Shown one piece after another: positions 1 to 61,104 of a stretch of DNA of 61,104 nucleotides. How positions within the stretch are numbered: position 1 is the first letter of the stretch; every line of letters starts with the position of its first letter. A program made the translations under genes and the position numbers. The notes beneath the pieces are model-generated. The model was not told the origin of the DNA and did not search any database. It saw only the letters and a list, made by a program, of their open reading frames with translations. The stretch is from Aggregatibacter actinomycetemcomitans (lineage in GTDB: Bacteria; Pseudomonadota; Gammaproteobacteria; Enterobacterales; Pasteurellaceae): positions 1 through 61,104 of the forward strand of contig NZ_NRDF01000012.1 of NCBI RefSeq assembly GCF_003130205.1, read 5' to 3'.

Positions 1-47
1 TCTTGTGAAAACATCAAGATAAATCCCCCCTTCCGCCCTTCGGGCAC

Positions 48-140
48 CTTCCCCCGTAAACGGAGGAAGGCAAGATATTTAAAAAATATCAATGAATTAT
101 AATGTTTCGAACAGCTGTGGTCAGGAGACGCGCACCATCA
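48..140. repeat. Dispersed intergenic repeat, copy 1
   Basis: A 93-bp stretch that aligns without gaps to 5187..5279, with about 20 mismatches by eye, mostly transitions. Both copies contain ATTATAATGTTT and end in an ACGCGCRCCATC motif. This copy opens with a hairpin-forming segment (CCTTCC paired with GGAAGG around CCGTAAACGG). It lies just downstream of the stop of manZ. It could act as a transcription end or be a small non-coding repeat family; its nature is unknown to me. Confidence 0.6.
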
Positions 141-168
141 TTATTGCCATTGTGATGTTTATGTTGAA

Positions 169-1005
169 TTACGCCAACACACCAAAATGGTAGCCGACGA
201 TACCCACGCCGAACAGCGCGAAGATGATATACATGGCGTTGATTTTTTTGCGTAGCAAATACATACACAAGAAAGTGAGCAACAATGCCGCCAAGCCCGG
301 GAGCAAGTCGTTTAACACGCTTTGCACGGTGGTGACCACTTCATCGCCCATTTGATTTTTATAACGTGACAGTTCCAGCGGGATGTTAATGCTGGTCCAT
401 TTCGACACCAGCGAGCCCATCACAAAGAGACCGAGGATAGACGCCCCCTGCGTCAGTTTTTGTAAGCGACCGCCGCCCATGTCGTTCACGATTTCGGTGC
501 CTTTTTCATAACCGTATTTGAAGCCGTACCAACGGGTTAAAGCGCGGCAGAGGTTAATGCCGATAAAGAACAACAGCGGTCCTAACAGGCTGCCGGTAAT
601 CGCCAACCCTGCGCCGAGGGCGGCAAGCACAGGACGCAATGTACCCCAGAAAATCGGGTCGCCCACACCGGCGAGCGGACCCATAAGACCCACTTTTACC
701 CCGCTGATTGCCGCGTCGTCAATGTCTTTTGCCCCACTGGCGCGCTCTTGTTCCATCGCGGAGGTGACCCCGATGATGGAAGAAGCAACCCAAGGTTGGG
801 TGTTGAAGAATTCCAAGTGGCGTTTTAATGCTGCCGCTTGATCTTCTTTTTTGCTGTACAGGCGTTTGATCGCAGGAATCATGGAAACACAGAAGCCCAT
901 CGCCTGCATACGTTCAAAGTTAAAGGAACCCAATAAGAAGGTTGAGCGCCAGTAAGTGCTATGAATATCTTTTTTCGTTAAAGCGAGTTTATTTTGTTCA
1001 GTCAT
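169..1005 (-). CDS. manZ: PTS mannose-family transporter, IID component
   Basis: Membrane component IID of the mannose/hexose phosphotransferase complex, which with IIC forms the channel that imports sugar while it is phosphorylated by IIAB. The protein (about 278 aa, normal for the family) has the ManZ-type N-terminus MTEQNKLALTKKD, a Gly-rich central part (GLMGPLAGVGDP) typical of IID, and hydrophobic segments at the C-terminus. I start at 1005 because AAGGAACAG lies just upstream there; a longer in-frame start at 1041 would overlap manY. It is the last gene of a manXYZ operon on the minus strand. Assignment rests on close likeness to the ManXYZ set; substrate could include glucose, mannose or amino sugars. 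Confidence 0.93.
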   Translation of the reverse strand: MTEQNKLALTKKDIHSTYWRSTFLLGSFNFERMQAMGFCVSMIPAIKRLYSKKEDQAAALKRHLEFFNTQPWVASSIIGVTSAMEQERASGAKDIDDAAISGVKVGLMGPLAGVGDPIFWGTLRPVLAALGAGLAITGSLLGPLLFFIGINLCRALTRWYGFKYGYEKGTEIVNDMGGGRLQKLTQGASILGLFVMGSLVSKWTSINIPLELSRYKNQMGDEVVTTVQSVLNDLLPGLAALLLTFLCMYLLRKKINAMYIIFALFGVGIVGYHFGVLA

Positions 1006-1018
1006 GATCTGTTCCTTC

Positions 1019-1816
1019 TTAAAGTCCTTCAAGTTCATCATCGGCTAATTCGCGTTTGGCGCTGCTTGGTGGCAATGCCGCCTGATTGAAACGCGGATTT
1101 AATTGAATGTAGAGAATTGCCAAACAGGTACCTAAAATACCTAAGCCCACCAGGTTGTAACCGGAGAAGGAGGCAATTACGAAGCCAAGGAAGAAGAACG
1201 GCATTAACGCACCGGCGCGCATCATGTTGATTACCATGGCGTAACCGACCACCACAATGAAGCCCCCGGCGATTTGTAACCCGCGGGTGACCACTTCCGG
1301 AATGGAGTTCAACGCGTGGGTGACGGTGTCGGTGCCGGCAACCAATGCCACGAAGAAGGTCGGGATGGCAACACGCAAGGCTTGTAAGGAAAGACCGGCA
1401 AAGTGACAGAGTTCAATGCCGCGGAAGTTCGCCTGTGAGGCGTAATCGTCCGCTTTGTGTTGCAGGAAGATGGTGAGCGTACGCACGAAAATGGTTAACA
1501 CCTGACCGGCCGCCGCCACAGGAATGGCGATGGCTAAGGCGCTGCCTTTGTCCTGACCGCCTTTGATCACCAAAATCGCCGCGATCACACTGGCAAGCGC
1601 CGCATCGGGTGCCATTGCCGCACCCACGTTCATCCAGCCGAGAGCGACCAATTCCAAGGTACCGCCCACGATAATACCGGTTTGTAAATCACCGAGCACC
1701 AGCCCGATCAGGGTACAGGCGACTAACGGACGGTGGGTCTGACGTTCGTCCAACACACTTCCCATACCGCAAATGGCGGCGACCAGTGTGACTAAAATAA
1801 TTTCCATTGTTGTCAT
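1019..1816 (-). CDS. manY: PTS mannose-family transporter, IIC component
   Basis: Integral membrane sugar channel of the mannose PTS, working with ManX (IIAB) and ManZ (IID). The 265-aa protein is hydrophobic throughout and carries hallmark stretches shared with E. coli ManY, such as GMGSVLDERQTHRP near the N-terminus, GGTLELVALGWMNVGAA, and VVVGYAMVINMMRAG. The start could be the MTTM at 1816 or the Met at 1807. It sits 17 nt after manX and 13 nt before manZ, so the three genes are almost certainly cotranscribed. Confidence 0.95.
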   Translation of the reverse strand: MTTMEIILVTLVAAICGMGSVLDERQTHRPLVACTLIGLVLGDLQTGIIVGGTLELVALGWMNVGAAMAPDAALASVIAAILVIKGGQDKGSALAIAIPVAAAGQVLTIFVRTLTIFLQHKADDYASQANFRGIELCHFAGLSLQALRVAIPTFFVALVAGTDTVTHALNSIPEVVTRGLQIAGGFIVVVGYAMVINMMRAGALMPFFFLGFVIASFSGYNLVGLGILGTCLAILYIQLNPRFNQAALPPSSAKRELADDELEGL

Positions 1817-1833
1817 GGTAAATAATCCTCTAA

Positions 1834-2811
1834 TTAGAATTTAACGGCATCAAGTTCTTTGTGGGTCAACATCACTTTCGGATTGGCGGCGACTTGTTGC
1901 AGGCTCAGTTCAACGCCTTTATCCAACAGTTGTTTGAAGGCTTCCACGTCGGTTTGGTTGACGGCAACCGCTTGGGAAAGCAATTTGTTGCCTTCGCGGT
2001 AAGTCATTCCACCCACGTTGACTTTCTCCACTTTCACACCGCCGTCAATTAAACGCACGATGTCGGACGGATTGGTCACCAACCATAGAATATTTTTGCC
2101 TGCGTATTTCGGGTTGTGATACACCTTAATCGCTTTTTCCACCGGAATGACGTAGGCTTTCAAGTGCGGCGGCGCAACTTGCAACAGCAAATCACGACGC
2201 AGCGGATCGTTCGCCACATCATCATTTACCGCAAAAATCGCTTCGCATTTCACCGCTTTCGCCCAAGAGGTCGCTACTTGACCGTGAATCAAACGGCTGT
2301 CGATACGTAGTAAAGAAATGTTCATATTGCCGGAAAGTGCGGTCGGTTTTGCCGCCGTTTTTTCCGCTTCGGCAGGTTTGGCGGTTTGCGCCGGTGCTGC
2401 GGCAGGTTGTGCGTCTTCTTTCGGCTGACGGAAAGATTTCACCGCCGCCACGCCCACTTCTTTGGCGGTTTCCACCAATTCCGGCAGGCTCGAGCCGTCT
2501 TTCGTGTCCAACACTTCCAGCAACATCGGCAAACTGATACCGGTCACAATATCCGTATTTTCCCGACCGGTGGCTACCCGCGCCGCCGCGTTATACGGGC
2601 TGCCGCCGAATAAATCCACCAAAAACAGCACCGGCTCGTTTTCCGGCAATGTGGCGATAATGGCATTGTATTTTTCAACCAAATGCTCACCGCCTTCACC
2701 CGGCAGGAAAGTAACAACATGGCAGTTTTCATCTTCGCCAAACACCATTGCGGCGGAGTTGACGATTTCTTCCGAAAACTTACCATGCGTTGCAACGATA
2801 ATGTGGGTCAT
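1834..2811 (-). CDS. manX: PTS mannose-family transporter, IIAB component
   Basis: Cytoplasmic phosphocarrier of the mannose PTS. The 325-aa protein is a natural IIA-IIB fusion: IIA occupies about residues 1-125 with the phosphorylated His9 (VATHGKFSEE), an Ala/Pro/Lys-rich hinge covers about 129-160, and IIB follows with His176 in RIDSRLIHGQ. HPr phosphorylates His9, the phosphate passes to His176 and then to the sugar in the IIC/IID channel. It is the first gene of manXYZ; the 300-bp leader upstream contains a PurR/LacI-type palindrome and a CRP-like site. Confidence 0.96.
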   Translation of the reverse strand: MTHIIVATHGKFSEEIVNSAAMVFGEDENCHVVTFLPGEGGEHLVEKYNAIIATLPENEPVLFLVDLFGGSPYNAAARVATGRENTDIVTGISLPMLLEVLDTKDGSSLPELVETAKEVGVAAVKSFRQPKEDAQPAAAPAQTAKPAEAEKTAAKPTALSGNMNISLLRIDSRLIHGQVATSWAKAVKCEAIFAVNDDVANDPLRRDLLLQVAPPHLKAYVIPVEKAIKVYHNPKYAGKNILWLVTNPSDIVRLIDGGVKVEKVNVGGMTYREGNKLLSQAVAVNQTDVEAFKQLLDKGVELSLQQVAANPKVMLTHKELDAVKF

Positions 2812-2878
2812 TCAAACCTCCTTTAAATTATTGTAAAAATTAGACATTTGAATCGTTTCAGCGAAAAATTCAAAACGA

Positions 2879-2894
2879 TCGCAAACGTTTGCAT
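2879..2894. promoter_or_regulatory. PurR/LacI-family operator upstream of manX
   Basis: TCGCAAACGTTTGCAT contains a perfect 12-bp palindrome (GCAAACGTTTGC) and fits the PurR box pattern of enterobacteria at all but one defining position. It lies about 70 bp upstream of the manX start. It could be bound by PurR or by another LacI/GalR-family repressor. An inverted repeat ATCGTTT/AAACGAT directly beside it (about 2852..2879) may be part of the same control region. Confidence 0.5.
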
Positions 2895-2944
2895 AATGGC
2901 TAAGTGTATTCATTTGATGAAAGCCGTCAAATAGAGAGTTCAAA

Positions 2945-2966
2945 AATCGTGATCATGATCAACAAG
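2945..2966. promoter_or_regulatory. CRP-like site in the manX leader
   Basis: The palindrome TGATCATGATCA at 2950..2961 sits in a GTGATC-AT-GATCA context that resembles the CRP consensus GTGATC-TA-GATCAC. It is about 140 bp from the manX start. CRP control of mannose PTS genes is established in E. coli, so this is a reasonable inference here. The rest of 2812..3112 shows no gene. Confidence 0.45.
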
Positions 2967-3112
2967 TACGATGAATTGATGGCATTAAAAACAATATGTT
3001 GGCGATGAAATGTTATTTTATGTGAGGTAAGTTTAAGAAATTGTTGCAAAATATTTTAACGGGGGCGAGGAAATGGCGGGAGTGATCTTGCGCAACCACC
3101 GATTAAGCCCGC

Positions 3113-3697
3113 TCATTCCGTTTGATATAACCGATAGCTCACCTGACCGCTGTCTTTTTCTTTCAATAATGCCCAGGTTGCCGGCACGTGGGGATCTTTG
3201 CCTTTCTCCGTTTCCACATAAACCAAGGCTTGCGGACGCAACCAATGATGTTGCGCCAGCAGCGTAATGGCTTGTTCCGCCAAATCAAAATGGAAAGGCG
3301 GATCGAGAAAAACCACATCAAAGTGCGGTTGATTTTGCGGGTGATTTAAAAACTGCACACTGTTTTGATTCACCACCTGCGCACGGTCGGCACATTTCAG
3401 CGTCTGAATATTTTTACTTAACTGCTGCGCTACCGCTTTTTCCAATTCTAAAAACGTCACCTTCGCGGCTTGGCGGGAAAGGGCTTCAAAGCCGAGGGCG
3501 CCGCTGCCCGCAAAACAATCCAAACATTCGCTGCCGGCAATGTAAGGCATCAACCAGTTGAACAGGGTTTCTTTCACGCGATCGCCGGTGGGGCGCAGTC
3601 CTTGCGAAGACAGCACCGGCAATTTTCGCCCGCGCCATAACCCGGCGATAATGCGTACCTCGCCTTTCGTGCTTTGTGGAATTGTTGGTTTTTTCAT
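3113..3697 (-). CDS. rsmD: 16S rRNA (guanine966-N2)-methyltransferase
   Basis: Methylates N2 of G966 in 16S rRNA using S-adenosylmethionine, late in assembly of the 30S subunit. The 194-aa protein has the RsmD opening GEVRIIAGLWRGRKLPV, the LRPTGDRVKETLFNWL signature, the SAM-binding loop LDCFAGSGALGFEA, and the catalytic motif LDPPF. Length is normal. It is divergent from ftsY, and the two starts are only 75 bp apart, an arrangement common in gamma-proteobacteria. Confidence 0.95.
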   Translation of the reverse strand: MKKPTIPQSTKGEVRIIAGLWRGRKLPVLSSQGLRPTGDRVKETLFNWLMPYIAGSECLDCFAGSGALGFEALSRQAAKVTFLELEKAVAQQLSKNIQTLKCADRAQVVNQNSVQFLNHPQNQPHFDVVFLDPPFHFDLAEQAITLLAQHHWLRPQALVYVETEKGKDPHVPATWALLKEKDSGQVSYRLYQTE

Positions 3698-3772
3698 ATA
3701 AATCGGAAAATGATGTGTTTTTTTGCTAGAATAGCCGGCATTTTACCAAGTTTAAACGAGAGTGGACAATTT

Positions 3773-5140
3773 ATGTCGGATGAAAAGAAAAAAGGCGGTT
3801 TTTGGTCTTGGTTCGGATTAGGCAAAAATAAACAGGAAGAACCTGAAGAACCGCAGGAACAAGCACCACAAGAAGAGACGAATCAGCACGTTCAGGAACC
3901 ACAACCTGAAACGCAAGAAACGATGGAAAAAAACACCGCACTTTTAGATGAATCAAATACCGAAGACGCACAGTCAGAGCCGGAAGTCGCCGAAATTCAA
4001 CCTGAAATATCTCAACAGGAGGAAACTGTACAGCCTGTTCCATCAGCGGAAATGGCGTCTGAATCCAATCAAGCTATCGAAACGCTTGCAAATTCGACCG
4101 CACTTTTAGACGAGGAAATGGAAGCGCAAGCCGAAAGTGCGGTGGAAATTTCCGATGAATTTCATGAACACCAAGAAGAAAGCGCTGTTGCCGACATGGT
4201 GGAAACACAGGAAAAACCAAGCGAAGGCGGCTTTTTCAGTCGGTTATTAAAAGGCTTGGTGAAAACCAAACAAAATATCGGCGCGGGCTTCCGTAGCTTT
4301 TTCTTAGGCAAAAAAATCGACGACGACCTGTTCGAAGAATTGGAAGAACAATTGCTTATCGCCGACATCGGCGTGCCGACTACCACCAAAATTATCAATA
4401 ATCTCACCCAGCACGCCAGCCGTCAGCAGTTGCAAAATGCGGATTCGTTGTATCAACAGCTAAAGCTGGAAATGGGCGAAATCCTGAAACCGGTGGCACA
4501 ACCGTTACACATCGACGGTAGCAAAAAGCCTTATGTGATTTTGATGGTGGGCGTAAACGGTGTAGGCAAAACCACCACCATCGGCAAGTTGGCGCGCAAA
4601 TTCCAAATGGAGGGCAAATCCGTCATGTTGGCGGCGGGCGATACCTTCCGCGCGGCGGCAGTGGAGCAGTTGCAGGTGTGGGGCGAACGCAACCACATTC
4701 CGGTGGTGGCGCAAAGCACCGGTTCCGATTCCGCCTCGGTGATTTTTGATGCCATGCAATCGGCGGCGGCGCGTAATATCGACATTCTGATCGCCGACAC
4801 CGCAGGGCGCCTGCAAAATAAAAATAACCTGATGGACGAGCTGAAAAAAATCGTACGCGTGATGAAAAAATACGACGAAAGCGCCCCGCACGAAATCATG
4901 CTCACCCTGGACGCCGGCACCGGTCAGAATGCTATCAGCCAAGCCAAATTATTCCACGAAGCGGTCGGTTTAACCGGCATCAGCCTGACCAAACTGGACG
5001 GCACCGCCAAAGGCGGTGTGATTTTCGCCATCGCCGACCAATTCAAGCTGCCGATCCGCTACATCGGTGTCGGAGAAAAAATTGAAGATTTACGCGAATT
5101 CAACGCAGAAGAATTTATTGCGGCTTTATTTGCTCATTAG
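3773..5140 (+). CDS. ftsY: Signal recognition particle receptor FtsY
   Basis: SRP receptor GTPase that docks ribosome-SRP complexes on the inner membrane for cotranslational insertion by SecYEG. The 455-aa protein has an acidic Glu/Gln-rich A domain (about residues 1-150), the N domain helix bundle, and the G domain with GVNGVGKTT (260-268), DTAGRLQ (from 342) and TKLD (406-409). I start at 3773 (MSDEKKKGG); an in-frame Met at 3674 would run back over the rsmD start. The acidic domain holds two uptake signals that both encode TALLDE (3935 and 4097). ftsE and ftsX do not follow. Confidence 0.96.
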   Translation: MSDEKKKGGFWSWFGLGKNKQEEPEEPQEQAPQEETNQHVQEPQPETQETMEKNTALLDESNTEDAQSEPEVAEIQPEISQQEETVQPVPSAEMASESNQAIETLANSTALLDEEMEAQAESAVEISDEFHEHQEESAVADMVETQEKPSEGGFFSRLLKGLVKTKQNIGAGFRSFFLGKKIDDDLFEELEEQLLIADIGVPTTTKIINNLTQHASRQQLQNADSLYQQLKLEMGEILKPVAQPLHIDGSKKPYVILMVGVNGVGKTTTIGKLARKFQMEGKSVMLAAGDTFRAAAVEQLQVWGERNHIPVVAQSTGSDSASVIFDAMQSAAARNIDILIADTAGRLQNKNNLMDELKKIVRVMKKYDESAPHEIMLTLDAGTGQNAISQAKLFHEAVGLTGISLTKLDGTAKGGVIFAIADQFKLPIRYIGVGEKIEDLREFNAEEFIAALFAH

Positions 5141-5186
5141 GAGGATTAGACTTGTAGTTTTTTTATTCGCCTAATCAACCACTTTC

Positions 5187-5279
5187 CTTCCCCTGTGAAC
5201 GGAAAATGGCAAAATATTTTTGAAGTATCAATGTATTATAATGTTTTGAGTAGTTGTGGTTGGGAAACGCGCGCCATCG
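5187..5279. repeat. Dispersed intergenic repeat, copy 2
   Basis: Gapless partner of 48..140, lying between ftsY and trpS, 43 bp before the trpS start. The hairpin arm at its start is less perfect than in copy 1, but the middle (TATCAATG, ATTATAATGTTT) and the end (ACGCGC, CCATC) are kept. Same orientation on the plus strand as copy 1. Confidence 0.6.
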
Positions 5280-5321
5280 CGAGTTATCAATAATAAGATG
5301 TAAAAAATTAAGGATGTAAAA

Positions 5322-6326
5322 ATGAGCAAACCTATCGTATTCAGCGGCGTACAGCCATCGGGTGAATTGACTATCGGCAACTACCTCGGGGCGTTACGTC
5401 AGTGGGTAAAAATGCAGGATGATTACGAATGCCTGTTTTGTATCGTGGATCAGCACGCCATCACCGTGCGCCAGGATCCGGCGGCATTGCGCAAAGCGAC
5501 CTTAGACGTGTTGGCGCTCTATTTAGCCTGTGGCATTGACCCGGCGAAATCCACCATTTTCATTCAATCCCATGTGCCGGAACACGCGCAACTGGCTTGG
5601 GTGCTGAATTGCTACACTTATTTCGGCGAAATGAGCCGCATGACCCAATTCAAAGACAAATCCGCCCGTTATGCGGAAAACGTCAATGTGGGTTTGTTCA
5701 CTTATCCGGTGTTAATGGCGGCGGACATTTTGCTTTACCAAGCCAATCAAGTGCCGGTGGGCGAAGACCAAAAACAACATTTGGAAATCACCCGCGACAT
5801 TGCTCAACGTTTCAACGCCTTATACGGACCGCACTTTGCCGTGCCGGAAGTGTTTATCCCGAAAGCGGGCGCGCGCGTGATGTCATTGCTGGAGCCGGAA
5901 AAGAAAATGTCCAAATCCGACGAAAACCGCAACAACGTCATTGGCTTATTAGAAGACCCGAAAGCGGTTGCCAAGAAAATCAAACGCGCGGTGACCGACT
6001 CCGACGAACCGCCGGTGATTCATTATGACGTGAAAAACAAAGCGGGTGTGTCGAACTTGCTGGATATTCTTTCCGGCGTCAGTGGCAAAACCATCGCAGA
6101 ACTTGAACAGGAATTTGAAGGCAAAATGTACGGTCACTTAAAAGGTGCCGTGGCAGACGAGGTTTCCGCCATGTTGACCACTTTACAGGAACGTTACCAC
6201 CATTTCCGCAACAACGAAGAATTACTGCACCAAATTGCCAAAGAAGGCGCGGAAAAAGCCAAAGCCCGCGCGCAAGCAACACTGGCGAAAGTGTATGAAG
6301 CCGTCGGGTTTATTGCGGTGAAGTAA
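5322..6326 (+). CDS. trpS: Tryptophanyl-tRNA synthetase
   Basis: Class I aminoacyl-tRNA synthetase that charges tRNA-Trp. The 334-aa protein has the TrpRS version of the HIGH motif (TIGN, residues 17-20), the KMSKS loop at 195-199, and the characteristic [16 protein letters not shown] start. Length is normal. It stands alone downstream of ftsY and ends in a strong hairpin terminator made of two inverted uptake signals. Confidence 0.97.
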
Positions 6327-6346
6327 TTAATCTTAAACAGAAGTAA

Positions 6347-6389
6347 AAAAGTGCGGTTAAAATCCATCATGAATTTTAACCGCACTTTA
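6347..6389 (+). terminator. Uptake-signal hairpin terminator after trpS
   Basis: AAGTGCGGTTAAAATTC-like arm, short loop and the complementary GAATTTTAACCGCACTT arm, flanked by T and A runs. The core of each arm is an uptake signal in opposite orientation. It lies between the convergent trpS and ribB genes and can serve both strands. Confidence 0.75.
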
Positions 6390-6412
6390 GTTTAGATGTT
6401 TAGCAAAACCGT

Positions 6413-7057
6413 TTAGCAGTGATATTTCTGACGGTATGCAATCAAATCTTCAATGGTCACAATCGTATAACCCTGTTGTTTCACGAATTCCACCAGTTCC
6501 GGCGCTCTTGCCATGGTGCCGTCGTCGTTAGTGATTTCGCAGATCACGCCTGCTTCTTTATAGCCTGCCAAACGCGCCAAATCCACCGCTGCTTCGGTGT
6601 GACCGTTGCGTTGTAGCACGCCGTTCGGGGCAGCACGTAATGGGAAAACGTGTCCCGGGCGGTGTAAATCGCTCGGTTTGGCGCCATCGGCAATGGCGGC
6701 TTTGATAGTGGTCACGCGGTCGGCGGCAGACACTCCGGTGGAAACCCCTTCGGCAGCTTCAATGGTGACGGTAAAGGCAGTTTTATTCACGCTGGTGTTG
6801 TGGTTTACCATCGGCGGTAAATCCAGTTGTTTGCACAATTCATCGGTAATACATAAACACACGATGCCGCTGCCATAGCGGATAAGTTTTGCCATTTGGG
6901 CGGCGGTGATAGTTTCGGCGGGGAAGATTAAATCGCCTTCGTTTTCGCGATTTTCATCGTCTAACACAAGGACGCCGTCGCCTTGTTTGAAAGCTTCGAT
7001 CGCGGTTTTAACACGTTCTTCAGCGGTGCCGAACGGGGATAATAATGACTGATTCAT
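6413..7057 (-). CDS. ribB: 3,4-dihydroxy-2-butanone 4-phosphate synthase
   Basis: Converts ribulose 5-phosphate to 3,4-dihydroxy-2-butanone 4-phosphate and formate, supplying four carbons of riboflavin. The 214-aa monofunctional protein has the acidic loop [16 protein letters not shown] (33-48) that binds Mg2+ and substrate, and the [10 protein letters not shown] and [11 protein letters not shown] motifs. No GTP cyclohydrolase II domain is fused. It is preceded by an FMN riboswitch and a hairpin, so expression is expected to fall when FMN is abundant. Confidence 0.96.
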
Positions 7058-7121
7058 AGTAAATGCCTTTTTAATAAGATGAATTTATACCAGAATCAGG
7101 GCGGACGATAAAAAGGACAAA

Positions 7122-7143
7122 CACAGGTTTGAACAAACCTGTG
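7122..7143 (-). terminator. Expression-platform hairpin of the ribB riboswitch
   Basis: Perfect 10-bp stem CACAGGTTTG/CAAACCTGTG with a 2-nt loop, followed on the minus strand by a U-rich stretch (TTTGTCCTTTTT). It lies between the FMN aptamer and the ribB start and is the obvious candidate for the regulatory terminator. Confidence 0.7.
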
Positions 7144-7153
7144 CTGCTTTTTT

Positions 7154-7336
7154 ATTCTCTTTCATCCAGACTGTCACTGTCGGCTTTGGATTCGCACCAA
7201 ATCTGCTGACTTTATCGAAAAAAACGTAACCGAAAACGACCGCACTTTTATCGATAAACGCTCGTGGGCTTGCGTTGAAATATTCCTTCACGCTTACCAC
7301 CGGTAGGGACTTTCACCCTGCCCTGAGAATGCGCGC
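7154..7336 (-). ncRNA. FMN riboswitch (RFN element)
   Basis: Read on the minus strand, the element opens with CTCAGGGCAGGGTGAAAGTC and CCTACCGGTGG, and closes with AGCCGACAGTGACAGTC and GGATGAAAGAGAAT, all hallmark RFN segments. It stands about 100 nt upstream of ribB. The variable stem region contains a complete uptake signal (7239..7247), an insertion the aptamer evidently tolerates. Confidence 0.95.
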
Positions 7337-7736
7337 CTAGTATAGCGCAAAGGGGCTGGTGTTAAAATCGGTTTTTGGCACACAAGGACGATTTAACGCG
7401 TCTAATACGAGTTAATCGGCATAACTCTACTCAGCCCTAAAAAAATTTCCCAAAGCTATTTCAAATAGTCCAATGAGAGAATGAAGTACGAACAAGAGTT
7501 GTTGGTAGCCTAACGTTAATTCGCAAAAGTTAATTCAAATTTTCAATCATGGAAAATTTTAGGGAAAATCTACCAAAATGAACCAAAAGAAATACCTTTA
7601 ACCTTACATTACCAGGCTAGGCTTGTTATTTTACTGCAAGTTAAAATTCAGTTTCAGGTTTTGTGTAACTGCTACATAATACTGGGTGAATTAAAAAACG
7701 CCGAAGAAAGTGACCGCACTTTTTTGCTAATTAGGA
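7337..7736. other. Intergenic region, no gene seen
   Basis: 400 bp between the ribB leader and the M48 lipoprotein gene. I see no convincing reading frame or RNA gene. Near its right edge are an uptake signal (about 7707) and the hairpin GCTAAT-TAGG-ATTAGC followed by GTTTTTT on the plus strand, overlapping the last codons of the lipoprotein gene. Confidence 0.5.
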
Positions 7737-8510
7737 TTAGCGTTTTTTGCTTTGTTTGTATAAGGCAACTGCTTCAGGCATTAAGCGCACTAAGTTCTCT
7801 TGGCGATCTTTGTCGCTTGGGTGAGTTGAACTTAATTTGTCTAAGATACCTTGAGAGCCGGTTGAGGCTTTTTGCATTTTGTCCCACAATTTTGGTGCCG
7901 CTTCAGGGTTGTAACCGGATTTTGCCATTAATATTAAACCGACTTCATCGGCTTCGGTTTCCGCACTACGGGAATACGGTTTGTCCAAGCCCCAGTCTTT
8001 GGCTAAGCCCACTACCATTGAGCTGCTGTCAGAGCCGATTTTCGTGGCTAACGCTTCTTGTGCAACACTAGCGACAACATCGGTGAATTGACCGATATTG
8101 GCTTTTTTCTTACCGTGTTCTTTTAAGGCATGTGCCATTTCATGTCCCATTACGGTGGCGATTTCATCATCGGTTAAACGTAAGTTATCCACTAAACCGG
8201 TGTAAAACGCCATTTTCCCGCCAGGCATCGCCCAAGCGTTAAGTTCTTTGGACTTGATGACAGAAATTTGCCAGTCAAAGGCTTGCCCTGTTTTGTTTTC
8301 GGCATTGGCATACGGCACCATCTTGTTAAAGATTTTGCGTACACGCTGTGCGGTTTTTGATTTGTTATCCACTTGTCCGTGTGCTTGTGCCTGGCTGATC
8401 ATTTGTGCGTAGCCCATAGCCGCTTCTTGGTTAATGGAAGCGGAATCCGCACAAGCAGTTAAGATGCCGATAGTTGAAACTAACACGAACATTTTGCCTA
8501 ATTTAGACAT
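7737..8510 (-). CDS. M48-family metallopeptidase lipoprotein (LoiP/YggG-like)
   Basis: Predicted periplasmic, membrane-anchored zinc protease of the M48 family, the group of E. coli LoiP (YggG), which acts in envelope protein quality control. The 257-aa protein has a lipoprotein signal ending at Cys20 (GILTAC), the zinc site HEMAH (123-127), and a third ligand in the SAETEADEVG segment (about Glu184). AGGAAAAT precedes the ATG at 8510. It is followed by no obvious partner and lies downstream of ppa, separated by the ppa terminator. Confidence 0.88.
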   Translation of the reverse strand: MSKLGKMFVLVSTIGILTACADSASINQEAAMGYAQMISQAQAHGQVDNKSKTAQRVRKIFNKMVPYANAENKTGQAFDWQISVIKSKELNAWAMPGGKMAFYTGLVDNLRLTDDEIATVMGHEMAHALKEHGKKKANIGQFTDVVASVAQEALATKIGSDSSSMVVGLAKDWGLDKPYSRSAETEADEVGLILMAKSGYNPEAAPKLWDKMQKASTGSQGILDKLSSTHPSDKDRQENLVRLMPEAVALYKQSKKR

Positions 8511-8540
8511 AGATTTTCCTCAGTAAGGTTGGTTGTGTGT

Positions 8541-8572
8541 AAAAAACCGCCCTTCCGAAAAAGGGCGGTGGT
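8541..8572 (-). terminator. Terminator of ppa
   Basis: Minus strand: ACCGCCCTTTTTCGGAAGGGCGGT, a GC-rich stem with a small loop, followed by TTTTT. It lies 15 nt beyond the ppa stop codon and separates ppa from the M48 lipoprotein gene. Confidence 0.85.
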
Positions 8573-8586
8573 AAAAAAGATTTCAA

Positions 8587-9114
8587 TTATTTTTTCGCAC
8601 GTTCAAATGAATCAAGGATTTCCTGACGGGCGGCTTCAACACCTTCCCAGCCTTCCACTTTCACCCATTTGCCGGCTTCTAAGGCTTTGTAGCTTTCAAA
8701 GAAGTGCTGGATTTGTGCTTTTAACAATGCAGGTAAATCGCCTACATCTTTAATGTGATCGTATTCTTTGCTCAATTTAGTGTGCGGCACCGCAACCACT
8801 TTCGCATCGCCGCCGGCTTCATCGGTCATTTTTAACACGCCTACAGGACGGCAACGAATGACCGAACCCGGTTGTAACGGATACGGAGTCGGCACTAAAA
8901 CGTCAACCGGATCGCCGTCGGAAGAAAGGGTGTTGTTTATATAACCATAGTTGGCAGGATAGAACATTGCCGTTGCCATGAAACGGTCCACAAATAATGT
9001 GCCGGTTTCTTTGTCAACTTCGTATTTAATCGGATCTGAGTTTGCAGGGATTTCGATGACAACATAAATATCATCAGGTAATGCTTTACCTGCCGGTACG
9101 CTTTCTAAGCCCAT
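8587..9114 (-). CDS. ppa: Inorganic pyrophosphatase
   Basis: Soluble family I pyrophosphatase that hydrolyses pyrophosphate and so drives biosynthetic reactions. The 175-aa protein has the metal-binding signature DGDPVDVLV with Asp66, Asp68 and Asp71, and the usual length. It is divergent from mtr and ends at a strong hairpin terminator. Confidence 0.97.
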
Positions 9115-9215
9115 TTGTTATTCCTTCTGTTGAGTGTCAATAAAACTGCCCAATTATAGCGGGAATCCGTTTCCTTTGTCGAGTTACACGACATGAATCG
9201 GCAAATTAAAACCTA

Positions 9216-9248
9216 TTGTCTTTTCCATTTGCACTATTATAATAGTTC
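9216..9248 (+). promoter_or_regulatory. mtr promoter with probable TrpR operator
   Basis: A -35-like TTGTCT (9216) and a -10 TATAAT (9238) are 16 bp apart. The -10 lies at the centre of a dyad, GCACTATTATAATAGTTC (9231..9248), whose inner 14 bp are a perfect palindrome and whose outline matches the TrpR operator (G-ACTA-T-A-TAGT-C). Repression of mtr by TrpR is established in E. coli; binding here is inferred. Confidence 0.6.
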
Positions 9249-9276
9249 AAATTTTTTTCATGAAAGGAACAGCATT

Positions 9277-10521
9277 ATGACGACAGCAAAACGCCCTTCA
9301 TTACTTGGCGGCGCGATGATCATCGCCGGCACGGCAATCGGTGCGGGAATGCTCGCCAATCCCACCTCCACCGCCGGCATTTGGTTTACCGGTTCCATCG
9401 TCATCTTAATTTACACCTGGTTCTGCATGACCACATCGGGCTTGATGATTTTAGAAGCCAACCTGCATTATCCCACCGGCGCCAGTTTCGACACCATCGT
9501 CACCGATTTATTGGGCAAAGGCTGGAATGTCATTAACGGTTTGTCCGTAGCGTTCGTGCTGTATATTTTAACGTATGCCTACGTCACCTCCGGCGGTAGC
9601 ATTACGGAAAGTTTCCTCAATCAATTGGGCGAAAACGTGGAAGTGGGACGTAGCGCAGGCTCGCTGATTTTCTGTCTTGTTTTGGCGGCGTTTGTATGGT
9701 TCTCCACAAAAGCCGTTGATCGCTTCAGTACCGTGCTTATCGCCGGCATGGTGATTTCTTTTTTCCTGTCCACTGCGGGATTATTAGGCTCCGTGAAAAC
9801 GGACGTTTTATTTAACACCGTGGCACAAGGCGAACAGCAATATTTACCTTATATTTTGACCGCACTTCCCGTGTGTTTGGTGTCTTTCGGCTTCCACGGT
9901 AATGTGCCGAGCTTGGTGAAATATTACGATCGTGACGCTTATCGCGTGGTGAAATCCATTTTCCTCGGTACCGGCTTGGGGCTTGTCATTTACATTTTGT
10001 GGCAACTTGCCATTCAAGGTAACTTACCGCGTGCCGAGTTCGCCCCGATCATCGCCAAGGGCGGCGACGTTGCGGCATTATTGGAAGCGTTGAGCAAGTA
10101 CATTCAAACGGATTACATCGGCATTATTCTGAATTTCTTCGCTTACATGGCAATCGCCAGCTCTTTCCTCGGCGTCACCTTAGGCTTGTTCGATTACATC
10201 GCCGACTTATGCAAATTCGACGACAGCCGCTTGGGGCGCACCAAAACCACTTTGGTGACGTTCTTACCGCCTTTATTGCTTAGCCTGCAATTTCCTTTCG
10301 GTTTCGTGATCGCCATCGGTTACGCCGGTTTGGCTGCCACCATTTGGGCGGCAATTGTACCCGCGTTATTGGCAAAAGCCAGCCGCAAAAAATTCTCGAA
10401 CGCGACATATCGCGTGCGCGGCGGTAACTTCATGATTTATTTCGTGATCCTGTTCGGGTTATTGAATATCTTCGTGCAAGTGGCATTGCAATTAGGCTGG
10501 ATCGCGAATTTTAAAGGATAA
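9277..10521 (+). CDS. mtr: Tryptophan-specific permease
   Basis: Inner-membrane proton symporter of the HAAAP (ArAAP) family that imports tryptophan. The 414-aa protein is close along its length to E. coli Mtr, including SLLGGAMIIAGTAIGAGM, MILEANLHYPTGASFDTI, LLGKGWNVINGLSVAFVLYI and GYAGLAATIWAAIVPALLA, with about eleven hydrophobic segments. I start at 9277 after AAAGGAAC; an in-frame Met at 9193 lies upstream of the promoter. TyrP is the other family member possible, but the sequence fits Mtr better. Confidence 0.92.
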   Translation: MTTAKRPSLLGGAMIIAGTAIGAGMLANPTSTAGIWFTGSIVILIYTWFCMTTSGLMILEANLHYPTGASFDTIVTDLLGKGWNVINGLSVAFVLYILTYAYVTSGGSITESFLNQLGENVEVGRSAGSLIFCLVLAAFVWFSTKAVDRFSTVLIAGMVISFFLSTAGLLGSVKTDVLFNTVAQGEQQYLPYILTALPVCLVSFGFHGNVPSLVKYYDRDAYRVVKSIFLGTGLGLVIYILWQLAIQGNLPRAEFAPIIAKGGDVAALLEALSKYIQTDYIGIILNFFAYMAIASSFLGVTLGLFDYIADLCKFDDSRLGRTKTTLVTFLPPLLLSLQFPFGFVIAIGYAGLAATIWAAIVPALLAKASRKKFSNATYRVRGGNFMIYFVILFGLLNIFVQVALQLGWIANFKG

Positions 10522-10823
10522 TATGTCGGGAAAGCAAAGCGTGTATGATAGAGCGTTTCTTTCGTGTTTTATCAAAAACTGCAGGGTTAACCCCTGTAGT
10601 CTGAATGAAATTACCGTTATCGGGCGATATATCGGGCAGGCACTGAGATTTAGGCTACGGTTGTGGTGAGCATCTTAAACTGTATTTGGAACAGAGGGAA
10701 CTAAACAATTTGAGTCTGTGCAGTACAGAGCTCAGTATTTAAAAATCTATTTCTCTGTCCAAGTTAAGGGAAGGCACTTTTGAGACGAAAGTGCGGTTAT
10801 TTTTGCAGCGTTTTGGAGGTTAA
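10522..10823. other. Intergenic region, no gene seen
   Basis: About 300 bp after mtr. It contains an imperfect hairpin CTGCAGGG-TTA-ACCCCTGTAG near 10579 without a T run and an uptake signal near 10789 just before the next gene. I see no coding frame. Confidence 0.4.
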
Positions 10824-11057
10824 ATGTTATCGAAAGCACGTTTAGAGCAAATCACCGAAATGGAAGCCTTAGAACGTTATTATTTTGACGGCGATTGGCG
10901 CGCGGATTATGAAGCCCATGAGCGTGGCGATGTTCCGAAAGAGTTGCCTTGCGGCGTATTGGGCGAAGATCCGATTTTTGATGCGAGTGTGACACAACGG
11001 GATTTGGCGGTACGGTGGCTGAAATTAATCAGTCGGATTTTAGACAACAATAAGTAA
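10824..11057 (+). CDS. Short DUF4298-like protein
   Basis: 77-aa acidic protein. The opening LSKARLEQITEMEAL and the segment YYFDGDWRADYEAHERGDVP followed by GVLGEDPIFD resemble the DUF4298 family as I remember it. Those proteins usually have a helical stretch of about 25-30 residues between these two blocks, which is absent here, so this may be an internally deleted member. GGAGG lies just upstream of the ATG. Function unknown; it stands alone between mtr and the receptor remnant. Confidence 0.6.
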   Translation: MLSKARLEQITEMEALERYYFDGDWRADYEAHERGDVPKELPCGVLGEDPIFDASVTQRDLAVRWLKLISRILDNNK

Positions 11058-11229
11058 TTTGTTAAAAAACACTGTGCTCATTTTCAATTTACTATGAATG
11101 AGTACATTTGTTTTGTCCCCAAAGTTTATGTTTTTTAGAGAAGTTAACTGCTTATGCAGTAATTAATACGTCTGGACCGTTCTATAGTACATTGTTGTTA
11201 GTGTGGTTGGGCTTATAGACATTGTTTTC

Positions 11230-11459
11230 AGTTAGCATTCCGGAATTCTCCGTTTTGCTGATTTATTCGGCTTTTATAAGGTAACGAATGATATTACGTT
11301 AAGCGCGGGCATGTATTAACCCCTTGATAAAAGGTATCACACTTGGGTGCTTTATATGGTAATAGCACAATAAACAACATTGATAGAGACGGATTAGTGC
11401 TTGAACGCTTTTACGCCCTGGGTCGTAATTATTCTGCCTCCATCGAAATCCGCTTCTAA
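11230..11459 (+). pseudogene. C-terminal remnant of a TonB-dependent receptor
   Basis: The three frames together spell the end of a TonB-dependent outer-membrane receptor: SIPEFSV, then ADLFGFYKVTNDITLSAGMY, a stop, PLDKRYHTW, then after a shift GNSTINNIDRDG, LERFYALGRNYSASIEIRF and a stop at 11457. The final aromatic residue and the LERFYALGRNYS block are typical of the last beta strands of heme or siderophore receptors. At least two frameshifts and one stop interrupt it, and the upstream part of the gene is gone (11058..11229 shows nothing I can place). Confidence 0.8.
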
Positions 11460-11486
11460 CCGAGGCTGAAATTCATCGTAAAAAAC

Positions 11487-11522
11487 GACCGCACTTTGAG
11501 GGGGCTCCTTCAAAGTGCGGTC
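11487..11522. terminator. Uptake-signal hairpin between receptor remnant and aphA
   Basis: GACCGCACTTTGA and TCAAAGTGCGGTC form a 13-bp perfect stem around a 10-nt loop; AACTTTTT follows on the plus strand. Two inverted uptake signals form the arms. It can end transcription from both sides, including aphA on the minus strand. Confidence 0.8.
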
Positions 11523-11545
11523 AACTTTTTATGTGTTTTTAAAAA

Positions 11546-12253
11546 CTAGTAGCTTGAGTTAATTAACACTTCTTCGCCGTAGCCGCCGAGGGTTGGCATC
11601 GGTTGGTATGTGGAGTTGGCGGCGCGCATGAGGCGGATGCCGCGAACACCGGCTTCTTTGGCGGCAAGAATGTCATCGTCGCTGTCGCCATAGTGAATGG
11701 TGACTTTGTGTTCGATAATGCCCGGAGTTTTGTTGTATTTGGTGGTGCGATCACGTCCGCCCATGAATTCTACCGGGTGCATATTCTTAATGTTAAAGGC
11801 TTTTTGTAACACCGGGGTCACGCCGTCTTTGTCCCCGGCGGTACGGCCGGTGATGAAATAAATTTGGTCGCCGCGCTCTTGGTGCATATTGATTAAATCC
11901 ACCGCAATTTGTTTTGGAATGGAATATTGGTCACAACCGGCGTTTACTTCGTTCCAGAAATCCTGATTTTTCAAATAATCCTGTTTACCCGGTGAGTATT
12001 TTTGTTGTCCGTGATAAAAACACGGGCTGCTGAATAATACGGTGTCGTCAATATCAAAGCTTACATTCATCGGTACTTTGCCTTCCAATTCTTTTTTCAA
12101 TTGGTCAACGGAAATCCAGTGAATCGGTTGTTCTACCAACATTTCTCGGGCGTTGGTGCCTTGGTGGGTATAGGGTTCACTTTTTGCCGCCATTGCCGGA
12201 AGGGTTGCGGCTGTTAGCATGGCGATGAGGGATAATTTAACGAGGTTTTTCAT
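11546..12253 (-). CDS. aphA: Class B acid phosphatase
   Basis: Periplasmic nonspecific phosphatase/phosphotransferase of the class B (AphA) group, a HAD-fold enzyme that dephosphorylates nucleotides and other organic phosphates. The 235-aa protein has an N-terminal signal peptide ending near LPAMAA, the nucleophile motif FDIDDTVLFSS (Asp67 and Asp69), FITGRTAGD, and GDSDDDILAAKEAG. Length is normal. Upstream are a CRP-like site and a PurR-like palindrome; release of nucleosides from nucleotides would fit either control. Confidence 0.95.
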   Translation of the reverse strand: MKNLVKLSLIAMLTAATLPAMAAKSEPYTHQGTNAREMLVEQPIHWISVDQLKKELEGKVPMNVSFDIDDTVLFSSPCFYHGQQKYSPGKQDYLKNQDFWNEVNAGCDQYSIPKQIAVDLINMHQERGDQIYFITGRTAGDKDGVTPVLQKAFNIKNMHPVEFMGGRDRTTKYNKTPGIIEHKVTIHYGDSDDDILAAKEAGVRGIRLMRAANSTYQPMPTLGGYGEEVLINSSY

Positions 12254-12320
12254 GGTAACTCCTGAGTGCGTTGTTAATTGACGGTAGTTATCGTACCTGT
12301 TCTATTCCATTGTGCAATTT

Positions 12321-12336
12321 AAGCAATCGTTTGCTA
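12321..12336. promoter_or_regulatory. PurR-like operator upstream of aphA
   Basis: AAGCAATCGTTTGCTA shares the GCAA-N-CGTTTGC core with the site at 2879 in front of manX. It lies about 70 bp upstream of the aphA start. Confidence 0.4.
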
Positions 12337-12344
12337 TGTAAAAT

Positions 12345-12360
12345 TCTGATCATGGTCACA
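12345..12360. promoter_or_regulatory. CRP-like site upstream of aphA
   Basis: TCTGA-TCATGG-TCACA matches nine of the ten conserved half-site bases of TGTGA-N6-TCACA. It is about 92-107 bp upstream of the aphA start. The hslV gene starts on the other side. Confidence 0.5.
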
Positions 12361-12467
12361 CTTTGTCGGGATAATTGGCGGAGAAATAATCAGTGATCTT
12401 TTCTCTTGAATTCTGTGAATTCACCACAATATAGCCCACATCTTTTCTTGGTAAAAAAGGACAAATG

Positions 12468-12995
12468 ATGACAACGATTGTAAGTGTACGTCGCAACGGT
12501 AAAGTGGTTGTCGGCGGGGATGGACAGGTTTCTCTGGGCAATACGGTGATGAAGGGTAACGCGCGCAAGGTGCGTCGTTTGTATAACGGTAAAGTGTTGG
12601 CGGGATTTGCCGGCGGCACGGCGGATGCCTTTACGCTATTTGAATTATTTGAACGTAAACTGGAAATGCATCAAGGGCACTTGCTGAAAAGTGCGGTGGA
12701 ATTGGCGAAAGATTGGCGCACCGACCGCGCATTGCGGAAGTTGGAAGCCATGCTGATTGTGGCAGATGAAAAAGAAAGTCTGATTATCACCGGTATCGGC
12801 GATGTGGTGCAACCGGAAGAAGATCAGATTCTTGCCATTGGTTCCGGCGGTAACTACGCTTTATCCGCCGCTCGTGCGTTGGTGGAAAACACCGATTTAT
12901 CTGCCCGTGAAATTGTTGAGAAATCATTGAAAATTGCCGGTGAGATTTGCGTGTTCACCAACACTAATTTCACCATTGAAGAATTACCGAATTAA
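12468..12995 (+). CDS. hslV: HslV, peptidase of the HslUV protease
   Basis: Proteolytic core of the two-component HslUV (ClpQY) protease. After removal of the initiator Met the catalytic Thr1 is exposed ([19 protein letters not shown]). I start at 12468, the second of two adjacent ATG codons, because the catalytic Thr must follow the Met directly. 175 aa, normal. hslU follows 20 bp later in the same operon, which is the standard arrangement. Confidence 0.97.
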
Positions 12996-13015
12996 GAAAT
13001 CATAAGGAATAAACT

Positions 13016-14347
13016 ATGTCTGAGATGACTCCGCGCGAAATAGTATCAGAATTAGATCAACATATTATCGGGCAAAGTGAAGCGAAAAGAGCGGTGGCAA
13101 TTGCATTGCGCAATCGCTGGCGCAGAATGCAGTTGCAGGAGCCGATGCGTTATGAAGTGACACCGAAAAATATTTTAATGATTGGTCCGACCGGGGTGGG
13201 AAAAACCGAAATCGCCCGTCGCTTGGCAAAGTTAGCCAATGCACCGTTCATTAAAGTGGAAGCCACCAAATTTACCGAAGTAGGCTATGTGGGGAAAGAA
13301 GTGGATTCCATTATCCGCGACTTAACCGACAGCGCTATGAAACTGGTGCGTCAGACGGAAATTGAAAAAAATCGCGTGAAAGCGGAAGAAGCGGCGGAAG
13401 AACGTATTTTAGACGCCTTATTGCCGGCGGCGAAAAACCAATGGGGCGAAATGGAAAACCGCGATGTACAAAACAATACCCGTCAGATTTTCCGTAAGAA
13501 ATTACGTGAAGGTGAGCTTGATGATAAAGAAGTGGAGATTGATGTCGCCGGTGTGCCGATGGGCGTGGAAATTATGGCACCTCCGGGCATGGAAGACATG
13601 ACCAGCCAGCTGCAATCCATGTTCCAGAATCTGTCCAGCGGGCAAACCAAAAAGCGCAAAATGAAAATTAAGGATGCGTTAAAAACTTTAGTTGATGACG
13701 AGGCGGCGAAATTGGTGAATCCGGAAGAGCTGAAACAAAAAGCTATTGATGCGGTGGAACAAAACGGTATCGTGTTTATTGATGAAATTGATAAAATCTG
13801 TAAAAAAGGCGAATATAGCGGGGCGGATGTGTCCCGTGAAGGTGTGCAGCGCGACTTGCTACCACTGGTGGAAGGTTCTATCGTTAACACCAAGCACGGC
13901 ATGGTGAAAACCGATCATATTCTGTTTATTGCCTCCGGCGCATTCCAAGTGGCGCGCCCGTCCGATTTGATCCCGGAATTACAGGGGCGTTTGCCGATTC
14001 GCGTGGAATTGTCGGCACTCACCGCCGGTGATTTTGAGCGCATTCTAGCCGAACCGAATGCCTCTTTAACGGAGCAATACAAAGCCTTGATGGCGACGGA
14101 AGGCGTGAACATTGAATTCACCCAAGATGCCATTAAGAAAATTGCCGAGGCGGCATTCCGCGTGAATGAGAAAACCGAGAATATCGGCGCCCGCCGGCTG
14201 CATACGGTGATGGAACGTTTGATGGATAAAATTTCCTTCAACGCCAGCGATATGGACGGACAAACTGTCAGCATTGACGCGGCGTATGTCAGCGAAGCGC
14301 TCGGCGATGTCATCGAGAACGAAGATTTAAGCCGCTTTATTCTTTAA
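13016..14347 (+). CDS. hslU: HslU, ATPase of the HslUV protease
   Basis: AAA+ unfoldase that feeds substrates to HslV. The 443-aa protein has Walker [10 protein letters not shown] (57-65), Walker [10 protein letters not shown] (about 253), the GYVGKE pore motif, and the C-terminal tail EDLSRFIL that docks into HslV. It includes the I domain between about 110 and 240. Confidence 0.98.
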
Positions 14348-14412
14348 TCTTTCTCTTTTGATTTTAGGCATGATAGTTGTATCATGCCTTTTGTTTATAG
14401 ATGGAGAGATTC

Positions 14413-15996
14413 ATGAAAAAAATAACTTTAATTCTGACCGCACTTTTCACTGCCTTGCCAAGCTGGGCGAATATGCAAAACAACGAATTGGATTACGCCA
14501 GCACGAAAGATATTCGTGATATTAATCCGCATTTGTATAGCGGTGAAATGGCGGCGCAGAATATGGTGTTTGAGCCCTTGGTGCTGAATACGGAATTCGG
14601 TCCGCAGCCGTATTTGGCGGAAAGTTGGAGTATCTCGCCGGATGGCAAAACCTATATTTTCAAATTACGCAAAGATGTCAAATTCAGCGACGGCGAACCA
14701 TTCAATGCGCAGGCGGTGAAGCTGAACATCGATGCCGTGCTGGATAATTATACCCGTCATGCATGGTTGGAGCTGGTGCAACAAATCGACAGCGTGCGCG
14801 TTATTGACGATTACACCATTGAACTGAAACTCAAAAACGCCTATTACCCGACCCTCACCGAACTGAGCTTAACCCGCCCGTTTCGTTTTATTTCACCGAA
14901 ATCCTTCATTGACGGCAAAACCAAAGATGGCGTGAAAGAATACGCCGGCACCGGTCCTTGGATGTTGGTGGCGCATGAAGAAAATCAATACGCCCGTTTC
15001 ACCGTAAACCCGCATTATTGGGGCCAAAAGCCGCAATTAAATGCTGTAGTGTGGAATGTCATATCTGATCGTCAAGCCATGTTAGCGGCATTGGAAAACG
15101 GCGATATTCAGTTAATTTTCGGTTCCGACGGCGACATGGTTAACATGGATGCCTTTGATAAGCTGAAATCCTCTAAAACGCTTTCCACTCTGTTAAGCGA
15201 ACCCACCGCCACCCGTTTCATCATACTAAACAGCGGACGGGAAATTACCGGCGAATTGCCGATGCGTGAAGCGTTGGAACACGCCGTCAACAAGCAAGGT
15301 ATTGCGCAAACGGTGTTTGCCAATTCGGAAAGTGTGGCGCAAACGCTGATGTCAAAAAATGTCCCTTACAGTGATGTGGAAGTGAAAACCTTCGATTACG
15401 ATATAGCTAAAGCCCGCCAACTATTGGATTTTGCAGGCTGGAAATTGCCGGCAGGGAAATCCGTGCGAGAAAAGCAAGATAAGGTCTTGTCATTGTTGTT
15501 TTCTTATAACGCCGATAATGCGGCGGAAAAAGAAATTGCCGAACTTATCCAGACGGATTTAAAAAACATCGGTGTGGATTTACGCATTGTTGGCGAAGAA
15601 AAAACGGCATATCTGGAACGGCAAAAAACCGGCGACTTTGATGTGCAATATTCCCTTTCCTGGGGCAAGCCTTATGAACCCGCGTCTTACATTTCTTCTT
15701 TCCGCAGCCCCGCCCATGCCGATTATCAGGCACAAAAAGGGCTGAAAAACAAACCGGAAATAAACCTAATTATCGGCGAATTATTGATCACGCCCGATGA
15801 AACGCTACGCAAGAAACTTTATGTGAATTTATGGAGAACGCTGGCGGATCAAGCGGTCTATCTGCCGTTGACTTATGCCCGCACCAAAGCAGTGTTCGCC
15901 AATGAATTAAAAGGCGTGGGGTTTAATCAGTCGCAATATGAAATCCCTTTTGAGCGAATGTATTTTTCGTCCGCACAAGCCCCCGTGACCAAATAA
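14413..15996 (+). CDS. nikA: NikA-like nickel/peptide ABC transporter binding protein
   Basis: Periplasmic substrate-binding protein of the SBP type 5 family (nickel, dipeptide, oligopeptide). About 527 aa with a signal peptide (LTALFTALPSWA) and the family pattern LAESWSISPDGKTYIFKLRKDVKFSDGEPF. The sequence resembles NikA more than DppA or OppA (TKDIRDINPHLY, YFSSAQAPV end). I start at 14413 after GGAGAG. The permease and ATPase genes nikBCDE are not nearby: hslU precedes and mlaA follows. It must use a transporter encoded elsewhere, or its ligand is something else. Confidence 0.78.
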   Translation: MKKITLILTALFTALPSWANMQNNELDYASTKDIRDINPHLYSGEMAAQNMVFEPLVLNTEFGPQPYLAESWSISPDGKTYIFKLRKDVKFSDGEPFNAQAVKLNIDAVLDNYTRHAWLELVQQIDSVRVIDDYTIELKLKNAYYPTLTELSLTRPFRFISPKSFIDGKTKDGVKEYAGTGPWMLVAHEENQYARFTVNPHYWGQKPQLNAVVWNVISDRQAMLAALENGDIQLIFGSDGDMVNMDAFDKLKSSKTLSTLLSEPTATRFIILNSGREITGELPMREALEHAVNKQGIAQTVFANSESVAQTLMSKNVPYSDVEVKTFDYDIAKARQLLDFAGWKLPAGKSVREKQDKVLSLLFSYNADNAAEKEIAELIQTDLKNIGVDLRIVGEEKTAYLERQKTGDFDVQYSLSWGKPYEPASYISSFRSPAHADYQAQKGLKNKPEINLIIGELLITPDETLRKKLYVNLWRTLADQAVYLPLTYARTKAVFANELKGVGFNQSQYEIPFERMYFSSAQAPVTK

Positions 15997-16094
15997 TCGG
16001 GCGGCATAAAGTGCGGTCTGTTTTCCAAAAATTTTTGTAGTTAACAGGCAAGTTGTTTACAATGAAGCCATTTTTAATTAAACAGAGTGTCATT

Positions 16095-16838
16095 ATGAAA
16101 ACACAGAAACTTTTAGCCGCCTTATTGCTCGGTTCCGTCGTGCTGGCCGGCTGTTCATCCACCATCGATCCGGAAACCGGTGAACGCAAAGATGCGTTAG
16201 AAGGGTTTAACCGTAAAATGTGGGATTTCAACTATAATGTTGCCGATCCCTATGTGTTAAAGCCACTTGCCAAAGGCTGGAAAGAATATGTGCCAAGCCC
16301 GGTGCGCACCGGTGTGATTAATGTAGCGGATAATCTGGATGAACCGGCAAGTTTCGCCAACCGTTTGGTGCAGGGTGAATTCAAGCAAGCGCTGATTCAC
16401 TTCAACCGTTTCTGGATTAATACGATTTTTGGTTTGGGCGGTTTAATTGACGTGGCAAGTTATAGCGATCCGCTGAAAAAACAAGGCGATAACCGTTTCG
16501 GCGATACCTTGGGCAGCTACGGCGTCGGCACCGGACCTTATGTGATGTTACCGTTATACGGACCGGCAACGCCACGCCAAGACATCGGCAACCTGGCGGA
16601 TACCACTTACCCGATGCTTTCCCTGCTTGGTCCTTGGGGCTTTTTAAAAGCGGGTCTGCAAAGTATTGATACACGTGCTAAACTGATAGACAAAGAAGCC
16701 TTATTGGATCAGGCACAAGATCCGTATGTCGCTTTTCGTGAGGCTTATTTCCAAAATTTAGACCAACGTATTAATGAGAGCAAAGGAAAACAAGCAGATT
16801 CAGAGTTATCACAAGATATACTCAATCAAATCAATTAA
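16095..16838 (+). CDS. mlaA: MlaA outer-membrane lipid asymmetry lipoprotein
   Basis: Outer-membrane lipoprotein (VacJ) of the Mla pathway that removes misplaced phospholipids from the outer leaflet. 247 aa with a lipobox LAGC (Cys20), then DALEGFNRKMWDFNYNV and the donut-forming segment IGNLADTTYPM. I start at 16095 because this Met begins the signal peptide; an in-frame Met at 16053 is upstream. The rest of the Mla system is not in the window. Confidence 0.95.
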   Translation: MKTQKLLAALLLGSVVLAGCSSTIDPETGERKDALEGFNRKMWDFNYNVADPYVLKPLAKGWKEYVPSPVRTGVINVADNLDEPASFANRLVQGEFKQALIHFNRFWINTIFGLGGLIDVASYSDPLKKQGDNRFGDTLGSYGVGTGPYVMLPLYGPATPRQDIGNLADTTYPMLSLLGPWGFLKAGLQSIDTRAKLIDKEALLDQAQDPYVAFREAYFQNLDQRINESKGKQADSELSQDILNQIN

Positions 16839-16855
16839 TAAATGGGAGAATGATT

Positions 16856-17350
16856 ATGGAAATGTCAACTACTCAACGTTTGATTTTAGCTAATCAATAT
16901 AAGTTAATGAGCCTACTCGATTGTGATAATGCCGCTAAATATCAACGTTTGGAAACCATTGTAAAAGGTGGCTTTGCTTTAGAATTACACACTTTGGAAA
17001 ATGATTTCACCAACATTTCGGAACGCGAATGTCAAACGGTGTTAGATACTTTGGAAATGTATAAAGCACTTCAAATTTCTTACAACAATTTAGAGAACAA
17101 ATCCGAATTAAGCGAACATCGTTTACAGTTCGTCGGTTATTGTGCCATTCGTGAGAAGAAATACCTAAGCTACCTGCGTTTCATCACCGGCGTAGAAGGG
17201 AAATATCAGGAATTTATGCGTTGCGAACACGGCTGCGATTCTCAAACCCCTATGTGGGACAAATATTCCCGTATGCTCGAAGTCTGGCGCGCTTGTCCGC
17301 ATGAATATCATTTAAGCATGGTGGAAATTCAAAATATTCTGAATGCTTAA
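16856..17350 (+). CDS. yfbU: YfbU-family protein
   Basis: Cytoplasmic protein of the YfbU (UPF0304) family, function not established. The 164-aa protein follows E. coli YfbU closely: MEMSTTQRLILANQYKLM at the start, VLDTLEMYKAL, GYCAIREKKYLSYLRFI, and TPMWDKYSRMLEVW near the end. Start 16856 has GGGAGA six bases upstream; the Met at 16850 would be too close to it. It follows mlaA by 17 bp, so may be cotranscribed. Confidence 0.93.
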   Translation: MEMSTTQRLILANQYKLMSLLDCDNAAKYQRLETIVKGGFALELHTLENDFTNISERECQTVLDTLEMYKALQISYNNLENKSELSEHRLQFVGYCAIREKKYLSYLRFITGVEGKYQEFMRCEHGCDSQTPMWDKYSRMLEVWRACPHEYHLSMVEIQNILNA

Positions 17351-17377
17351 ATCAGGTTAAAAAACACCGAAAAAATT

Positions 17378-17407
17378 AACCGCACTTTACCCTCATAAAG
17401 TGCGGTT
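17378..17407. terminator. Uptake-signal hairpin terminator between yfbU and gpmA
   Basis: AACCGCACTTTA and TAAAGTGCGGTT pair perfectly around a 6-nt loop, followed by GTTTTTAT on the plus strand and preceded by an A run. It serves convergent yfbU and gpmA. Confidence 0.85.
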
Positions 17408-17432
17408 GTTTTTATGGCGAATTTATATCTGA

Positions 17433-18116
17433 TTACAAATAGAATTTCTCAACCACTTTCAGATTATCGTCTAATTTGTAAACCAGCGGCTGACCGGTCG
17501 GGATTTCTAAATCCATAATGTCCGCGTCGGAAATGCCTTCAATGTGTTTTGCCAATGCACGTAAAGAGTTACCGTGAGCAACCACTAAAACGCGCTTACC
17601 GCTTAAGAGGGCAGGGGCGATTTGGTCATCCCAGAATGGAAGCACGCGCGCTAACGTGACTTTCAGGTTTTCGCCGTCCGGAATCACATCATCCGGTAAA
17701 TGTGCGTAGCGACGGTCATTGTGAGCGGAATTCGGATCTTTCGGATCAAGTAATGGTGGTAATGTGTCGTAAGAACGGCGCCAGATGTGAACTTGTTCGT
17801 CACCGTATTTTTCGGCGGTGGCTTTTTTGTCCAAGCCTTGCAATTCACCGTAATGACGTTCGTTTAAGCGCCAGTTTTTCACTTGCGGGATCCATAATTG
17901 GTGGGATTCTTCCAAGACGATGTTACAGGTTTTGATGGCGCGGGTCAGAACGGAAGTGAAGGCGATGTCGAATTCGAAACCGGCGTCTGATAATTTTTTG
18001 CCTGCCGTTTTGGCCTCTTCCACACCGCGTTCGGTTAAATTCACATCACGCCAACCGGTAAATAAGTTTTTTGCATTCCATTCACTGAAGCCGTGACGAA
18101 TAAAAACTAATTCCAT
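17433..18116 (-). CDS. gpmA: 2,3-bisphosphoglycerate-dependent phosphoglycerate mutase
   Basis: Glycolytic enzyme interconverting 3- and 2-phosphoglycerate through a phosphohistidine. The 227-aa protein has the RHG motif with catalytic His8 ([10 protein letters not shown]), the [11 protein letters not shown] substrate loop, and [10 protein letters not shown] with the second active His. Length is normal. Confidence 0.97.
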
Positions 18117-18307
18117 AATAAGTCTCCTAAGATTAATTGAAAAAACTGCGTCATTTATAGCAAAAAAACGTTTTTTTTGAAAGGAAAACGCCGAAAAATT
18201 TTACCGCACTTTAGGCGTCAAAAGCGTGATCAATTTGATTTTTTATCGGATTTTGACGTAATAAAATTTGTATTAAAATCATGTAATCGATTGCCTCACT
18301 TTGAATT

Positions 18308-18323
18308 TGTGAAATAGATCAAA
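18308..18323. promoter_or_regulatory. CRP-like site in the gpmA-phosphohexomutase intergenic region
   Basis: TGTGA-AATAGA-TCAAA matches the CRP pattern at nine of ten half-site bases. It is about 100 bp upstream of the phosphohexomutase start and about 190 bp from gpmA, within the 300-bp region 18117..18419, which also holds an uptake signal (about 18205) and no other gene. Confidence 0.45.
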
Positions 18324-18419
18324 GTGTCGCAAATTAATCGGAAATAATCATTTTACTTTTAGTGGTTTTTCGATAGGCTAGGGGAAGATTTGTACATTGA
18401 CTTTAAGGAAGGAGACAGT

Positions 18420-20078
18420 ATGTCAGTACTTTTTGATATCGCACAAAATTGGTTAAACCAAGATCTGGATGTGGAAACACACGCAGAATTGACCGCACTT
18501 TTAAGTGCTGCGAAAGGCGGTAATGCTAAGGCACAGTCCGAACTCGCCGAACGTTTTAACGGACGTTTGCAATTCGGCACCGCCGGTTTACGCGGTCGCC
18601 TGCAAGCGGGTTCCATGGGCATGAACCGCGTGTTGGTGGCGCAAGCCGCCGGCGGTTTGGCATTATTCTTAAAAGAATATGACAAGCAACCTTCCATCGT
18701 AATTGGTTACGACGGACGTAAAAATTCCGATGTGTTTGCGCGAGACACTGCCGAAATCATGGCAGGCGCAGGCATTAAAGCCTATTTATTACCGCGTAAA
18801 TTGCCAACGCCGGTGTTGGCCTATGCCATTCAATATTTCGACACCACCGCCGGCGTGATGGTCACCGCCAGCCACAACCCGCCGGAAGATAACGGTTATA
18901 AAGTCTATTTAGGCAAAACCAACGGCGGCGGACAAATCGTTTCCCCGGCAGATAAACAAATTGCCGCGCTTATTGATAAAGTCGCCGCCGGCAGTATTAA
19001 GGATTTACCGCGCAGTCAGGATTATGCGGTGTTAGACGACACCGTGGTGGACGCCTATATTGCCAAAACCGTTTCACTTGCCAAAGAACCACAAACGGAC
19101 ATTAACTATGTTTATACCGCGATGCACGGCGTGGGTTATGAAGTGTTGAGCAAAACCTTGGCAAAAGCGGGTTTACCGCAACCGCATATTGTCGCCGAAC
19201 AAGTGTGGCCGGACGGCACATTCCCGACGGTCAATTTCCCGAATCCGGAAGAGAAAGGCGCATTGGATTTGGCAATTAAGGTAGCGAAAGAAAACAATGC
19301 CGAATTTATTATCGCCAACGACCCCGACGCCGACCGTTTAGCTGTCGCAGTGCCGGATGCCGAAGGCAACTGGAAGCCGTTGCACGGCAACGTAGTAGGC
19401 TGTTTCTTAGGCTGGTATTTGGCGAAACAATATCAAGCCCAAGGCAAAAAAGGCGTATTGGCGTGTTCTCTCGTGTCTTCGCCGGCATTGGCGGAAATCG
19501 CTAAGCGCTATGGTTTCGGAGCGGAAGAAACCCTCACCGGCTTCAAATATATCGGCAAAGTAGGAGGCTTATTATTTGGCTTTGAAGAAGCCCTTGGTTA
19601 CTTGGTTGACCCGGACAAAGTGCGTGACAAAGACGGTATTTCTGCCGCCATTGTGTTCTTGGATTTAGTGCGTAATCTGAAAAAACAAGGCAAGACTTTG
19701 GCGGATTATGCCGCTGAATTCACCAATGAATTCGGTGCTTATGTGAGCGGGCAAATTTCCATTCGCGTCAGCGATCTTTCCGAAATCGGCAAATTAATGA
19801 CCGCACTTCGCAACAACCCGCCAAGCCAAATCGGCGGTTTCAATGTGGCGCAATTTATCGACCACACTAAAACTGACCGCCAAAGTGACATTCTGGTCTT
19901 TGGGCTCGAAAACGGCAGTCGTTTAATTGCCCGTCCGTCCGGCACCGAACCGAAAATCAAGTTCTACCTCGATGCCCGCGGCACTGACCCGAAAAACGCC
20001 GACCAAGTGCTAGCCGACTTCGACGCCGCCGTCCGCGCTATTCTGCGCCAAGAGGCTTATGGGAAGCAGGATTGTTGA
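18420..20078 (+). CDS. Phospho-sugar mutase (phosphoglucomutase/phosphomannomutase)
   Basis: Alpha-D-phosphohexomutase that moves phosphate between C1 and C6 of hexoses. The 552-aa protein has all four family motifs: the phosphoserine loop TASHNPPEDNGYK (Ser151), the metal site DPDADRLAV, the sugar-binding loop GFEEALGYL, and the phosphate-binding loop RPSGTEPKIKFY. I start at 18420 after AAGGAGACAG. Length and motifs match the PgmB/ManB-type enzymes of Pasteurellaceae; glucose versus mannose preference cannot be read from the sequence. Confidence 0.9.
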   Translation: MSVLFDIAQNWLNQDLDVETHAELTALLSAAKGGNAKAQSELAERFNGRLQFGTAGLRGRLQAGSMGMNRVLVAQAAGGLALFLKEYDKQPSIVIGYDGRKNSDVFARDTAEIMAGAGIKAYLLPRKLPTPVLAYAIQYFDTTAGVMVTASHNPPEDNGYKVYLGKTNGGGQIVSPADKQIAALIDKVAAGSIKDLPRSQDYAVLDDTVVDAYIAKTVSLAKEPQTDINYVYTAMHGVGYEVLSKTLAKAGLPQPHIVAEQVWPDGTFPTVNFPNPEEKGALDLAIKVAKENNAEFIIANDPDADRLAVAVPDAEGNWKPLHGNVVGCFLGWYLAKQYQAQGKKGVLACSLVSSPALAEIAKRYGFGAEETLTGFKYIGKVGGLLFGFEEALGYLVDPDKVRDKDGISAAIVFLDLVRNLKKQGKTLADYAAEFTNEFGAYVSGQISIRVSDLSEIGKLMTALRNNPPSQIGGFNVAQFIDHTKTDRQSDILVFGLENGSRLIARPSGTEPKIKFYLDARGTDPKNADQVLADFDAAVRAILRQEAYGKQDC

Positions 20079-20102
20079 TTTTCCTCCATTAACTAAAAAT
20101 GA

Positions 20103-20134
20103 AAAACGGTATTCTTATTGAGGAATACCGTTTT
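20103..20134 (+). terminator. Terminator after the phospho-sugar mutase
   Basis: AAAACGGTATTC and GAATACCGTTTT form a perfect 12-bp stem around an 8-nt loop, followed by CTTTTAA. Confidence 0.85.
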
Positions 20135-20285
20135 CTTTTAAACAGACGTGTATTGTGAAGTGCGCGGGCAGCTCCGTCAACGGGAATTTGAGGGGAAGTG
20201 CGGTCGGTTTTTCAAACGTTTTTGTGGGATAATCTGTCTGATTAATGGTATATTTAGCGCGGTTTATGAAAAGGAAAGGCAGGTT

Positions 20286-21545
20286 ATGTGGCAATTGTGT
20301 GAAAGAAAAGGTTGGGGCAAATCCCTTGTGGGCAGAGGACGTATAAAAACACTTGGGATTTTCACCGCACTTTTATGTGTCTCGCCTTCTCTTTTTGCCG
20401 CGCAGCAGGATTTGTCGAAAATCCATCAGCAGATTAAGCAACAGGAACAGAAAATTGCTTCGCAGAAAGCCGAGCAACAGAAGTTGCAATCCACCCTGAA
20501 AACACAAGAAAATCAAATCAATAATGTGATCGGGCAGCTGCGTCAAACGGAATCGGATTTGAAAGCAATCCGTAAAAATATTAGCGACACCGATAAGCAA
20601 ATTAAGCAATTACAAAAGCAGGAAAAAGAACAAAAAGCGAAACTGGCGAAGCAGTTGGATGCCGCCTATCGTTCTGGCGCCAATCCTTCCGTGGCGGAGC
20701 GGATATTGTCCGATAAAGCACAAAATGCGGATCGCATGAAAGCGTATTACGCCCATTTGAATCAGGCGCGCATGAAGCTCATTGCGGATTTACAAGATAC
20801 TCAAGCGCAGTTGGCGAAACAAAAAGAATCTATCGCCGAGCAACAGAAAACCCAACAATTGCAGCTTGCGGATCAGAAGAAACAACGGCAGGCATTGCAG
20901 AAAGTTCAGCAGGAGCGCCAATCGACTTTGAATCAGATTAATCGCAATCTGAGCCGTGACGAAAGCAAGTTGGAAGCGCTGAAAGCCAATGAAAACGCCT
21001 TACGTCAGGAAATTCAACGGGCGGAACAGGCGGCGAAACAGCAAGAGCAACGTGAGCGCGAAGCGTTGGCGCAAAAACAGCAGGCGGAGGAGAATAAAAC
21101 CCATAAACCCTACAAGCCGACAGAGCAGGAAAAACGTTTGTTAAGCAGCACGCTGGGCTTAGGCGCACCGCAGAAACAATATGGCTTTCCGGTGGCGGGT
21201 AAAGTTGTCAACAGTTTCGGTTCGACCCAAATGGGTGAATTACGCTGGAAAGGCATCGTCATTGCTGCTGGCAGCGGCACGCCGGTGAAAGCCATTGCCG
21301 ACGGGCGGGTGATTTTAGCCAACTGGTTGCAGGGCTATGGTTTAATGGTGATTGTGAAGCACGGCGACAGCGATTTAAGTTTGTATGGGTATAATCAATC
21401 CCTGGCGGTGAAAGAAGGGCAGTTGGTGAAAGCCGGACAAAAAATCGGCGAAGTGGGGAGCAGTGGCGGGCAGTTAAAAACCGCACTGTATTTTGAAATC
21501 CGTCGCAAGGGCATCGCGGTCAATCCGGTAGGTTGGTTACGATGA
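20286..21545 (+). CDS. envC: EnvC-like murein hydrolase activator
   Basis: Periplasmic activator of septal amidases AmiA/AmiB during cell separation. The 419-aa protein has a signal sequence (IFTALLCVSPSLFAA), long Gln/Lys/Glu-rich coiled coils (about 45-300), and a C-terminal LytM (M23) domain starting at GFPVAGKVVNSFG. The LytM active site lacks the usual His/Asp zinc ligands (GELRWKGIVIAAG, VKHGDSDLSLYGYN), as in EnvC, so it should activate rather than cut. I start at 20286; an in-frame Met at 20148 lies near the upstream terminator. Its stop overlaps the next start (ATGA). Confidence 0.92.
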   Translation: MWQLCERKGWGKSLVGRGRIKTLGIFTALLCVSPSLFAAQQDLSKIHQQIKQQEQKIASQKAEQQKLQSTLKTQENQINNVIGQLRQTESDLKAIRKNISDTDKQIKQLQKQEKEQKAKLAKQLDAAYRSGANPSVAERILSDKAQNADRMKAYYAHLNQARMKLIADLQDTQAQLAKQKESIAEQQKTQQLQLADQKKQRQALQKVQQERQSTLNQINRNLSRDESKLEALKANENALRQEIQRAEQAAKQQEQREREALAQKQQAEENKTHKPYKPTEQEKRLLSSTLGLGAPQKQYGFPVAGKVVNSFGSTQMGELRWKGIVIAAGSGTPVKAIADGRVILANWLQGYGLMVIVKHGDSDLSLYGYNQSLAVKEGQLVKAGQKIGEVGSSGGQLKTALYFEIRRKGIAVNPVGWLR

Positions 21546-22369
21546 AGTTGAAGAGCGTAAAAACGCTGATTTTTCTTACCGCACTTTTATGGCTACCTGT
21601 TGCTTATTCCGCCAAACTTGCCATTGTGATTGATGATTTGGGCTATCACCCGAAAGAAGATGCACAAATTCTTGCTTTGCCGAAAGCGGTTTCCGTGGCA
21701 ATTATTCCCGCTGCGCCTTATGCCAAACAGCGCAACCAACAGGCACACCAGCAGGGGCGCGACATTTTGATTCACATGCCTATGGAAACCGTCAGCAAAA
21801 TAAAAATTGAAGGCGGCGGTTTGCATTTGGGCATGAACCAGGAGGAAGTGAATCATCGTGTACAAACGGCAAAAAAGATCGTATCTCACGCCATCGGTAT
21901 GAATAACCACATGGGCAGCGCCGCCACGGCGGATGTGCCGTTAATGACCAAATTAATGACCGCACTTAGAGAAAGCCATTTGTTTTTTCTGGATAGCCGT
22001 ACCATCGGGCGCAGTGTGGCGGGTAAAATTGCCAAAGCGCAGGGCGTGCCGGCGTTGGATAGACATATTTTTTTAGATGACAGCAATGATCTCGCCAACG
22101 TGCAACGTCAGTTTCACGCCGCCGTACAATACGCGCAAAAACACGGCACCGCCATTGCTATCGGGCATCCGCGGAAAAACACCATTGCTGTGCTGCAAGC
22201 TGGTATTGCAAACCTGCCGTCGGATGTGCAGTTGGTCTCTATGGGCAGTTTATGGCGTAATGAAAAAGTTATCCCGCCGAAGCCGTTTATTTTCTTATTT
22301 AGCGAAGCCGCCGCACCGACTTCCGTCCCACCTTATGAAAATGTGCCTTTACTGCGTGGTGTGCCTTAA
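21542..22369 (+). CDS. Divergent polysaccharide deacetylase family protein (YibQ-like)
   Basis: Predicted periplasmic protein of the divergent polysaccharide deacetylase family (DUF610, E. coli YibQ). 275 aa with a signal peptide (LIFLTALLWLPVAYS), the IVIDDLGYHPKED motif, LIHMPMETV, and GMNNHMGSAAT, and a C-terminal VSMGSLWRN. It overlaps envC by 4 nt (ATGA), the usual pairing in Pasteurellaceae and enterics, suggesting a shared role in septal peptidoglycan processing. Enzyme activity is not established. Confidence 0.88.
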   Translation: MKLKSVKTLIFLTALLWLPVAYSAKLAIVIDDLGYHPKEDAQILALPKAVSVAIIPAAPYAKQRNQQAHQQGRDILIHMPMETVSKIKIEGGGLHLGMNQEEVNHRVQTAKKIVSHAIGMNNHMGSAATADVPLMTKLMTALRESHLFFLDSRTIGRSVAGKIAKAQGVPALDRHIFLDDSNDLANVQRQFHAAVQYAQKHGTAIAIGHPRKNTIAVLQAGIANLPSDVQLVSMGSLWRNEKVIPPKPFIFLFSEAAAPTSVPPYENVPLLRGVP

Positions 22370-22380
22370 GGTTTGGCGCA

Positions 22381-23060
22381 TTACGCCGAGGTTTTCGCCA
22401 ATTTTTGCAACAACCTGTCCATTGCCCGATAACCCAGAGCTTCGGATAAGTGGCGTTGGTTGATGTGTTGTTGCCCATCTAAATCGGCAATGGTGCGGGA
22501 TACTTTCAGTATACGGTGATACGCCCGTACGGAAAGCCCCAATTTAGTCAGGGCATTTTCCAGGAACAGTGCGTCTTTGTCGGTCAGTTTGCAGTCCCGT
22601 TCGATTTCTTTGCTATTTAAATGGGCATTAATTTTGCCGGCGCGCTGAAGTTGAATGGCACGGGTTTTTAACACTTTTTCCCGTACCGTTGCACTGGATT
22701 CGCCACGATCGCCGCTATTTTGTAAACTGCCTTGTGGCAATAAGGGCACTTCAATGGATAAATCGAAGCGATCTAAAAAAGGGCTGGACAACCGATTCAG
22801 ATAACGCATAATTTGTTGTGGTGAGGTGCGATTATGGGTGCCTTGATAATGCCCTGTCGGGCTGGGATTCATCGCGGCAATCAGTTGAAATTTTGCCGGA
22901 AATTGAATCTTGGCGTTGGCACGGGAAATAATAATTTCGCCACTTTCCAACGGTTGACGCAGTGCATCCAGCACTTTGCGTTCAAATTCGGGCAATTCAT
23001 CTAAGAAAAGCACGCCGTTGTGAGCAAGAGAAATTTCGCCCGGTTTTGGTATTGTGCCGC
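22381..23060 (-). pseudogene. comM: comM, C-terminal fragment (disrupted)
   Basis: The last 225 or so codons of ComM (YifB, Mg-chelatase-like AAA+ branch-migration helicase needed for natural transformation). The fragment begins at GTIPKPGEISLAHNG, includes the Walker B FLDELPEF and the C-terminal domain, and ends LQKLAKTSA. The N-terminal fragment is at 54171..54544. Roughly 155 codons between them, with Walker A, are absent. The break is exactly at the left end of the transposon. ComM cannot be functional in this configuration unless another copy exists. Confidence 0.95.
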
Positions 23061-23214
23061 TGTCAAAGTTACAAATAAGTGGCATAATCGGCAAAACTTA
23101 GAACGATAGAATAAGGCTTTAGCCTATTTTTTTACCCTTAGAAGATACTATTTAATGGCACAAAAGCTACAAATAGCTGTCAAAATATATTAAAAGATAC
23201 CAATAAAGGTCAAA
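23061..23214. repeat. Left end with three TnsB-type binding repeats
   Basis: Repeats at 23069..23084 (TTACAAATAAGTGGCA), 23167..23185 (CTACAAATAGCTGTCAAAA) and 23197..23214 (ATACCAATAAAGGTCAAA). The first is next to the tip; the tnsA start follows 6 bp after the last. Confidence 0.75.
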
Positions 23215-23220
23215 TTATTC

Positions 23221-23883
23221 ATGAAAACAGAACCCATTTTCCAACAGGTTCGTAAGATCAAACCAACACGCCTTAGCGTATCAGGTTTACTCCCTTTTAA
23301 AGATGGAGTAAGCATTCCTTACGAATCTACGCTTGAGCGAGATCTCTTGCTTTATTTTACTTATATGCCTGCGGTAGAGGAAATCATTTCTCAACCTGTT
23401 CGCATTCTGTTTGTGAAAAATAGAATGACTTATCCTTACACGCCTGATTTCTTTATTCGCTTCAATGATGGACGACCATCGCTTTTGATTGAAGTAAAAC
23501 CGAAATCAAAATGGCAGGAACATTGGCGTGATTGGAAAGAAAAATGGAAAGCGGCAATGGCATTCAGCAAAAAGAACAAGTGCATCTTCCATATTTATGA
23601 TGAAGATAGAATTCGTCACCTTGCGTTATTCAACATTAACGCGGTTCAACGTTACAAACGATTACAGTGCGATCCTGAAGATATTGGAGCGATACTTACT
23701 CAAGTTAAGTTACACGGTGGTACCACGATAGATTTTCTGCTCTCTCGCCTTTTTACAGGTTCACTTTATCGAACCAAAGGGTTACAGATTATATATCACT
23801 TATTAGCAACCAAGCAGCTTACTTGCAACTGGTTTGAACCATTATCTGAATTTACCGAAGTTTGGGGGTATTCAAATGACTAA
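23221..23883 (+). CDS. tnsA: TnsA-like transposon endonuclease
   Basis: Restriction-enzyme-like nuclease that cuts the 5' ends of the element and, together with TnsB, allows cut-and-paste transposition. The 220-aa protein has the nuclease pattern: Glu39 in YESTLERD, Asp76 in YPYTPDF, and LIEVKPK with Glu91 and Lys93. A winged-helix C-terminal part follows. It overlaps tnsB by 8 nt. In the comM-inserted elements of Acinetobacter this gene is called tniC. Confidence 0.9.
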   Translation: MKTEPIFQQVRKIKPTRLSVSGLLPFKDGVSIPYESTLERDLLLYFTYMPAVEEIISQPVRILFVKNRMTYPYTPDFFIRFNDGRPSLLIEVKPKSKWQEHWRDWKEKWKAAMAFSKKNKCIFHIYDEDRIRHLALFNINAVQRYKRLQCDPEDIGAILTQVKLHGGTTIDFLLSRLFTGSLYRTKGLQIIYHLLATKQLTCNWFEPLSEFTEVWGYSND

Positions 23884-25795
23884 AGGATTTATTCATCCTC
23901 GCTATCACGGTCGATTAGAGCGTGGTCGTCTCATTTTGCAAAAAGGCAACGTTTATGTAAATCGTGAAGATGGCGAACAATATGAACTGATTGAGTATTT
24001 AGATGAAGATGCACAAGTGATGATCCGAAATCTTCATACTCGCCAAAGTAAAATTTCCAGTATTCATCAGCTTGAGAATTTAAAAGTGAATGAACGCGAA
24101 GATGTTTCTGTTGATTTAAGCGCAATCAGCGATGAATACTGGGAAAAAGCGTTAGAAAAATACGAAATGATTAAGCCGTTGCTTAATTATGAACAACATT
24201 GCCCTGCTTCTGTAAAAGAACGAGCAAAAGAAGTTGGAGTGAGTGATCGAAGTTTATATCGTTGGATTCAAGCTTACAACTCTCTCGGCTCTATCGCTGG
24301 TTTAGTCAGTCGTAAGCGTGGCTGGGCGGAAGGTAATTCGCGTTTAAGCAAAGAACAAGATGAGTTGGTGACAGCGGTTATCAATGAGTTTTATCTACAT
24401 AAACAACGCCCAACGATTGAGCAGACGATCCGTGAAGTGCAGCGTGTCGCCAGTCAAAAAGGGCTTGATAGCCCAAGCCGTCGCACAATCCGACAACGTA
24501 TTTTGCGTATTTCAGAAGAAGAAAGATTGCGTAAACGCGGGCAGAAAGAGAAAGCGAAAAATAAATTTACGCCGAAGCCAAACAGTTTCCCTAACGTAGA
24601 TTTTCCTTTAAGTGTTATTCAAATCGACCATACGCCTGTTGATTTAATTATTGTAGATAACCAGTATCGTAAGCCGATTGGCAGACCTTACCTAACGTTG
24701 GCAATGGATGTATATAGCCGAATGATTACTGGGTACTATCTATCACTTGATGCACCGTCGGTAACATCGGTTGCAATGTGTATTGCTCGCAGCATTTTGC
24801 CGAAAGAACGCCTATTACTAGATCATAATGTAAAAGGTGAATGGGCGGTATTCGGTTATCCGAATAAAATCCACGTGGATAATGGAGCAGACTTCCGTTC
24901 ATTGGATTTATCCAAATCTTGTGAGGCACACGGTATTGCCCTTGAGTTCCGCCCTGTTGGTCGTCCTGAATTTGGCGGACACATTGAGCGTGTAATCGGT
25001 ACGTTTATGAAAGAAGTTCACGGTTTGAGTGGTACAACATTCTCAAATACGAAAGAGAAAGATACCTATCAATCGGAAGCAGAAGCGGTAATGACCTTAG
25101 ATGAATTTGAAACGTGGCTGATTAACTATATTGTAAACGTGTATCACAAACGCACCCACTCTGCGCTAGGTATGTCGCCTGTTCAAAAATGGCGATTGGG
25201 GATTTTTGGTGATAAAGATCATGTCGGTTGTGGTTATCCGCAAATGCCTGTTGATGAACAAACGTTATTACTCGATTTCTTACCAAGCGAAAAACGAACT
25301 ATTCAGCATAATGGCGTAACGATTGATGGTTTACGTTACTACGATGTGGCACTCAATATGTACATCAATGATTCCGATGAAAACGGTAAGAGCAAGGAAT
25401 TTTTATTCCGTCGAGATCCTCGTAATATCGGCAAGATTTGGTTCTATGATCCGAAGTTGAAACATTATTTCCCGATTCCGTTTGCCGACCAGTCTTTACC
25501 TGATATGAGCATTTGGGAATACAAACAAGTTCGTCATTTCTTGAAAGATAAAGATGAAAAACTCATTCACTCGCAGCAGATCCACGATGCATTAACTGAA
25601 ATGCGTGAATTGGTTGAACAGTCTGCACAGCGGACGAAGAAAGCTCGGAGACAGGCTCAACGGCAGAAAGTCCACGCGAAAAGTAAGGTAGTGATCCCAA
25701 CAAGTTTACCCGAAAGCAAACCAACAGAAACAGTCAAAACACCTGCTTCTAACTTGCTTTTAGATAATGATTTCACGTTTGGAGATATTGAATAA
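23876..25795 (+). CDS. tnsB: TnsB-like DDE transposase
   Basis: Retroviral-integrase-fold transposase that binds the end repeats and joins 3' ends to the target. The 639-aa protein has an N-terminal HTH part (GVSDRSLYRWIQAYNSLG) and the rve catalytic core with Asp251 (QIDHTPVD), Asp335 (IHVDNGADF) and Glu371 (GGHIERVIGT), a D-35-E spacing. The basic C-terminal tail likely contacts TnsC. I start at 23876 after GGGGG rather than at the Met inside tnsA. Stop and next start overlap (TAATG). Confidence 0.93.
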   Translation: MTKGFIHPRYHGRLERGRLILQKGNVYVNREDGEQYELIEYLDEDAQVMIRNLHTRQSKISSIHQLENLKVNEREDVSVDLSAISDEYWEKALEKYEMIKPLLNYEQHCPASVKERAKEVGVSDRSLYRWIQAYNSLGSIAGLVSRKRGWAEGNSRLSKEQDELVTAVINEFYLHKQRPTIEQTIREVQRVASQKGLDSPSRRTIRQRILRISEEERLRKRGQKEKAKNKFTPKPNSFPNVDFPLSVIQIDHTPVDLIIVDNQYRKPIGRPYLTLAMDVYSRMITGYYLSLDAPSVTSVAMCIARSILPKERLLLDHNVKGEWAVFGYPNKIHVDNGADFRSLDLSKSCEAHGIALEFRPVGRPEFGGHIERVIGTFMKEVHGLSGTTFSNTKEKDTYQSEAEAVMTLDEFETWLINYIVNVYHKRTHSALGMSPVQKWRLGIFGDKDHVGCGYPQMPVDEQTLLLDFLPSEKRTIQHNGVTIDGLRYYDVALNMYINDSDENGKSKEFLFRRDPRNIGKIWFYDPKLKHYFPIPFADQSLPDMSIWEYKQVRHFLKDKDEKLIHSQQIHDALTEMRELVEQSAQRTKKARRQAQRQKVHAKSKVVIPTSLPESKPTETVKTPASNLLLDNDFTFGDIE

Positions 25796-26664
25796 TGGAA
25801 AAACAATATGAGTATGTTCACGAAAAATTCCGTCATTTAGTGATTGCAAGCAATCAGGAACGGATTGAGTTTTTAGATGAACCACGTTGGGTAGGTTATG
25901 CCGTTGCAAATAAGATCATTGATAATTTGGTTTCCTTAATGAATAAGCCGAAACGCCCTCGCATGTTCAATTTGTTGGTAGTCGGTGATTCTAACAATGG
26001 TAAAACGACGCTTATTCGACACTTTTATGATTTGTACGGCATACCTTTCGTGGACAGCCAGTCGGACGGTATACGCCCCATTATTTTGGCAGAAGCACCG
26101 CCGAGTGCAAATGAAAAAGAGCTTTATATCTCGTTACTGGAGCGTTTTTATGTTCCATATCGACCAACGGATAGCGTAGCTAAATTGCGTTATCAGACGA
26201 TTCACTTATTCCGTGAGTACAAGGTGAAAATGCTGATTATTGACGAATTCCATTCGTTGCTTGTGGGGACACCGCGTTTGCAACGCCAAGTGATGAATGC
26301 GATTAAGATGCTATGTAATGAGTTGCAGATTCCGATTGTAGGCGTAGGCACAAAAGATGCAATTCGTGTTTTACACACCGATCCGCAACACGCCAGTCGT
26401 TTTGATGTAGCAGAGTTGCCAACATGGAAATTAGATAAGGATTTTCAAAAATTACTCTTCCAATTTCAAGGTATTTTGCCATTGAAAAAATGCTCTAATC
26501 TACAATCGCCAGAGTTAGCGACAAAAATTCATACGATTTCAGGGGGTAATTTAGGGAATGTACATCGTTTATTAACCGCGTGCGCCATTGAAGCGATTAC
26601 AACAGGAACAGAGCAAATTACATTAGATATTATCGAGCATAATTCATGGGTACAACCAACGTAG
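25795..26664 (+). CDS. tnsC: TnsC-like AAA+ transposition regulator (TniB)
   Basis: ATPase that connects the target-selection proteins with the transposase. 289 aa with Walker A GDSNNGKTT (64-72) and Walker B LIIDEFHSLL (about 143-152), then a sensor segment IPIVGVGTKDAI. Size is that of TniB rather than the longer Tn7 TnsC. It overlaps tnsB at TAATG and tniQ by 19 nt. Confidence 0.92.
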   Translation: MEKQYEYVHEKFRHLVIASNQERIEFLDEPRWVGYAVANKIIDNLVSLMNKPKRPRMFNLLVVGDSNNGKTTLIRHFYDLYGIPFVDSQSDGIRPIILAEAPPSANEKELYISLLERFYVPYRPTDSVAKLRYQTIHLFREYKVKMLIIDEFHSLLVGTPRLQRQVMNAIKMLCNELQIPIVGVGTKDAIRVLHTDPQHASRFDVAELPTWKLDKDFQKLLFQFQGILPLKKCSNLQSPELATKIHTISGGNLGNVHRLLTACAIEAITTGTEQITLDIIEHNSWVQPT

Positions 26665-27764
26665 GGCTTACGAAAAATTATCGGATAAAATCAAGGATTA
26701 TTCGAACACCGCTTTACCTCAATGAAAGCATCAGTTCGTGGCTCATTCGTGCCGCCTTAGATTGTGGTACAGAGCCGATTACATTTACTGGATTTTATTG
26801 GGATAAGTGGCGACTATGGATATATGATTTAGATAGAGGGTTTGAACCGATTGCACCGCAGATTTATGAAGATATTAGGGCGTTATCGTTTAATCAACAG
26901 GTAAACTTAGTCAACCATTCGCTTTATTCCGTATTGAGACCGATTAATGGCGAAAGCACCCTTATTAAAGGTCAAGCGAAGTGGGTGATTTCAAGAGGTT
27001 CGCGTAATCGCACTTTTCGTGTCGGTCAATCTTATTGTCCTTGTTGTTTAGGGGAAACACCTTATTTGCGTAATGAATGGCGTTTTGCGTGGCATTTTGG
27101 TTGTTCGAAACATCAAGTTTTACTTGAATCTAAATGCCCTTGTTGTGGCGAACTGTATCAACCTCATTTGCTTTCCGCAGAAAAACGACACTTAAATTAC
27201 TGTCATCAATGTGGTGAGAAATTACAGGTTGTTACAACACCGCTTAATGAAGTAGAAATTGCAACAATGGAAACACTTAATAACGTATTTATGACTAACT
27301 CAGGTGAATGTTTCAGGAAACGTGTGAATGCACAAGTGTACTTTGCTATATTGCGTTACTTCATCAATCTTATTCGGCGTGCTACGGTCGTAAAATCTAC
27401 TCACGCTTTTGCAAAATTTGTGGAAGAATGTGGTATTTCTCAAGCGGAAATATGCCAAACCAAAACCGCCCTTGCATTTGAGCAGCTTCCTGTTGAAGAG
27501 CGCAAGAATCTATTGGTAAACGCGATTAAAATTCTAAAATTACCAAGTAAGGATTTTATTCAAGCTATTCAACAAAGCGGTATAACACAAAAGGCGTTCG
27601 ACTTTGAAAAGTATCCTATGGAGCTTGATATACTCTTTAAATATGCACCTGAAGGCAAAACTGTAAGCCGTAAAACAGTAACCAATAAACCTAAGACCGA
27701 TTCTGTTTTAAGTCTAAACCGTCAATGGGAGCGCTTAAAACGACGGCTAAAAATCACAGCATGA
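26646..27764 (+). CDS. tniQ: TniQ/TnsD-type target selector
   Basis: Target-recognition protein of the TniQ family. 372 aa with the TniQ opening (TPLYLNESISSWLIRAAL), zinc-binding pairs CPCC at 131-134, a Cys/His cluster at 150-156, CPCC at 164-167 and CHQC at 186-189, and a helical C-terminal part. The insertion in comM suggests it recognises comM sequence, as TnsD recognises glmS for Tn7. Its stop overlaps the next start (ATGA). Confidence 0.88.
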   Translation: MGTTNVGLTKNYRIKSRIIRTPLYLNESISSWLIRAALDCGTEPITFTGFYWDKWRLWIYDLDRGFEPIAPQIYEDIRALSFNQQVNLVNHSLYSVLRPINGESTLIKGQAKWVISRGSRNRTFRVGQSYCPCCLGETPYLRNEWRFAWHFGCSKHQVLLESKCPCCGELYQPHLLSAEKRHLNYCHQCGEKLQVVTTPLNEVEIATMETLNNVFMTNSGECFRKRVNAQVYFAILRYFINLIRRATVVKSTHAFAKFVEECGISQAEICQTKTALAFEQLPVEERKNLLVNAIKILKLPSKDFIQAIQQSGITQKAFDFEKYPMELDILFKYAPEGKTVSRKTVTNKPKTDSVLSLNRQWERLKRRLKITA

Positions 27765-29176
27765 AAATCACCAAGATCCGTTCTCAAAAGAGAAATAGTT
27801 GCTCTATTTGTGGCAAAGCTCAAGTAACACGCAAGTTCCAAAAAGAATATTATTGCGCGAATTGCTACGCACAATGGTTTAAACAAAAAACTTGTAAGCG
27901 ATGCGGACAACTCAAACGTATTCACCGTGATGGCAAACTTTGTCTTGAATGCGAAAAATTAACGGATTGTGTACGCTGTGGTAAAGAAGCTGGTACATTT
28001 GAAATCGGTATGATAAGTCGTTACGGTGCGGTATGTTGTTCTTGCACTCGTTATTTTCGAGAGGAAATAGAATGCTCAGAATGTGGTAAAATGACACGCG
28101 ATAGATACCGTTCACCCGTGACGAATGAATCGGTCTGTTTGCAGTGCTATCGTCGATATACTTTTGCAACTTGTAAGAATTGTCGTCGTTATCGTAAGGT
28201 TCATAACCAAGAGAAACAGTTGTGCAAGAAATGTGACGAACAGTTACTTTCAACTTGCCCGAAATGCAAAGGTGAAATGCCATCAGGCTATGGCAATGTT
28301 TGCCCCGATTGTGCAAGACGAACCCTGTTATTCAAAATGATTCGGTTGAATATTCATATCTTTCGCAATAAAGCAATAAAAACCGCCTATAAGAAATTCA
28401 TTTTCTGGTATATGCGAAAGTGTGGTATCGGCGTTGCTTTGCGTAAAGGCTCAGATTTTATGCGCTTCTTCATTGATTGTGATGATATTTGGCAGAAAAT
28501 TCCTGATTATGCGGAATTGGTAACACACTTTAAACCAAATGGGTTACGTGCCAATTTAACTGTATTACGCTGGTTGCTTGATACGAATCAAGTTGCCGTT
28601 GATAAAACGCTAAAAGATGATTTAGCGGAATTAGAACGCATACAGGCTCTTTTTAACAAACTTAAAGAATCTATACCTTGTATCGCAAGCTATTATCAGA
28701 AATTACAACGGCGATGTGATGAGGGTAAAACCTCACTTAAATCAGTACGATTAGCCTTGCAGCCTGCGATAGACTTAATCAGTACTAACGAGATTACGGA
28801 CTACCCAACACAAGACCAACTAAACCAGTATCTTGTGGAAAAATCAGGTCAAACGGCAGCTATAACAGGCTTTATCAATCATTTAAAATCGGAGTACCAC
28901 CGAGAGCTTGAAATCGACCGTAAACTGATTCAGCAAATTAGAGCTAAACAGCTTAAAAAACATTGTTCTCAGCGATTAATTGAACTCTATAAACAAGCTT
29001 ATTTAACTGAAAAAGAACAAATGGAGCTAGTTTCCGTTGTGTTATATAGTTTACACAACATTACAATTAAAACGCCAAAACGAAAGAACATCATCAAAAT
29101 TGATCAAGTTGCCTATTATCGTTACGAAAATAGGGATTATTTTTTACCACAGGACATTTATAAGCATATAACCTAG
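27761..29176 (+). CDS. Transposon protein with an array of zinc ribbons
   Basis: 471-aa protein that I do not recognise. The first 185 residues contain twelve CxxC pairs (from CSIC at 14-17 to CPDC at 181-184), enough for six zinc ribbons in a row. The remaining 285 residues are helical, basic and without a known motif. It overlaps tniQ by 4 nt (ATGA), so it belongs to the transposition operon in the position of tniE in comM-type elements. A role in target DNA recognition or in bridging TniQ to the transposase is an inference from place and zinc content. Confidence 0.75.
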   Translation: MKITKIRSQKRNSCSICGKAQVTRKFQKEYYCANCYAQWFKQKTCKRCGQLKRIHRDGKLCLECEKLTDCVRCGKEAGTFEIGMISRYGAVCCSCTRYFREEIECSECGKMTRDRYRSPVTNESVCLQCYRRYTFATCKNCRRYRKVHNQEKQLCKKCDEQLLSTCPKCKGEMPSGYGNVCPDCARRTLLFKMIRLNIHIFRNKAIKTAYKKFIFWYMRKCGIGVALRKGSDFMRFFIDCDDIWQKIPDYAELVTHFKPNGLRANLTVLRWLLDTNQVAVDKTLKDDLAELERIQALFNKLKESIPCIASYYQKLQRRCDEGKTSLKSVRLALQPAIDLISTNEITDYPTQDQLNQYLVEKSGQTAAITGFINHLKSEYHRELEIDRKLIQQIRAKQLKKHCSQRLIELYKQAYLTEKEQMELVSVVLYSLHNITIKTPKRKNIIKIDQVAYYRYENRDYFLPQDIYKHIT

Positions 29177-29203
29177 AGTTTTTGACTTGAAAAATATCAT
29201 TTT

Positions 29204-29219
29204 TGCGATCTGAATCACA
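29204..29219 (+). promoter_or_regulatory. CRP-like site before the small orphan gene
   Basis: TGCGA-TCTGAA-TCACA matches the CRP consensus at nine of ten half-site bases. It lies after the transposition operon and about 80-95 bp upstream of the start at 29300. Confidence 0.45.
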
Positions 29220-29299
29220 AAATTACTTCCTAAACCTATATAGAGAGAAAATTACCGATAAGCTAATCTCTATTATTAGCACATAAATAGAGGTTTATT

Positions 29300-29518
29300 A
29301 TGCAAAAATTACAGTTATCGCTTAAAGAACAGTTCAGATTATGGCTTGAAACAGAGCAGGAAATAGATGAAATACTAGCTATAGTAAAGATACCTTGTAT
29401 TTTATCTAAGTTAGATAGTAACTTGGCTGTTGTGTGTGGGAATAGGCTAGAAAAACGTTACTTATATAAATGGATTAAGTATTTTCGTATAGACCGTGTA
29501 ATTGGAAACGTTTTTTAA
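29300..29518 (+). CDS. Small hypothetical protein
   Basis: 72-aa protein with no motif I recognise; it opens MQKLQLSLKEQFRLWLETEQ and has a basic C-terminal half. AGAGG lies upstream of the ATG with suitable spacing. It stands between the transposition operon and the recombinase module. Confidence 0.45.
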   Translation: MQKLQLSLKEQFRLWLETEQEIDEILAIVKIPCILSKLDSNLAVVCGNRLEKRYLYKWIKYFRIDRVIGNVF

Positions 29519-29630
29519 GATCTGCTAAATTATTATATTATTATTTTTAATTTCTAATTGAAAAGGCTTTTTCAAGGTTGTTTAAATTTTTAGTTTCTGT
29601 TTTAGAATGAAATAAGTGACTTTATTTTGA

Positions 29631-29650
29631 TAGGGAACTCTCGTTCCCTA
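29631..29650. terminator. Hairpin between small orphan and HTH gene
   Basis: TAGGGAAC and GTTCCCTA form a perfect 8-bp stem with a TCTC loop, between two convergent genes. No long T run follows on either strand, so this is a weak terminator call. Confidence 0.45.
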
Positions 29651-29653
29651 CTT

Positions 29654-29962
29654 CTATAGCTTATTTAATAAATTCGAAATAATTAGTTTCATCATATCTA
29701 TATCAATATATTGCTTTCCTGAACCAGATATTTGCCAAACATATTTTCGAATATGTGCAGAGAGATACATTAATTTTATAAGGTAAATACCGTTGGGGAA
29801 CCTTTCATTTCTTAACCACGCTTTTACTGTTCTTTCGCATACACCTAATTTCTTCGATAACTCAAGTGTTGACCAGAACTGTTCATGCATTTCTTGCCGA
29901 AGTTCGATGATAAAATCTTCTCTGAAATTTTTGGGTAAAATCTTACCCGTTGTGTGCAACAT
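29654..29962 (-). CDS. HTH-type DNA-binding protein
   Basis: 102-aa protein with a helix-turn-helix in the middle (STLELSKKLGVCERTVKAWLR, of which LGVCERTVKAW is the core). AGGAGAACCTT precedes the ATG. It is divergent from the serine recombinase gene with only 41 bp between starts, so it is placed to control that promoter and its own. Confidence 0.65.
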   Translation of the reverse strand: MLHTTGKILPKNFREDFIIELRQEMHEQFWSTLELSKKLGVCERTVKAWLRNERFPNGIYLIKLMYLSAHIRKYVWQISGSGKQYIDIDMMKLIISNLLNKL

Positions 29963-30003
29963 AAGGTTCTCCTTTTCCGTTATAGTGACTGTGGAGGTGA
30001 AAT

Positions 30004-31584
30004 ATGGAATATAAAAATCTTGCTGTTGCTTATATCCGTATGTCTACGGAGCATCAGGAATTTTCACCGGATATACAACGTCGCTTCATTCAAAAATATG
30101 CTAAGGAACAAGGGCTTATACTCACTAGGGAATACCTAGATGAGGGAAGGAGTGGATTAAGCGCAGAAAAACGTCCTCAGTTTTTATCACTCATTAATTT
30201 TGTACAATCCGGTAATGCTGATTTTTCACATATTCTTGTTTATGACATTAGCCGATGGGGGCGCTTTCTAAATATTGATGAATCTGCACATTATGAACAA
30301 ATTTGTTCAAAAATGGGGATTAAAGTGCATTACTGTGCAGAACCTTTTAAGGGAAACGACATTGGTTCTCAAATTTTTAAAGCGGTAAAACGTTGGTCTG
30401 CCGGAGAATACTGTCGTGAGCTAGGTGAAAAAGTTTTTAATGGGCAGAAGAATTTGATTGAGCGCGGATTTCGTCAAGGTGGACCAGCTGGATTTGGGTT
30501 AAGACGCCTATTATTAAGTGCTGATGGTTCGCCAAAATTTGAACTAAAAACGGGTGACAGGAAGAGTTTGCAGTCGGATCGTGTCATTCTTATTGCGGGT
30601 CCTGAATTTGAACAGAAAATTATTTTACAAATCTATCACGATTTTATTTACAGACATAAAACGGAACGACAAATTGCAGATAGTTTAAATGCCCAAGGTA
30701 TTTTAACAGATAGAAATACACGGTGGACTAAAGGTGTAGTCCATCAGATTCTAATTAATGAAAAATATGTAGGGCACAATGTTTGGAATAAATCTTGTAC
30801 ATCAAAGACGGGGAAGTTACGTGGTAAAAATCCAGAGTCTCAATGGGTAAGAGTTGAAAATGCTTTTGAAGCAATTATCCCACAACCCTTATTTAATGCA
30901 GCACAAGCCATTATTCACCAACGCTCAATAAAACTGACTGATGAGGAGATGTTGGACAAACTTCGAACATTGCTGAAAGTAAAGGGAAAGTTATCTGGTT
31001 TAATTATTGATGAAGCAGAAGATTGTCCATCAAGTAGCGCATATAGTAGTCGATTCGGTAGTCTGATCCGAACTTACGCAATGATTCACTATGAACCGGA
31101 GCGTGATTACCACTATGTTGAAATTAATCGATTAATGCGTCAACAATATAAGAAAATAGTTCAACAGGTACTTAATGAAATTATTGCATTAGGTGGACGT
31201 GTATCTATCGCTCCTAATGATCTTCTAAAAATCAATGAAGAATTTACCGCCTCTCTGGTTGTAAGCCCTTGCCGACCAACTACAAGGGGTAATAAACGCT
31301 GGATGATTCGTTTTGATACCGGGCTTGAACCTGATTTAACTATTGCAGTTCGTCTTGACGAAGATGCAGAAAACATTATTGATTATTATTTATTTCCAAT
31401 GAAGGGGAGAGAAAGTAATAAATTGAGATTGGCGGAAAGCAACCCAGCTGAACTTGATATTTATCGATTTTCTAACTTGGATCGTTTCTTCATTATGGTA
31501 GAACGTATCTTATTAGGAGTTCATTATGGATATTCAAACTATTCCGATAGAAGATATTCGGATTATCAATCCAAGAACGCGTAA
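30004..31584 (+). CDS. Large serine recombinase-like protein
   Basis: 526-aa protein with an N-terminal resolvase/invertase catalytic domain: Ser14 in YIRMSTEHQ, Asp81, Arg84 and Arg87 in YDISRWGR. It continues with a recombinase domain (about 170-310; ERQIADSLNAQGILTDRNTRW). The C-terminal part lacks the long zinc/coiled-coil region of phage integrases and is of unknown function. GGAGGTGAAAT precedes the start. The next gene starts 59 nt before its end, so translation is coupled. It probably acts with the two ParB-like proteins that follow. Confidence 0.85.
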   Translation: MEYKNLAVAYIRMSTEHQEFSPDIQRRFIQKYAKEQGLILTREYLDEGRSGLSAEKRPQFLSLINFVQSGNADFSHILVYDISRWGRFLNIDESAHYEQICSKMGIKVHYCAEPFKGNDIGSQIFKAVKRWSAGEYCRELGEKVFNGQKNLIERGFRQGGPAGFGLRRLLLSADGSPKFELKTGDRKSLQSDRVILIAGPEFEQKIILQIYHDFIYRHKTERQIADSLNAQGILTDRNTRWTKGVVHQILINEKYVGHNVWNKSCTSKTGKLRGKNPESQWVRVENAFEAIIPQPLFNAAQAIIHQRSIKLTDEEMLDKLRTLLKVKGKLSGLIIDEAEDCPSSSAYSSRFGSLIRTYAMIHYEPERDYHYVEINRLMRQQYKKIVQQVLNEIIALGGRVSIAPNDLLKINEEFTASLVVSPCRPTTRGNKRWMIRFDTGLEPDLTIAVRLDEDAENIIDYYLFPMKGRESNKLRLAESNPAELDIYRFSNLDRFFIMVERILLGVHYGYSNYSDRRYSDYQSKNA

Positions 31585-32374
31585 TCGAAAAATCTTCGCA
31601 GATCTTGTAGAAAATATTGCGTCTGTTGGTTTAAAACGACCAATTACAGTCTCAAAGACGTCTGATGGTTATAACTTACTATGTGGTCAGGGGCGTTTAG
31701 AAGCCTGCAAACATCTGGGCGAAAAAGTTATTCCCTGTCGAGTTATTGAAGTGAGTCAAGAAGAAAGTTATCTCATTAGTCTGGCAGAAAATATTGCAAG
31801 GCGCAAACATACTAATATGGAATTACTTTCTGGAATTCGTATTTTAAGTGAACGTGGGTATCGAACATCTGACATAGCAAGGAAAGTTGGCTTTGATACG
31901 ACTTATATAAGCGGAATTATTCATCTTCTTAAGGTAGGTGAAGAAAGATTGATTAATGGCGTAGAAAAAGGTTACTTGCCTATTACTGTGGCTATCTCTA
32001 TTGCACGAGCGGATGATAAGGAGACTCAGAAACAACTTACGGAATTATATGAAAACGGTACATTAAAGCAGTCAGATATTACGAAAATTCGTAATATTAT
32101 GCATCGTCGGAAATTAATAGGTAAAAGAGCAAATACTGCTATAAAAAACTCAGTTTATAGCCAGAAAAGTATCATAAATATTTATAAAGAGGAGACTGAC
32201 CGACAACAGAGAATGATTAAGCAAGCTGAGTTCGATGAAAGCCAATTATTTGTCTTAATTTCCTGTCTTAAAAAGTTATTTAATGATAAGGTTTTTCTGC
32301 TTCTCCTGAAATCTGAAAAACTTAATGATATACCAAAAGATTTGAGTGAGCGTTTAAGGGGGAACTATACCTAA
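31526..32374 (+). CDS. ParB-like nuclease-domain protein
   Basis: 282-aa protein with a ParB/Sulfiredoxin-type N-terminal domain (PIEDIRIINPRTRNRKIFADL, LLCGQGRLEACKHLGE, SLAENIARRKHT) and a following HTH (TSDIARKVGFDTTYISGII). AGGAG lies inside the recombinase gene just before the ATG. There is no ParA partner, so classic chromosome or plasmid partition is unlikely. Confidence 0.82.
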   Translation: MDIQTIPIEDIRIINPRTRNRKIFADLVENIASVGLKRPITVSKTSDGYNLLCGQGRLEACKHLGEKVIPCRVIEVSQEESYLISLAENIARRKHTNMELLSGIRILSERGYRTSDIARKVGFDTTYISGIIHLLKVGEERLINGVEKGYLPITVAISIARADDKETQKQLTELYENGTLKQSDITKIRNIMHRRKLIGKRANTAIKNSVYSQKSIINIYKEETDRQQRMIKQAEFDESQLFVLISCLKKLFNDKVFLLLLKSEKLNDIPKDLSERLRGNYT

Positions 32375-32405
32375 AAATATTACTTACGCTTTTCATAATG
32401 AATTA

Positions 32406-33221
32406 GTGATGTTACCACTCGATGTTATTATTTCTTCTCACCCTATAGATAATAAACTTGAGAAAAGTGTTAAGTTTCAGAGTATTTTTTCTTCTATTCA
32501 GGAAATTGGTATTATTGAGCCACTTGTTGTTTATCCTGACAACGGACAGTACCTATTACTTGATGGACATTCTCGACTTCATGCATTAAAAATGTTAGGT
32601 ATGACGGAAACATTATGTATGCTTGCTACTGATGATGAAGGTTTCACCTATAACAAGCAAATTAATCGACTTACCGCGATTCAAGAACATAATATGATAA
32701 TGAAAGCTATTGAGCGTGGTGTATCTGATGAAGCAATTTCAAGAACACTTAATATAGATATAAAAATTCTTCGTCAGAAAATGGCAATGTTGAAAGGGAT
32801 TACTCAAGAAGTCTCCGAGAAGCTTGCTAATAAACCCGTTGGTAAAGAAATTTTCCGAATTTTACGAAAAATGAAACCAGAACGGCAAATTGAGGTAGCT
32901 GATATGATGTTAGCTAGTAATAAATTTACTGTAACGTATGCTAATATGATGTTACTCAGCTCTCGTAAAGAAGAATTGGTTGAATCACACAAGCCTAAAG
33001 CTACATCAGAACTTGCTGACATAGCCATTATGCAGAAGGAAATGGAGCGCCTAAAGGAAAACTATAAAATTTCTGAGGAAAAATTAGCTGATCTAAAACT
33101 TAGTCTAATTGTAGCCAAAGGCTATGTAAACAGACTTCTTAACAATGTCGTTATCTCAGAATTTCTTGAGAATGATAAGAATGATATTTATCTTGCTCTG
33201 AAAGAAGTTTGTGAGAAATAA
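32406..33221 (+). CDS. ParB-like protein with RepB C-terminal domain
   Basis: About 271 aa: a ParB N-terminal domain (VMLPLDVIISSHP, LLLDGHSRLHALKMLG) then the RepB C-terminal domain (YNKQINRLTAIQEHNMIMKAIERGVS, FRILRKMKPERQIEVADMM). The GTG at 32406 is the first ordinary start, but it has no ribosome-binding site and the family usually has about a dozen more residues before this point. The upstream frame is open to an ATA at 32367 that has GGGGGA just before it and overlaps the previous stop codon; this rare start would give an N-terminus of PKNITYAFHNELVML. Confidence 0.8.
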   Translation: MMLPLDVIISSHPIDNKLEKSVKFQSIFSSIQEIGIIEPLVVYPDNGQYLLLDGHSRLHALKMLGMTETLCMLATDDEGFTYNKQINRLTAIQEHNMIMKAIERGVSDEAISRTLNIDIKILRQKMAMLKGITQEVSEKLANKPVGKEIFRILRKMKPERQIEVADMMLASNKFTVTYANMMLLSSRKEELVESHKPKATSELADIAIMQKEMERLKENYKISEEKLADLKLSLIVAKGYVNRLLNNVVISEFLENDKNDIYLALKEVCEK

Positions 33222-33223
33222 GG

Positions 33224-33272
33224 CAGCCATGGTAAAAGAGTCTGTTTTTTACTAGGCCTTTTACTATGGCTG
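33224..33272. repeat. Long inverted repeat after the recombinase-ParB-RepB module
   Basis: CAGCCATGGTAAAAG (33224..33238) pairs with CTTTTACTATGGCTG (33258..33272), 14 of 15 positions, around a 19-nt loop containing TTTTTT. It begins 3 nt after the RepB-like stop codon. It could be a terminator or a recombination site for the module. Confidence 0.6.
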
Positions 33273-33339
33273 GGATGTACTTTAAAATAGTGATTTATCA
33301 ACTAGTTGGTGTCTATTGACGTTAACTTATGTTTCTTTT

Positions 33340-33624
33340 CTAAGAAAAAATACTCTTCAAAAAATTATTAATCTCTGAAGTCGTTAAGTGAGAAATAAAT
33401 TCAATATCTATATTTTTATCATCCCCCATGATTTGAACAAGTCCTGTAGAATCAAACAACATCATTATCCCACCTCCTGAGTCTTTTAAGCAAGAAAAGT
33501 CGTATCCATCTAAAAATACGCCTTCATCGATCAAACAAACCACGATACCTTTATCTAAAGGAGACGAGTTTTTCCAATAAACAAGATCACTAAGAATTAT
33601 ATTTTTATGGGTAGCATGTTTCAT
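33340..33624 (-). CDS. Small hypothetical protein, possible immunity gene
   Basis: 94-aa acidic protein (KHATHKNIILSDLVYWKN start) I do not recognise. It lies in the downstream tail of the Rhs locus where spare immunity genes and displaced toxin tips accumulate, in the same orientation as the Rhs gene. That placement is the only hint at function. Confidence 0.5.
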   Translation of the reverse strand: MKHATHKNIILSDLVYWKNSSPLDKGIVVCLIDEGVFLDGYDFSCLKDSGGGIMMLFDSTGLVQIMGDDKNIDIEFISHLTTSEINNFLKSIFS

Positions 33625-33690
33625 GAGAATACCTTTTTAGTTTACAAATGGCTCAACGGGCACCATTGCAGGAGTTCATTGATGTGGTTT

Positions 33691-33888
33691 TTAATACATA
33701 CTTTTGTTTAATCCAAAAACATTTACAATTTGGATAAAGCGCTTGATTTGACTCAATTTAAATATATTATGGTGAGAACCATATACTCCATGCTTTGTTT
33801 TATCATCAGGAATAACATCAAGAGGACGATATCCTATTGTTTTAGGAGGAACTATTTGTACACTCCATATATTGTAGAAATCTACCAT
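33691..33888 (-). CDS. Possible displaced Rhs toxin-tip fragment
   Basis: 65-aa frame. The stretch IPDDKTKHGVYGSHHNIFKL resembles ends of polymorphic toxins, which often finish with a Gly-Ser-His-rich motif. There is no Rhs core in front of it. It may be an orphan tip left by an earlier toxin replacement; it may also be non-coding. Confidence 0.3.
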   Translation of the reverse strand: MVDFYNIWSVQIVPPKTIGYRPLDVIPDDKTKHGVYGSHHNIFKLSQIKRFIQIVNVFGLNKSMY

Positions 33889-34042
33889 CTATGATCCCTA
33901 CACAGAATTTGCAGTAATCTGCAAATCAACTTCTTAGCTTAACGGTTTTGAAGATTTTGTTTATCCTGAAGATAAGTGAGTTGATTAACTTAGTAGGAAC
34001 CTTCGACAACCTAGTTATTAACTTAATTAATAGGAAATAATA

Positions 34043-34558
34043 TTATTCTTTATTTAATAAAAATACTCTAAAGAATTCACCACCAAAACCATCATCAGAT
34101 TTAGAATAAACAATCTTAAATGTATCGATATATCCAAGTTGTTCTAAGGAATTTTTTAGCCATAACATCTGATCTAAATTTACTTGCGGTTTTTCCTCAA
34201 ATTTTTCTTTATATTTTGTTTTTGAAATACATATATTTGGTATGTTAAAACCATATAAGTCAGATAATTCTAAATCAGGATATGTTATACAGAAAAAAAG
34301 ATCTTTCCTTTCTTCCTCACTTAACACCTTTCTCGCCATCAGCTTGATATTATTAAGATAAAACAAAGCCACATTTAAAAAGAAAACATCAAAATCCTTT
34401 TTAGAGAAAGTCTCTAGAAAAATATCTTCTCTTCCCTTTTGGGTAATAATTGGTATTTCCTCAAATTCAACAGGATATTTTAAAAAATCTATAATATTCT
34501 TTTCTTGATAAGATTTTTCAAGTTTTGCTAATTTATTTAATAATGTTAAGCTCTGCAT
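34043..34558 (-). CDS. Probable cognate immunity protein of the Rhs toxin
   Basis: 171-aa soluble acidic protein without a family I can name (opens MQSLTLLNKLAKLEKSY). It begins 3 nt after the stop of the toxin-tip frame, the tight spacing expected of an immunity gene. Function is inferred from position only. Confidence 0.6.
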   Translation of the reverse strand: MQSLTLLNKLAKLEKSYQEKNIIDFLKYPVEFEEIPIITQKGREDIFLETFSKKDFDVFFLNVALFYLNNIKLMARKVLSEEERKDLFFCITYPDLELSDLYGFNIPNICISKTKYKEKFEEKPQVNLDQMLWLKNSLEQLGYIDTFKIVYSKSDDGFGGEFFRVFLLNKE

Positions 34559-34561
34559 CTT

Positions 34562-34801
34562 TTATACTCCTTTCCAGCCGTAACAAAATAGAAAATCTTT
34601 ATCATCTTTAGAGAATGGTGGCATTCCACGATGTTTATCATGTACCGTTCCATCTACATTAAGTGCTGCATCATTGTAAGCATGGGCATGATATTGGGAG
34701 CCAGGAACTGATTCTTCAGGTCTATCAATTCTTTTTATCCCCTTAGGTCCTCTACGATTAATATTAACTATATTTCTAGCCTGGGTGTTCCAGTCCCCCA
34801 C
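34562..34801 (-). pseudogene. Rhs C-terminal toxin tip, out of frame with the Rhs core
   Basis: 79 codons that continue the Rhs gene after a single-base shift at a run of five G (five C at 34795..34799 on the plus strand). Adding one G gives KKWGDWNTQARNIVNINRR and onward to the end. The tip has a PGSQYHAHAYN motif, ALNVDGTVHDK and ends FCYGWKGV, a pattern I associate with nuclease-like ends of polymorphic toxins. As the sequence stands, the Rhs frame stops nine codons later and the tip is not attached. Confidence 0.7.
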
Positions 34802-37800
34802 TTCTTACAACGTCTTTTGCGTTCTTTTTCACATTTAGACGCTTCAATTTCTGCGGCAGATTGAGCCTGAGCCTTATCATACTCTTCCTTAGCATCCATT
34901 ATACCTACGCCAATAAGAATGCCCGCCATAGCTGTACCGGCATAGGCTAATCCTTCCAAAATCCAAGGTGCCGCAAGTACTGGTGCAAATAATCCCAGTG
35001 GATCGGTTTGATTCTGTACCGCGCCCTCAAACCTATATAGGTTATTCCCTCCGGCAAGCCCAATCGGATCCTGCTGTGTAAAACGCCCAATATACGGGTC
35101 ATAGTAGCGGAAGAAGTTGTAATGTAAGCCGGTTTCTTCATCAGCATACTGGTTTTGTAGGCGGAACGGTTGATGTACGTTCGCCATGAGGTTGTGGCTG
35201 TTACGTAGTTTGCCCCAGCCGAGGTAATCACCATACCAACAAAGATTGCCGTTCTCATCCGTTAATTCCCGTGGCACACCAATCTGGTCGCAATGGAAGT
35301 AGCGCGTTTGTGTATGGTTTTGTTTGTTGTCCGTGCACACCTGCGCCAACGGCTCGTAGCTTTGTGGGCTGCGGTAAATATAGCTGAAAGTGCGGTCATT
35401 TTCACGATTGATTTCTTGCACCAGATGGCTACCATCCCACATAAATTCAGTCATTGTGTGTGCTAGAAACGCGCCGTTTTCCGACCGCACTTTTATCATT
35501 CGTCTGCCAAGCACATCGTATTGATAATGCCAGGTTTCCGCCTTTTGATTCGGTCTTTGAATCACCGCTTTAATCAGCCGGTCTTTAGCATTGTAGGAAT
35601 AGGTTTGTACTTCACCGTTATTGCGTTTACGTTGGCTTAAGTTGCCAAACTCGTCATAGTAATAAGTGATGCCTTGGTATTCGTGTAGTTGGTTGTTTAG
35701 ACGTTTCTCGCTTTCCCGCTCAATCAGGTTATGCGCCGGGTCAAAGGCGAAGACTTCATTGCCGGTCATGGTCAGTTGACCGAGTTTGTCGTAATAGTAA
35801 TCCTGATTGCCCATGCGTAAATCACGGCTTTGTATTAGGTTGCCCACCTCGTTATAACGATAAGTTCGATTGACAAGGGCTTGTTGGGTTGTTTGCTGCT
35901 CCAGCGTCGCTAACTGTTCTTCTAATCTGCCGATAGCGTCCAATTTGACCAGTTTGCCTTGTGTACGCGAGACTTCACGGTGCAGTTTATCTCGGGTGAT
36001 GTCGCTGATTAAGCGGTCGTTGAATTTGATTGTGGATAAGTGCCCGCTACCATAGTAGTGATAATCAATCTGTTCACCATTCGGCAATTTGGTTTTCAAT
36101 CGGTTGCCGTTAGCGTCATAGGTATAACGCATCACTTGGCTGTGGTCGTTTTTATCTGATAAATGATGTTCAATGACTCTGCCTACATTGTCGTAAGTAA
36201 AGTGTATTGTCGTTTGCTCATCCTCTAACTGACTTAGTCTGCCGAGTTGGTCATAGTGATAGCTCGTTTGTTGGGTTTGACCGTCAAACTGTTGAATCTG
36301 TTCGGCAATGACTCGACCCAGTTTATCTCGTTTAAATTCGGTGGTACGCAACACCTGTTTATGGTTATCCGTACCGAATTCCTGTTGGGTGGCCAGTTCA
36401 CCTTTTTCGTTGTAATGATAAACGGTTTTGCGGTTGTCAAAGCCGATTTCGGCGGTTAAACGGTTCATCGGGTCATAATCGAAGCGATAGGTGACAAGGT
36501 TTTCATTGGTGAGTTGAACTAAGCGTCTGGCGTTGTCGTAGGTGTAAGCAAACGTGTGACCCAAGGCATTTTTACGGCTAACCGGTAAATCATCGACGCT
36601 ATACTCATATTCGGTTTGGTTACCTTTGCCGTCGGTATAGGTGATTAAACGTCCTGCGGTATCATAAGTAAACTGTTCTTGGCTACCGTCTGCATAGGTT
36701 GTTTGAATGAGCTGATGATTATTGTTATAGATGTAGTGTGTTTTTTGACCCAATGCGTCAATGACGGTGGTGAGTAAACCATCATCGTTGTATTCCAATT
36801 GAGTTATATTGCCGGAGCAGTCAACACGGCTTGCTAACTGATTGTCGGCGTTATAGTTAAAGGTGGTACGGTTGCCTAATGGGTCAATCATGGCTGTGCG
36901 TAAGCCCTTATTGCTATAGTCAAATTGGGTGTCCGTGGTGTCAATTGAGCGCACCACGGTGTCGCCGTCTAATAACTCCAGTTTGTAGCTGACGCCCTCA
37001 CCCCGGACGGTACTATCCTCGGTGTGCGCAATGAGCTTCTCGGCTTGCACGTCACGGTCACGGTGCGCCCAGGTCAGCTTAAAAGATGAACCATCGCGAA
37101 TAGCATTGGTGTAACTGCCATCTATACGTACATTGCCTGGCGGATAAGGGCGTGCCTGACGTTGTCGGGTGGTCAGCGTTAATTCTGCTGCTTTTTCTTC
37201 GTCCAGCGTTTGCTGGGCGGTGCGGGTGAGTAGCTTAGCCTTAATATTTTCGCCCACAGTGTATTTTGTTTCGTCCGTGCCGGCGGCAAGCAGATAGCAC
37301 CAGGCCATGGCATCCGCTTTATGTGGCTGCGGGATAGTATCTGCACAACCGCGCCCGACGGTCATTGTGCCGGCGTTAAAATCCACCGAATCAATCTTGA
37401 TAATCTCATCATCAATCATAATCGCTTCGGCGTTATCAAGCGCCGCATAATCGCCCTCAAGTTTAAATTTAAGGGTTGTTTGATAAGCGCCTGCGGCATC
37501 TGCCAAGCGAATAAAAGGCGTGAATGAGCCTGTAGCGGTTTGTGTATAGCCTGCGCCCACGTTAACCAGCATGTCGTAGCCGACAGAAAGCGCGCTTGGT
37601 TGCGCGCCCAGGCTCCAGACAAAACAATCCGTCGGCTTAATAAACGCACGCTCGGCGTCGGATAGCACCAGCGGTAGCACGTGATACGGAACCTCGAAAA
37701 GCCGCGCCTGCTCAATCGGCTTGGCGGTGTAATCGGGCGGAATATAAAGGGATTCGCCTTTTTGCGTTGAGTAGTTGGCTGCCGGAAGTCCGAATACGTC

Positions 37801-39144
37801 TTGCAGGCAGGTTGCCACAATCTCGCCCTCATTGCCGCCGTTTTTGAGCTCGCCTATGCGAAATACCACATCAACAATATCGCGCTCCGGCAGATTAAGA
37901 CGGATAACATCACCAGGGCGCAACTCACTGCCTCGCATGTCAAAGGTGATTTTAAGACGGGTAAGACCGCTTGCAATCATCTCTAAATCGCGCTGCGCCA
38001 GGCGCGCGGCTAGATCAAAGGTCGGCACGCCTTTATACTCAACTGTTTTGCTGATGACGCCGTGCATTTGCACCGCAGCAATATTATTGGCTATCGCCTG
38101 GTCCTCACGGTTTGTCACGGGCTCACGGTATTTGACGATGATTTGATTTGCCTGCTTATCGGTTGCGGCGCTGTCATCATCAAGCACCGCAACAATCCCG
38201 TTATCATAGCTAAACAGCGGCAAATCGGCGACGTTGTAGTCTTGCCGAATCAATTTAATCGCCTGCTTGCCGGTCTCGACATTGTCGTATTGCGCCGCGC
38301 CAATATGGTCAACGATTTGCTTAATAAACTCCTTAATTGAGGTTTGCCGATTGTAGCGGATACACAACCCGAATCCCTCGTCATAAAGCGTATCTGCCGC
38401 TTTTTTATAGCTGTCCAAATCAAGCTCCGATAGCTCTTTTCTGCCGCCCCAGCTTTTATTGGTGGCGCATTCAACCAGTATATGCGCCGGGTTCATGGCA
38501 TGAATCTCTCGTAAATTTTCTTCTTGCTCGGCTGTTACCCCCTTAATTTTGAGATTGTCATTACGCAGCACGATTTTGCATTTTTCCGGGTACCATACCC
38601 CATTGTGCCAGCCTTTGAGGGCACGGCGCAGACGGTAGCTGTGTTTTTTGGGATATGCGTTATAGCAGCTGATAAGGCCTGAAAACACGGTAGTGACAAT
38701 GCCACGAAAGCCCGGGATAGTCTCGTCTGTTGCCACATTACCGGGCGTCACATTGCCATGCTGAAAAAATTTATTACGCTGCCCGTCTTTTTTTAAGCGC
38801 TTGCGCCCGCGCCCGGCTTGATTATTTGCCGCCGACGGGTTATACACCCCTTTAAGCAGATTAATCAGCATTTGGGTGGGCTTTTGGTCCGGCTCACCCA
38901 TCAGGATTTCCATCCGCCCCTGAATGCCGCCCTCACCACCCGTGTTATCACCGCCGAATAAGTTGGGTTTATCAACATAAATCGCTTGCGAGTGCGTGAG
39001 CTCGCCCGATTTGCCGACGTATGCGGTTTTATCATCGACCCGCAGCTCTACAATCTCGTCCACCGGACCGCGCCCGAGGCCGCTTTGAATATCCCAATAA
39101 TAACGGTAACCAACGGTCACCGACTTGCCTTTTTTACCGCCCAT
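34768..39144 (-). CDS. Chimera: phage tail-tip protein fused to Rhs core
   Basis: 1458-codon open frame. Residues 1 to about 747 are a siphophage tail-tip/attachment protein (opening VTVGYRYYWDIQSGLGRGPVDE, then RGSELRPGDVIRLN and a late fibronectin-like part). From about residue 748 (LRTAMIDPLGNRTTFNY) the sequence is Rhs/YD repeats, ending with the core boundary DPIGLAGGNNLYRFE and DPLGL, and then a short variable stretch with a hydrophobic segment (APWILEGLAYAGTAMAGILIG). The frame is open across the join at about 36903. The toxin tip is lost through a frameshift near 34795. Confidence 0.85.
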   Translation of the reverse strand: MGGKKGKSVTVGYRYYWDIQSGLGRGPVDEIVELRVDDKTAYVGKSGELTHSQAIYVDKPNLFGGDNTGGEGGIQGRMEILMGEPDQKPTQMLINLLKGVYNPSAANNQAGRGRKRLKKDGQRNKFFQHGNVTPGNVATDETIPGFRGIVTTVFSGLISCYNAYPKKHSYRLRRALKGWHNGVWYPEKCKIVLRNDNLKIKGVTAEQEENLREIHAMNPAHILVECATNKSWGGRKELSELDLDSYKKAADTLYDEGFGLCIRYNRQTSIKEFIKQIVDHIGAAQYDNVETGKQAIKLIRQDYNVADLPLFSYDNGIVAVLDDDSAATDKQANQIIVKYREPVTNREDQAIANNIAAVQMHGVISKTVEYKGVPTFDLAARLAQRDLEMIASGLTRLKITFDMRGSELRPGDVIRLNLPERDIVDVVFRIGELKNGGNEGEIVATCLQDVFGLPAANYSTQKGESLYIPPDYTAKPIEQARLFEVPYHVLPLVLSDAERAFIKPTDCFVWSLGAQPSALSVGYDMLVNVGAGYTQTATGSFTPFIRLADAAGAYQTTLKFKLEGDYAALDNAEAIMIDDEIIKIDSVDFNAGTMTVGRGCADTIPQPHKADAMAWCYLLAAGTDETKYTVGENIKAKLLTRTAQQTLDEEKAAELTLTTRQRQARPYPPGNVRIDGSYTNAIRDGSSFKLTWAHRDRDVQAEKLIAHTEDSTVRGEGVSYKLELLDGDTVVRSIDTTDTQFDYSNKGLRTAMIDPLGNRTTFNYNADNQLASRVDCSGNITQLEYNDDGLLTTVIDALGQKTHYIYNNNHQLIQTTYADGSQEQFTYDTAGRLITYTDGKGNQTEYEYSVDDLPVSRKNALGHTFAYTYDNARRLVQLTNENLVTYRFDYDPMNRLTAEIGFDNRKTVYHYNEKGELATQQEFGTDNHKQVLRTTEFKRDKLGRVIAEQIQQFDGQTQQTSYHYDQLGRLSQLEDEQTTIHFTYDNVGRVIEHHLSDKNDHSQVMRYTYDANGNRLKTKLPNGEQIDYHYYGSGHLSTIKFNDRLISDITRDKLHREVSRTQGKLVKLDAIGRLEEQLATLEQQTTQQALVNRTYRYNEVGNLIQSRDLRMGNQDYYYDKLGQLTMTGNEVFAFDPAHNLIERESEKRLNNQLHEYQGITYYYDEFGNLSQRKRNNGEVQTYSYNAKDRLIKAVIQRPNQKAETWHYQYDVLGRRMIKVRSENGAFLAHTMTEFMWDGSHLVQEINRENDRTFSYIYRSPQSYEPLAQVCTDNKQNHTQTRYFHCDQIGVPRELTDENGNLCWYGDYLGWGKLRNSHNLMANVHQPFRLQNQYADEETGLHYNFFRYYDPYIGRFTQQDPIGLAGGNNLYRFEGAVQNQTDPLGLFAPVLAAPWILEGLAYAGTAMAGILIGVGIMDAKEEYDKAQAQSAAEIEASKCEKERKRRCKKWGTGTPRLEI

Positions 39145-39350
39145 TATTTATCTCCCTTGTGCGCTTCAAGTGCCGCACCAACACATTTGCGGGCAAATAC
39201 ACTACCGGTATTTAAAAGCAGGTCTGAATCAATGCCATGCTGTAAAAAATCGGCATAATCCAAGCCCTCACGCAGAAAAAATGCCTCGACACCCGAAGGA
39301 CAAAAATCCACCCGGCGCATGTCTTGCATTGTGATAGTAATGTTATCCAT
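39144..39350 (-). CDS. Small phage tail-module protein
   Basis: 68 aa; I do not recognise a family. It has MDNITITMQDMRR at the start and one Cys-Pro near the middle. It overlaps the tail-tip start (TAATG-type junction) and sits 3 bp from the next gene, so it is part of the tail operon. Confidence 0.6.
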   Translation of the reverse strand: MDNITITMQDMRRVDFCPSGVEAFFLREGLDYADFLQHGIDSDLLLNTGSVFARKCVGAALEAHKGDK

Positions 39351-39353
39351 AAT

Positions 39354-39599
39354 TTACCCTTTTTTAATCTCGCTCGTGCGGTAGTTGCCATAGGCCAGCA
39401 CCTGCCAATCCTCTGTCCAACAATCGCCGAAAAACACGCATTGCGGCGTGCCCTCATCGATTTGCGGGAAGTTAAAATCCTTGGCGCTTGCCGCCTCCGG
39501 TTCGTTACTACCGCGCTTACCGAACGCCCGATTAATGTAGTAACTGGCAACGGCATAGGCGACGATTTTAACCACCGCCCAGGCAATTGATGCAAACAT
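39354..39599 (-). CDS. Small phage tail assembly protein
   Basis: 81 aa with an N-terminal hydrophobic helix (IAWAVVKIVAYAVASYYI) followed by an acidic segment and CVFFGDCWTEDWQV. Position between the BR0599-type protein and the tail tip fits a small tail assembly factor. Family not recognised with certainty. Confidence 0.65.
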   Translation of the reverse strand: MFASIAWAVVKIVAYAVASYYINRAFGKRGSNEPEAASAKDFNFPQIDEGTPQCVFFGDCWTEDWQVLAYGNYRTSEIKKG

Positions 39600-39610
39600 A
39601 ATAAATCCCC

Positions 39611-40420
39611 CTAAAACACCCGTGAACCGTCATACGGCGATTTGGTCGGCATATGCGGAATGCCGCCGAAATTAAGCATATTGTTAAATTTTTTAAGACA
39701 GGTTTGCGCCCTTCCGTCACAACCGGGATAGACTTTAATGACCGTGCCGATTGAAAGCTTTTGTGTGCCACCCATCAATGTCAGCTTGTTATTTTGATGC
39801 ATGGTCACGGCACGCACCTCGCGCACACCATCATCCTGCCACTCGATAAAACCCGCATTAAACCAACCTTGTGGCAGGTTTGCCGGCAGATTTACGGTAA
39901 TGGACGCCCCGTCCATCGCACTGATTGTAAGCCCTGCCACCACAAAATTACCGGGCTTGACTTTGCAATCCGTATCGTAAAGCGTATAAGGGCAGTTACG
40001 CCCCCAGGTCAAGCGCAAGCCGGCGCTTTCCATGGTCTCGGAAAGCCCGGCGGAAACTAATTGCGTAGTCTCAATACTTGGGCGGTTAGCCTCCACAATA
40101 GTCCCCACCCAGACAATGCGAATCTCCGAATCACCCCAGTTTAGCCGCATAATGGTAAGCTTGACCGTTTGACTTGGCGGCAGTCCGCGATACAGACGCG
40201 CCACCGGGTTATTGCTCGGGATTTTAATTGTAATTTTGCCCTCACTATTACCGTCGCGTTGGTCGGCGATGGCGGTGGCAAGCCACTGCTGACCGTTAAT
40301 CTCTAAGTCTTTGTCGGCATTACAAAAGCGCCAGATTTTTTCGTTCTCGCCGCGCACAAATTGATACAAATCGACGGGCTGACCATCGGCAATAGAATGC
40401 GTCTTGTCTAAATAGCTCAT
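39611..40420 (-). CDS. Phage BR0599-family tail protein (DUF2163-type)
   Basis: 269-aa protein of the phiJL001 Gp84/BR0599 family found before the tail tip in siphophages and gene transfer agents. It shows the conserved GRNCPYTLYDTDCKV and the C-terminal GCDGRAQTCLKKFNN with NFGGIPHMPTKSPYDG. The family is thought to form part of the tail tip hub. Confidence 0.88.
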   Translation of the reverse strand: MSYLDKTHSIADGQPVDLYQFVRGENEKIWRFCNADKDLEINGQQWLATAIADQRDGNSEGKITIKIPSNNPVARLYRGLPPSQTVKLTIMRLNWGDSEIRIVWVGTIVEANRPSIETTQLVSAGLSETMESAGLRLTWGRNCPYTLYDTDCKVKPGNFVVAGLTISAMDGASITVNLPANLPQGWFNAGFIEWQDDGVREVRAVTMHQNNKLTLMGGTQKLSIGTVIKVYPGCDGRAQTCLKKFNNMLNFGGIPHMPTKSPYDGSRVF

Positions 40421-40478
40421 GTTTAAATCCTGTTTAAATCCGGTTTAAATGGGGTTTAAAGTGCGGTTAAATTAACAG

Positions 40479-42161
40479 TTACGGCTCAAGTTCATCACGC
40501 ACCCCGCGAAAGCTCACGTTAACCGTTGCCGTGCCATCGGCGTCGGTATGATGCACCCAGCTCACCGTGTCGCTCTCCAAGCGGGAGAGGGTCAAAAATG
40601 AAATCTTTAAAATCTCATTTTGCTTAATATTGATGGTGTCGCCGTCAAATGCCAGCCGCTCGGTGCTTGAGTCAACCACGGCGGAAGATACAATGCGACG
40701 GTAAAAAATGCGATTGTCGGTGCACTCAATGCGTACATCCTGCCGCCCCGTTTGCTTTTGCAATGCACCGGTGTAGTTGATGTAAGCAATATCTAAGGCT
40801 TTGCCCAAAATGTCGCCTACCGGCGTCACATCGGTGCTTGATGTCGCCACCCAAATCGCCCGCTGACGCCCGCGCAGGTAATAAAACAGATTGCGCAGCT
40901 TGCGTTGTTCTTCCCGCCCTGTTGTAATAAAACGATGGGCGGTGATTTGCATGGCGCGCTTGGCAGTGTCTAAGTAGTGCGGTAAGCCCGTTTTGTTATC
41001 CAGTGTTTTAATCAGTCTGGCATATTGCGCGGTGATGTCTTCCGACCAATCCGATGTCGGTTCGAGCACCGGGTGATTGCGATAAGTCGGCAAATAGCTC
41101 ACATCATCAGACCAGCCGTTGTGCTCATGTAATTGCAAGCGGATTTGTGCGGTTGACACCCCATCACTTATACGGCGCACCTGCGGCATGTCGGTCAGCA
41201 CCGCCGAACGGAGCGGATAAACCGTGGTTAAAGTGCGCTCATAATTGCCCACGACCGCGCGTTTGAGCTTGATTTTACTTGGTTCAACGGCGCTGATTTC
41301 GACCATTTCTCTACTGCTTCCTGTTATCAAAATCGCGCGCCCGCCGATGGCAAAATCATAGCCTGCGGCGTTAATAGCAAGCTCTGTGGCGCCCTGTTGC
41401 ACATTTTGCAACAACTGCGCGCTGTCGGTAAAAATCGGCACCGACCATACGCGCGAGCCATAACCATAGAGCGCCGCTTCAAAGTGCTGGCGCTCAACAT
41501 CCGATAAACTTACTTTAAACTCAAACGTACGGCGCGGCGACAGACGGCGGGCAATGCGCTGCTCTGCGGCGGTGACCGATTGATGTACCGATGTGAGCCA
41601 CTCCAGATTTTCGGTCACCTCTTGCGACCAATCGGGCATAAACGACCAATCCGTTGAACGCGAGCCTATAATGCGCAGCGTAACCGCGCTTTTGCCCAAA
41701 AAATTAAAGGTAACCACGCAATCAATAGTGGGCGGGCCCTGCATGCCAACCTTAACCGTCCATTTTTTAAGCGCCAGCGGGTTAAATATGCCTGATGTCG
41801 GACCCTCTAACTTAATCCCCTCGCCGCCGACAACAGACACCGATAAAAGCTTCACCGCACTGCGGTTGGCGTTCCAAATTTGCACGTTAAAGGTCTGGTC
41901 GGTAGAGATTGCACCCAGATTTACCGTGTGCGGGATAACCACAATGCGGCGATATAAATCAAGGTAAAAATTGGGCGTGATATAACCGCCCGATTGGTGC
42001 GTAACATCCGCTTCTTGATTGCCGATAAAATGCGCGTTATAGACTTTAAACGGGGCTTTAATCCGCCATTTATCACTGCGGTAGGTGACCAGTCCGGTTT
42101 TAAATAATGCCGTACCGGCGTTAAGCTTAGTTAAAAAATAACCCTGATGCGCTGCCATCAC
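40479..42161 (-). CDS. Phage tail protein
   Basis: 560-aa protein, probably a tail tip or distal tail component on position; it has a beta-rich repeated character and the segment YYLRGRQRAIWVATSSTDV near the C-terminus, which resembles the corresponding genes of related siphophages. It abuts the next gene upstream (stop/start at 42161/42162). A natural uptake signal lies just after its stop (about 40459). Confidence 0.75.
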   Translation of the reverse strand: MMAAHQGYFLTKLNAGTALFKTGLVTYRSDKWRIKAPFKVYNAHFIGNQEADVTHQSGGYITPNFYLDLYRRIVVIPHTVNLGAISTDQTFNVQIWNANRSAVKLLSVSVVGGEGIKLEGPTSGIFNPLALKKWTVKVGMQGPPTIDCVVTFNFLGKSAVTLRIIGSRSTDWSFMPDWSQEVTENLEWLTSVHQSVTAAEQRIARRLSPRRTFEFKVSLSDVERQHFEAALYGYGSRVWSVPIFTDSAQLLQNVQQGATELAINAAGYDFAIGGRAILITGSSREMVEISAVEPSKIKLKRAVVGNYERTLTTVYPLRSAVLTDMPQVRRISDGVSTAQIRLQLHEHNGWSDDVSYLPTYRNHPVLEPTSDWSEDITAQYARLIKTLDNKTGLPHYLDTAKRAMQITAHRFITTGREEQRKLRNLFYYLRGRQRAIWVATSSTDVTPVGDILGKALDIAYINYTGALQKQTGRQDVRIECTDNRIFYRRIVSSAVVDSSTERLAFDGDTINIKQNEILKISFLTLSRLESDTVSWVHHTDADGTATVNVSFRGVRDELEP

Positions 42162-43145
42162 TTACTCCACAAGCCGATAGGCGACACCATGGCGTCCGCT
42201 CGAATCCGGCAACTCTTTAACCCGCCAATCCAAATCGTTGTGATAGCCGCTCGCCGGGATAATTAACCATTTTTGAGCATTAATGGTTAAGATTGTGCGC
42301 GGGATGATGCCGTACATGTTTACATGATAACGGTCAGGTACAATGCCCAAGCGGGCGTAAGTATCATTGCGCAAATGCGCGGTGATGACGTTGGGATTCG
42401 GCATCACCACCTGCCCCAAGGTTGAGTTTGAGATGGCGGTTAGCACATCATCGGCAGTATGCCCGACAGAGCGGCCTAACATCGCACCGGTGTTAGTGCC
42501 GAAAAAATGCACGCCCGCAGTGGTATTGTCGGCTCGGTTGGCACCGCAAAAATACCACGGGCTGCGGCTTTCACCGGCTAGCGCCTCCGCTCGAAGTACG
42601 GACGAATAAATATCATAGCCCTGACCCATGCCGTAGACGCACAAATTGGAGTTATTGCGCGATTCATTTTCGCTATAAAGCCATGTGCCGTAAGCATATT
42701 CTCCGCCCTCAAAATCAATATCTTTAATTAATTGACCCAAACCAAAATGACGATACAATCGCGCTTCGCGCTCAAAAACGACGTGGATATAGTCTTCCGT
42801 TGCCATAAAATCGTAACTGACAAACGGACCGTCGCTAAAAAGATTGACCGAGGTCTCCATCTGATTTTCTGCATTGCCTTTTTGATTCGGGCTGCCGGGT
42901 TGTTCAAGAGCGCCTTTATCTTTATCAATTGCGCTGCACGGCATAATATAGATAACATCTTTACGCTCGACTCTGCCCGGCGTTGGCTGGTATTCAATTG
43001 CCCAAAATTTATGTGTTTTAAGCTGCTCCAGATAAAGCTTGTCCGCCGATTGATGCACCACCTGCCAATTAAGTGGTTTAATAAAATCGGCTAATTTTTC
43101 AAAAAGGGCTGCGATATTGCCGGCGGTGCCGGTTTGATAAGCCAT
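42162..43145 (-). CDS. Phage tail protein, paralogue A
   Basis: 327-aa protein beginning MAYQTGTAGNIAALFEKL. The opening MAY-TGTA-N is shared with the next gene upstream, and both have a central IYIG/VFFGTN-type block, so they appear to be tandem paralogues. Role in the tail is not known to me. Confidence 0.75.
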   Translation of the reverse strand: MAYQTGTAGNIAALFEKLADFIKPLNWQVVHQSADKLYLEQLKTHKFWAIEYQPTPGRVERKDVIYIMPCSAIDKDKGALEQPGSPNQKGNAENQMETSVNLFSDGPFVSYDFMATEDYIHVVFEREARLYRHFGLGQLIKDIDFEGGEYAYGTWLYSENESRNNSNLCVYGMGQGYDIYSSVLRAEALAGESRSPWYFCGANRADNTTAGVHFFGTNTGAMLGRSVGHTADDVLTAISNSTLGQVVMPNPNVITAHLRNDTYARLGIVPDRYHVNMYGIIPRTILTINAQKWLIIPASGYHNDLDWRVKELPDSSGRHGVAYRLVE

Positions 43146-44100
43146 TATTCGATCTCCATTGCAAAATAACTGGTAGTTGTCACCCGATAGGCGTCGTTAA
43201 ACACGATAAGCTTGCGTCCATCCTTAGTTTTGATTGTATCCAATGCTAATGTACCGATGCCGGGCAGCCAGTAGATGCCATCCATTGCCCCCAACGATTC
43301 ATGCCTTGCGATGATTCCGCGGTGGAGTAAAGCTCTACCTGAGTGAGCGGATAGTGATTATTAACCGCCGCCATTTTACTTAATATGTCTTTATTGGCTA
43401 TTGCGTTACTGTAAATCGGGTGGATGCCTTGCTTGGTACTGTCGGCATTTTTACCGCGCGCGGAATCACTGTAGACAAAATCGCGCCAGCTTTGGTCCGG
43501 TGTCAGTAACCAGCAATTTTTGTTGCGCGCGGACGAAATAGAAGAAATATCATCATTGGCTACCGAAAAGCGGGTCAGTCCCGCCTGGGCACAGCCTGCG
43601 ATACAAAGCGGATAAGGGTATTCGGTCGGCGGCACATTAGGCAAAACAAACCCGCAATAAGCGGTGCAACAAACCTTTTCGATCACGGTCAGCAGTTTAA
43701 AATGACGACCATCGGCTACCATGTGATAAGCAAAATCGCGCCCATTGGCACATAACGCCACGCCGGGCGAGCGATTAACAATCCCATTGGTAAACACCGG
43801 ATTGGTTACCATTGACCGATTAAAAAAGGTGCCGCCGTAAAAGTTAATGTTGTAAGTATCCTGCGCAATGTTGTTGATGGTTTCGGCGCCAATATAAATA
43901 TCTTGCCCGATGCCCGTTCCGGTGGATTTCCACGTAATTTGGCGGCGCTCGGCTTCCGTTGCGGTGGCGGGCAATGTGCGGTCAAACAACAGCGTCCATG
44001 CCTGCCCGTTTGCTGTAAGCTTAGGGTCGGTAGTTAAAAATGTGTTTAAAATATCAAGCAAATCGCGCTCATTTTTGGCGGTGCCGGTTTTATATGCCAT
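43145..44100 (-). pseudogene. Phage tail protein, paralogue B, frameshifted
   Basis: Opens MAYKTGTAKNERDLLDIL. The first frame ends at 43246 with GMNRWGQWMASTGCPASVH, but a one-base shift near 43300 restores HESLGAMDGIYWLPGIG and a run to VTTTSYFAMEIE, with a stop overlapping the next ATG (TAATG at 43145). The intact gene is therefore 43145..44100 with one base lost in GGCATGAATCG, or a sequence error. Confidence 0.75.
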
Positions 44101-44107
44101 AGTTACC

Positions 44108-44695
44108 TCAACTAAAATCTTGTTTTAATGTCTCTTTGTTTGCGCGAATCAAGGTTAATACCGCTTTTGCGCCGGCGTTTGTGTTAATCCCCGCGGTAAA
44201 CAGCTCCGCACTGTCAACAGCCAGCGTTTGCTGGATACTAACCGGCGATGCCACCACTTGCGCACCACTGCGCCCTTCACGCAGCGATTGACTTAAGCCG
44301 GGCTCACGGTAATTTGGCAGCGGGGGCACCGATACCGGACCGCCTTGTGCAAATGAGCGCAATTGGCGGCGGTTAATGGCATGCATAAATCCCACACCGT
44401 AGTGCGCCACAGACGCCGCTTTCACTACATACTCCCCGTCCGATAAGCGGGCAGGGATAGAATCCGATGTGCCGGTGCCCGGACCGCGGATATAGCCGCC
44501 GGTTGCGGCGGTAAGCGCCCCACCCACTGCACTGCCGATGGAGCCTAAAAGGCTGCTTCCCGCACCGGTTAACTGCATAGCAAGTCGCTTAGCCTCAAGC
44601 TGGATAATTGCATTTAAAATCGTGTTGGCGAGATTAAGCAGTGCATCGCGCAGCGTCATTGTGCCCTTGGCAAGCCCGACAATAGAGCTTTGCAA
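44108..44695 (-). pseudogene. Phage tape-measure protein, C-terminal fragment
   Basis: 195 codons with the typical tape-measure C-terminus: SSLLGSIGSAVGGALTAATG, a Gly-rich GPGTGTSDSIPARLSDGEYV motif, and VAHYGVGFMHAINRRQL. The long N-terminal part is missing; the frame joins VgrG-Rhs sequence at about 44700. Confidence 0.85.
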
Positions 44696-47480
44696 CCCTT
44701 CGGTTATCTAAAGAGGCGATAATAATTTCGCCTGATTCATTGTATTGAATCCAAATTTGTTCAGCCTGATGATAAATTTCTTGGCTTCCTGCGGTTAGTG
44801 CAGGAAGTAACAGTTCGCGACCTTGTTCATCAATATAAACCAAGCCGCGTGTTTGTCGTTCAATATGCTGACAGCCCGGTACTGACCAACCTTGTCCTAG
44901 CCAACCTGTGCCCATTTGGTCGGAATAATAACTACGAGACCAAACTAATGGCATTAATCCCGCAAAGGCGAAATCCACTTCATTAGTAAGTAATTTTAAT
45001 CCAAGAATAGGGTTGACCGGTCGACCCACTGCGGTAGCTGCTTTACAAGGAATGGATTCGTTTGTATTGGCCGAACCATTTGCTCCGGCTCCAGCAAAAG
45101 CTCCAACTCCTCCGTTAAAGCCACTATCATCTGTGTTATTGTCAGAATTCTCAGTCTCAGCACCACTAGAATCGTTACCACCAGAAGCGCCACCACCGCC
45201 ACCTCCAGAACCGCCACCAGCACCACCGCCACGAGCACCTCCGTCGCCACCGTCATCCGAAGCCGGCGCAGAATCAGCTTCAGCACTCGATGTCGCCGCC
45301 CCACCCGGATTCAAGTCAATGAGCTTACCATTAATACACACCGACTTCCCTTCCAGTTGAATATTCCCGTTCTTAAATAGGGTAAGACGTGCACCGGCGG
45401 TCTCAAATATCACATTATCCGCCTTGGATGTCATTGACACCGGACCGTTATTGGCGATTAACTGATAATCCTTGCCTACAGTAATGATTTGCGCCTCGTC
45501 AATGGTTTGGGTTTCCTCTCCCGCCACTTCTTTATAACGGGCTTTGCCGACACTAACTTTCTGTTCGCCTTTGACGGTTTCTTTGTGATTCCCGCCCACA
45601 TTAGTGGCACGGTCATTGAGCACTAAGGTATTCATATCCCGCTGAGCCTGGAAGTCCAAGCGTTGTTTACCCTGCTCATCTTCCATCATCATCCCATTAT
45701 AACCACCGCCCTTATAGGTCTGTGACATCAGATGCATCTGGGTTTTGTTTTGTGGTAATTTGGCCGGCAACGGCATATTCGCATGGTAGGTTCGCCCGGT
45801 GACTATCGGCTGGTCGGGGTCGCCTTCTAAAAAGTCTACCATCACCTCATGACCGACCCGAGGAATCGCCACCATCCCCCAGCCTTTACCCGCCCAAGGT
45901 TGGGTTACCCGCACCCAACAAGAACTGTGGTCATCATACTTGCCTTCCCTGTCCCATAAGAATTGTAACCGCACCCGTCCAAAGTTATCGGTATAAATCT
46001 CCTCCCCCTTCGGACCGGTCACAATAGCCGGCTGCGGTCCTTCTACCAACGGCTTGGTGCGTTGTAAGGGACGCCAGGTCTGGTGGCGTGGTAAGCATTC
46101 AAAGGCGGCGGTTAAATGGGTGCCGCGTTCACCGGCTTCCCCCTGAGCCCCCTGCGCCTGTTCGGCATGATAGTGCACCTGGCTTAATTGCCATAAGGTA
46201 TTAAAGGCGGCATTAGGATGACTCTGTAAGTTAATTAAACCACCCGCCATTAACAACGGACTGTTACTCTCCCCGCGTCCGCTATGGGCATCACGACGTA
46301 AGCTCTCCAACCGATAACGGCTATATTGTTTACCCCGTCCGTCTTTAAAGCGCCCCGGAAAGTCATAATGCTCATACATGGCACGTTGCGCCTCAAGGTC
46401 TTTGGCTTCTTCCGTGAAAGTGGCTTCCCACAGAGGCTTTTTAAAGGTGTAGTCTTTTAACACCGCCTGAGACACCCGCACCCGTTCACTGTGGGCAAAG
46501 CGACTAAGCGTGTTTTCTTGTAGTTGGGCGTTTTTATTGGGGTTGTAGTTTAAGGTGATGGCTTTTTCGTTGTTTAATGTGGAGGCATCATCACTGATAA
46601 CCAACCGGCTTTGTTCATCAAAGTAATAGAACAGCCCTTCTTCCGCCGCCAAGCGTTCAAAGAAGGCTAAGTCGGTTTCACGGTATTGCACACAGAACTC
46701 GCGCTCGGGGTGGGAGTCACGTAGCATAAAGCGATAGTCGGTGACTTTATTTTCATCAAGCAGGGTAGCGAGAATGGTTTGCAGGTCTTTTTGTTGGAAG
46801 ATGCGGGAATTTGAACGCAGTCCCAAACGCCAAAGGGTAGGGCGCAGTTGCAAACGATAGAAGGTGTTATGAAAACCGCTGTCACCTTGTTCAAATTGGT
46901 TGACAATACCGGTGAGGCGTCTTACCTGTTCGCCATCTTGCCAGAACGTGAGATAAGCCTCATTGTCCAACACGGCGACAAAGGGAATGGCATCATTCTT
47001 ACTGCTGAGTTCAAGATGTAGCGTAAAAGGCTCGCTGTAACCATCCCATAAATCAAAACCTAATACTTCAAAGCTGTCAGACGATACGCCCGCCGAGTGA
47101 AAAGTGAATTGCAGACCGCTTGGAGAACGCCCAAGTAAAGCTGATAAGGCATCCTGAACGGACGGTGTACCACCGACTTCACCGCCGATACCGACGAGTG
47201 GCGGCTTTTTGCCCCATTGTTGAACCCGTTGAATCACCTCTTTGCCAATCGCCACACCCTGTTGTACCTGAGCCACCCGTTCCTGAACCCGTGCCGCTCG
47301 TTTTGTCAGTTTCTTATCACCGGTAATTGCCGCCACCGGCTTGATTTTACCGGCAAGGGAGGCAACATCATTAAGCGTAGGAATGGAAATGCCGGAAGAG
47401 GATTTAGCTGTTTTTTCAACCGCACTTTTGGTGCTTCCTGATGAGGCAACAAGTGTTTTGGAATCCGAGCGTAATGTCAT
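44634..47480 (-). CDS. VgrG-Rhs fusion, cut off by the phage cassette
   Basis: 948-codon frame. About residues 1-115 are an unusual N-terminal extension, then a VgrG body: gp27-like domain (FHSAGVSSDSFEVLGFDLWDG), the gp5 OB segment (GPKGEEIYTDNFGRVRLQF, WGMVAIPRVGHEVMVDFLEG), and the repeat-rich spike (ETVKGEQKVSVGKARY). A Gly/Ser/Asp-rich linker (about 725-795) leads into an Rhs N-terminal domain (NPILGLKLLTNEVDFAFAG, VWSRSYYSDQMGTGWLGQGW). At about residue 925 the sequence becomes out-of-frame tape-measure DNA and stops. Known VgrG-Rhs proteins deliver C-terminal toxins through the type VI secretion system; no other T6SS gene is in the window. Confidence 0.9.
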   Translation of the reverse strand: MTLRSDSKTLVASSGSTKSAVEKTAKSSSGISIPTLNDVASLAGKIKPVAAITGDKKLTKRAARVQERVAQVQQGVAIGKEVIQRVQQWGKKPPLVGIGGEVGGTPSVQDALSALLGRSPSGLQFTFHSAGVSSDSFEVLGFDLWDGYSEPFTLHLELSSKNDAIPFVAVLDNEAYLTFWQDGEQVRRLTGIVNQFEQGDSGFHNTFYRLQLRPTLWRLGLRSNSRIFQQKDLQTILATLLDENKVTDYRFMLRDSHPEREFCVQYRETDLAFFERLAAEEGLFYYFDEQSRLVISDDASTLNNEKAITLNYNPNKNAQLQENTLSRFAHSERVRVSQAVLKDYTFKKPLWEATFTEEAKDLEAQRAMYEHYDFPGRFKDGRGKQYSRYRLESLRRDAHSGRGESNSPLLMAGGLINLQSHPNAAFNTLWQLSQVHYHAEQAQGAQGEAGERGTHLTAAFECLPRHQTWRPLQRTKPLVEGPQPAIVTGPKGEEIYTDNFGRVRLQFLWDREGKYDDHSSCWVRVTQPWAGKGWGMVAIPRVGHEVMVDFLEGDPDQPIVTGRTYHANMPLPAKLPQNKTQMHLMSQTYKGGGYNGMMMEDEQGKQRLDFQAQRDMNTLVLNDRATNVGGNHKETVKGEQKVSVGKARYKEVAGEETQTIDEAQIITVGKDYQLIANNGPVSMTSKADNVIFETAGARLTLFKNGNIQLEGKSVCINGKLIDLNPGGAATSSAEADSAPASDDGGDGGARGGGAGGGSGGGGGGASGGNDSSGAETENSDNNTDDSGFNGGVGAFAGAGANGSANTNESIPCKAATAVGRPVNPILGLKLLTNEVDFAFAGLMPLVWSRSYYSDQMGTGWLGQGWSVPGCQHIERQTRGLVYIDEQGRELLLPALTAGSQEIYHQAEQIWIQYNESGEIIIASLDNRRVAKLYCRACQGHNDAARCTA

Positions 47481-47751
47481 GGGGTTATCCTTATGAGGCC
47501 ATTAAATTTTTGTTGGCTAGTATGATTTATATGTGAATATGAAACAAGTTTTATACTCTAAAATCTAGATTTATTTGAAGGTGGTGGTTCAAAATCCTAC
47601 AACGCCGTAAAAACACATTTAATGTGATAAGCATATTTTTTCGCTTCAAACATCATTAGTGACAAATTCCCTAGCACCGAATGAGCCCCTAAATATTTGA
47701 CATCATCTTCAATTATGGAGATAATTATTTTAATTGGTAGACGGAGGGAAT
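47481..47751. other. Intergenic region between vgrG-rhs and the methylase
   Basis: About 270 bp between divergent genes; A/T-rich, expected to contain both promoters. A GGTTCAAAATCC stretch near 47588 recalls a tRNA T-arm but has no supporting structure. I see no gene. Confidence 0.4.
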
Positions 47752-48411
47752 ATGACATATCCAGGTGGAAAAGGTAAATGTTTCCAAAAAATCATTAATT
47801 TAATGCCTCCGCATGACGTATATATTGAAACTCATCTTGGTAGTGGTGCAGTACTACGAAATAAAAAACCAGCACTAAAAAATATTGGAATAGATCTAGA
47901 TTTTGATGTTATTCAATCATGGATTGGTTATTCTCCTGAAAATCATAAGTTTTTTAATAATGATGCATTGGCGTTTCTAACTAAGTACCTGTTTACTGGG
48001 AAAGAGTTAGTATATTGTGATCCTCCATATGTTCTTTCAACTAGAAGAAGACAAAAAATATATAAATATGAATACACTGATGAGCAGCATGGGGAGTTAT
48101 TGGATTTATTATGCAAAATTCCTTGCATGGTTATGATTTCTGGATATGAAAATGAGTTATATGATGAGAAATTATCGCTTTGGAGAAAAGAAAAATTTTT
48201 TTCTAAAACTCACAATGGAGTGAGAGAGGAATGTGTGTGGCTTAATTTCCCCCCTGCTGACAAACTACATGATGCTTCTTTTTTAGGAGCTAATTTTCGA
48301 GAAAGATATACTATCAAAAAACGCCTTAATCGTTTGATTCAAAAATTTGAGTTAATGGATCCGATTGAGCGAGATTATATTTTGGAAATACTTAATAAAA
48401 AATATATCTAA
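47752..48411 (+). CDS. D12-class DNA adenine-N6 methyltransferase
   Basis: 219-aa protein with the D12/Dam-type layout: PGGKGKCFQKI at residues 4-14, HLGSGAVLRNKKP (28-40) and the catalytic DPPY at 90-93. Shorter than Dam (about 270-280 aa). I start at 47752 after GGAGGG. The glycosylase gene follows 15 bp later on the same strand. No restriction endonuclease is adjacent; it could be an orphan methylase, or mark DNA for the neighbouring cargo genes. Confidence 0.85.
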   Translation: MTYPGGKGKCFQKIINLMPPHDVYIETHLGSGAVLRNKKPALKNIGIDLDFDVIQSWIGYSPENHKFFNNDALAFLTKYLFTGKELVYCDPPYVLSTRRRQKIYKYEYTDEQHGELLDLLCKIPCMVMISGYENELYDEKLSLWRKEKFFSKTHNGVREECVWLNFPPADKLHDASFLGANFRERYTIKKRLNRLIQKFELMDPIERDYILEILNKKYI

Positions 48412-48426
48412 AGTAGGTTTATAAAA

Positions 48427-49254
48427 ATGAAACAAATAGCAGCTGTTTTTTCAGATAGTTCTTGTATGCAGTTATTATCCCTCCCCGCCCCAGAGAATGA
48501 GGTTCTTCCAGGTGTAGTTTGGGGGAAAATTGAACAATTTCCTTCTCCAGCCTATTGGTATTACCGAGTATTATCTAACCGAGAATTAAATAACACTCCC
48601 AAATACCGGCTGGGAGAATCATTTATTGAAGAAGTATGCGCTTGTCTTTTAGGTGGGTATGGTATACCTGCATATGTTGGTTTGGCTGCGTTTCACTACC
48701 TCAAATCTCAGAATGTATTTTCTGATATGCCAACAGATAAAGAAGTTATTTTTAACTTGCTGTCTAAACCATTACAAATTAATGGAAAAAAAGTTAAATA
48801 TCGTTTTGCAAAACAAAAATCATATTATCTCGCTGAAGCTCTAAAATTTCTGAAAGAAACCAACCCACCATTTGGTAATGGTAAACAATTAAGAAATTGG
48901 TTATTACAAATACAAGGAATTGGTTATAAAACGGCGTCTTGGATAGCAAGAAATTGGCTTGATGCTGATGATGTTGCTATCTTAGATGTCCATATATTAA
49001 GAGCGGGAAGGGTAGCGAAGTTTTTTGATACTAATTTAACAGTTGAAAAAAATTATTTAAAGTTAGAGGAGCAGTTTTTAGAATTTGCCCAAGCACTTGG
49101 GGTGCGTACTTCAGAATTGGATGCTACTATTTGGTATGATATGATGCTGACAACAAATATATTTAGAAAAAGAAAGAGTACTCAGGCACTATCATGGGAC
49201 AGTATTTCTACCGAAAATAGCAACTCCCACTCCAAACAAATTAGATTGTTCTGA
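48427..49254 (+). CDS. OGG-like HhH-GPD DNA glycosylase
   Basis: 275-aa protein with a helix-hairpin-helix and catalytic pair of the OGG branch: LLQIQGIGYKTASWIARNW with Lys168, and ILDVHILRAG with Asp187. OGG enzymes remove 8-oxoguanine with an associated lyase reaction. An OGG-type glycosylase also occurs among the accessory genes of type IV CBASS. Its last 63 bp overlap the 3' end of the convergent oxidoreductase gene. It follows the methylase by 15 bp, probably in one transcript. Confidence 0.82.
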   Translation: MKQIAAVFSDSSCMQLLSLPAPENEVLPGVVWGKIEQFPSPAYWYYRVLSNRELNNTPKYRLGESFIEEVCACLLGGYGIPAYVGLAAFHYLKSQNVFSDMPTDKEVIFNLLSKPLQINGKKVKYRFAKQKSYYLAEALKFLKETNPPFGNGKQLRNWLLQIQGIGYKTASWIARNWLDADDVAILDVHILRAGRVAKFFDTNLTVEKNYLKLEEQFLEFAQALGVRTSELDATIWYDMMLTTNIFRKRKSTQALSWDSISTENSNSHSKQIRLF

Positions 49255-49875
49255 TAGTTTGCTTACCCATGGCTCGCCAGTAATTCCTAAGGGGCAGAAT
49301 GACATGTTTAGGTATGTAGCAGCCATATGTAATCCACATAGTAGGATGCCTGAATCTCTCCAGATTAGACTATCTGGGTTGTCATATTTCGCAGCTGTTT
49401 TCCCGTATTCAGCTCCCAGTAATACTATTGTTCCATCTTGAACATCCACTATGGTATTTACCTCGTTTCTTATCGTATTTATATTAATTTCTGATTGAAC
49501 AGCATTCAGGGTAAAGCTAAAAGGGTCAAATCTTAACAAATTTTTGTGAAGATGCGATATTAAGAAGATATGAATAGGATGTATCGCTCCTGCTGATGGA
49601 ATAGGCCTTTTGGATAATAAAAAACCATATTCACTGTTAGATAAAGATTTCACGATATTGGTTAGGTATAAAATATTAGCAATATCTCTAAGTTGTATCT
49701 CTGAAAAAGTATAATTAGAACATCTACTAAGAATTACTTGTTGAAAGTCAATTTTTTCTTCAATTTGCACATATTGATAGAGTGAATATGCAGTTTCCTC
49801 ATCCCAAGTAATTGGCATATACGGGATAATGCTTTTTTTGGGAGTGGGTATGCCTAAATCAGTCCATTTTTTCAT
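49192..49875 (-). CDS. SagB-like nitroreductase-family oxidoreductase
   Basis: 227-aa protein resembling the SagB/ThcOx nitroreductase-fold group: SKRPIPSAGAIHPIHIFLI, LLRFDPFSFTL, and WRDSGILLCGLHMAATYLNMSFCPLGITG, where the SAGA-HP and GH/GLHM segments fit FMN-binding positions of such enzymes. SagB-type enzymes oxidise azolines in peptide modification. The ATG at 49875 overlaps the end of the queC-like gene by 17 nt. It is the last gene of the minus-strand cargo operon. Confidence 0.72.
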   Translation of the reverse strand: MKKWTDLGIPTPKKSIIPYMPITWDEETAYSLYQYVQIEEKIDFQQVILSRCSNYTFSEIQLRDIANILYLTNIVKSLSNSEYGFLLSKRPIPSAGAIHPIHIFLISHLHKNLLRFDPFSFTLNAVQSEININTIRNEVNTIVDVQDGTIVLLGAEYGKTAAKYDNPDSLIWRDSGILLCGLHMAATYLNMSFCPLGITGEPWVSKLSEQSNLFGVGVAIFGRNTVP

Positions 49876-50455
49876 AAATATGACTCCATACCTCAAAATA
49901 TTTATTACATCCTCTACACTTACCGCAAGCTATATTAGACTTATGACAGCTATGTGCCCATGAGAGAAATGATTTCGGGACCCCCGATGTTATTATTAAT
50001 TCCTCCGTTGTCAAATGAATGGCTGGAGCTTTTATTCTTATGTATCCTTCTTGCATACTTACAAGATGATCCATTGCATCTATAAATTTGGGACTACCAT
50101 CAATGTGGTAACTATCAGATTTCACACTACCTATCCATAACTCATCTATATTTAATGAGATGGCCTTCATCGCTGCTAATGTTATTAACATCTGATTCCT
50201 ATATGGCCACCAATCGGTAGACGGAGCATTTACATTTTGCTGTATCCCTAATAAATCTCCTGAACCTAGAGCAGAGAGATCAACATTAATAATATGGTGC
50301 TCAATTTTTAATTCTTCACATATTTTCTTTGATACGGCTATTTCTGTTTTTGCTGCACGTTGCCCATAATCTATTGTGAACGCTACATTTGGCCTTTTCC
50401 ACCAAGCTAGACTAAGGGAGTCCATTCCTCCGGATAATAAGATCGCGGACTTCAT
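49859..50455 (-). CDS. QueC-like 7-cyano-7-deazaguanine synthase homologue
   Basis: 198-aa PP-loop ATPase with the signature LLSGGMDSLS (SGGMDS at 8-13), PYRNQML matching the RN motif of QueC, and a zinc site Cys170, Cys177, Cys180, Cys183 (SCHKSNIACGKCRGC). Housekeeping QueC makes preQ0 from carboxydeazaguanine using ATP and ammonia. This one is shorter, and lies in an accessory operon, not with queDEF. QueC homologues are also used in defence (QatC, and Cap9 of type IV CBASS). A role in modifying a small molecule or a protein is therefore possible. Confidence 0.85.
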   Translation of the reverse strand: MKSAILLSGGMDSLSLAWWKRPNVAFTIDYGQRAAKTEIAVSKKICEELKIEHHIINVDLSALGSGDLLGIQQNVNAPSTDWWPYRNQMLITLAAMKAISLNIDELWIGSVKSDSYHIDGSPKFIDAMDHLVSMQEGYIRIKAPAIHLTTEELIITSGVPKSFLSWAHSCHKSNIACGKCRGCNKYFEVWSHIYEKMD

Positions 50456-50490
50456 TTTATTTTTCCTTAGAAATTAGTTAATCTTTTTTA

Positions 50491-50973
50491 CTATAATTTT
50501 TGGCTTTCCCATAGGGTGCGGTAAATAGCACTTACATAGTCTTTAATAACTATACAATCTGTCCCTTCCATCATCTTTAAGTCTTCTGATTTTTCATTTT
50601 CATTATAGACAATAACAGGTTTATTCTTTGCTGTAGCGTATCCTATTTCAAAAATAGTCCCAGAATCTTTTCCATCAAAGATGGCAAATATAATATCTGA
50701 ATTATTTATTCCATCTATATCTTTAGGTACGACCATTATAGCATCTCCAGTTCCAATTTCATGATATGGTGAAAATACTATCAGTCCCATCTCACTCAAT
50801 AACCTTCTAGTTTCATTAATAAGCCATATCTGTGAAAGAGTAAAAAAAGGACCAGTTAAATATACAGTTACTTTTTTCTCAGAATGTCTATGTGTTATGG
50901 GTTGTACTCGATTTTTCCAGTTAGTAAATTCCTCAAAGCTTGGATATCCTCTTGTTTCATGTAGCTTTAGAAG
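50491..50973 (-). pseudogene. Nucleoside 2-deoxyribosyltransferase domain, cut from its upstream partner
   Basis: 160 codons with no ATG, GTG or TTG until an internal TTG at 50799. It reads HETRGYPSFEEFTNW, then VYLTGPFFTLSQIWLINETRR, FSPYHEIG, and the catalytic FDGKDSGTIFEIGYATA, the core of the nucleoside 2-deoxyribosyltransferase family. Because the essential GPFF segment is upstream of any start codon and it overlaps the end of the PfkB-like gene out of frame, I infer that the two were one fused gene and are now separated by a frameshift at about 50960 (skipping the T of ACA-T-GAA restores the fusion). Confidence 0.75.
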
Positions 50974-51727
50974 CTAACTCTGCAGCTTCAGTAGGTGTTT
51001 TCCCTTCATATATCCATTGATATGCAAAATGGGCAGAGAAACAATCACCAGAACCGATTTTCCATACGTTTTTTGTAAAATAACAAGGAACACTATCCTT
51101 CTTAATATATCTATCATTTAGTTTTTGATAAATATTAACTCCTCTAACTCCTTGCTTGATTATGACTACTTTAGCCTTGTTTTTAATTAATTCATAAGCA
51201 ATTTCATCTAGGGATAAATTTCTATTTTTTATTAATTTATATGCCTCATTTGTATTTAAAACAATAGCAAGTTCGTTTGCAGTTGAACCATTTTCAGAGA
51301 AGTCCTTGGGAGAAATCGGATTTTGAGGGTCATAAACAACTTTGTTCCCAGAAATAGTAGGATTACCTTCAAGCATTCCAAATACAAGAATATTGTCTTC
51401 TATAATTTCATTTTGTTGAGCAAATTCAGTTGTTATTGCGCTAATTTGAGGAGTGGATAGCCCGTGTAAATAGTGAAATTTTATCGGGCGATAACTTTCT
51501 TTTAAAGAAGAGCATATTTCGAAGGAAGTTTTATAGATTCCAGCTCTCGCTTGTAAAATGTTAGCACTATCTTTATTTAAACAAGAATATAGCTTTGTAG
51601 CACAGCCTAGGGACTGTAAGACTGATAGAGCCCTTCCTCCAGAACCGTATAATTCATCCCAATGTGGCCAAGCGCACCGCTCAATATATACACCACCAAT
51701 AACAGTAATACATTTATTATTTGACAT
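50957..51727 (-). CDS. PfkB-family sugar/nucleoside kinase domain
   Basis: 256-aa protein of the ribokinase/PfkB superfamily. The N-terminal GSGGRALSVLQSLG is the first signature region and IGSGDCFSAHFAYQW the second, with the catalytic Asp in GSGD. It is shorter than most members (about 300 aa) and ends AAELASKAT at the junction with the deoxyribosyltransferase domain, whose frame overlaps by 17 nt. A kinase plus deoxyribosyltransferase fusion would fit making or breaking an unusual deoxynucleotide. Possible products are inferred only. Confidence 0.75.
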   Translation of the reverse strand: MSNNKCITVIGGVYIERCAWPHWDELYGSGGRALSVLQSLGCATKLYSCLNKDSANILQARAGIYKTSFEICSSLKESYRPIKFHYLHGLSTPQISAITTEFAQQNEIIEDNILVFGMLEGNPTISGNKVVYDPQNPISPKDFSENGSTANELAIVLNTNEAYKLIKNRNLSLDEIAYELIKNKAKVVIIKQGVRGVNIYQKLNDRYIKKDSVPCYFTKNVWKIGSGDCFSAHFAYQWIYEGKTPTEAAELASKAT

Positions 51728-51736
51728 AATTAAGAC

Positions 51737-52087
51737 TCAGATATGTTTGATAGATACTTGAACTTGTCCTTCAATAATACTTTCTACAATAGCTATATAT
51801 TTATGACCGTTCTCCATGCAAGTGAGGAGTTGTGGAAGTACAATCCCTCCCGCTCTATCATCATTTTTGTATGCTTCAATAGATGTAAATCCTTCTTGTT
51901 TGTTTATCTGTAAAGTTAAACGATCTCCAATAAGTAAGCTTTCTATAGTTTTGGGTTGTGGTGATATTAATTGAGTGCTTTTTTGTAGTAATTCACATGA
52001 TGACGCACTATTACCTCCTTCAAAGCCTCCTATACCATTATTAAAGATCGGGTTATTTGAAAAATCACTATTACCGCTGCCAGACAT
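51737..52087 (-). CDS. Small protein with Ser/Gly/Asn-rich N-terminal tail
   Basis: 116-aa protein I do not recognise. The first 30 residues are disordered (MSGSGNSDFSNNPIFNNG, then GGFEGGNSASS), followed by a compact beta-rich part (LLIGDRLTLQINKQEG, AGGIVLPQLLTCME, YIAIVESIIEGQVQVSIKHI). It is the first gene of the minus-strand operon, behind a perfect CRP site. A flexible N-terminus on a small protein next to a QueC-like enzyme makes it a candidate substrate or partner, by inference. Confidence 0.7.
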   Translation of the reverse strand: MSGSGNSDFSNNPIFNNGIGGFEGGNSASSCELLQKSTQLISPQPKTIESLLIGDRLTLQINKQEGFTSIEAYKNDDRAGGIVLPQLLTCMENGHKYIAIVESIIEGQVQVSIKHI

Positions 52088-52176
52088 ATGTATTCTCCCT
52101 GTAAGATAATTATTTAAAATATTTGTACTACTAGACTTTATTTATTTTTATTGATAGTAAATATCAACCTTAAAAT

Positions 52177-52192
52177 ATTGTGATGTGAATCA
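52177..52192 (-). promoter_or_regulatory. Perfect CRP site upstream of the nucleobase operon
   Basis: TGTGA-TGTGAA-TCACA, both half-sites identical to consensus, 90-105 bp upstream of the start at 52087. The region 52088..52314 separates that gene from the end of the TnsE-like gene and contains no other feature I can support. Confidence 0.7.
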
Positions 52193-52314
52193 CATTTTAA
52201 ATTGATTTTCACTTCTCCAACATTATGGAATAATCCTATTTTCTTTCTTTTTTAGCCAAAATATAAAATGGTTAAAAAGATAACGTAAGATTTTTTATTC
52301 ATTACTCTCTTGTA

Positions 52315-54063
52315 TTAGAGCAATTTAATGATACCGTTCCAAACCCAATTATTATTTGTCTTTTTAGCCTCCTTATGTCTAAATAACGACATTTTCCCGT
52401 CTTTAGAATCAACGTAATCGCTATTTACGCCCCCGCTTGATACGATTTCAATAAATAACTTAAATAGATTATCATTTCGGCTATAAACGTCACCTTCGCT
52501 TGACAAGAATTGTTGAATATTTTGAGTTTCGTAAACAACACTACTAAAACCTGAGTTCTCTTTTTCATTTCGAGCAGGGAAACTTAGTACAAAAAATGTT
52601 CTTTGTTGCACATCTACTCGCAATATTAACGCTGCGGCTGGATAGTATTGTTCCAGAGAATCAAGGATTTCGTCTAATGAAACTAACGTAAACTTATCGC
52701 TTTCGTTAAACCCTAGTTTAGGTGTGTACCAATAGACCTTCGCACCTTGTTCGTTGCGTAGGCGTTTAGCGTGTTCCCAAACGGTATTGAGGCGTGATTT
52801 ACCTTCAATTTCTTGATTACTAGGAATATCATAGAAGCAGTTAGCCATACCTGTATTACCTGTTTTCCCTTGTTTCTCACCTACACCGTAATTTTCTGGT
52901 TCATCATAATTTAAGAATTTAACTTTGCCACCTTTTTCAGCTTCTTGAACAAGCTGAATACGGTTAATTGTTCGCTCTTCACCAAGTAATTTCAGATGTT
53001 CAATAACATCAGCCGTTACAAGGTTATTCACGTTATCTAATGCAATATCGGGCTTTTCAAGTTCATGTTCTCGCTCTTGTTTTCGCGTTCTGTATTGAGG
53101 TTCTCCGTCTTTTTGTCCTTTACCACCTTTATTTGTTTTTATTGCAGAATGGTAATAAAGGTTAATTGGCTCGCCTTGTGGTTGGCTAATCCCTGTAATT
53201 TGGCAGCAAAGCACTGAATTTCCTAACTCAATACCATAGAATGAAAGCATGATTGGTTTGTCGTGCCAGCAAGGAATGAGGTAATTCGGTTTTTCTTTAC
53301 CTTTGGAAAGAATAACGTCAGCCATTACACTTTTCACCACCTTTTTCGTATAAGCATCATATTTCAAGTGATAAAGAAATACCGCATCTTTCGTGGAAAG
53401 GTTATTTGGTACGAATACACCCTTTTCTTTGAAAAACTCATTCAGACGTAACTTCTTCTCAACCTTGCTCCAGTTATCCGTAATCAATATACGTTTTAAC
53501 TCGCTAGAATAGCCGTAGTGAGCCATAAAGAAATGTAGTGGATGAACGATATAAGACTTACTATCACCTTCAGGCTTAATAACAAGTAACCGATTTCCGT
53601 CCCCTTTAAATGTTCTCAAATAAGACGAATGAACATATTTATCCGCTTCAAATGGATGTGGTGATTCCTTATCCGTCCAAAGCGCCTTATAAGCCAATCC
53701 TTTGCTCTTTGAAAAGGTAACTTTAAACTCTTTAAGTTTGAACTTACATTCTGATTCACCGTTTTTCCAGATGCTGCCGAATGGAACTTTATGCAGGTAA
53801 TTGATAGGCAAAGCAATCCGAAAGAAACTTTGACATTCTTCACCTGTTTTCTTGTTTATATAGGTAGGATTGGTTAAATTGATAAAAGTGACTTCAACGA
53901 GTGTTTTAGATTTATCTAGAGAAAGACGATTTTCATACCAAGTGGCAACATACTCATGCTCTTTATTGTAAAAACCGCGAAGAGGTTTTTCAAAATACTT
54001 TTCTAAATTAAGCGAACAACGCCAGCGAACTTTCTCTAATTTATTTTCGTTGAAATATGACAT
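52315..54063 (-). CDS. TnsE-like transposition protein
   Basis: 582-aa protein beside the right end of the element, reading inward. The C-terminal part resembles Tn7 TnsE in length and pattern: LNTVWEHAKRLRNEQGAKVYW, then LEQYYPAAALILRVDVQQR and FFVLSFPARN, matching the hydrophobic-strand/Asp pattern near the TnsE end. In Tn7, TnsE directs insertion into replicating DNA and conjugal plasmids. In Tn7 the gene is the fifth of the tns operon; here it lies at the opposite end in inverted orientation. The identification is by pattern and place, not by a strong motif. Confidence 0.6.
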   Translation of the reverse strand: MSYFNENKLEKVRWRCSLNLEKYFEKPLRGFYNKEHEYVATWYENRLSLDKSKTLVEVTFINLTNPTYINKKTGEECQSFFRIALPINYLHKVPFGSIWKNGESECKFKLKEFKVTFSKSKGLAYKALWTDKESPHPFEADKYVHSSYLRTFKGDGNRLLVIKPEGDSKSYIVHPLHFFMAHYGYSSELKRILITDNWSKVEKKLRLNEFFKEKGVFVPNNLSTKDAVFLYHLKYDAYTKKVVKSVMADVILSKGKEKPNYLIPCWHDKPIMLSFYGIELGNSVLCCQITGISQPQGEPINLYYHSAIKTNKGGKGQKDGEPQYRTRKQEREHELEKPDIALDNVNNLVTADVIEHLKLLGEERTINRIQLVQEAEKGGKVKFLNYDEPENYGVGEKQGKTGNTGMANCFYDIPSNQEIEGKSRLNTVWEHAKRLRNEQGAKVYWYTPKLGFNESDKFTLVSLDEILDSLEQYYPAAALILRVDVQQRTFFVLSFPARNEKENSGFSSVVYETQNIQQFLSSEGDVYSRNDNLFKLFIEIVSSGGVNSDYVDSKDGKMSLFRHKEAKKTNNNWVWNGIIKLL

Positions 54064-54127
54064 AATCCACTTCCTTTTCAGCCACTTAAATAGGTAAGTA
54101 GATTATAAATGATTTGGGTTATAAGGC

Positions 54128-54170
54128 GACAATTATTTGTATCGTTTGACAGTTATTTGTAATTTTAACA
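54128..54170. repeat. Right end with two close TnsB-type repeats
   Basis: Read from the tip inward (minus strand), TTACAAATAACTGTCA (54163..54148) and ATACAAATAATTGTC (54142..54128) follow each other directly, unlike the spaced repeats of the left end. The tip itself is TGTTAAAATT. Confidence 0.75.
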
Positions 54171-54544
54171 GCGGGAATGACGCCTTGCACTGCGCGTAAT
54201 TGCCCGGTGAGGGCGAGCTCGCCGATAAATTCAAATTGTTTCAGTTTTTCTGCATCAATATAACCGGAAGCGGCAAGCATACCGATGGCTATGGGCAAAT
54301 CGAAGCGTCCGCCTTCTTTGGGTAAATCGGCGGGGGCGAGGTTGACGGTAACGCGTTTGGCGGGGTATCTGAATTCGGCGTTGAGTAAGGCGCTACGCAC
54401 CCGATCTTGGGCTTCTTTGACGGTTTTTTCCGGCAAGCCGACGAGGGTGAAACCGGGTTTACCGTTACTTAAATGCACTTCAATGGTGACCAACGGCGCC
54501 TGAACGCCCATGGATGCGCGGCTGTAAACGATGGCTAAAGACAT
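54171..54544 (-). pseudogene. comM: comM, N-terminal fragment (disrupted)
   Basis: The first 125 codons of ComM: MSLAIVYSRASMGVQAPLV, GFTLVGLPEKTVKEAQDRVR, VNLAPADLPKEGGRFDLPIA, IGELALTGQLRAVQGVIPA. After this the sequence enters the right end of the transposon and stops 14 codons later. The Walker A region and about 155 codons that should follow are not found in the window. This fragment starts next to engB's terminator, in the native position. Confidence 0.95.
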
Positions 54545-54588
54545 GTTTGGCTCCGTAATACTGAACAGGGAATACGGAGCGACAACAT

Positions 54589-54630
54589 AAAAAAAGTGCG
54601 AAAGGAAAGAAATTCATACCGCACTTTTTT
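54589..54630 (-). terminator. Terminator after engB
   Basis: AAAAAGTGCG and CGCACTTTTT arms around a 20-nt loop. On the minus strand it ends in a T run. One arm has a full uptake signal (ACCGCACTT), the other a degenerate one. Confidence 0.65.
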
Positions 54631-54658
54631 GCGATCGGGATCGCAGAAATCATCTTTT

Positions 54659-55273
54659 TTAGGCAAAAACCGGCGCAAACCACCCGTCTAATGTTGCCGC
54701 CAGGCGATCGATACCGGTGCGTTTTAACGCAGAAAAGGCTTCTACCTGAATGTCGCCTTGGAACGGTAAAATCGCTTCACGCACCATTTTTACCTGTTTG
54801 CTGCGTTCACTTTGGCTTAATTTATCCGCTTTGGTTAACAGCAATAACACCGGCAGTTGGGACGCCACCGCCCATTCAATCATTTGCTGATCCACATCTT
54901 TAAGCGGATGACGAATATCCATCAAAATGACAATACCGGCAAGGCATTCGCGTTTCTGTAAGTACTCGCCCAGTACCTGCTGCCATTGCAATTTCATTTG
55001 CTCCGGTACGGCGGCATAACCATAGCCCGGCAAATCCACCAATTTACATTGCGGTTCCACTTCAAATAAATTAATTAGCTGGGTGCGCCCCGGCGTTTTA
55101 GAGGTGCGGGCAAGGTTTTTTTGATTGGTTAAGGCGTTCAGCGCCGTGGATTTCCCTGCGTTGGAGCGACCGGCAAAGGCGATTTCAATGCCGGTGTCTT
55201 CCGGCAAACTTTTCAGATTAGGCGAGCTGGTTAGAAAATGGGTTTTGTGATAATTCAGTTTAATATCCGACAT
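54659..55273 (-). CDS. engB: Ribosome biogenesis GTP-binding protein EngB/YsxC
   Basis: Essential GTPase (YihA) used in 50S subunit assembly. 204 aa with G1 GRSNAGKST (35-43), G3 DLPGYG, and G4 TKAD. I start at 55273 ([13 protein letters not shown]); a longer frame goes to 55351 without a good start. Divergent from the virK/ybjX-type gene. Confidence 0.95.
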
Positions 55274-55407
55274 GGTTTTCTCGTGTTCAACAATGATAAT
55301 TTGGCGGCTAGCATACTTTATCGACACGAAAAAAACGATAAAAAAATGCAAAAAAGAAGGGATTATGCGAAAATACGCGCCAATTTTTTATTCTGTAAAA
55401 ACTACAC

Positions 55408-56283
55408 ATGACCGAACAACGTCCTTATCAATGGCCTGATCCGCTTTTGTTATATCCGGATCAAGGTAAAAAATCTTATCGTATGAAGCGTTTTCGCTAT
55501 TATTTACGTTCTCTGTTACATTGGCAAGCCATTAAAAAATTTGAGCGTTTTGTAAACCAAAATCCGTTGTTGGTGACGTTGCTTAATGCGCGCCCGAGTT
55601 TCAGCTATCCCTTGGTTCATCGCTTTTTGGATAAGCGTTTTAACACGCAACAACGTTTTGAAGAAATGTGCGATAACCTGACATTTTTACCGGAAAAACT
55701 GACCGCACTTCACTTATCTCCTTTATGGCAACAGCCGATTTGTTTCGGCGAAGTGATTGCCGATTTTGAATTATATTTAACGATAAACGATTATCAGGCG
55801 ATGGAAGGTTATTGGGCGTTGGAGTTACGCTATAAGCCGACACAGGAATTGATTTATTTGCTGACCTTCGGGCGGGTGCAAAAAGCCTTGTTGATTGCCG
55901 TAATTCAAGGTCCGAACTTTGACGGCTCGAAGGAAATGGTGAAATCGCTGACGAAAAAATGCCACGGTTTACGCCCTGCCTATTTGATGGTGGAAGCCAT
56001 GAAAGCCCTTACCCATGTTCTGGGCTATACCGCGTTGTGGGGGATTCCGCATAAATATCAAAACAAATCCCGCATCGTGCAAAGTAAGCGTTATGTGGTG
56101 GATTATGATGCGATTTTCGCCGAATCTGCAGGAACGTTAAAAGATTATTGGGAACTGCCATTGCATTTTGAAACCAAGAAGATGGACGATATTCCGAGTA
56201 ACAAACGCTCGATGTATCGCAAGCGTTACGCCATGTTGGCACAATTGCAGGAAAATATGGCGGAAGCACTGAAAGCGCGGTAG
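55408..56283 (+). CDS. VirK/YbjX-family protein (DUF535)
   Basis: 291-aa protein of the DUF535 family (VirK/YbjX). Conserved stretches include EGYWALELRYKPTQELIYLLTF, GPNFDGSKEMVKSLTKKCHGLRP and ALWGIPHKYQNKSRI. The family has been linked to envelope stress and antimicrobial peptide resistance in enterics, but the mechanism is unknown. It is a common gene in Pasteurellaceae, and an uptake signal lies inside it (about 55701). Confidence 0.88.
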   Translation: MTEQRPYQWPDPLLLYPDQGKKSYRMKRFRYYLRSLLHWQAIKKFERFVNQNPLLVTLLNARPSFSYPLVHRFLDKRFNTQQRFEEMCDNLTFLPEKLTALHLSPLWQQPICFGEVIADFELYLTINDYQAMEGYWALELRYKPTQELIYLLTFGRVQKALLIAVIQGPNFDGSKEMVKSLTKKCHGLRPAYLMVEAMKALTHVLGYTALWGIPHKYQNKSRIVQSKRYVVDYDAIFAESAGTLKDYWELPLHFETKKMDDIPSNKRSMYRKRYAMLAQLQENMAEALKAR

Positions 56284-56335
56284 ATATTTGAGTTAAAAAA
56301 CATCGTGAAAAAATACCGCACTTTTAAAGATATTT

Positions 56336-56357
56336 AAGCCCATCACAGGATGGGCTT
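56336..56357 (+). terminator. Terminator after the VirK/YbjX-type gene
   Basis: AAGCCCATC and GATGGGCTT form a 9-bp stem with an ACAG loop, followed by TTTTG. It lies between convergent genes; the preceding uptake signal (about 56315) is not part of the stem. Confidence 0.85.
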
Positions 56358-56378
56358 TTTGTTGCCGGTTTAAATGTG

Positions 56379-56885
<507 letters not shown>

Positions 56886-56925
56886 TCATTATAAGCATAA
56901 ACCTTGCCGGCTAAAAGCGCCCATA

Positions 56926-56953
56926 AAAAATCCTCGGCACGACGCGAGGATTT
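56926..56953 (-). terminator. Terminator after the ybhB-like gene
   Basis: Minus strand: AAATCCTCG, a 10-nt segment, then CGAGGATTT followed by TTTATGG, a 9-bp stem with T-rich tail, 20 nt after the stop codon. Confidence 0.8.
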
Positions 56954-56973
56954 GATGGACGATTTTGGGCGGA

Positions 56974-57471
56974 TTAAACGTTATACCAGCCCACTAAATA
57001 GGCTTCTGCCAGAATATGCCCTTGCATGGCGTAATGTAAGTCATTGAAGCGAAAGCCTTGTGGCAGGTTCAGTTTAGTATCCAACGCATACACATACAGT
57101 TCATAACGATGATTGGAATTTGGTGGCGCCATGCCGCCGTAGGCGGAGGCTTCTTTGATGTCGAATTTGCCTAGCGCGCTTGCCCAGCTGTTTGCACCCT
57201 GCACAAAATCCGTGGCGGTTTGGCTTTCATTTTCCTGCACGGAAGTGCGTGCTAAATCGGCAATCAACCAGTGGATCCAGACAAAACCTGAAGCCGTGAT
57301 GGCATCTTTGTCTTCCAGCACCACGGCGAAGGATTTCGTGCCGGCGGGCGCGTCGGTGATTTCAAAGGGAATGGAGTAGGTGGGCATACCGTTTGGGCTG
57401 AACTGATTGCCCCGTTTGCCGTATTGGTCGGCAAAATGCCCGTTTTCAATAGCTGAACTGGTGACTTTCAT
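56974..57471 (-). CDS. YbhB/YbcL-family (Raf kinase inhibitor-like) protein
   Basis: 165-aa member of the phosphatidylethanolamine-binding-like fold. It has the DAPAGTKSFAVVLEDKDA and GFVWIHWLIADL signatures and YGGMAPPNSNHRYELYVYAL, with conserved His residues for the binding pocket. I start at 57471 because AAGGAGAAAATTAAG precedes it. Function in bacteria is not established. Confidence 0.88.
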   Translation of the reverse strand: MKVTSSAIENGHFADQYGKRGNQFSPNGMPTYSIPFEITDAPAGTKSFAVVLEDKDAITASGFVWIHWLIADLARTSVQENESQTATDFVQGANSWASALGKFDIKEASAYGGMAPPNSNHRYELYVYALDTKLNLPQGFRFNDLHYAMQGHILAEAYLVGWYNV

Positions 57472-57576
57472 CTTAATTTTCTCCTTAAAAAACACTCAAA
57501 AGAATAACCGCACTTTTTGCCCTTGGGAGCTGAAAAGTGCGGTCATATTTTACGGTGTTTTTCGCGGGGCTTCAAA

Positions 57577-58407
57577 TTACCAGCCTTTTACCACGCCGTC
57601 TTTAAAGTGTTTTTTCGCTTCTTGTTCCACTTCCGGGGTTTGGTAGGCTTTCACGAAATCCTGTACGGCTCTGCTGTCTTTGTTATCGGTCCGTGCCACG
57701 ATAATATTTACATACGGCGAATCTTTATCTTCCACAAATACGCCATGATCTTGCGCATTTAAACCTACTTGACCGGCGTAGTTGTTATTCACCACCGCCA
57801 AGTCAACGTCATCTAACGCACGCGCCGCAACGGAGGTATCCACTTCTTTGATTTGTAAATTTTTCGGGTTTTCAACGATATCTATAGAAGTGGAGAACAG
57901 GTTGGTTGGATCTTTTAATTTAATTAATCCTTGTTTTTCCAACAGAATCAACGCACGGGCAAGATTACTCGGATCATTTGGTACTGCAACTACAGCACCG
58001 TCTTGTAAATCATTTACGTTTTTGATTTTTTTTGAATAACCGGCTAACGGGTAAACGAAGGTATTACCCACGATCAGTAAGTTGTTCAATCCTTTCGCTT
58101 GGGAATCCTTGTCTAAATACGGTTTGTGTTGCATTGCGTTAACGTCTAAATCGCCTTTAGATACCGCAGTGTTTGGCAAGGCGTAGTCATTGAATAAAAC
58201 ATATTCTACGTCTAAGTTATATTTTTCTTTTGCCACTTTCGCCGCGATTTCAGCCACTTGGTGCTCCGGTCCTGCCATCACGCCCACTTTGATTTTTGCC
58301 GGGGCTTCTGCTGCCGGTGCGGCTTCCGTTTTTTTCTCTTCATTGCAAGCCGTTAAGGCGAATACGAAGGCTAATGTTGCTACGCCTAATAATTTTTTCA
58401 AATTCAT
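57577..58407 (-). CDS. metQ: MetQ methionine-binding lipoprotein
   Basis: Substrate-binding lipoprotein of the MetNIQ methionine importer. 276 aa with a lipobox LTAC, then EAAPAAEAPAKIKVGVMAGPEHQVAEIAA (start shown in part), FVYPLAGYSKKIK and VPNDPSNLARALILL. I start at 58407, after AGGGGATC. It is the third gene of metNIQ on the minus strand. Confidence 0.94.
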   Translation of the reverse strand: MNLKKLLGVATLAFVFALTACNEEKKTEAAPAAEAPAKIKVGVMAGPEHQVAEIAAKVAKEKYNLDVEYVLFNDYALPNTAVSKGDLDVNAMQHKPYLDKDSQAKGLNNLLIVGNTFVYPLAGYSKKIKNVNDLQDGAVVAVPNDPSNLARALILLEKQGLIKLKDPTNLFSTSIDIVENPKNLQIKEVDTSVAARALDDVDLAVVNNNYAGQVGLNAQDHGVFVEDKDSPYVNIIVARTDNKDSRAVQDFVKAYQTPEVEQEAKKHFKDGVVKGW

Positions 58408-58441
58408 AAAAGATCCCCTTTTTATGTCAGTGTGAAGTTGA

Positions 58442-59119
58442 TTAACGATGATCGACACGTTTTGCCAAGTCATCGCCAAGTTTTTGTGAAATCATGACGA
58501 ATACCACGATAATAATGGTGGCAACCCATTTTACATAGGCCATATTGCGATATTCACCGTAGTTAATGGCAAGGCTGCCCAAGCCACCGCCGCCGACGAT
58601 ACCTGCCATGGCGGAATAGCCCACAAGGGTGACCAGTGTCAGGGTGATGCCGTTAATGAGTGTTGGCAAAGCTTCCGGCAAATAGAATTTACGGATGATC
58701 TGCCAATTGGTGGCGCCCATGGCTTTTGCCGCTTCCGTTAAGCCTTTCGGGATTTCAACCAGGGCGTTGGCGGTTAAACGCGCTACAAACGGCATGGCAC
58801 AAATACTCAGTGGAATAATGGCAGCAGTGGTGCCGAGGGTGGTGTTCAACACAAAACGGGTAAACGGCAACAAAATAATTAACAGAATAATGAACGGAAT
58901 TGAACGTCCGATATTAATCACGATGTTGAGTATCAGATTTAAGCGGGAATTTTGTAAAATTTCGCCTTTGCCGGTCAGGAATGTCAGCACGCCGAAGGGT
59001 AAACCGACGAGCACCGCCAGAAACGTGGAGGCAAAGCTGATATACACGGTTTCATAAGTGGAAACCCACACCGCGTGCCACATTTGGGGCGTAAGTTGCG
59101 TTAAAAAATCATTCCACAT
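58442..59119 (-). CDS. metI: MetI methionine ABC transporter permease
   Basis: 225-aa inner-membrane permease of MetNIQ with five hydrophobic segments and the EAA loop ([20 protein letters not shown]). Start at 59119 (MWNDFLTQ) overlaps the end of metN by 11 nt. Confidence 0.94.
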
Positions 59120-60146
59120 AGCCGAGCACCTCAACGCGTACGTTATTTTCCATTAAATAGATTTTTGCTTGGGTAATGGCGTCTTCATCACCTTCTACTT
59201 CTGCGACGGTAAAACCGAACTTTACACCGCCGGCATATTCAATTTGTGATGTTAAAATGCTTAATTCCACCCCGAATTTTTTCGAGGTCTGCGATAACAA
59301 AGGCGCATCTACGGAGCGACCGGTGAATTCAAATTTAATAATCGGGTAGGATTTGGCGTGTTTTGGCGTTTGTAACAGATTATCTAAATATTCGTCAGGC
59401 AAATTGACGTTGAAGGTCGAACGAATAAATTGTTGTGCCAGCTCGGTTTTCGGATTAGAGAAAATATCGCTGACGGAGCCTTGTTCCACTAATTTACCTT
59501 GATCGATAATCGCCACCGAATCGCAAATGCGTTTGACCACATCCATTTCGTGCGTGATTAACAGGATTGTGATGCCTAAAGTGCGGTTGATTTCTTTTAA
59601 TAATTTTAAAATGGATTGTGTAGTTGCCGGATCCAGTGCGCTGGTGGCTTCGTCGCACAATAACACTTTAGGATTGCTTGCAAGTGCACGGGCAATGGCA
59701 ACGCGTTGCTTTTGGCCGCCGGACAAATTCGATGGATAAACATTTTTTTTATCACTTAAGCCGACTAAAGAAAGTAATTTGTTGACTTTGCTTTCAATGT
59801 TTTCTTTTGGCGTATTTTCCAATTCTAAAGGCAGAGCGACATTGCCGAAAACGGTACGGCAGCTTAATAAATTAAAATGCTGAAAGATCATGCCGATATT
59901 ACGGCGTTCTAATACGAGTTCCGCGTCACTGAGTTGGGTGAGATCGTTGCCGTCAATGATCACGGCTCCTATGGTCGGTTTTTCTAACAGGTTAACGCAA
60001 CGAATCAGGGTGCTTTTGCCGGCACCGGATGCACCGATAACGCCACAGATATATCCTTTCGGAATATCTAAAGAAACGTTATCAAGTGCGGTCAGTTTTT
60101 TGCCTGAAACGTCGAAAATTTTACTGACATTCTTTAGCTTAATCAT
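59109..60146 (-). CDS. metN: MetN methionine ABC transporter ATPase
   Basis: 345-aa ATP-binding subunit of MetNIQ. Walker [10 protein letters not shown] (38-46), signature [15 protein letters not shown], Walker [14 protein letters not shown], and a C-terminal NIL (ACT-like) domain that senses methionine and closes the transporter (from about 265, [18 protein letters not shown]). First gene of the operon, behind a MetJ-type operator. Confidence 0.95.
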
Positions 60147-60195
60147 ATAAGCCCTTTTGGTGTTTAATTTTTTATCGAAAGGAGTTTTGTATTCT

Positions 60196-60211
60196 AGACG
60201 TCTAGAATGCT
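60196..60211 (-). promoter_or_regulatory. MetJ operator upstream of metN
   Basis: AGACGTCT (60196..60203) is a perfect met box, followed without gap by AGAATGCT (60204..60211), which keeps five of eight bases. MetJ binds tandem 8-bp boxes of this kind. It is about 50-65 bp upstream of the metN start, so repression by MetJ with S-adenosylmethionine is likely. Confidence 0.8.
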
Positions 60212-60340
60212 ATGTCAATATTTATCAGCTATATTCTTATAATTATTTTTTTCCATTTAGAACAAAATGGCAGAAGGTTTGCACGGCATGAAAATAAAGC
60301 AGATAATCAGCAAAATAATTTATAGACAGGATGAATAAAA

Positions 60341-60898
60341 ATGAAAAAAGCGGTTTTTTTAGATCGTGACGGTACGTTAAATATTGACTATGGTTATGTG
60401 CACGAAATTGATCATTTTCATTTTATTGACGGCAGTATTGAAGCATTAAAAAAATTAAAAGACATGGGTTACTTGTTGGTGTTGGTCACAAACCAATCGG
60501 GAATTGGCCGAGGCTATTTTACGGAGCAACAATTTTTACAACTGACGGAGTGGATGGATTGGTCGTTGGCTGATCGTGGTGTCGATTTAGATGGCATTTA
60601 TTATTGCCCGCACCACCCTGAGGCAAAAATTGCTGAATTTAAGCAAGTTTGTGATTGCCGTAAACCGAAATCAGGGATGTTATTACAAGGGATTAAAGAA
60701 CTGGAAATTGATCCGGAACGATCCATTATGATCGGCGATAAAATAGAAGATCTTTGGGCGGGAAAAGGCGCGAAAATCGGCACAAATATTTTAGTGCGAA
60801 CCGGCAAAGACATTACGCCGGAAGGGGAGAGGGAAGCCGATTATGTGCTTGATTCTATCGCCGAACTGCCCGGGTTAATTTCTGCACAAAAGATCTAA
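60341..60898 (+). CDS. gmhB: D-glycero-beta-D-manno-heptose 1,7-bisphosphate 7-phosphatase
   Basis: HAD-family phosphatase in the synthesis of ADP-heptose for the lipopolysaccharide inner core. 185 aa with the nucleophile motif [11 protein letters not shown] (Asp8, Asp10), [10 protein letters not shown], the zinc loop CPHHPEA...CDCRKPKSG, and [12 protein letters not shown]. It is divergent from metN and lies directly upstream of an rRNA operon. Confidence 0.95.
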
Positions 60899-60945
60899 AA
60901 AATAACCATTCAAAAAGATTTTTACAAAAAAATCGCAAAAAGGGG

Positions 60946-61104
60946 TTGCAAGGCGGGCATAAAAGCCTATAATACGCCGGCACAACGACGCGCCGTTGTA
61001 GTTTTTTATAGACAGCGCGTCGTTTTTTGTTCTTTAACAATCAATCAGACAAACTGTGTGGGCACTTAGAGATTCGTTTTAGATTTAGATATTTAAAAAT
61101 AGGA
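60946..61104 (+). promoter_or_regulatory. rRNA operon promoter and leader (rrn)
   Basis: TTGCAA (60946) and TATAAT (60968), 16 bp apart, with a GC-rich discriminator (ACGCCGG), form a P1-type promoter. The leader has an inverted pair ACGACGCGC/GCGCGTCGT, then the boxA-like TGTTCTTTAACAATC (from about 61028) and ATCAGACAAACTGTGTGGGC, which is the leader context in gamma-proteobacteria. The 16S gene begins beyond the window. Confidence 0.9.

Follow-up and report, generated by a model that had tools for sequence, protein, structure and literature searches.

Protein tagging with a nucleobase by enzymes of the QueC family is known from type IV CBASS and has been proposed for Qat. According to the available text of PMC13279940, QatB and the CD-NTase of type IV CBASS have conserved MGTS or MGGS N-termini, and that of QatB is placed on a disordered tail. 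A part of the gene set analysed here is described in PMC13329287 (July 2026), where the QueC/PfkB-NDT pair forms 'Cluster 4' of the family PF06508 and purine salvage is offered as a guess; SagB, glycosylase and nitroreductase go unmentioned in the accessible main text. It was the only recognised description of any part of the set returned by the literature searches, so the composition, for which an earlier note on this DNA knew of no described system, is described in part.

The gene set of the A. actinomycetemcomitans locus

The window is a stretch of 61,104 nucleotides of contig NZ_NRDF01000012.1. The genes of the small protein, the PfkB-type kinase, the nucleoside 2-deoxyribosyltransferase (NDT), the QueC-like enzyme and the SagB-like protein all lie on the minus strand. 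All of them had been named in the earlier note, which placed the operon at 49192..52192; the set extends beyond this interval into OGG and Dam genes on the plus strand, both of which belong to it. The features are as follows:

23221-27764, plus strand: TnsA, TnsB, TniB and TniQ, Tn7-like transposition genes (Pfam)
47734-48411, plus strand: Dam-like D12-class adenine DNA methyltransferase (PF02086)
48427-49254, plus strand: OGG, 8-oxoguanine DNA glycosylase-like (PF22175, 69.6 bits against a cut-off of 27); convergent, its end overlapping the SagB-like gene
49192 to about 49875, minus strand: SagB/ThcOx-like flavin dehydrogenase (TIGR03605, E 2.6e-15); ATG at 49875, alternative upstream TTG at 49896
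49859-50455, minus strand: QueC-like PP-loop enzyme, 198 aa (PF06508, 97.6 bits; Pfam QueC cut-off 22)
50491-50973, minus strand: NDT half of the kinase-NDT (PF05014), in a different frame from the kinase
50957-51727, minus strand: PfkB/ribokinase-type half of the kinase-NDT (Pfam PfkB), in its own, stop-terminated frame
51737-52087, minus strand: small protein, 116 aa, with an MSGSG N-terminus, a flexible linker and, at the C-terminus, a HIRAN-like domain; the QueC-like enzyme is proposed to use it as substrate
54128-54161, no strand: two perfect repeats with starts 20 bases apart, at the distal end of the Tn7-like element and next to the 5' portion of a presumed comM

The set shares with type IV CBASS a minimal QueC-like enzyme with a guanine-reading Asp, a partner with a conserved N-terminus of small residues and a base-handling N-glycosyl enzyme. 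OGG also occurs with QueC in type IV CBASS. However, the module contains neither a CD-NTase nor the TGT-like Cap10, carries a kinase-NDT and SagB instead, and its partner is a HIRAN-like small protein that mostly starts with Ser. The likeness to qatABCD consists of a QueC-family enzyme and a partner whose unstructured N-terminal tail carries a conserved motif at its terminus (MGTS in QatB). Unlike qatABCD, the module has no QatA ATPase and no TatD nuclease (QatD), its 198-aa enzyme is without the N- and C-terminal extensions of QatC and has His/Asp where QatC has Thr/Thr, and the partners are not alike, QatB being described as all-helical. The absence of CD-NTase, TGT, QatA and TatD, noticed earlier, was confirmed: none of these families gave a match when ten proteins from 43.2-54.5 kb were scanned.

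The Tn7-like element proposed earlier is borne out by its transposition genes. Two weaker repeats, with 1-2 mismatches, lie near 23.1 kb; five repeat matches were found against 1.55 expected, and 3 of 100 shuffles gave as many as five. The repeats are flanked by a ChlI match (54119-54544) and by a segment read by eye (22381-23094), both of which we take to be parts of comM.

In nearly all relatives, the kinase and the NDT form a single ORF. Both domains of the kinase-deoxyribosyltransferase named in the earlier note were found by Pfam, but in the window copy they are split between frames, the two ORFs covering positions 1-241 (kinase) and 246-395 (NDT) of the 395-position kinase-NDT profile. 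In the NDT frame, ATG, GTG or TTG first occurs at codon 59, which already lies within the domain; no usual start precedes the domain. As the halves lie in different frames, the window copy of the set may be inactive. Programmed frameshifting is not favoured because split relatives are few: besides the window, a two-frame split occurs only in locus L046, which contains an N, and in L075, where OGG is also split; L083 is truncated by the end of its contig.

Recurrence of the set and its genomic neighbourhoods

A total of 102 loci were collected via the QueC-like gene, from about ten phyla and the haloarchaea. The kinase-NDT is present in 100 and the small protein in 99 of them, the remaining two and three loci, respectively, being cut by contig ends; OGG was found in 87, the SagB-like gene in 82 and Dam, adjoining OGG, in 38. 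A dGTPase gene lies near the set in 24/102 loci, against 0/38 canonical queC controls, and overlaps or abuts it in four (L007, L068, L071 and L076), while an annotated restriction endonuclease gene overlaps queC in L177 and L179. Profiles of the small protein, SagB, OGG, Dam, kinase-NDT and dGTPase gave no match in the 38 canonical queC neighbourhoods (ORFs of at least 100 aa). Because the other genes recur in unrelated loci while canonical queC neighbourhoods give zero, their association is not due to chance, which answers the neighbour check suggested with the earlier note.

The carriers of the set are plasmids, viral contigs and, here, the Tn7-like element. Its occurrence is sporadic: of 398 genomes from the phylum, 6 carry it, its own included, and among 5426 complete E. 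coli genomes, most of the set occurs in 18 and any match in 22. The phage collection contained only two QueC matches, both weak, with 29% identity.

The analysis of the flanks with PADLOC at 1e-15 showed 227 families matching among 144 flanking ORFs of 38 loci, against three among 146 ORFs that flank canonical queC in those 38 genomes, although the family counts are inflated because a single protein can match many models. The dGTPase model was matched by 11 proteins and the oligonucleotide-cyclase model by one of the 144 flanking proteins. Canonical queC belongs to the core genome, and the comparison therefore places the set in islands without showing that the set itself defends. The defence role inferred in the earlier note gains support from this same-genome control.

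Canonical QueC, QueD and QueE were all absent from 3 of 50 host genomes (G158, G178 and G180; one MAG and two drafts, of completeness not stated), so 7-carboxy-7-deazaguanine of host origin is unlikely to serve as substrate in every case.

Conserved features of the encoded proteins

The QueC-like protein of the window carries the motifs SGGMDS, YGQRAAKTE and CHKSNIACGKCRGCNK; the intact SGGMDS and the four-Cys site reported earlier are both present. As far as the signature of Cluster 4 is given in the available text of PMC13329287, the enzyme has its SGGxDS loop, its YGQ-E motif (with five residues between, where the article writes six) and CH(x)5CxxCxGCxK, and the two domains of the PfkB-NDT neighbour (PF00294-PF05014) lie upstream of queC, here in two frames. 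The window set is thus a member of this cluster as described there.

The top PDB match of the QueC-like protein was Cap9 (9nto, 52.6 bits), narrowly above E. coli QueC (2pg3, 50.9 bits), and the motif GSG[DE]xxG is common to the protein and Cap9. Residue D119 of the window protein, which is invariant, aligns with D117 of Cap9, the residue that reads the guanine edge, and H117 aligns with Y115, so that His stands in place of the stacking Tyr of Cap9. The Cap9 stretch carrying Y115 and D117 aligns weakly when taken alone (E 0.014); two QueC structures give the same alignment at these positions.

An M-[S/T]-G start was found in 93/100 small-protein matches, as against 91/3494 background ORFs. It is followed by a variable linker and then by the HIRAN-like domain, a layout that matches that of the partners of Cap9 and QatC. 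The extreme N-terminus is among the best-kept stretches, the conserved part being the domain and the first three residues. Of the 15 annotated plasmid stretches, 12 list the small-protein gene, and the annotated start is the one used here in all 12. Comparison of the domain with six HIRAN sequences by hhalign gave 89% (controls 0.2-0.7%); the HIRAN link comes from this profile-profile comparison only, as Pfam HIRAN (PF08797) was unmatched in nine members and sequence searches of Pfam and PDB with the small domain gave nothing significant.

The N-terminal Ser/Thr is retained in 15/19 small proteins from loci without SagB and in 79/79 from loci with it (raw Fisher p 0.001), which argues that the Ser is not kept solely for SagB. 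The association of Gly2/Cys2 small proteins with SagB loss is not relied on, since the tree reduces it to two independent changes and the tree-aware test gave no significance.

The PDB relatives of the NDT half are NDTs and a CMP N-glycosidase, and both the kinase and the NDT motifs are conserved. The SagB-like protein is related in sequence to the SagB/ThcOx azoline dehydrogenases and has a SAG-type motif and an invariant Tyr, but its 56.3 bits to TIGR03605 lie under the curated cut-off of 78.4; its PDB matches were clear for CyaGox and the BmdC oxidase and weak for McbC. In OGG, K168 and D187, the catalytic Lys and Asp, are invariant in 23 sequences.

The tree omits six loci that lie at contig edges or are split (L046, L058, L075, L083, L085 and L095). 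Over its 96 rows, OGG accompanies SagB in 79/79 loci and is present in 6/17 loci without SagB; with four supported independent pairs, this association was not significant on the tree, and SagB and dGTPase showed no significant pattern. In L085, outside the tree, SagB is present and no OGG was found in the contig, which is short and truncated on the upstream side.

Proposed function and alternative readings

On the balance of these comparisons, we lean towards reading the set as a mobile, probably anti-phage, QueC-type system that would tag the N-terminal Ser of the small protein with a guanine-like base. Attachment of a base to the small protein had been suggested in the earlier note, and the conserved N-terminus together with a QueC-like enzyme close to Cap9 makes it the best reading. 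The kinase-NDT, with the dGTPase where present, would prepare a guanine-like base or the corresponding nucleoside. The QueC-like enzyme would use ATP, as Cap9 does in type IV CBASS, to activate a carboxyl of the base and would then join the base to the N-terminal amine left on the small protein once Met is removed; this residue is Ser or, in some cases, Thr, Gly or Cys. In loci that have it, the SagB-like dehydrogenase would then oxidise the adduct; the Ser hydroxyl might, for instance, cyclise onto the new amide to give an oxazoline, for SagB to convert to an oxazole. The tagged HIRAN-like protein would act at DNA, while DNA or dNTPs would be the targets of OGG, Dam, dGTPase or a restriction endonuclease, either as output or for self-protection.

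A much more specific version of this scheme is very unlikely to be right in all its parts. A deazaguanine-like base would be fused through an oxazole to the N-terminal Ser, the QueC-like enzyme making the amide and reactivating it, the Ser hydroxyl cyclising and SagB oxidising. The NDT and kinase would build a sugar phosphate on the base, with deoxyguanosine supplied by the dGTPase; the HIRAN-like domain would bring the protein-tethered deoxynucleotide to phage DNA ends, and OGG would clear the base from the DNA of the cell itself.

The near-constant kinase-NDT with its conserved motifs, the recurrent OGG and the dGTPase could all touch guanine or deoxyguanosine chemistry, and they would also fit a free modified deoxynucleotide. 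The NDT would then put deoxyribose on an unusual base and the kinase would phosphorylate it for entry into (phage) DNA, with OGG excising it or protecting the host and the small protein serving as a carrier or regulator rather than a tagged effector. We regard this as rather unlikely, as it leaves the well-kept extreme N-terminus of the small protein unexplained, and no dedicated enzyme of DNA incorporation was seen in the set.

The salvage of purines or 7-deazapurines guessed for Cluster 4 in the accessible part of PMC13329287 appears less likely still. The enzyme families can be of salvage type, and a gene for a VUT transporter, annotated for queuosine salvage, follows SagB in two related plasmids; the patchy occurrence on plasmids, viral contigs and a Tn7-like element, the defence-gene flanks and the inclusion of OGG, Dam, SagB and a conserved small protein speak against it. 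Least probable of all is a ribosomal peptide natural-product cluster in which the small protein is the precursor and SagB and a partner make an azole compound. It would account for the SagB-like dehydrogenase and the Ser/Gly-rich N-terminus, but no YcaO cyclodehydratase partner was seen among the module proteins or the 25 of 108 flank Pfam families listed, and the conserved part of the small protein is not a core peptide.

If the tagging reading is true, the set would add to QueC-type tagging a third lineage, both mobile and widespread, which differs in its partner protein and brings in an oxidase, a kinase-glycosyltransferase and, recurrently, dGTPase or nuclease partners. The small protein would offer a small substrate for learning what such tags do, and the natural E. 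coli copies of most of the set make laboratory tests easy.

The gene set in the window and its Tn7-like element

The window carries the following genes of the set:

49.2–52.1 kb, minus strand: small protein of 116 aa; PfkB-type kinase; nucleoside deoxyribosyltransferase (NDT); QueC-like enzyme; SagB-like dehydrogenase
end abutting the SagB-like gene, plus strand: OGG-type DNA glycosylase and D12 adenine methyltransferase (Dam)

The whole set is enclosed by a Tn7-like element with TnsA, TnsB, TniB and TniQ, whose end repeats are present as two clear copies at about 54.1 kb and two weaker ones at about 23.1 kb, and its placement in such an element by the earlier note is thus borne out. The interrupted gene, which we take to be comM, flanks the element in two parts (22381–23094 and 54119–54544, minus strand); against the usual length of ComM, these putative parts together look too short for a whole gene, and a piece may be missing. 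For a 582-aa protein encoded at the end of the element (52315–54063, minus strand), searches of Pfam, PADLOC and NCBIfam found no match. By eye, a large protein at 44634–47480 (minus strand) looks like a spike of VgrG type that includes a Gly/Ala/Ser stretch of low complexity and ends in an Rhs-like part.

The kinase and NDT form a single ORF of about 400 aa in nearly all relatives. Both domains of the kinase-deoxyribosyltransferase named in the earlier note are present in the window, each half being complete (profile positions 1–241 and 246–395 of 395), but they do not share one frame, and the NDT frame offers no usual start codon before codon 59, which lies within the domain. The window holds either a damaged copy or an assembly error; the remaining ORFs of its set are unbroken, and relatives hold intact copies.

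Recurrence and distribution of the set

Relatives were fetched with the QueC-like protein and then with an alignment. They comprised 24 plasmid records, 15 of which were read with annotation, the best 80 of at least 524 confirmed genome relatives and, from the best 80 of 167 viral contigs fetched, the first six (L095–L100). Plasmid copies supplied the starting profiles, which were then refined on the loci and run against the ORFs of 96 loci (the window and 95 others) and of six more, 102 in all.

The QueC-like enzyme, being the query, was found in 102/102 loci, the kinase-NDT in 100, the small protein in 99, OGG in 87, the SagB-like protein in 82 and Dam in 38. Where the small protein was missing (three loci), the contig breaks off immediately ahead of queC. 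The kinase-NDT, SagB-like and small-protein genes, proposed earlier as neighbours to be checked, therefore do recur. OGG is placed either downstream in convergent orientation, whether or not Dam accompanies it, or upstream in the same direction as the set; the linkage of the set thus does not depend on one inherited gene order. On the tree (96 rows), SagB always occurs with OGG (79/79), while OGG without SagB was found in six and neither in 11; one locus left out of the tree, L085, has SagB without OGG on a short contig whose upstream side is cut. The gene set is almost certainly a real unit.

The 95 fetched loci on the tree belong to Pseudomonadota (59), Bacteroidota (7), Verrucomicrobiota (2) and, with one each, Spirochaetota, Melainabacteria, Thermodesulfobacteriota, Ignavibacteriota, Campylobacterota and Myxococcota, 21 having no phylum name there; plasmid records added Cyanobacteriota and haloarchaea. 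The distribution is patchy: 2/148 genomes of the order and 6/398 of the phylum (own genome counted in both), and 22/5426 complete E. coli genomes, 18 of these matching over most of the query. Viral contig L100 (5206–9140) has two copies each of the small-protein and kinase-NDT genes around a single QueC-like gene. Annotated multiubiquitin and ThiF-family genes lie near the set in one Synechocystis and one Rhizobium plasmid (L012, 1264–3740; L178, 7488–9303).

The earlier view that no such system is described holds for the combination of small protein, SagB, OGG, Dam and dGTPase, for which no description was found in the open-access literature, but not for the QueC-like/PfkB-NDT pair, which PMC13329287 presents as Cluster 4 of PF06508, with a guessed role in salvage. 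The Cluster 4 neighbours in the supplementary table of that paper may include more of the set.

The small protein and its possible modification

Of 100 small-protein profile hits, 98 have [STGC]G or SSG directly behind an in-frame start, the start being picked among such motifs by ribosome-site score, a choice that favours the motif. [ST]G follows the start in 93/100 small proteins versus 91/3494 other ORFs of 90–220 aa from the same loci, the latter being stop-to-stop frames and mostly non-genes. The database start was identical in 12/12 plasmid stretches listing the gene (12 of the 15). Residue 2 of the 98 proteins (Ser 91, Thr 3, Gly 3, Cys 1) mainly permits Met removal and carries a hydroxyl or thiol (Ser, Thr, one Cys). 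A linker, whose length varies widely and reaches about 180 aa in Halorubrum, joins the N-terminus to a C-terminal domain with two Cys and one Gly invariant in 71 sequences. The domain had no significant Pfam match; profile comparison with six HIRAN sequences gave 89% probability (controls: SagB 0.2%, OGG 0.7%, kinase-NDT 0.2%). HIRAN domains bind DNA ends. In haloarchaeal small proteins (L013, L175, L176), from loci without SagB and OGG, Gly or Cys follows Met, and by eye the C-terminal domain seems doubled.

Against PDB, the QueC-like profile matched Cap9 of type IV CBASS (9nto; 4e-13, 52.6 bits) narrowly ahead of E. coli QueC (1e-12, 50.9 bits). According to PMC13279940, Cap9 Y115 stacks on the deazaguanine and D117 reads it; these residues align with H117 (at least 90% kept) and D119 (invariant; 25 sequences) of the QueC-like protein in the window, where QatC of qatABCD, by the same source, has Thr at both positions. 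Both QueC structures give the same alignment at these residues; the Cap9 stretch by itself is weak (E 0.014). The Cap9 match, the D117/D119 alignment and the common GSG[DE]xxG motif make a guanine-like base likely on sequence grounds, though not necessarily Cap9's substrate.

The host pathway was searched for 50 of the 80 genome loci. Canonical queC (PF06508 match above 100 bits) was not found in 12/50 host genomes and a QueD-family match in 9/50. QueE, sought in 24 genomes with two models, gave only a stretch of about 22 bits in G158, G178 and G180, host genomes where queC and QueD were also not found; a universal requirement for host-made 7-carboxy-7-deazaguanine is therefore unlikely, unless assemblies are incomplete or cells import it. 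A VUT transporter, annotated for queuosine salvage, lies behind SagB in two related plasmids.

Type IV CBASS (PMC11996544) and Qat (PMC13279940) form a close parallel: as in the set, a QueC-family enzyme goes with a partner whose flexible tail carries a short, conserved motif at its N-terminus. N-terminal tagging of the small protein is somewhat favoured. The SagB-like protein shows profile kinship to the CyaGox and BmdC oxidases and weakly to McbC, scoring under the SagB cut-off. The dominance of OH/SH at residue 2 together with this dehydrogenase suggests azole formation; since Ser is kept in 15/19 small proteins from SagB-less loci and the Ser/SagB link on the tree was not significant, this step stays a doubtful guess. 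The NDT half is kin to deoxyribosyltransferases and CMP N-glycosidase, so both transfer and hydrolysis are possible. The catalytic-type Lys and Asp of OGG are invariant.

Defence neighbourhoods

In 38 genomes, up to two ORFs per side of the set were compared with those around canonical queC of the same genome (144 of 148 for the set, the four longest being dropped, and 146 of 152 for queC). At E 1e-15, 227 PADLOC families were matched in the set flanks versus three in the queC flanks (a single protein for each of two mad models and for one DrmC model), the former not amounting to 227 systems because many models can match one protein. The dGTPase model was matched by 11/144 set-flank proteins, and Gabija, restriction and cyclase models were among the 25 families listed. 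As canonical queC is a core gene, the contrast reflects island-type, defence-rich surroundings and not defence by the set itself.

A dGTPase lies within about 2.9 kb of the set in 24/102 loci and in none of the 38 queC controls, overlapping or abutting the set in four (L007, L068, L071, L076), and an annotated restriction endonuclease overlaps queC in two (L177, L179). In E. coli KMi029, the set, a nuclease/UvrD pair, which we read as Gabija-like, and a dGTPase share a recombinase-bearing island adjoining ssb. The set very probably serves defence, a role that its neighbourhoods support indirectly.
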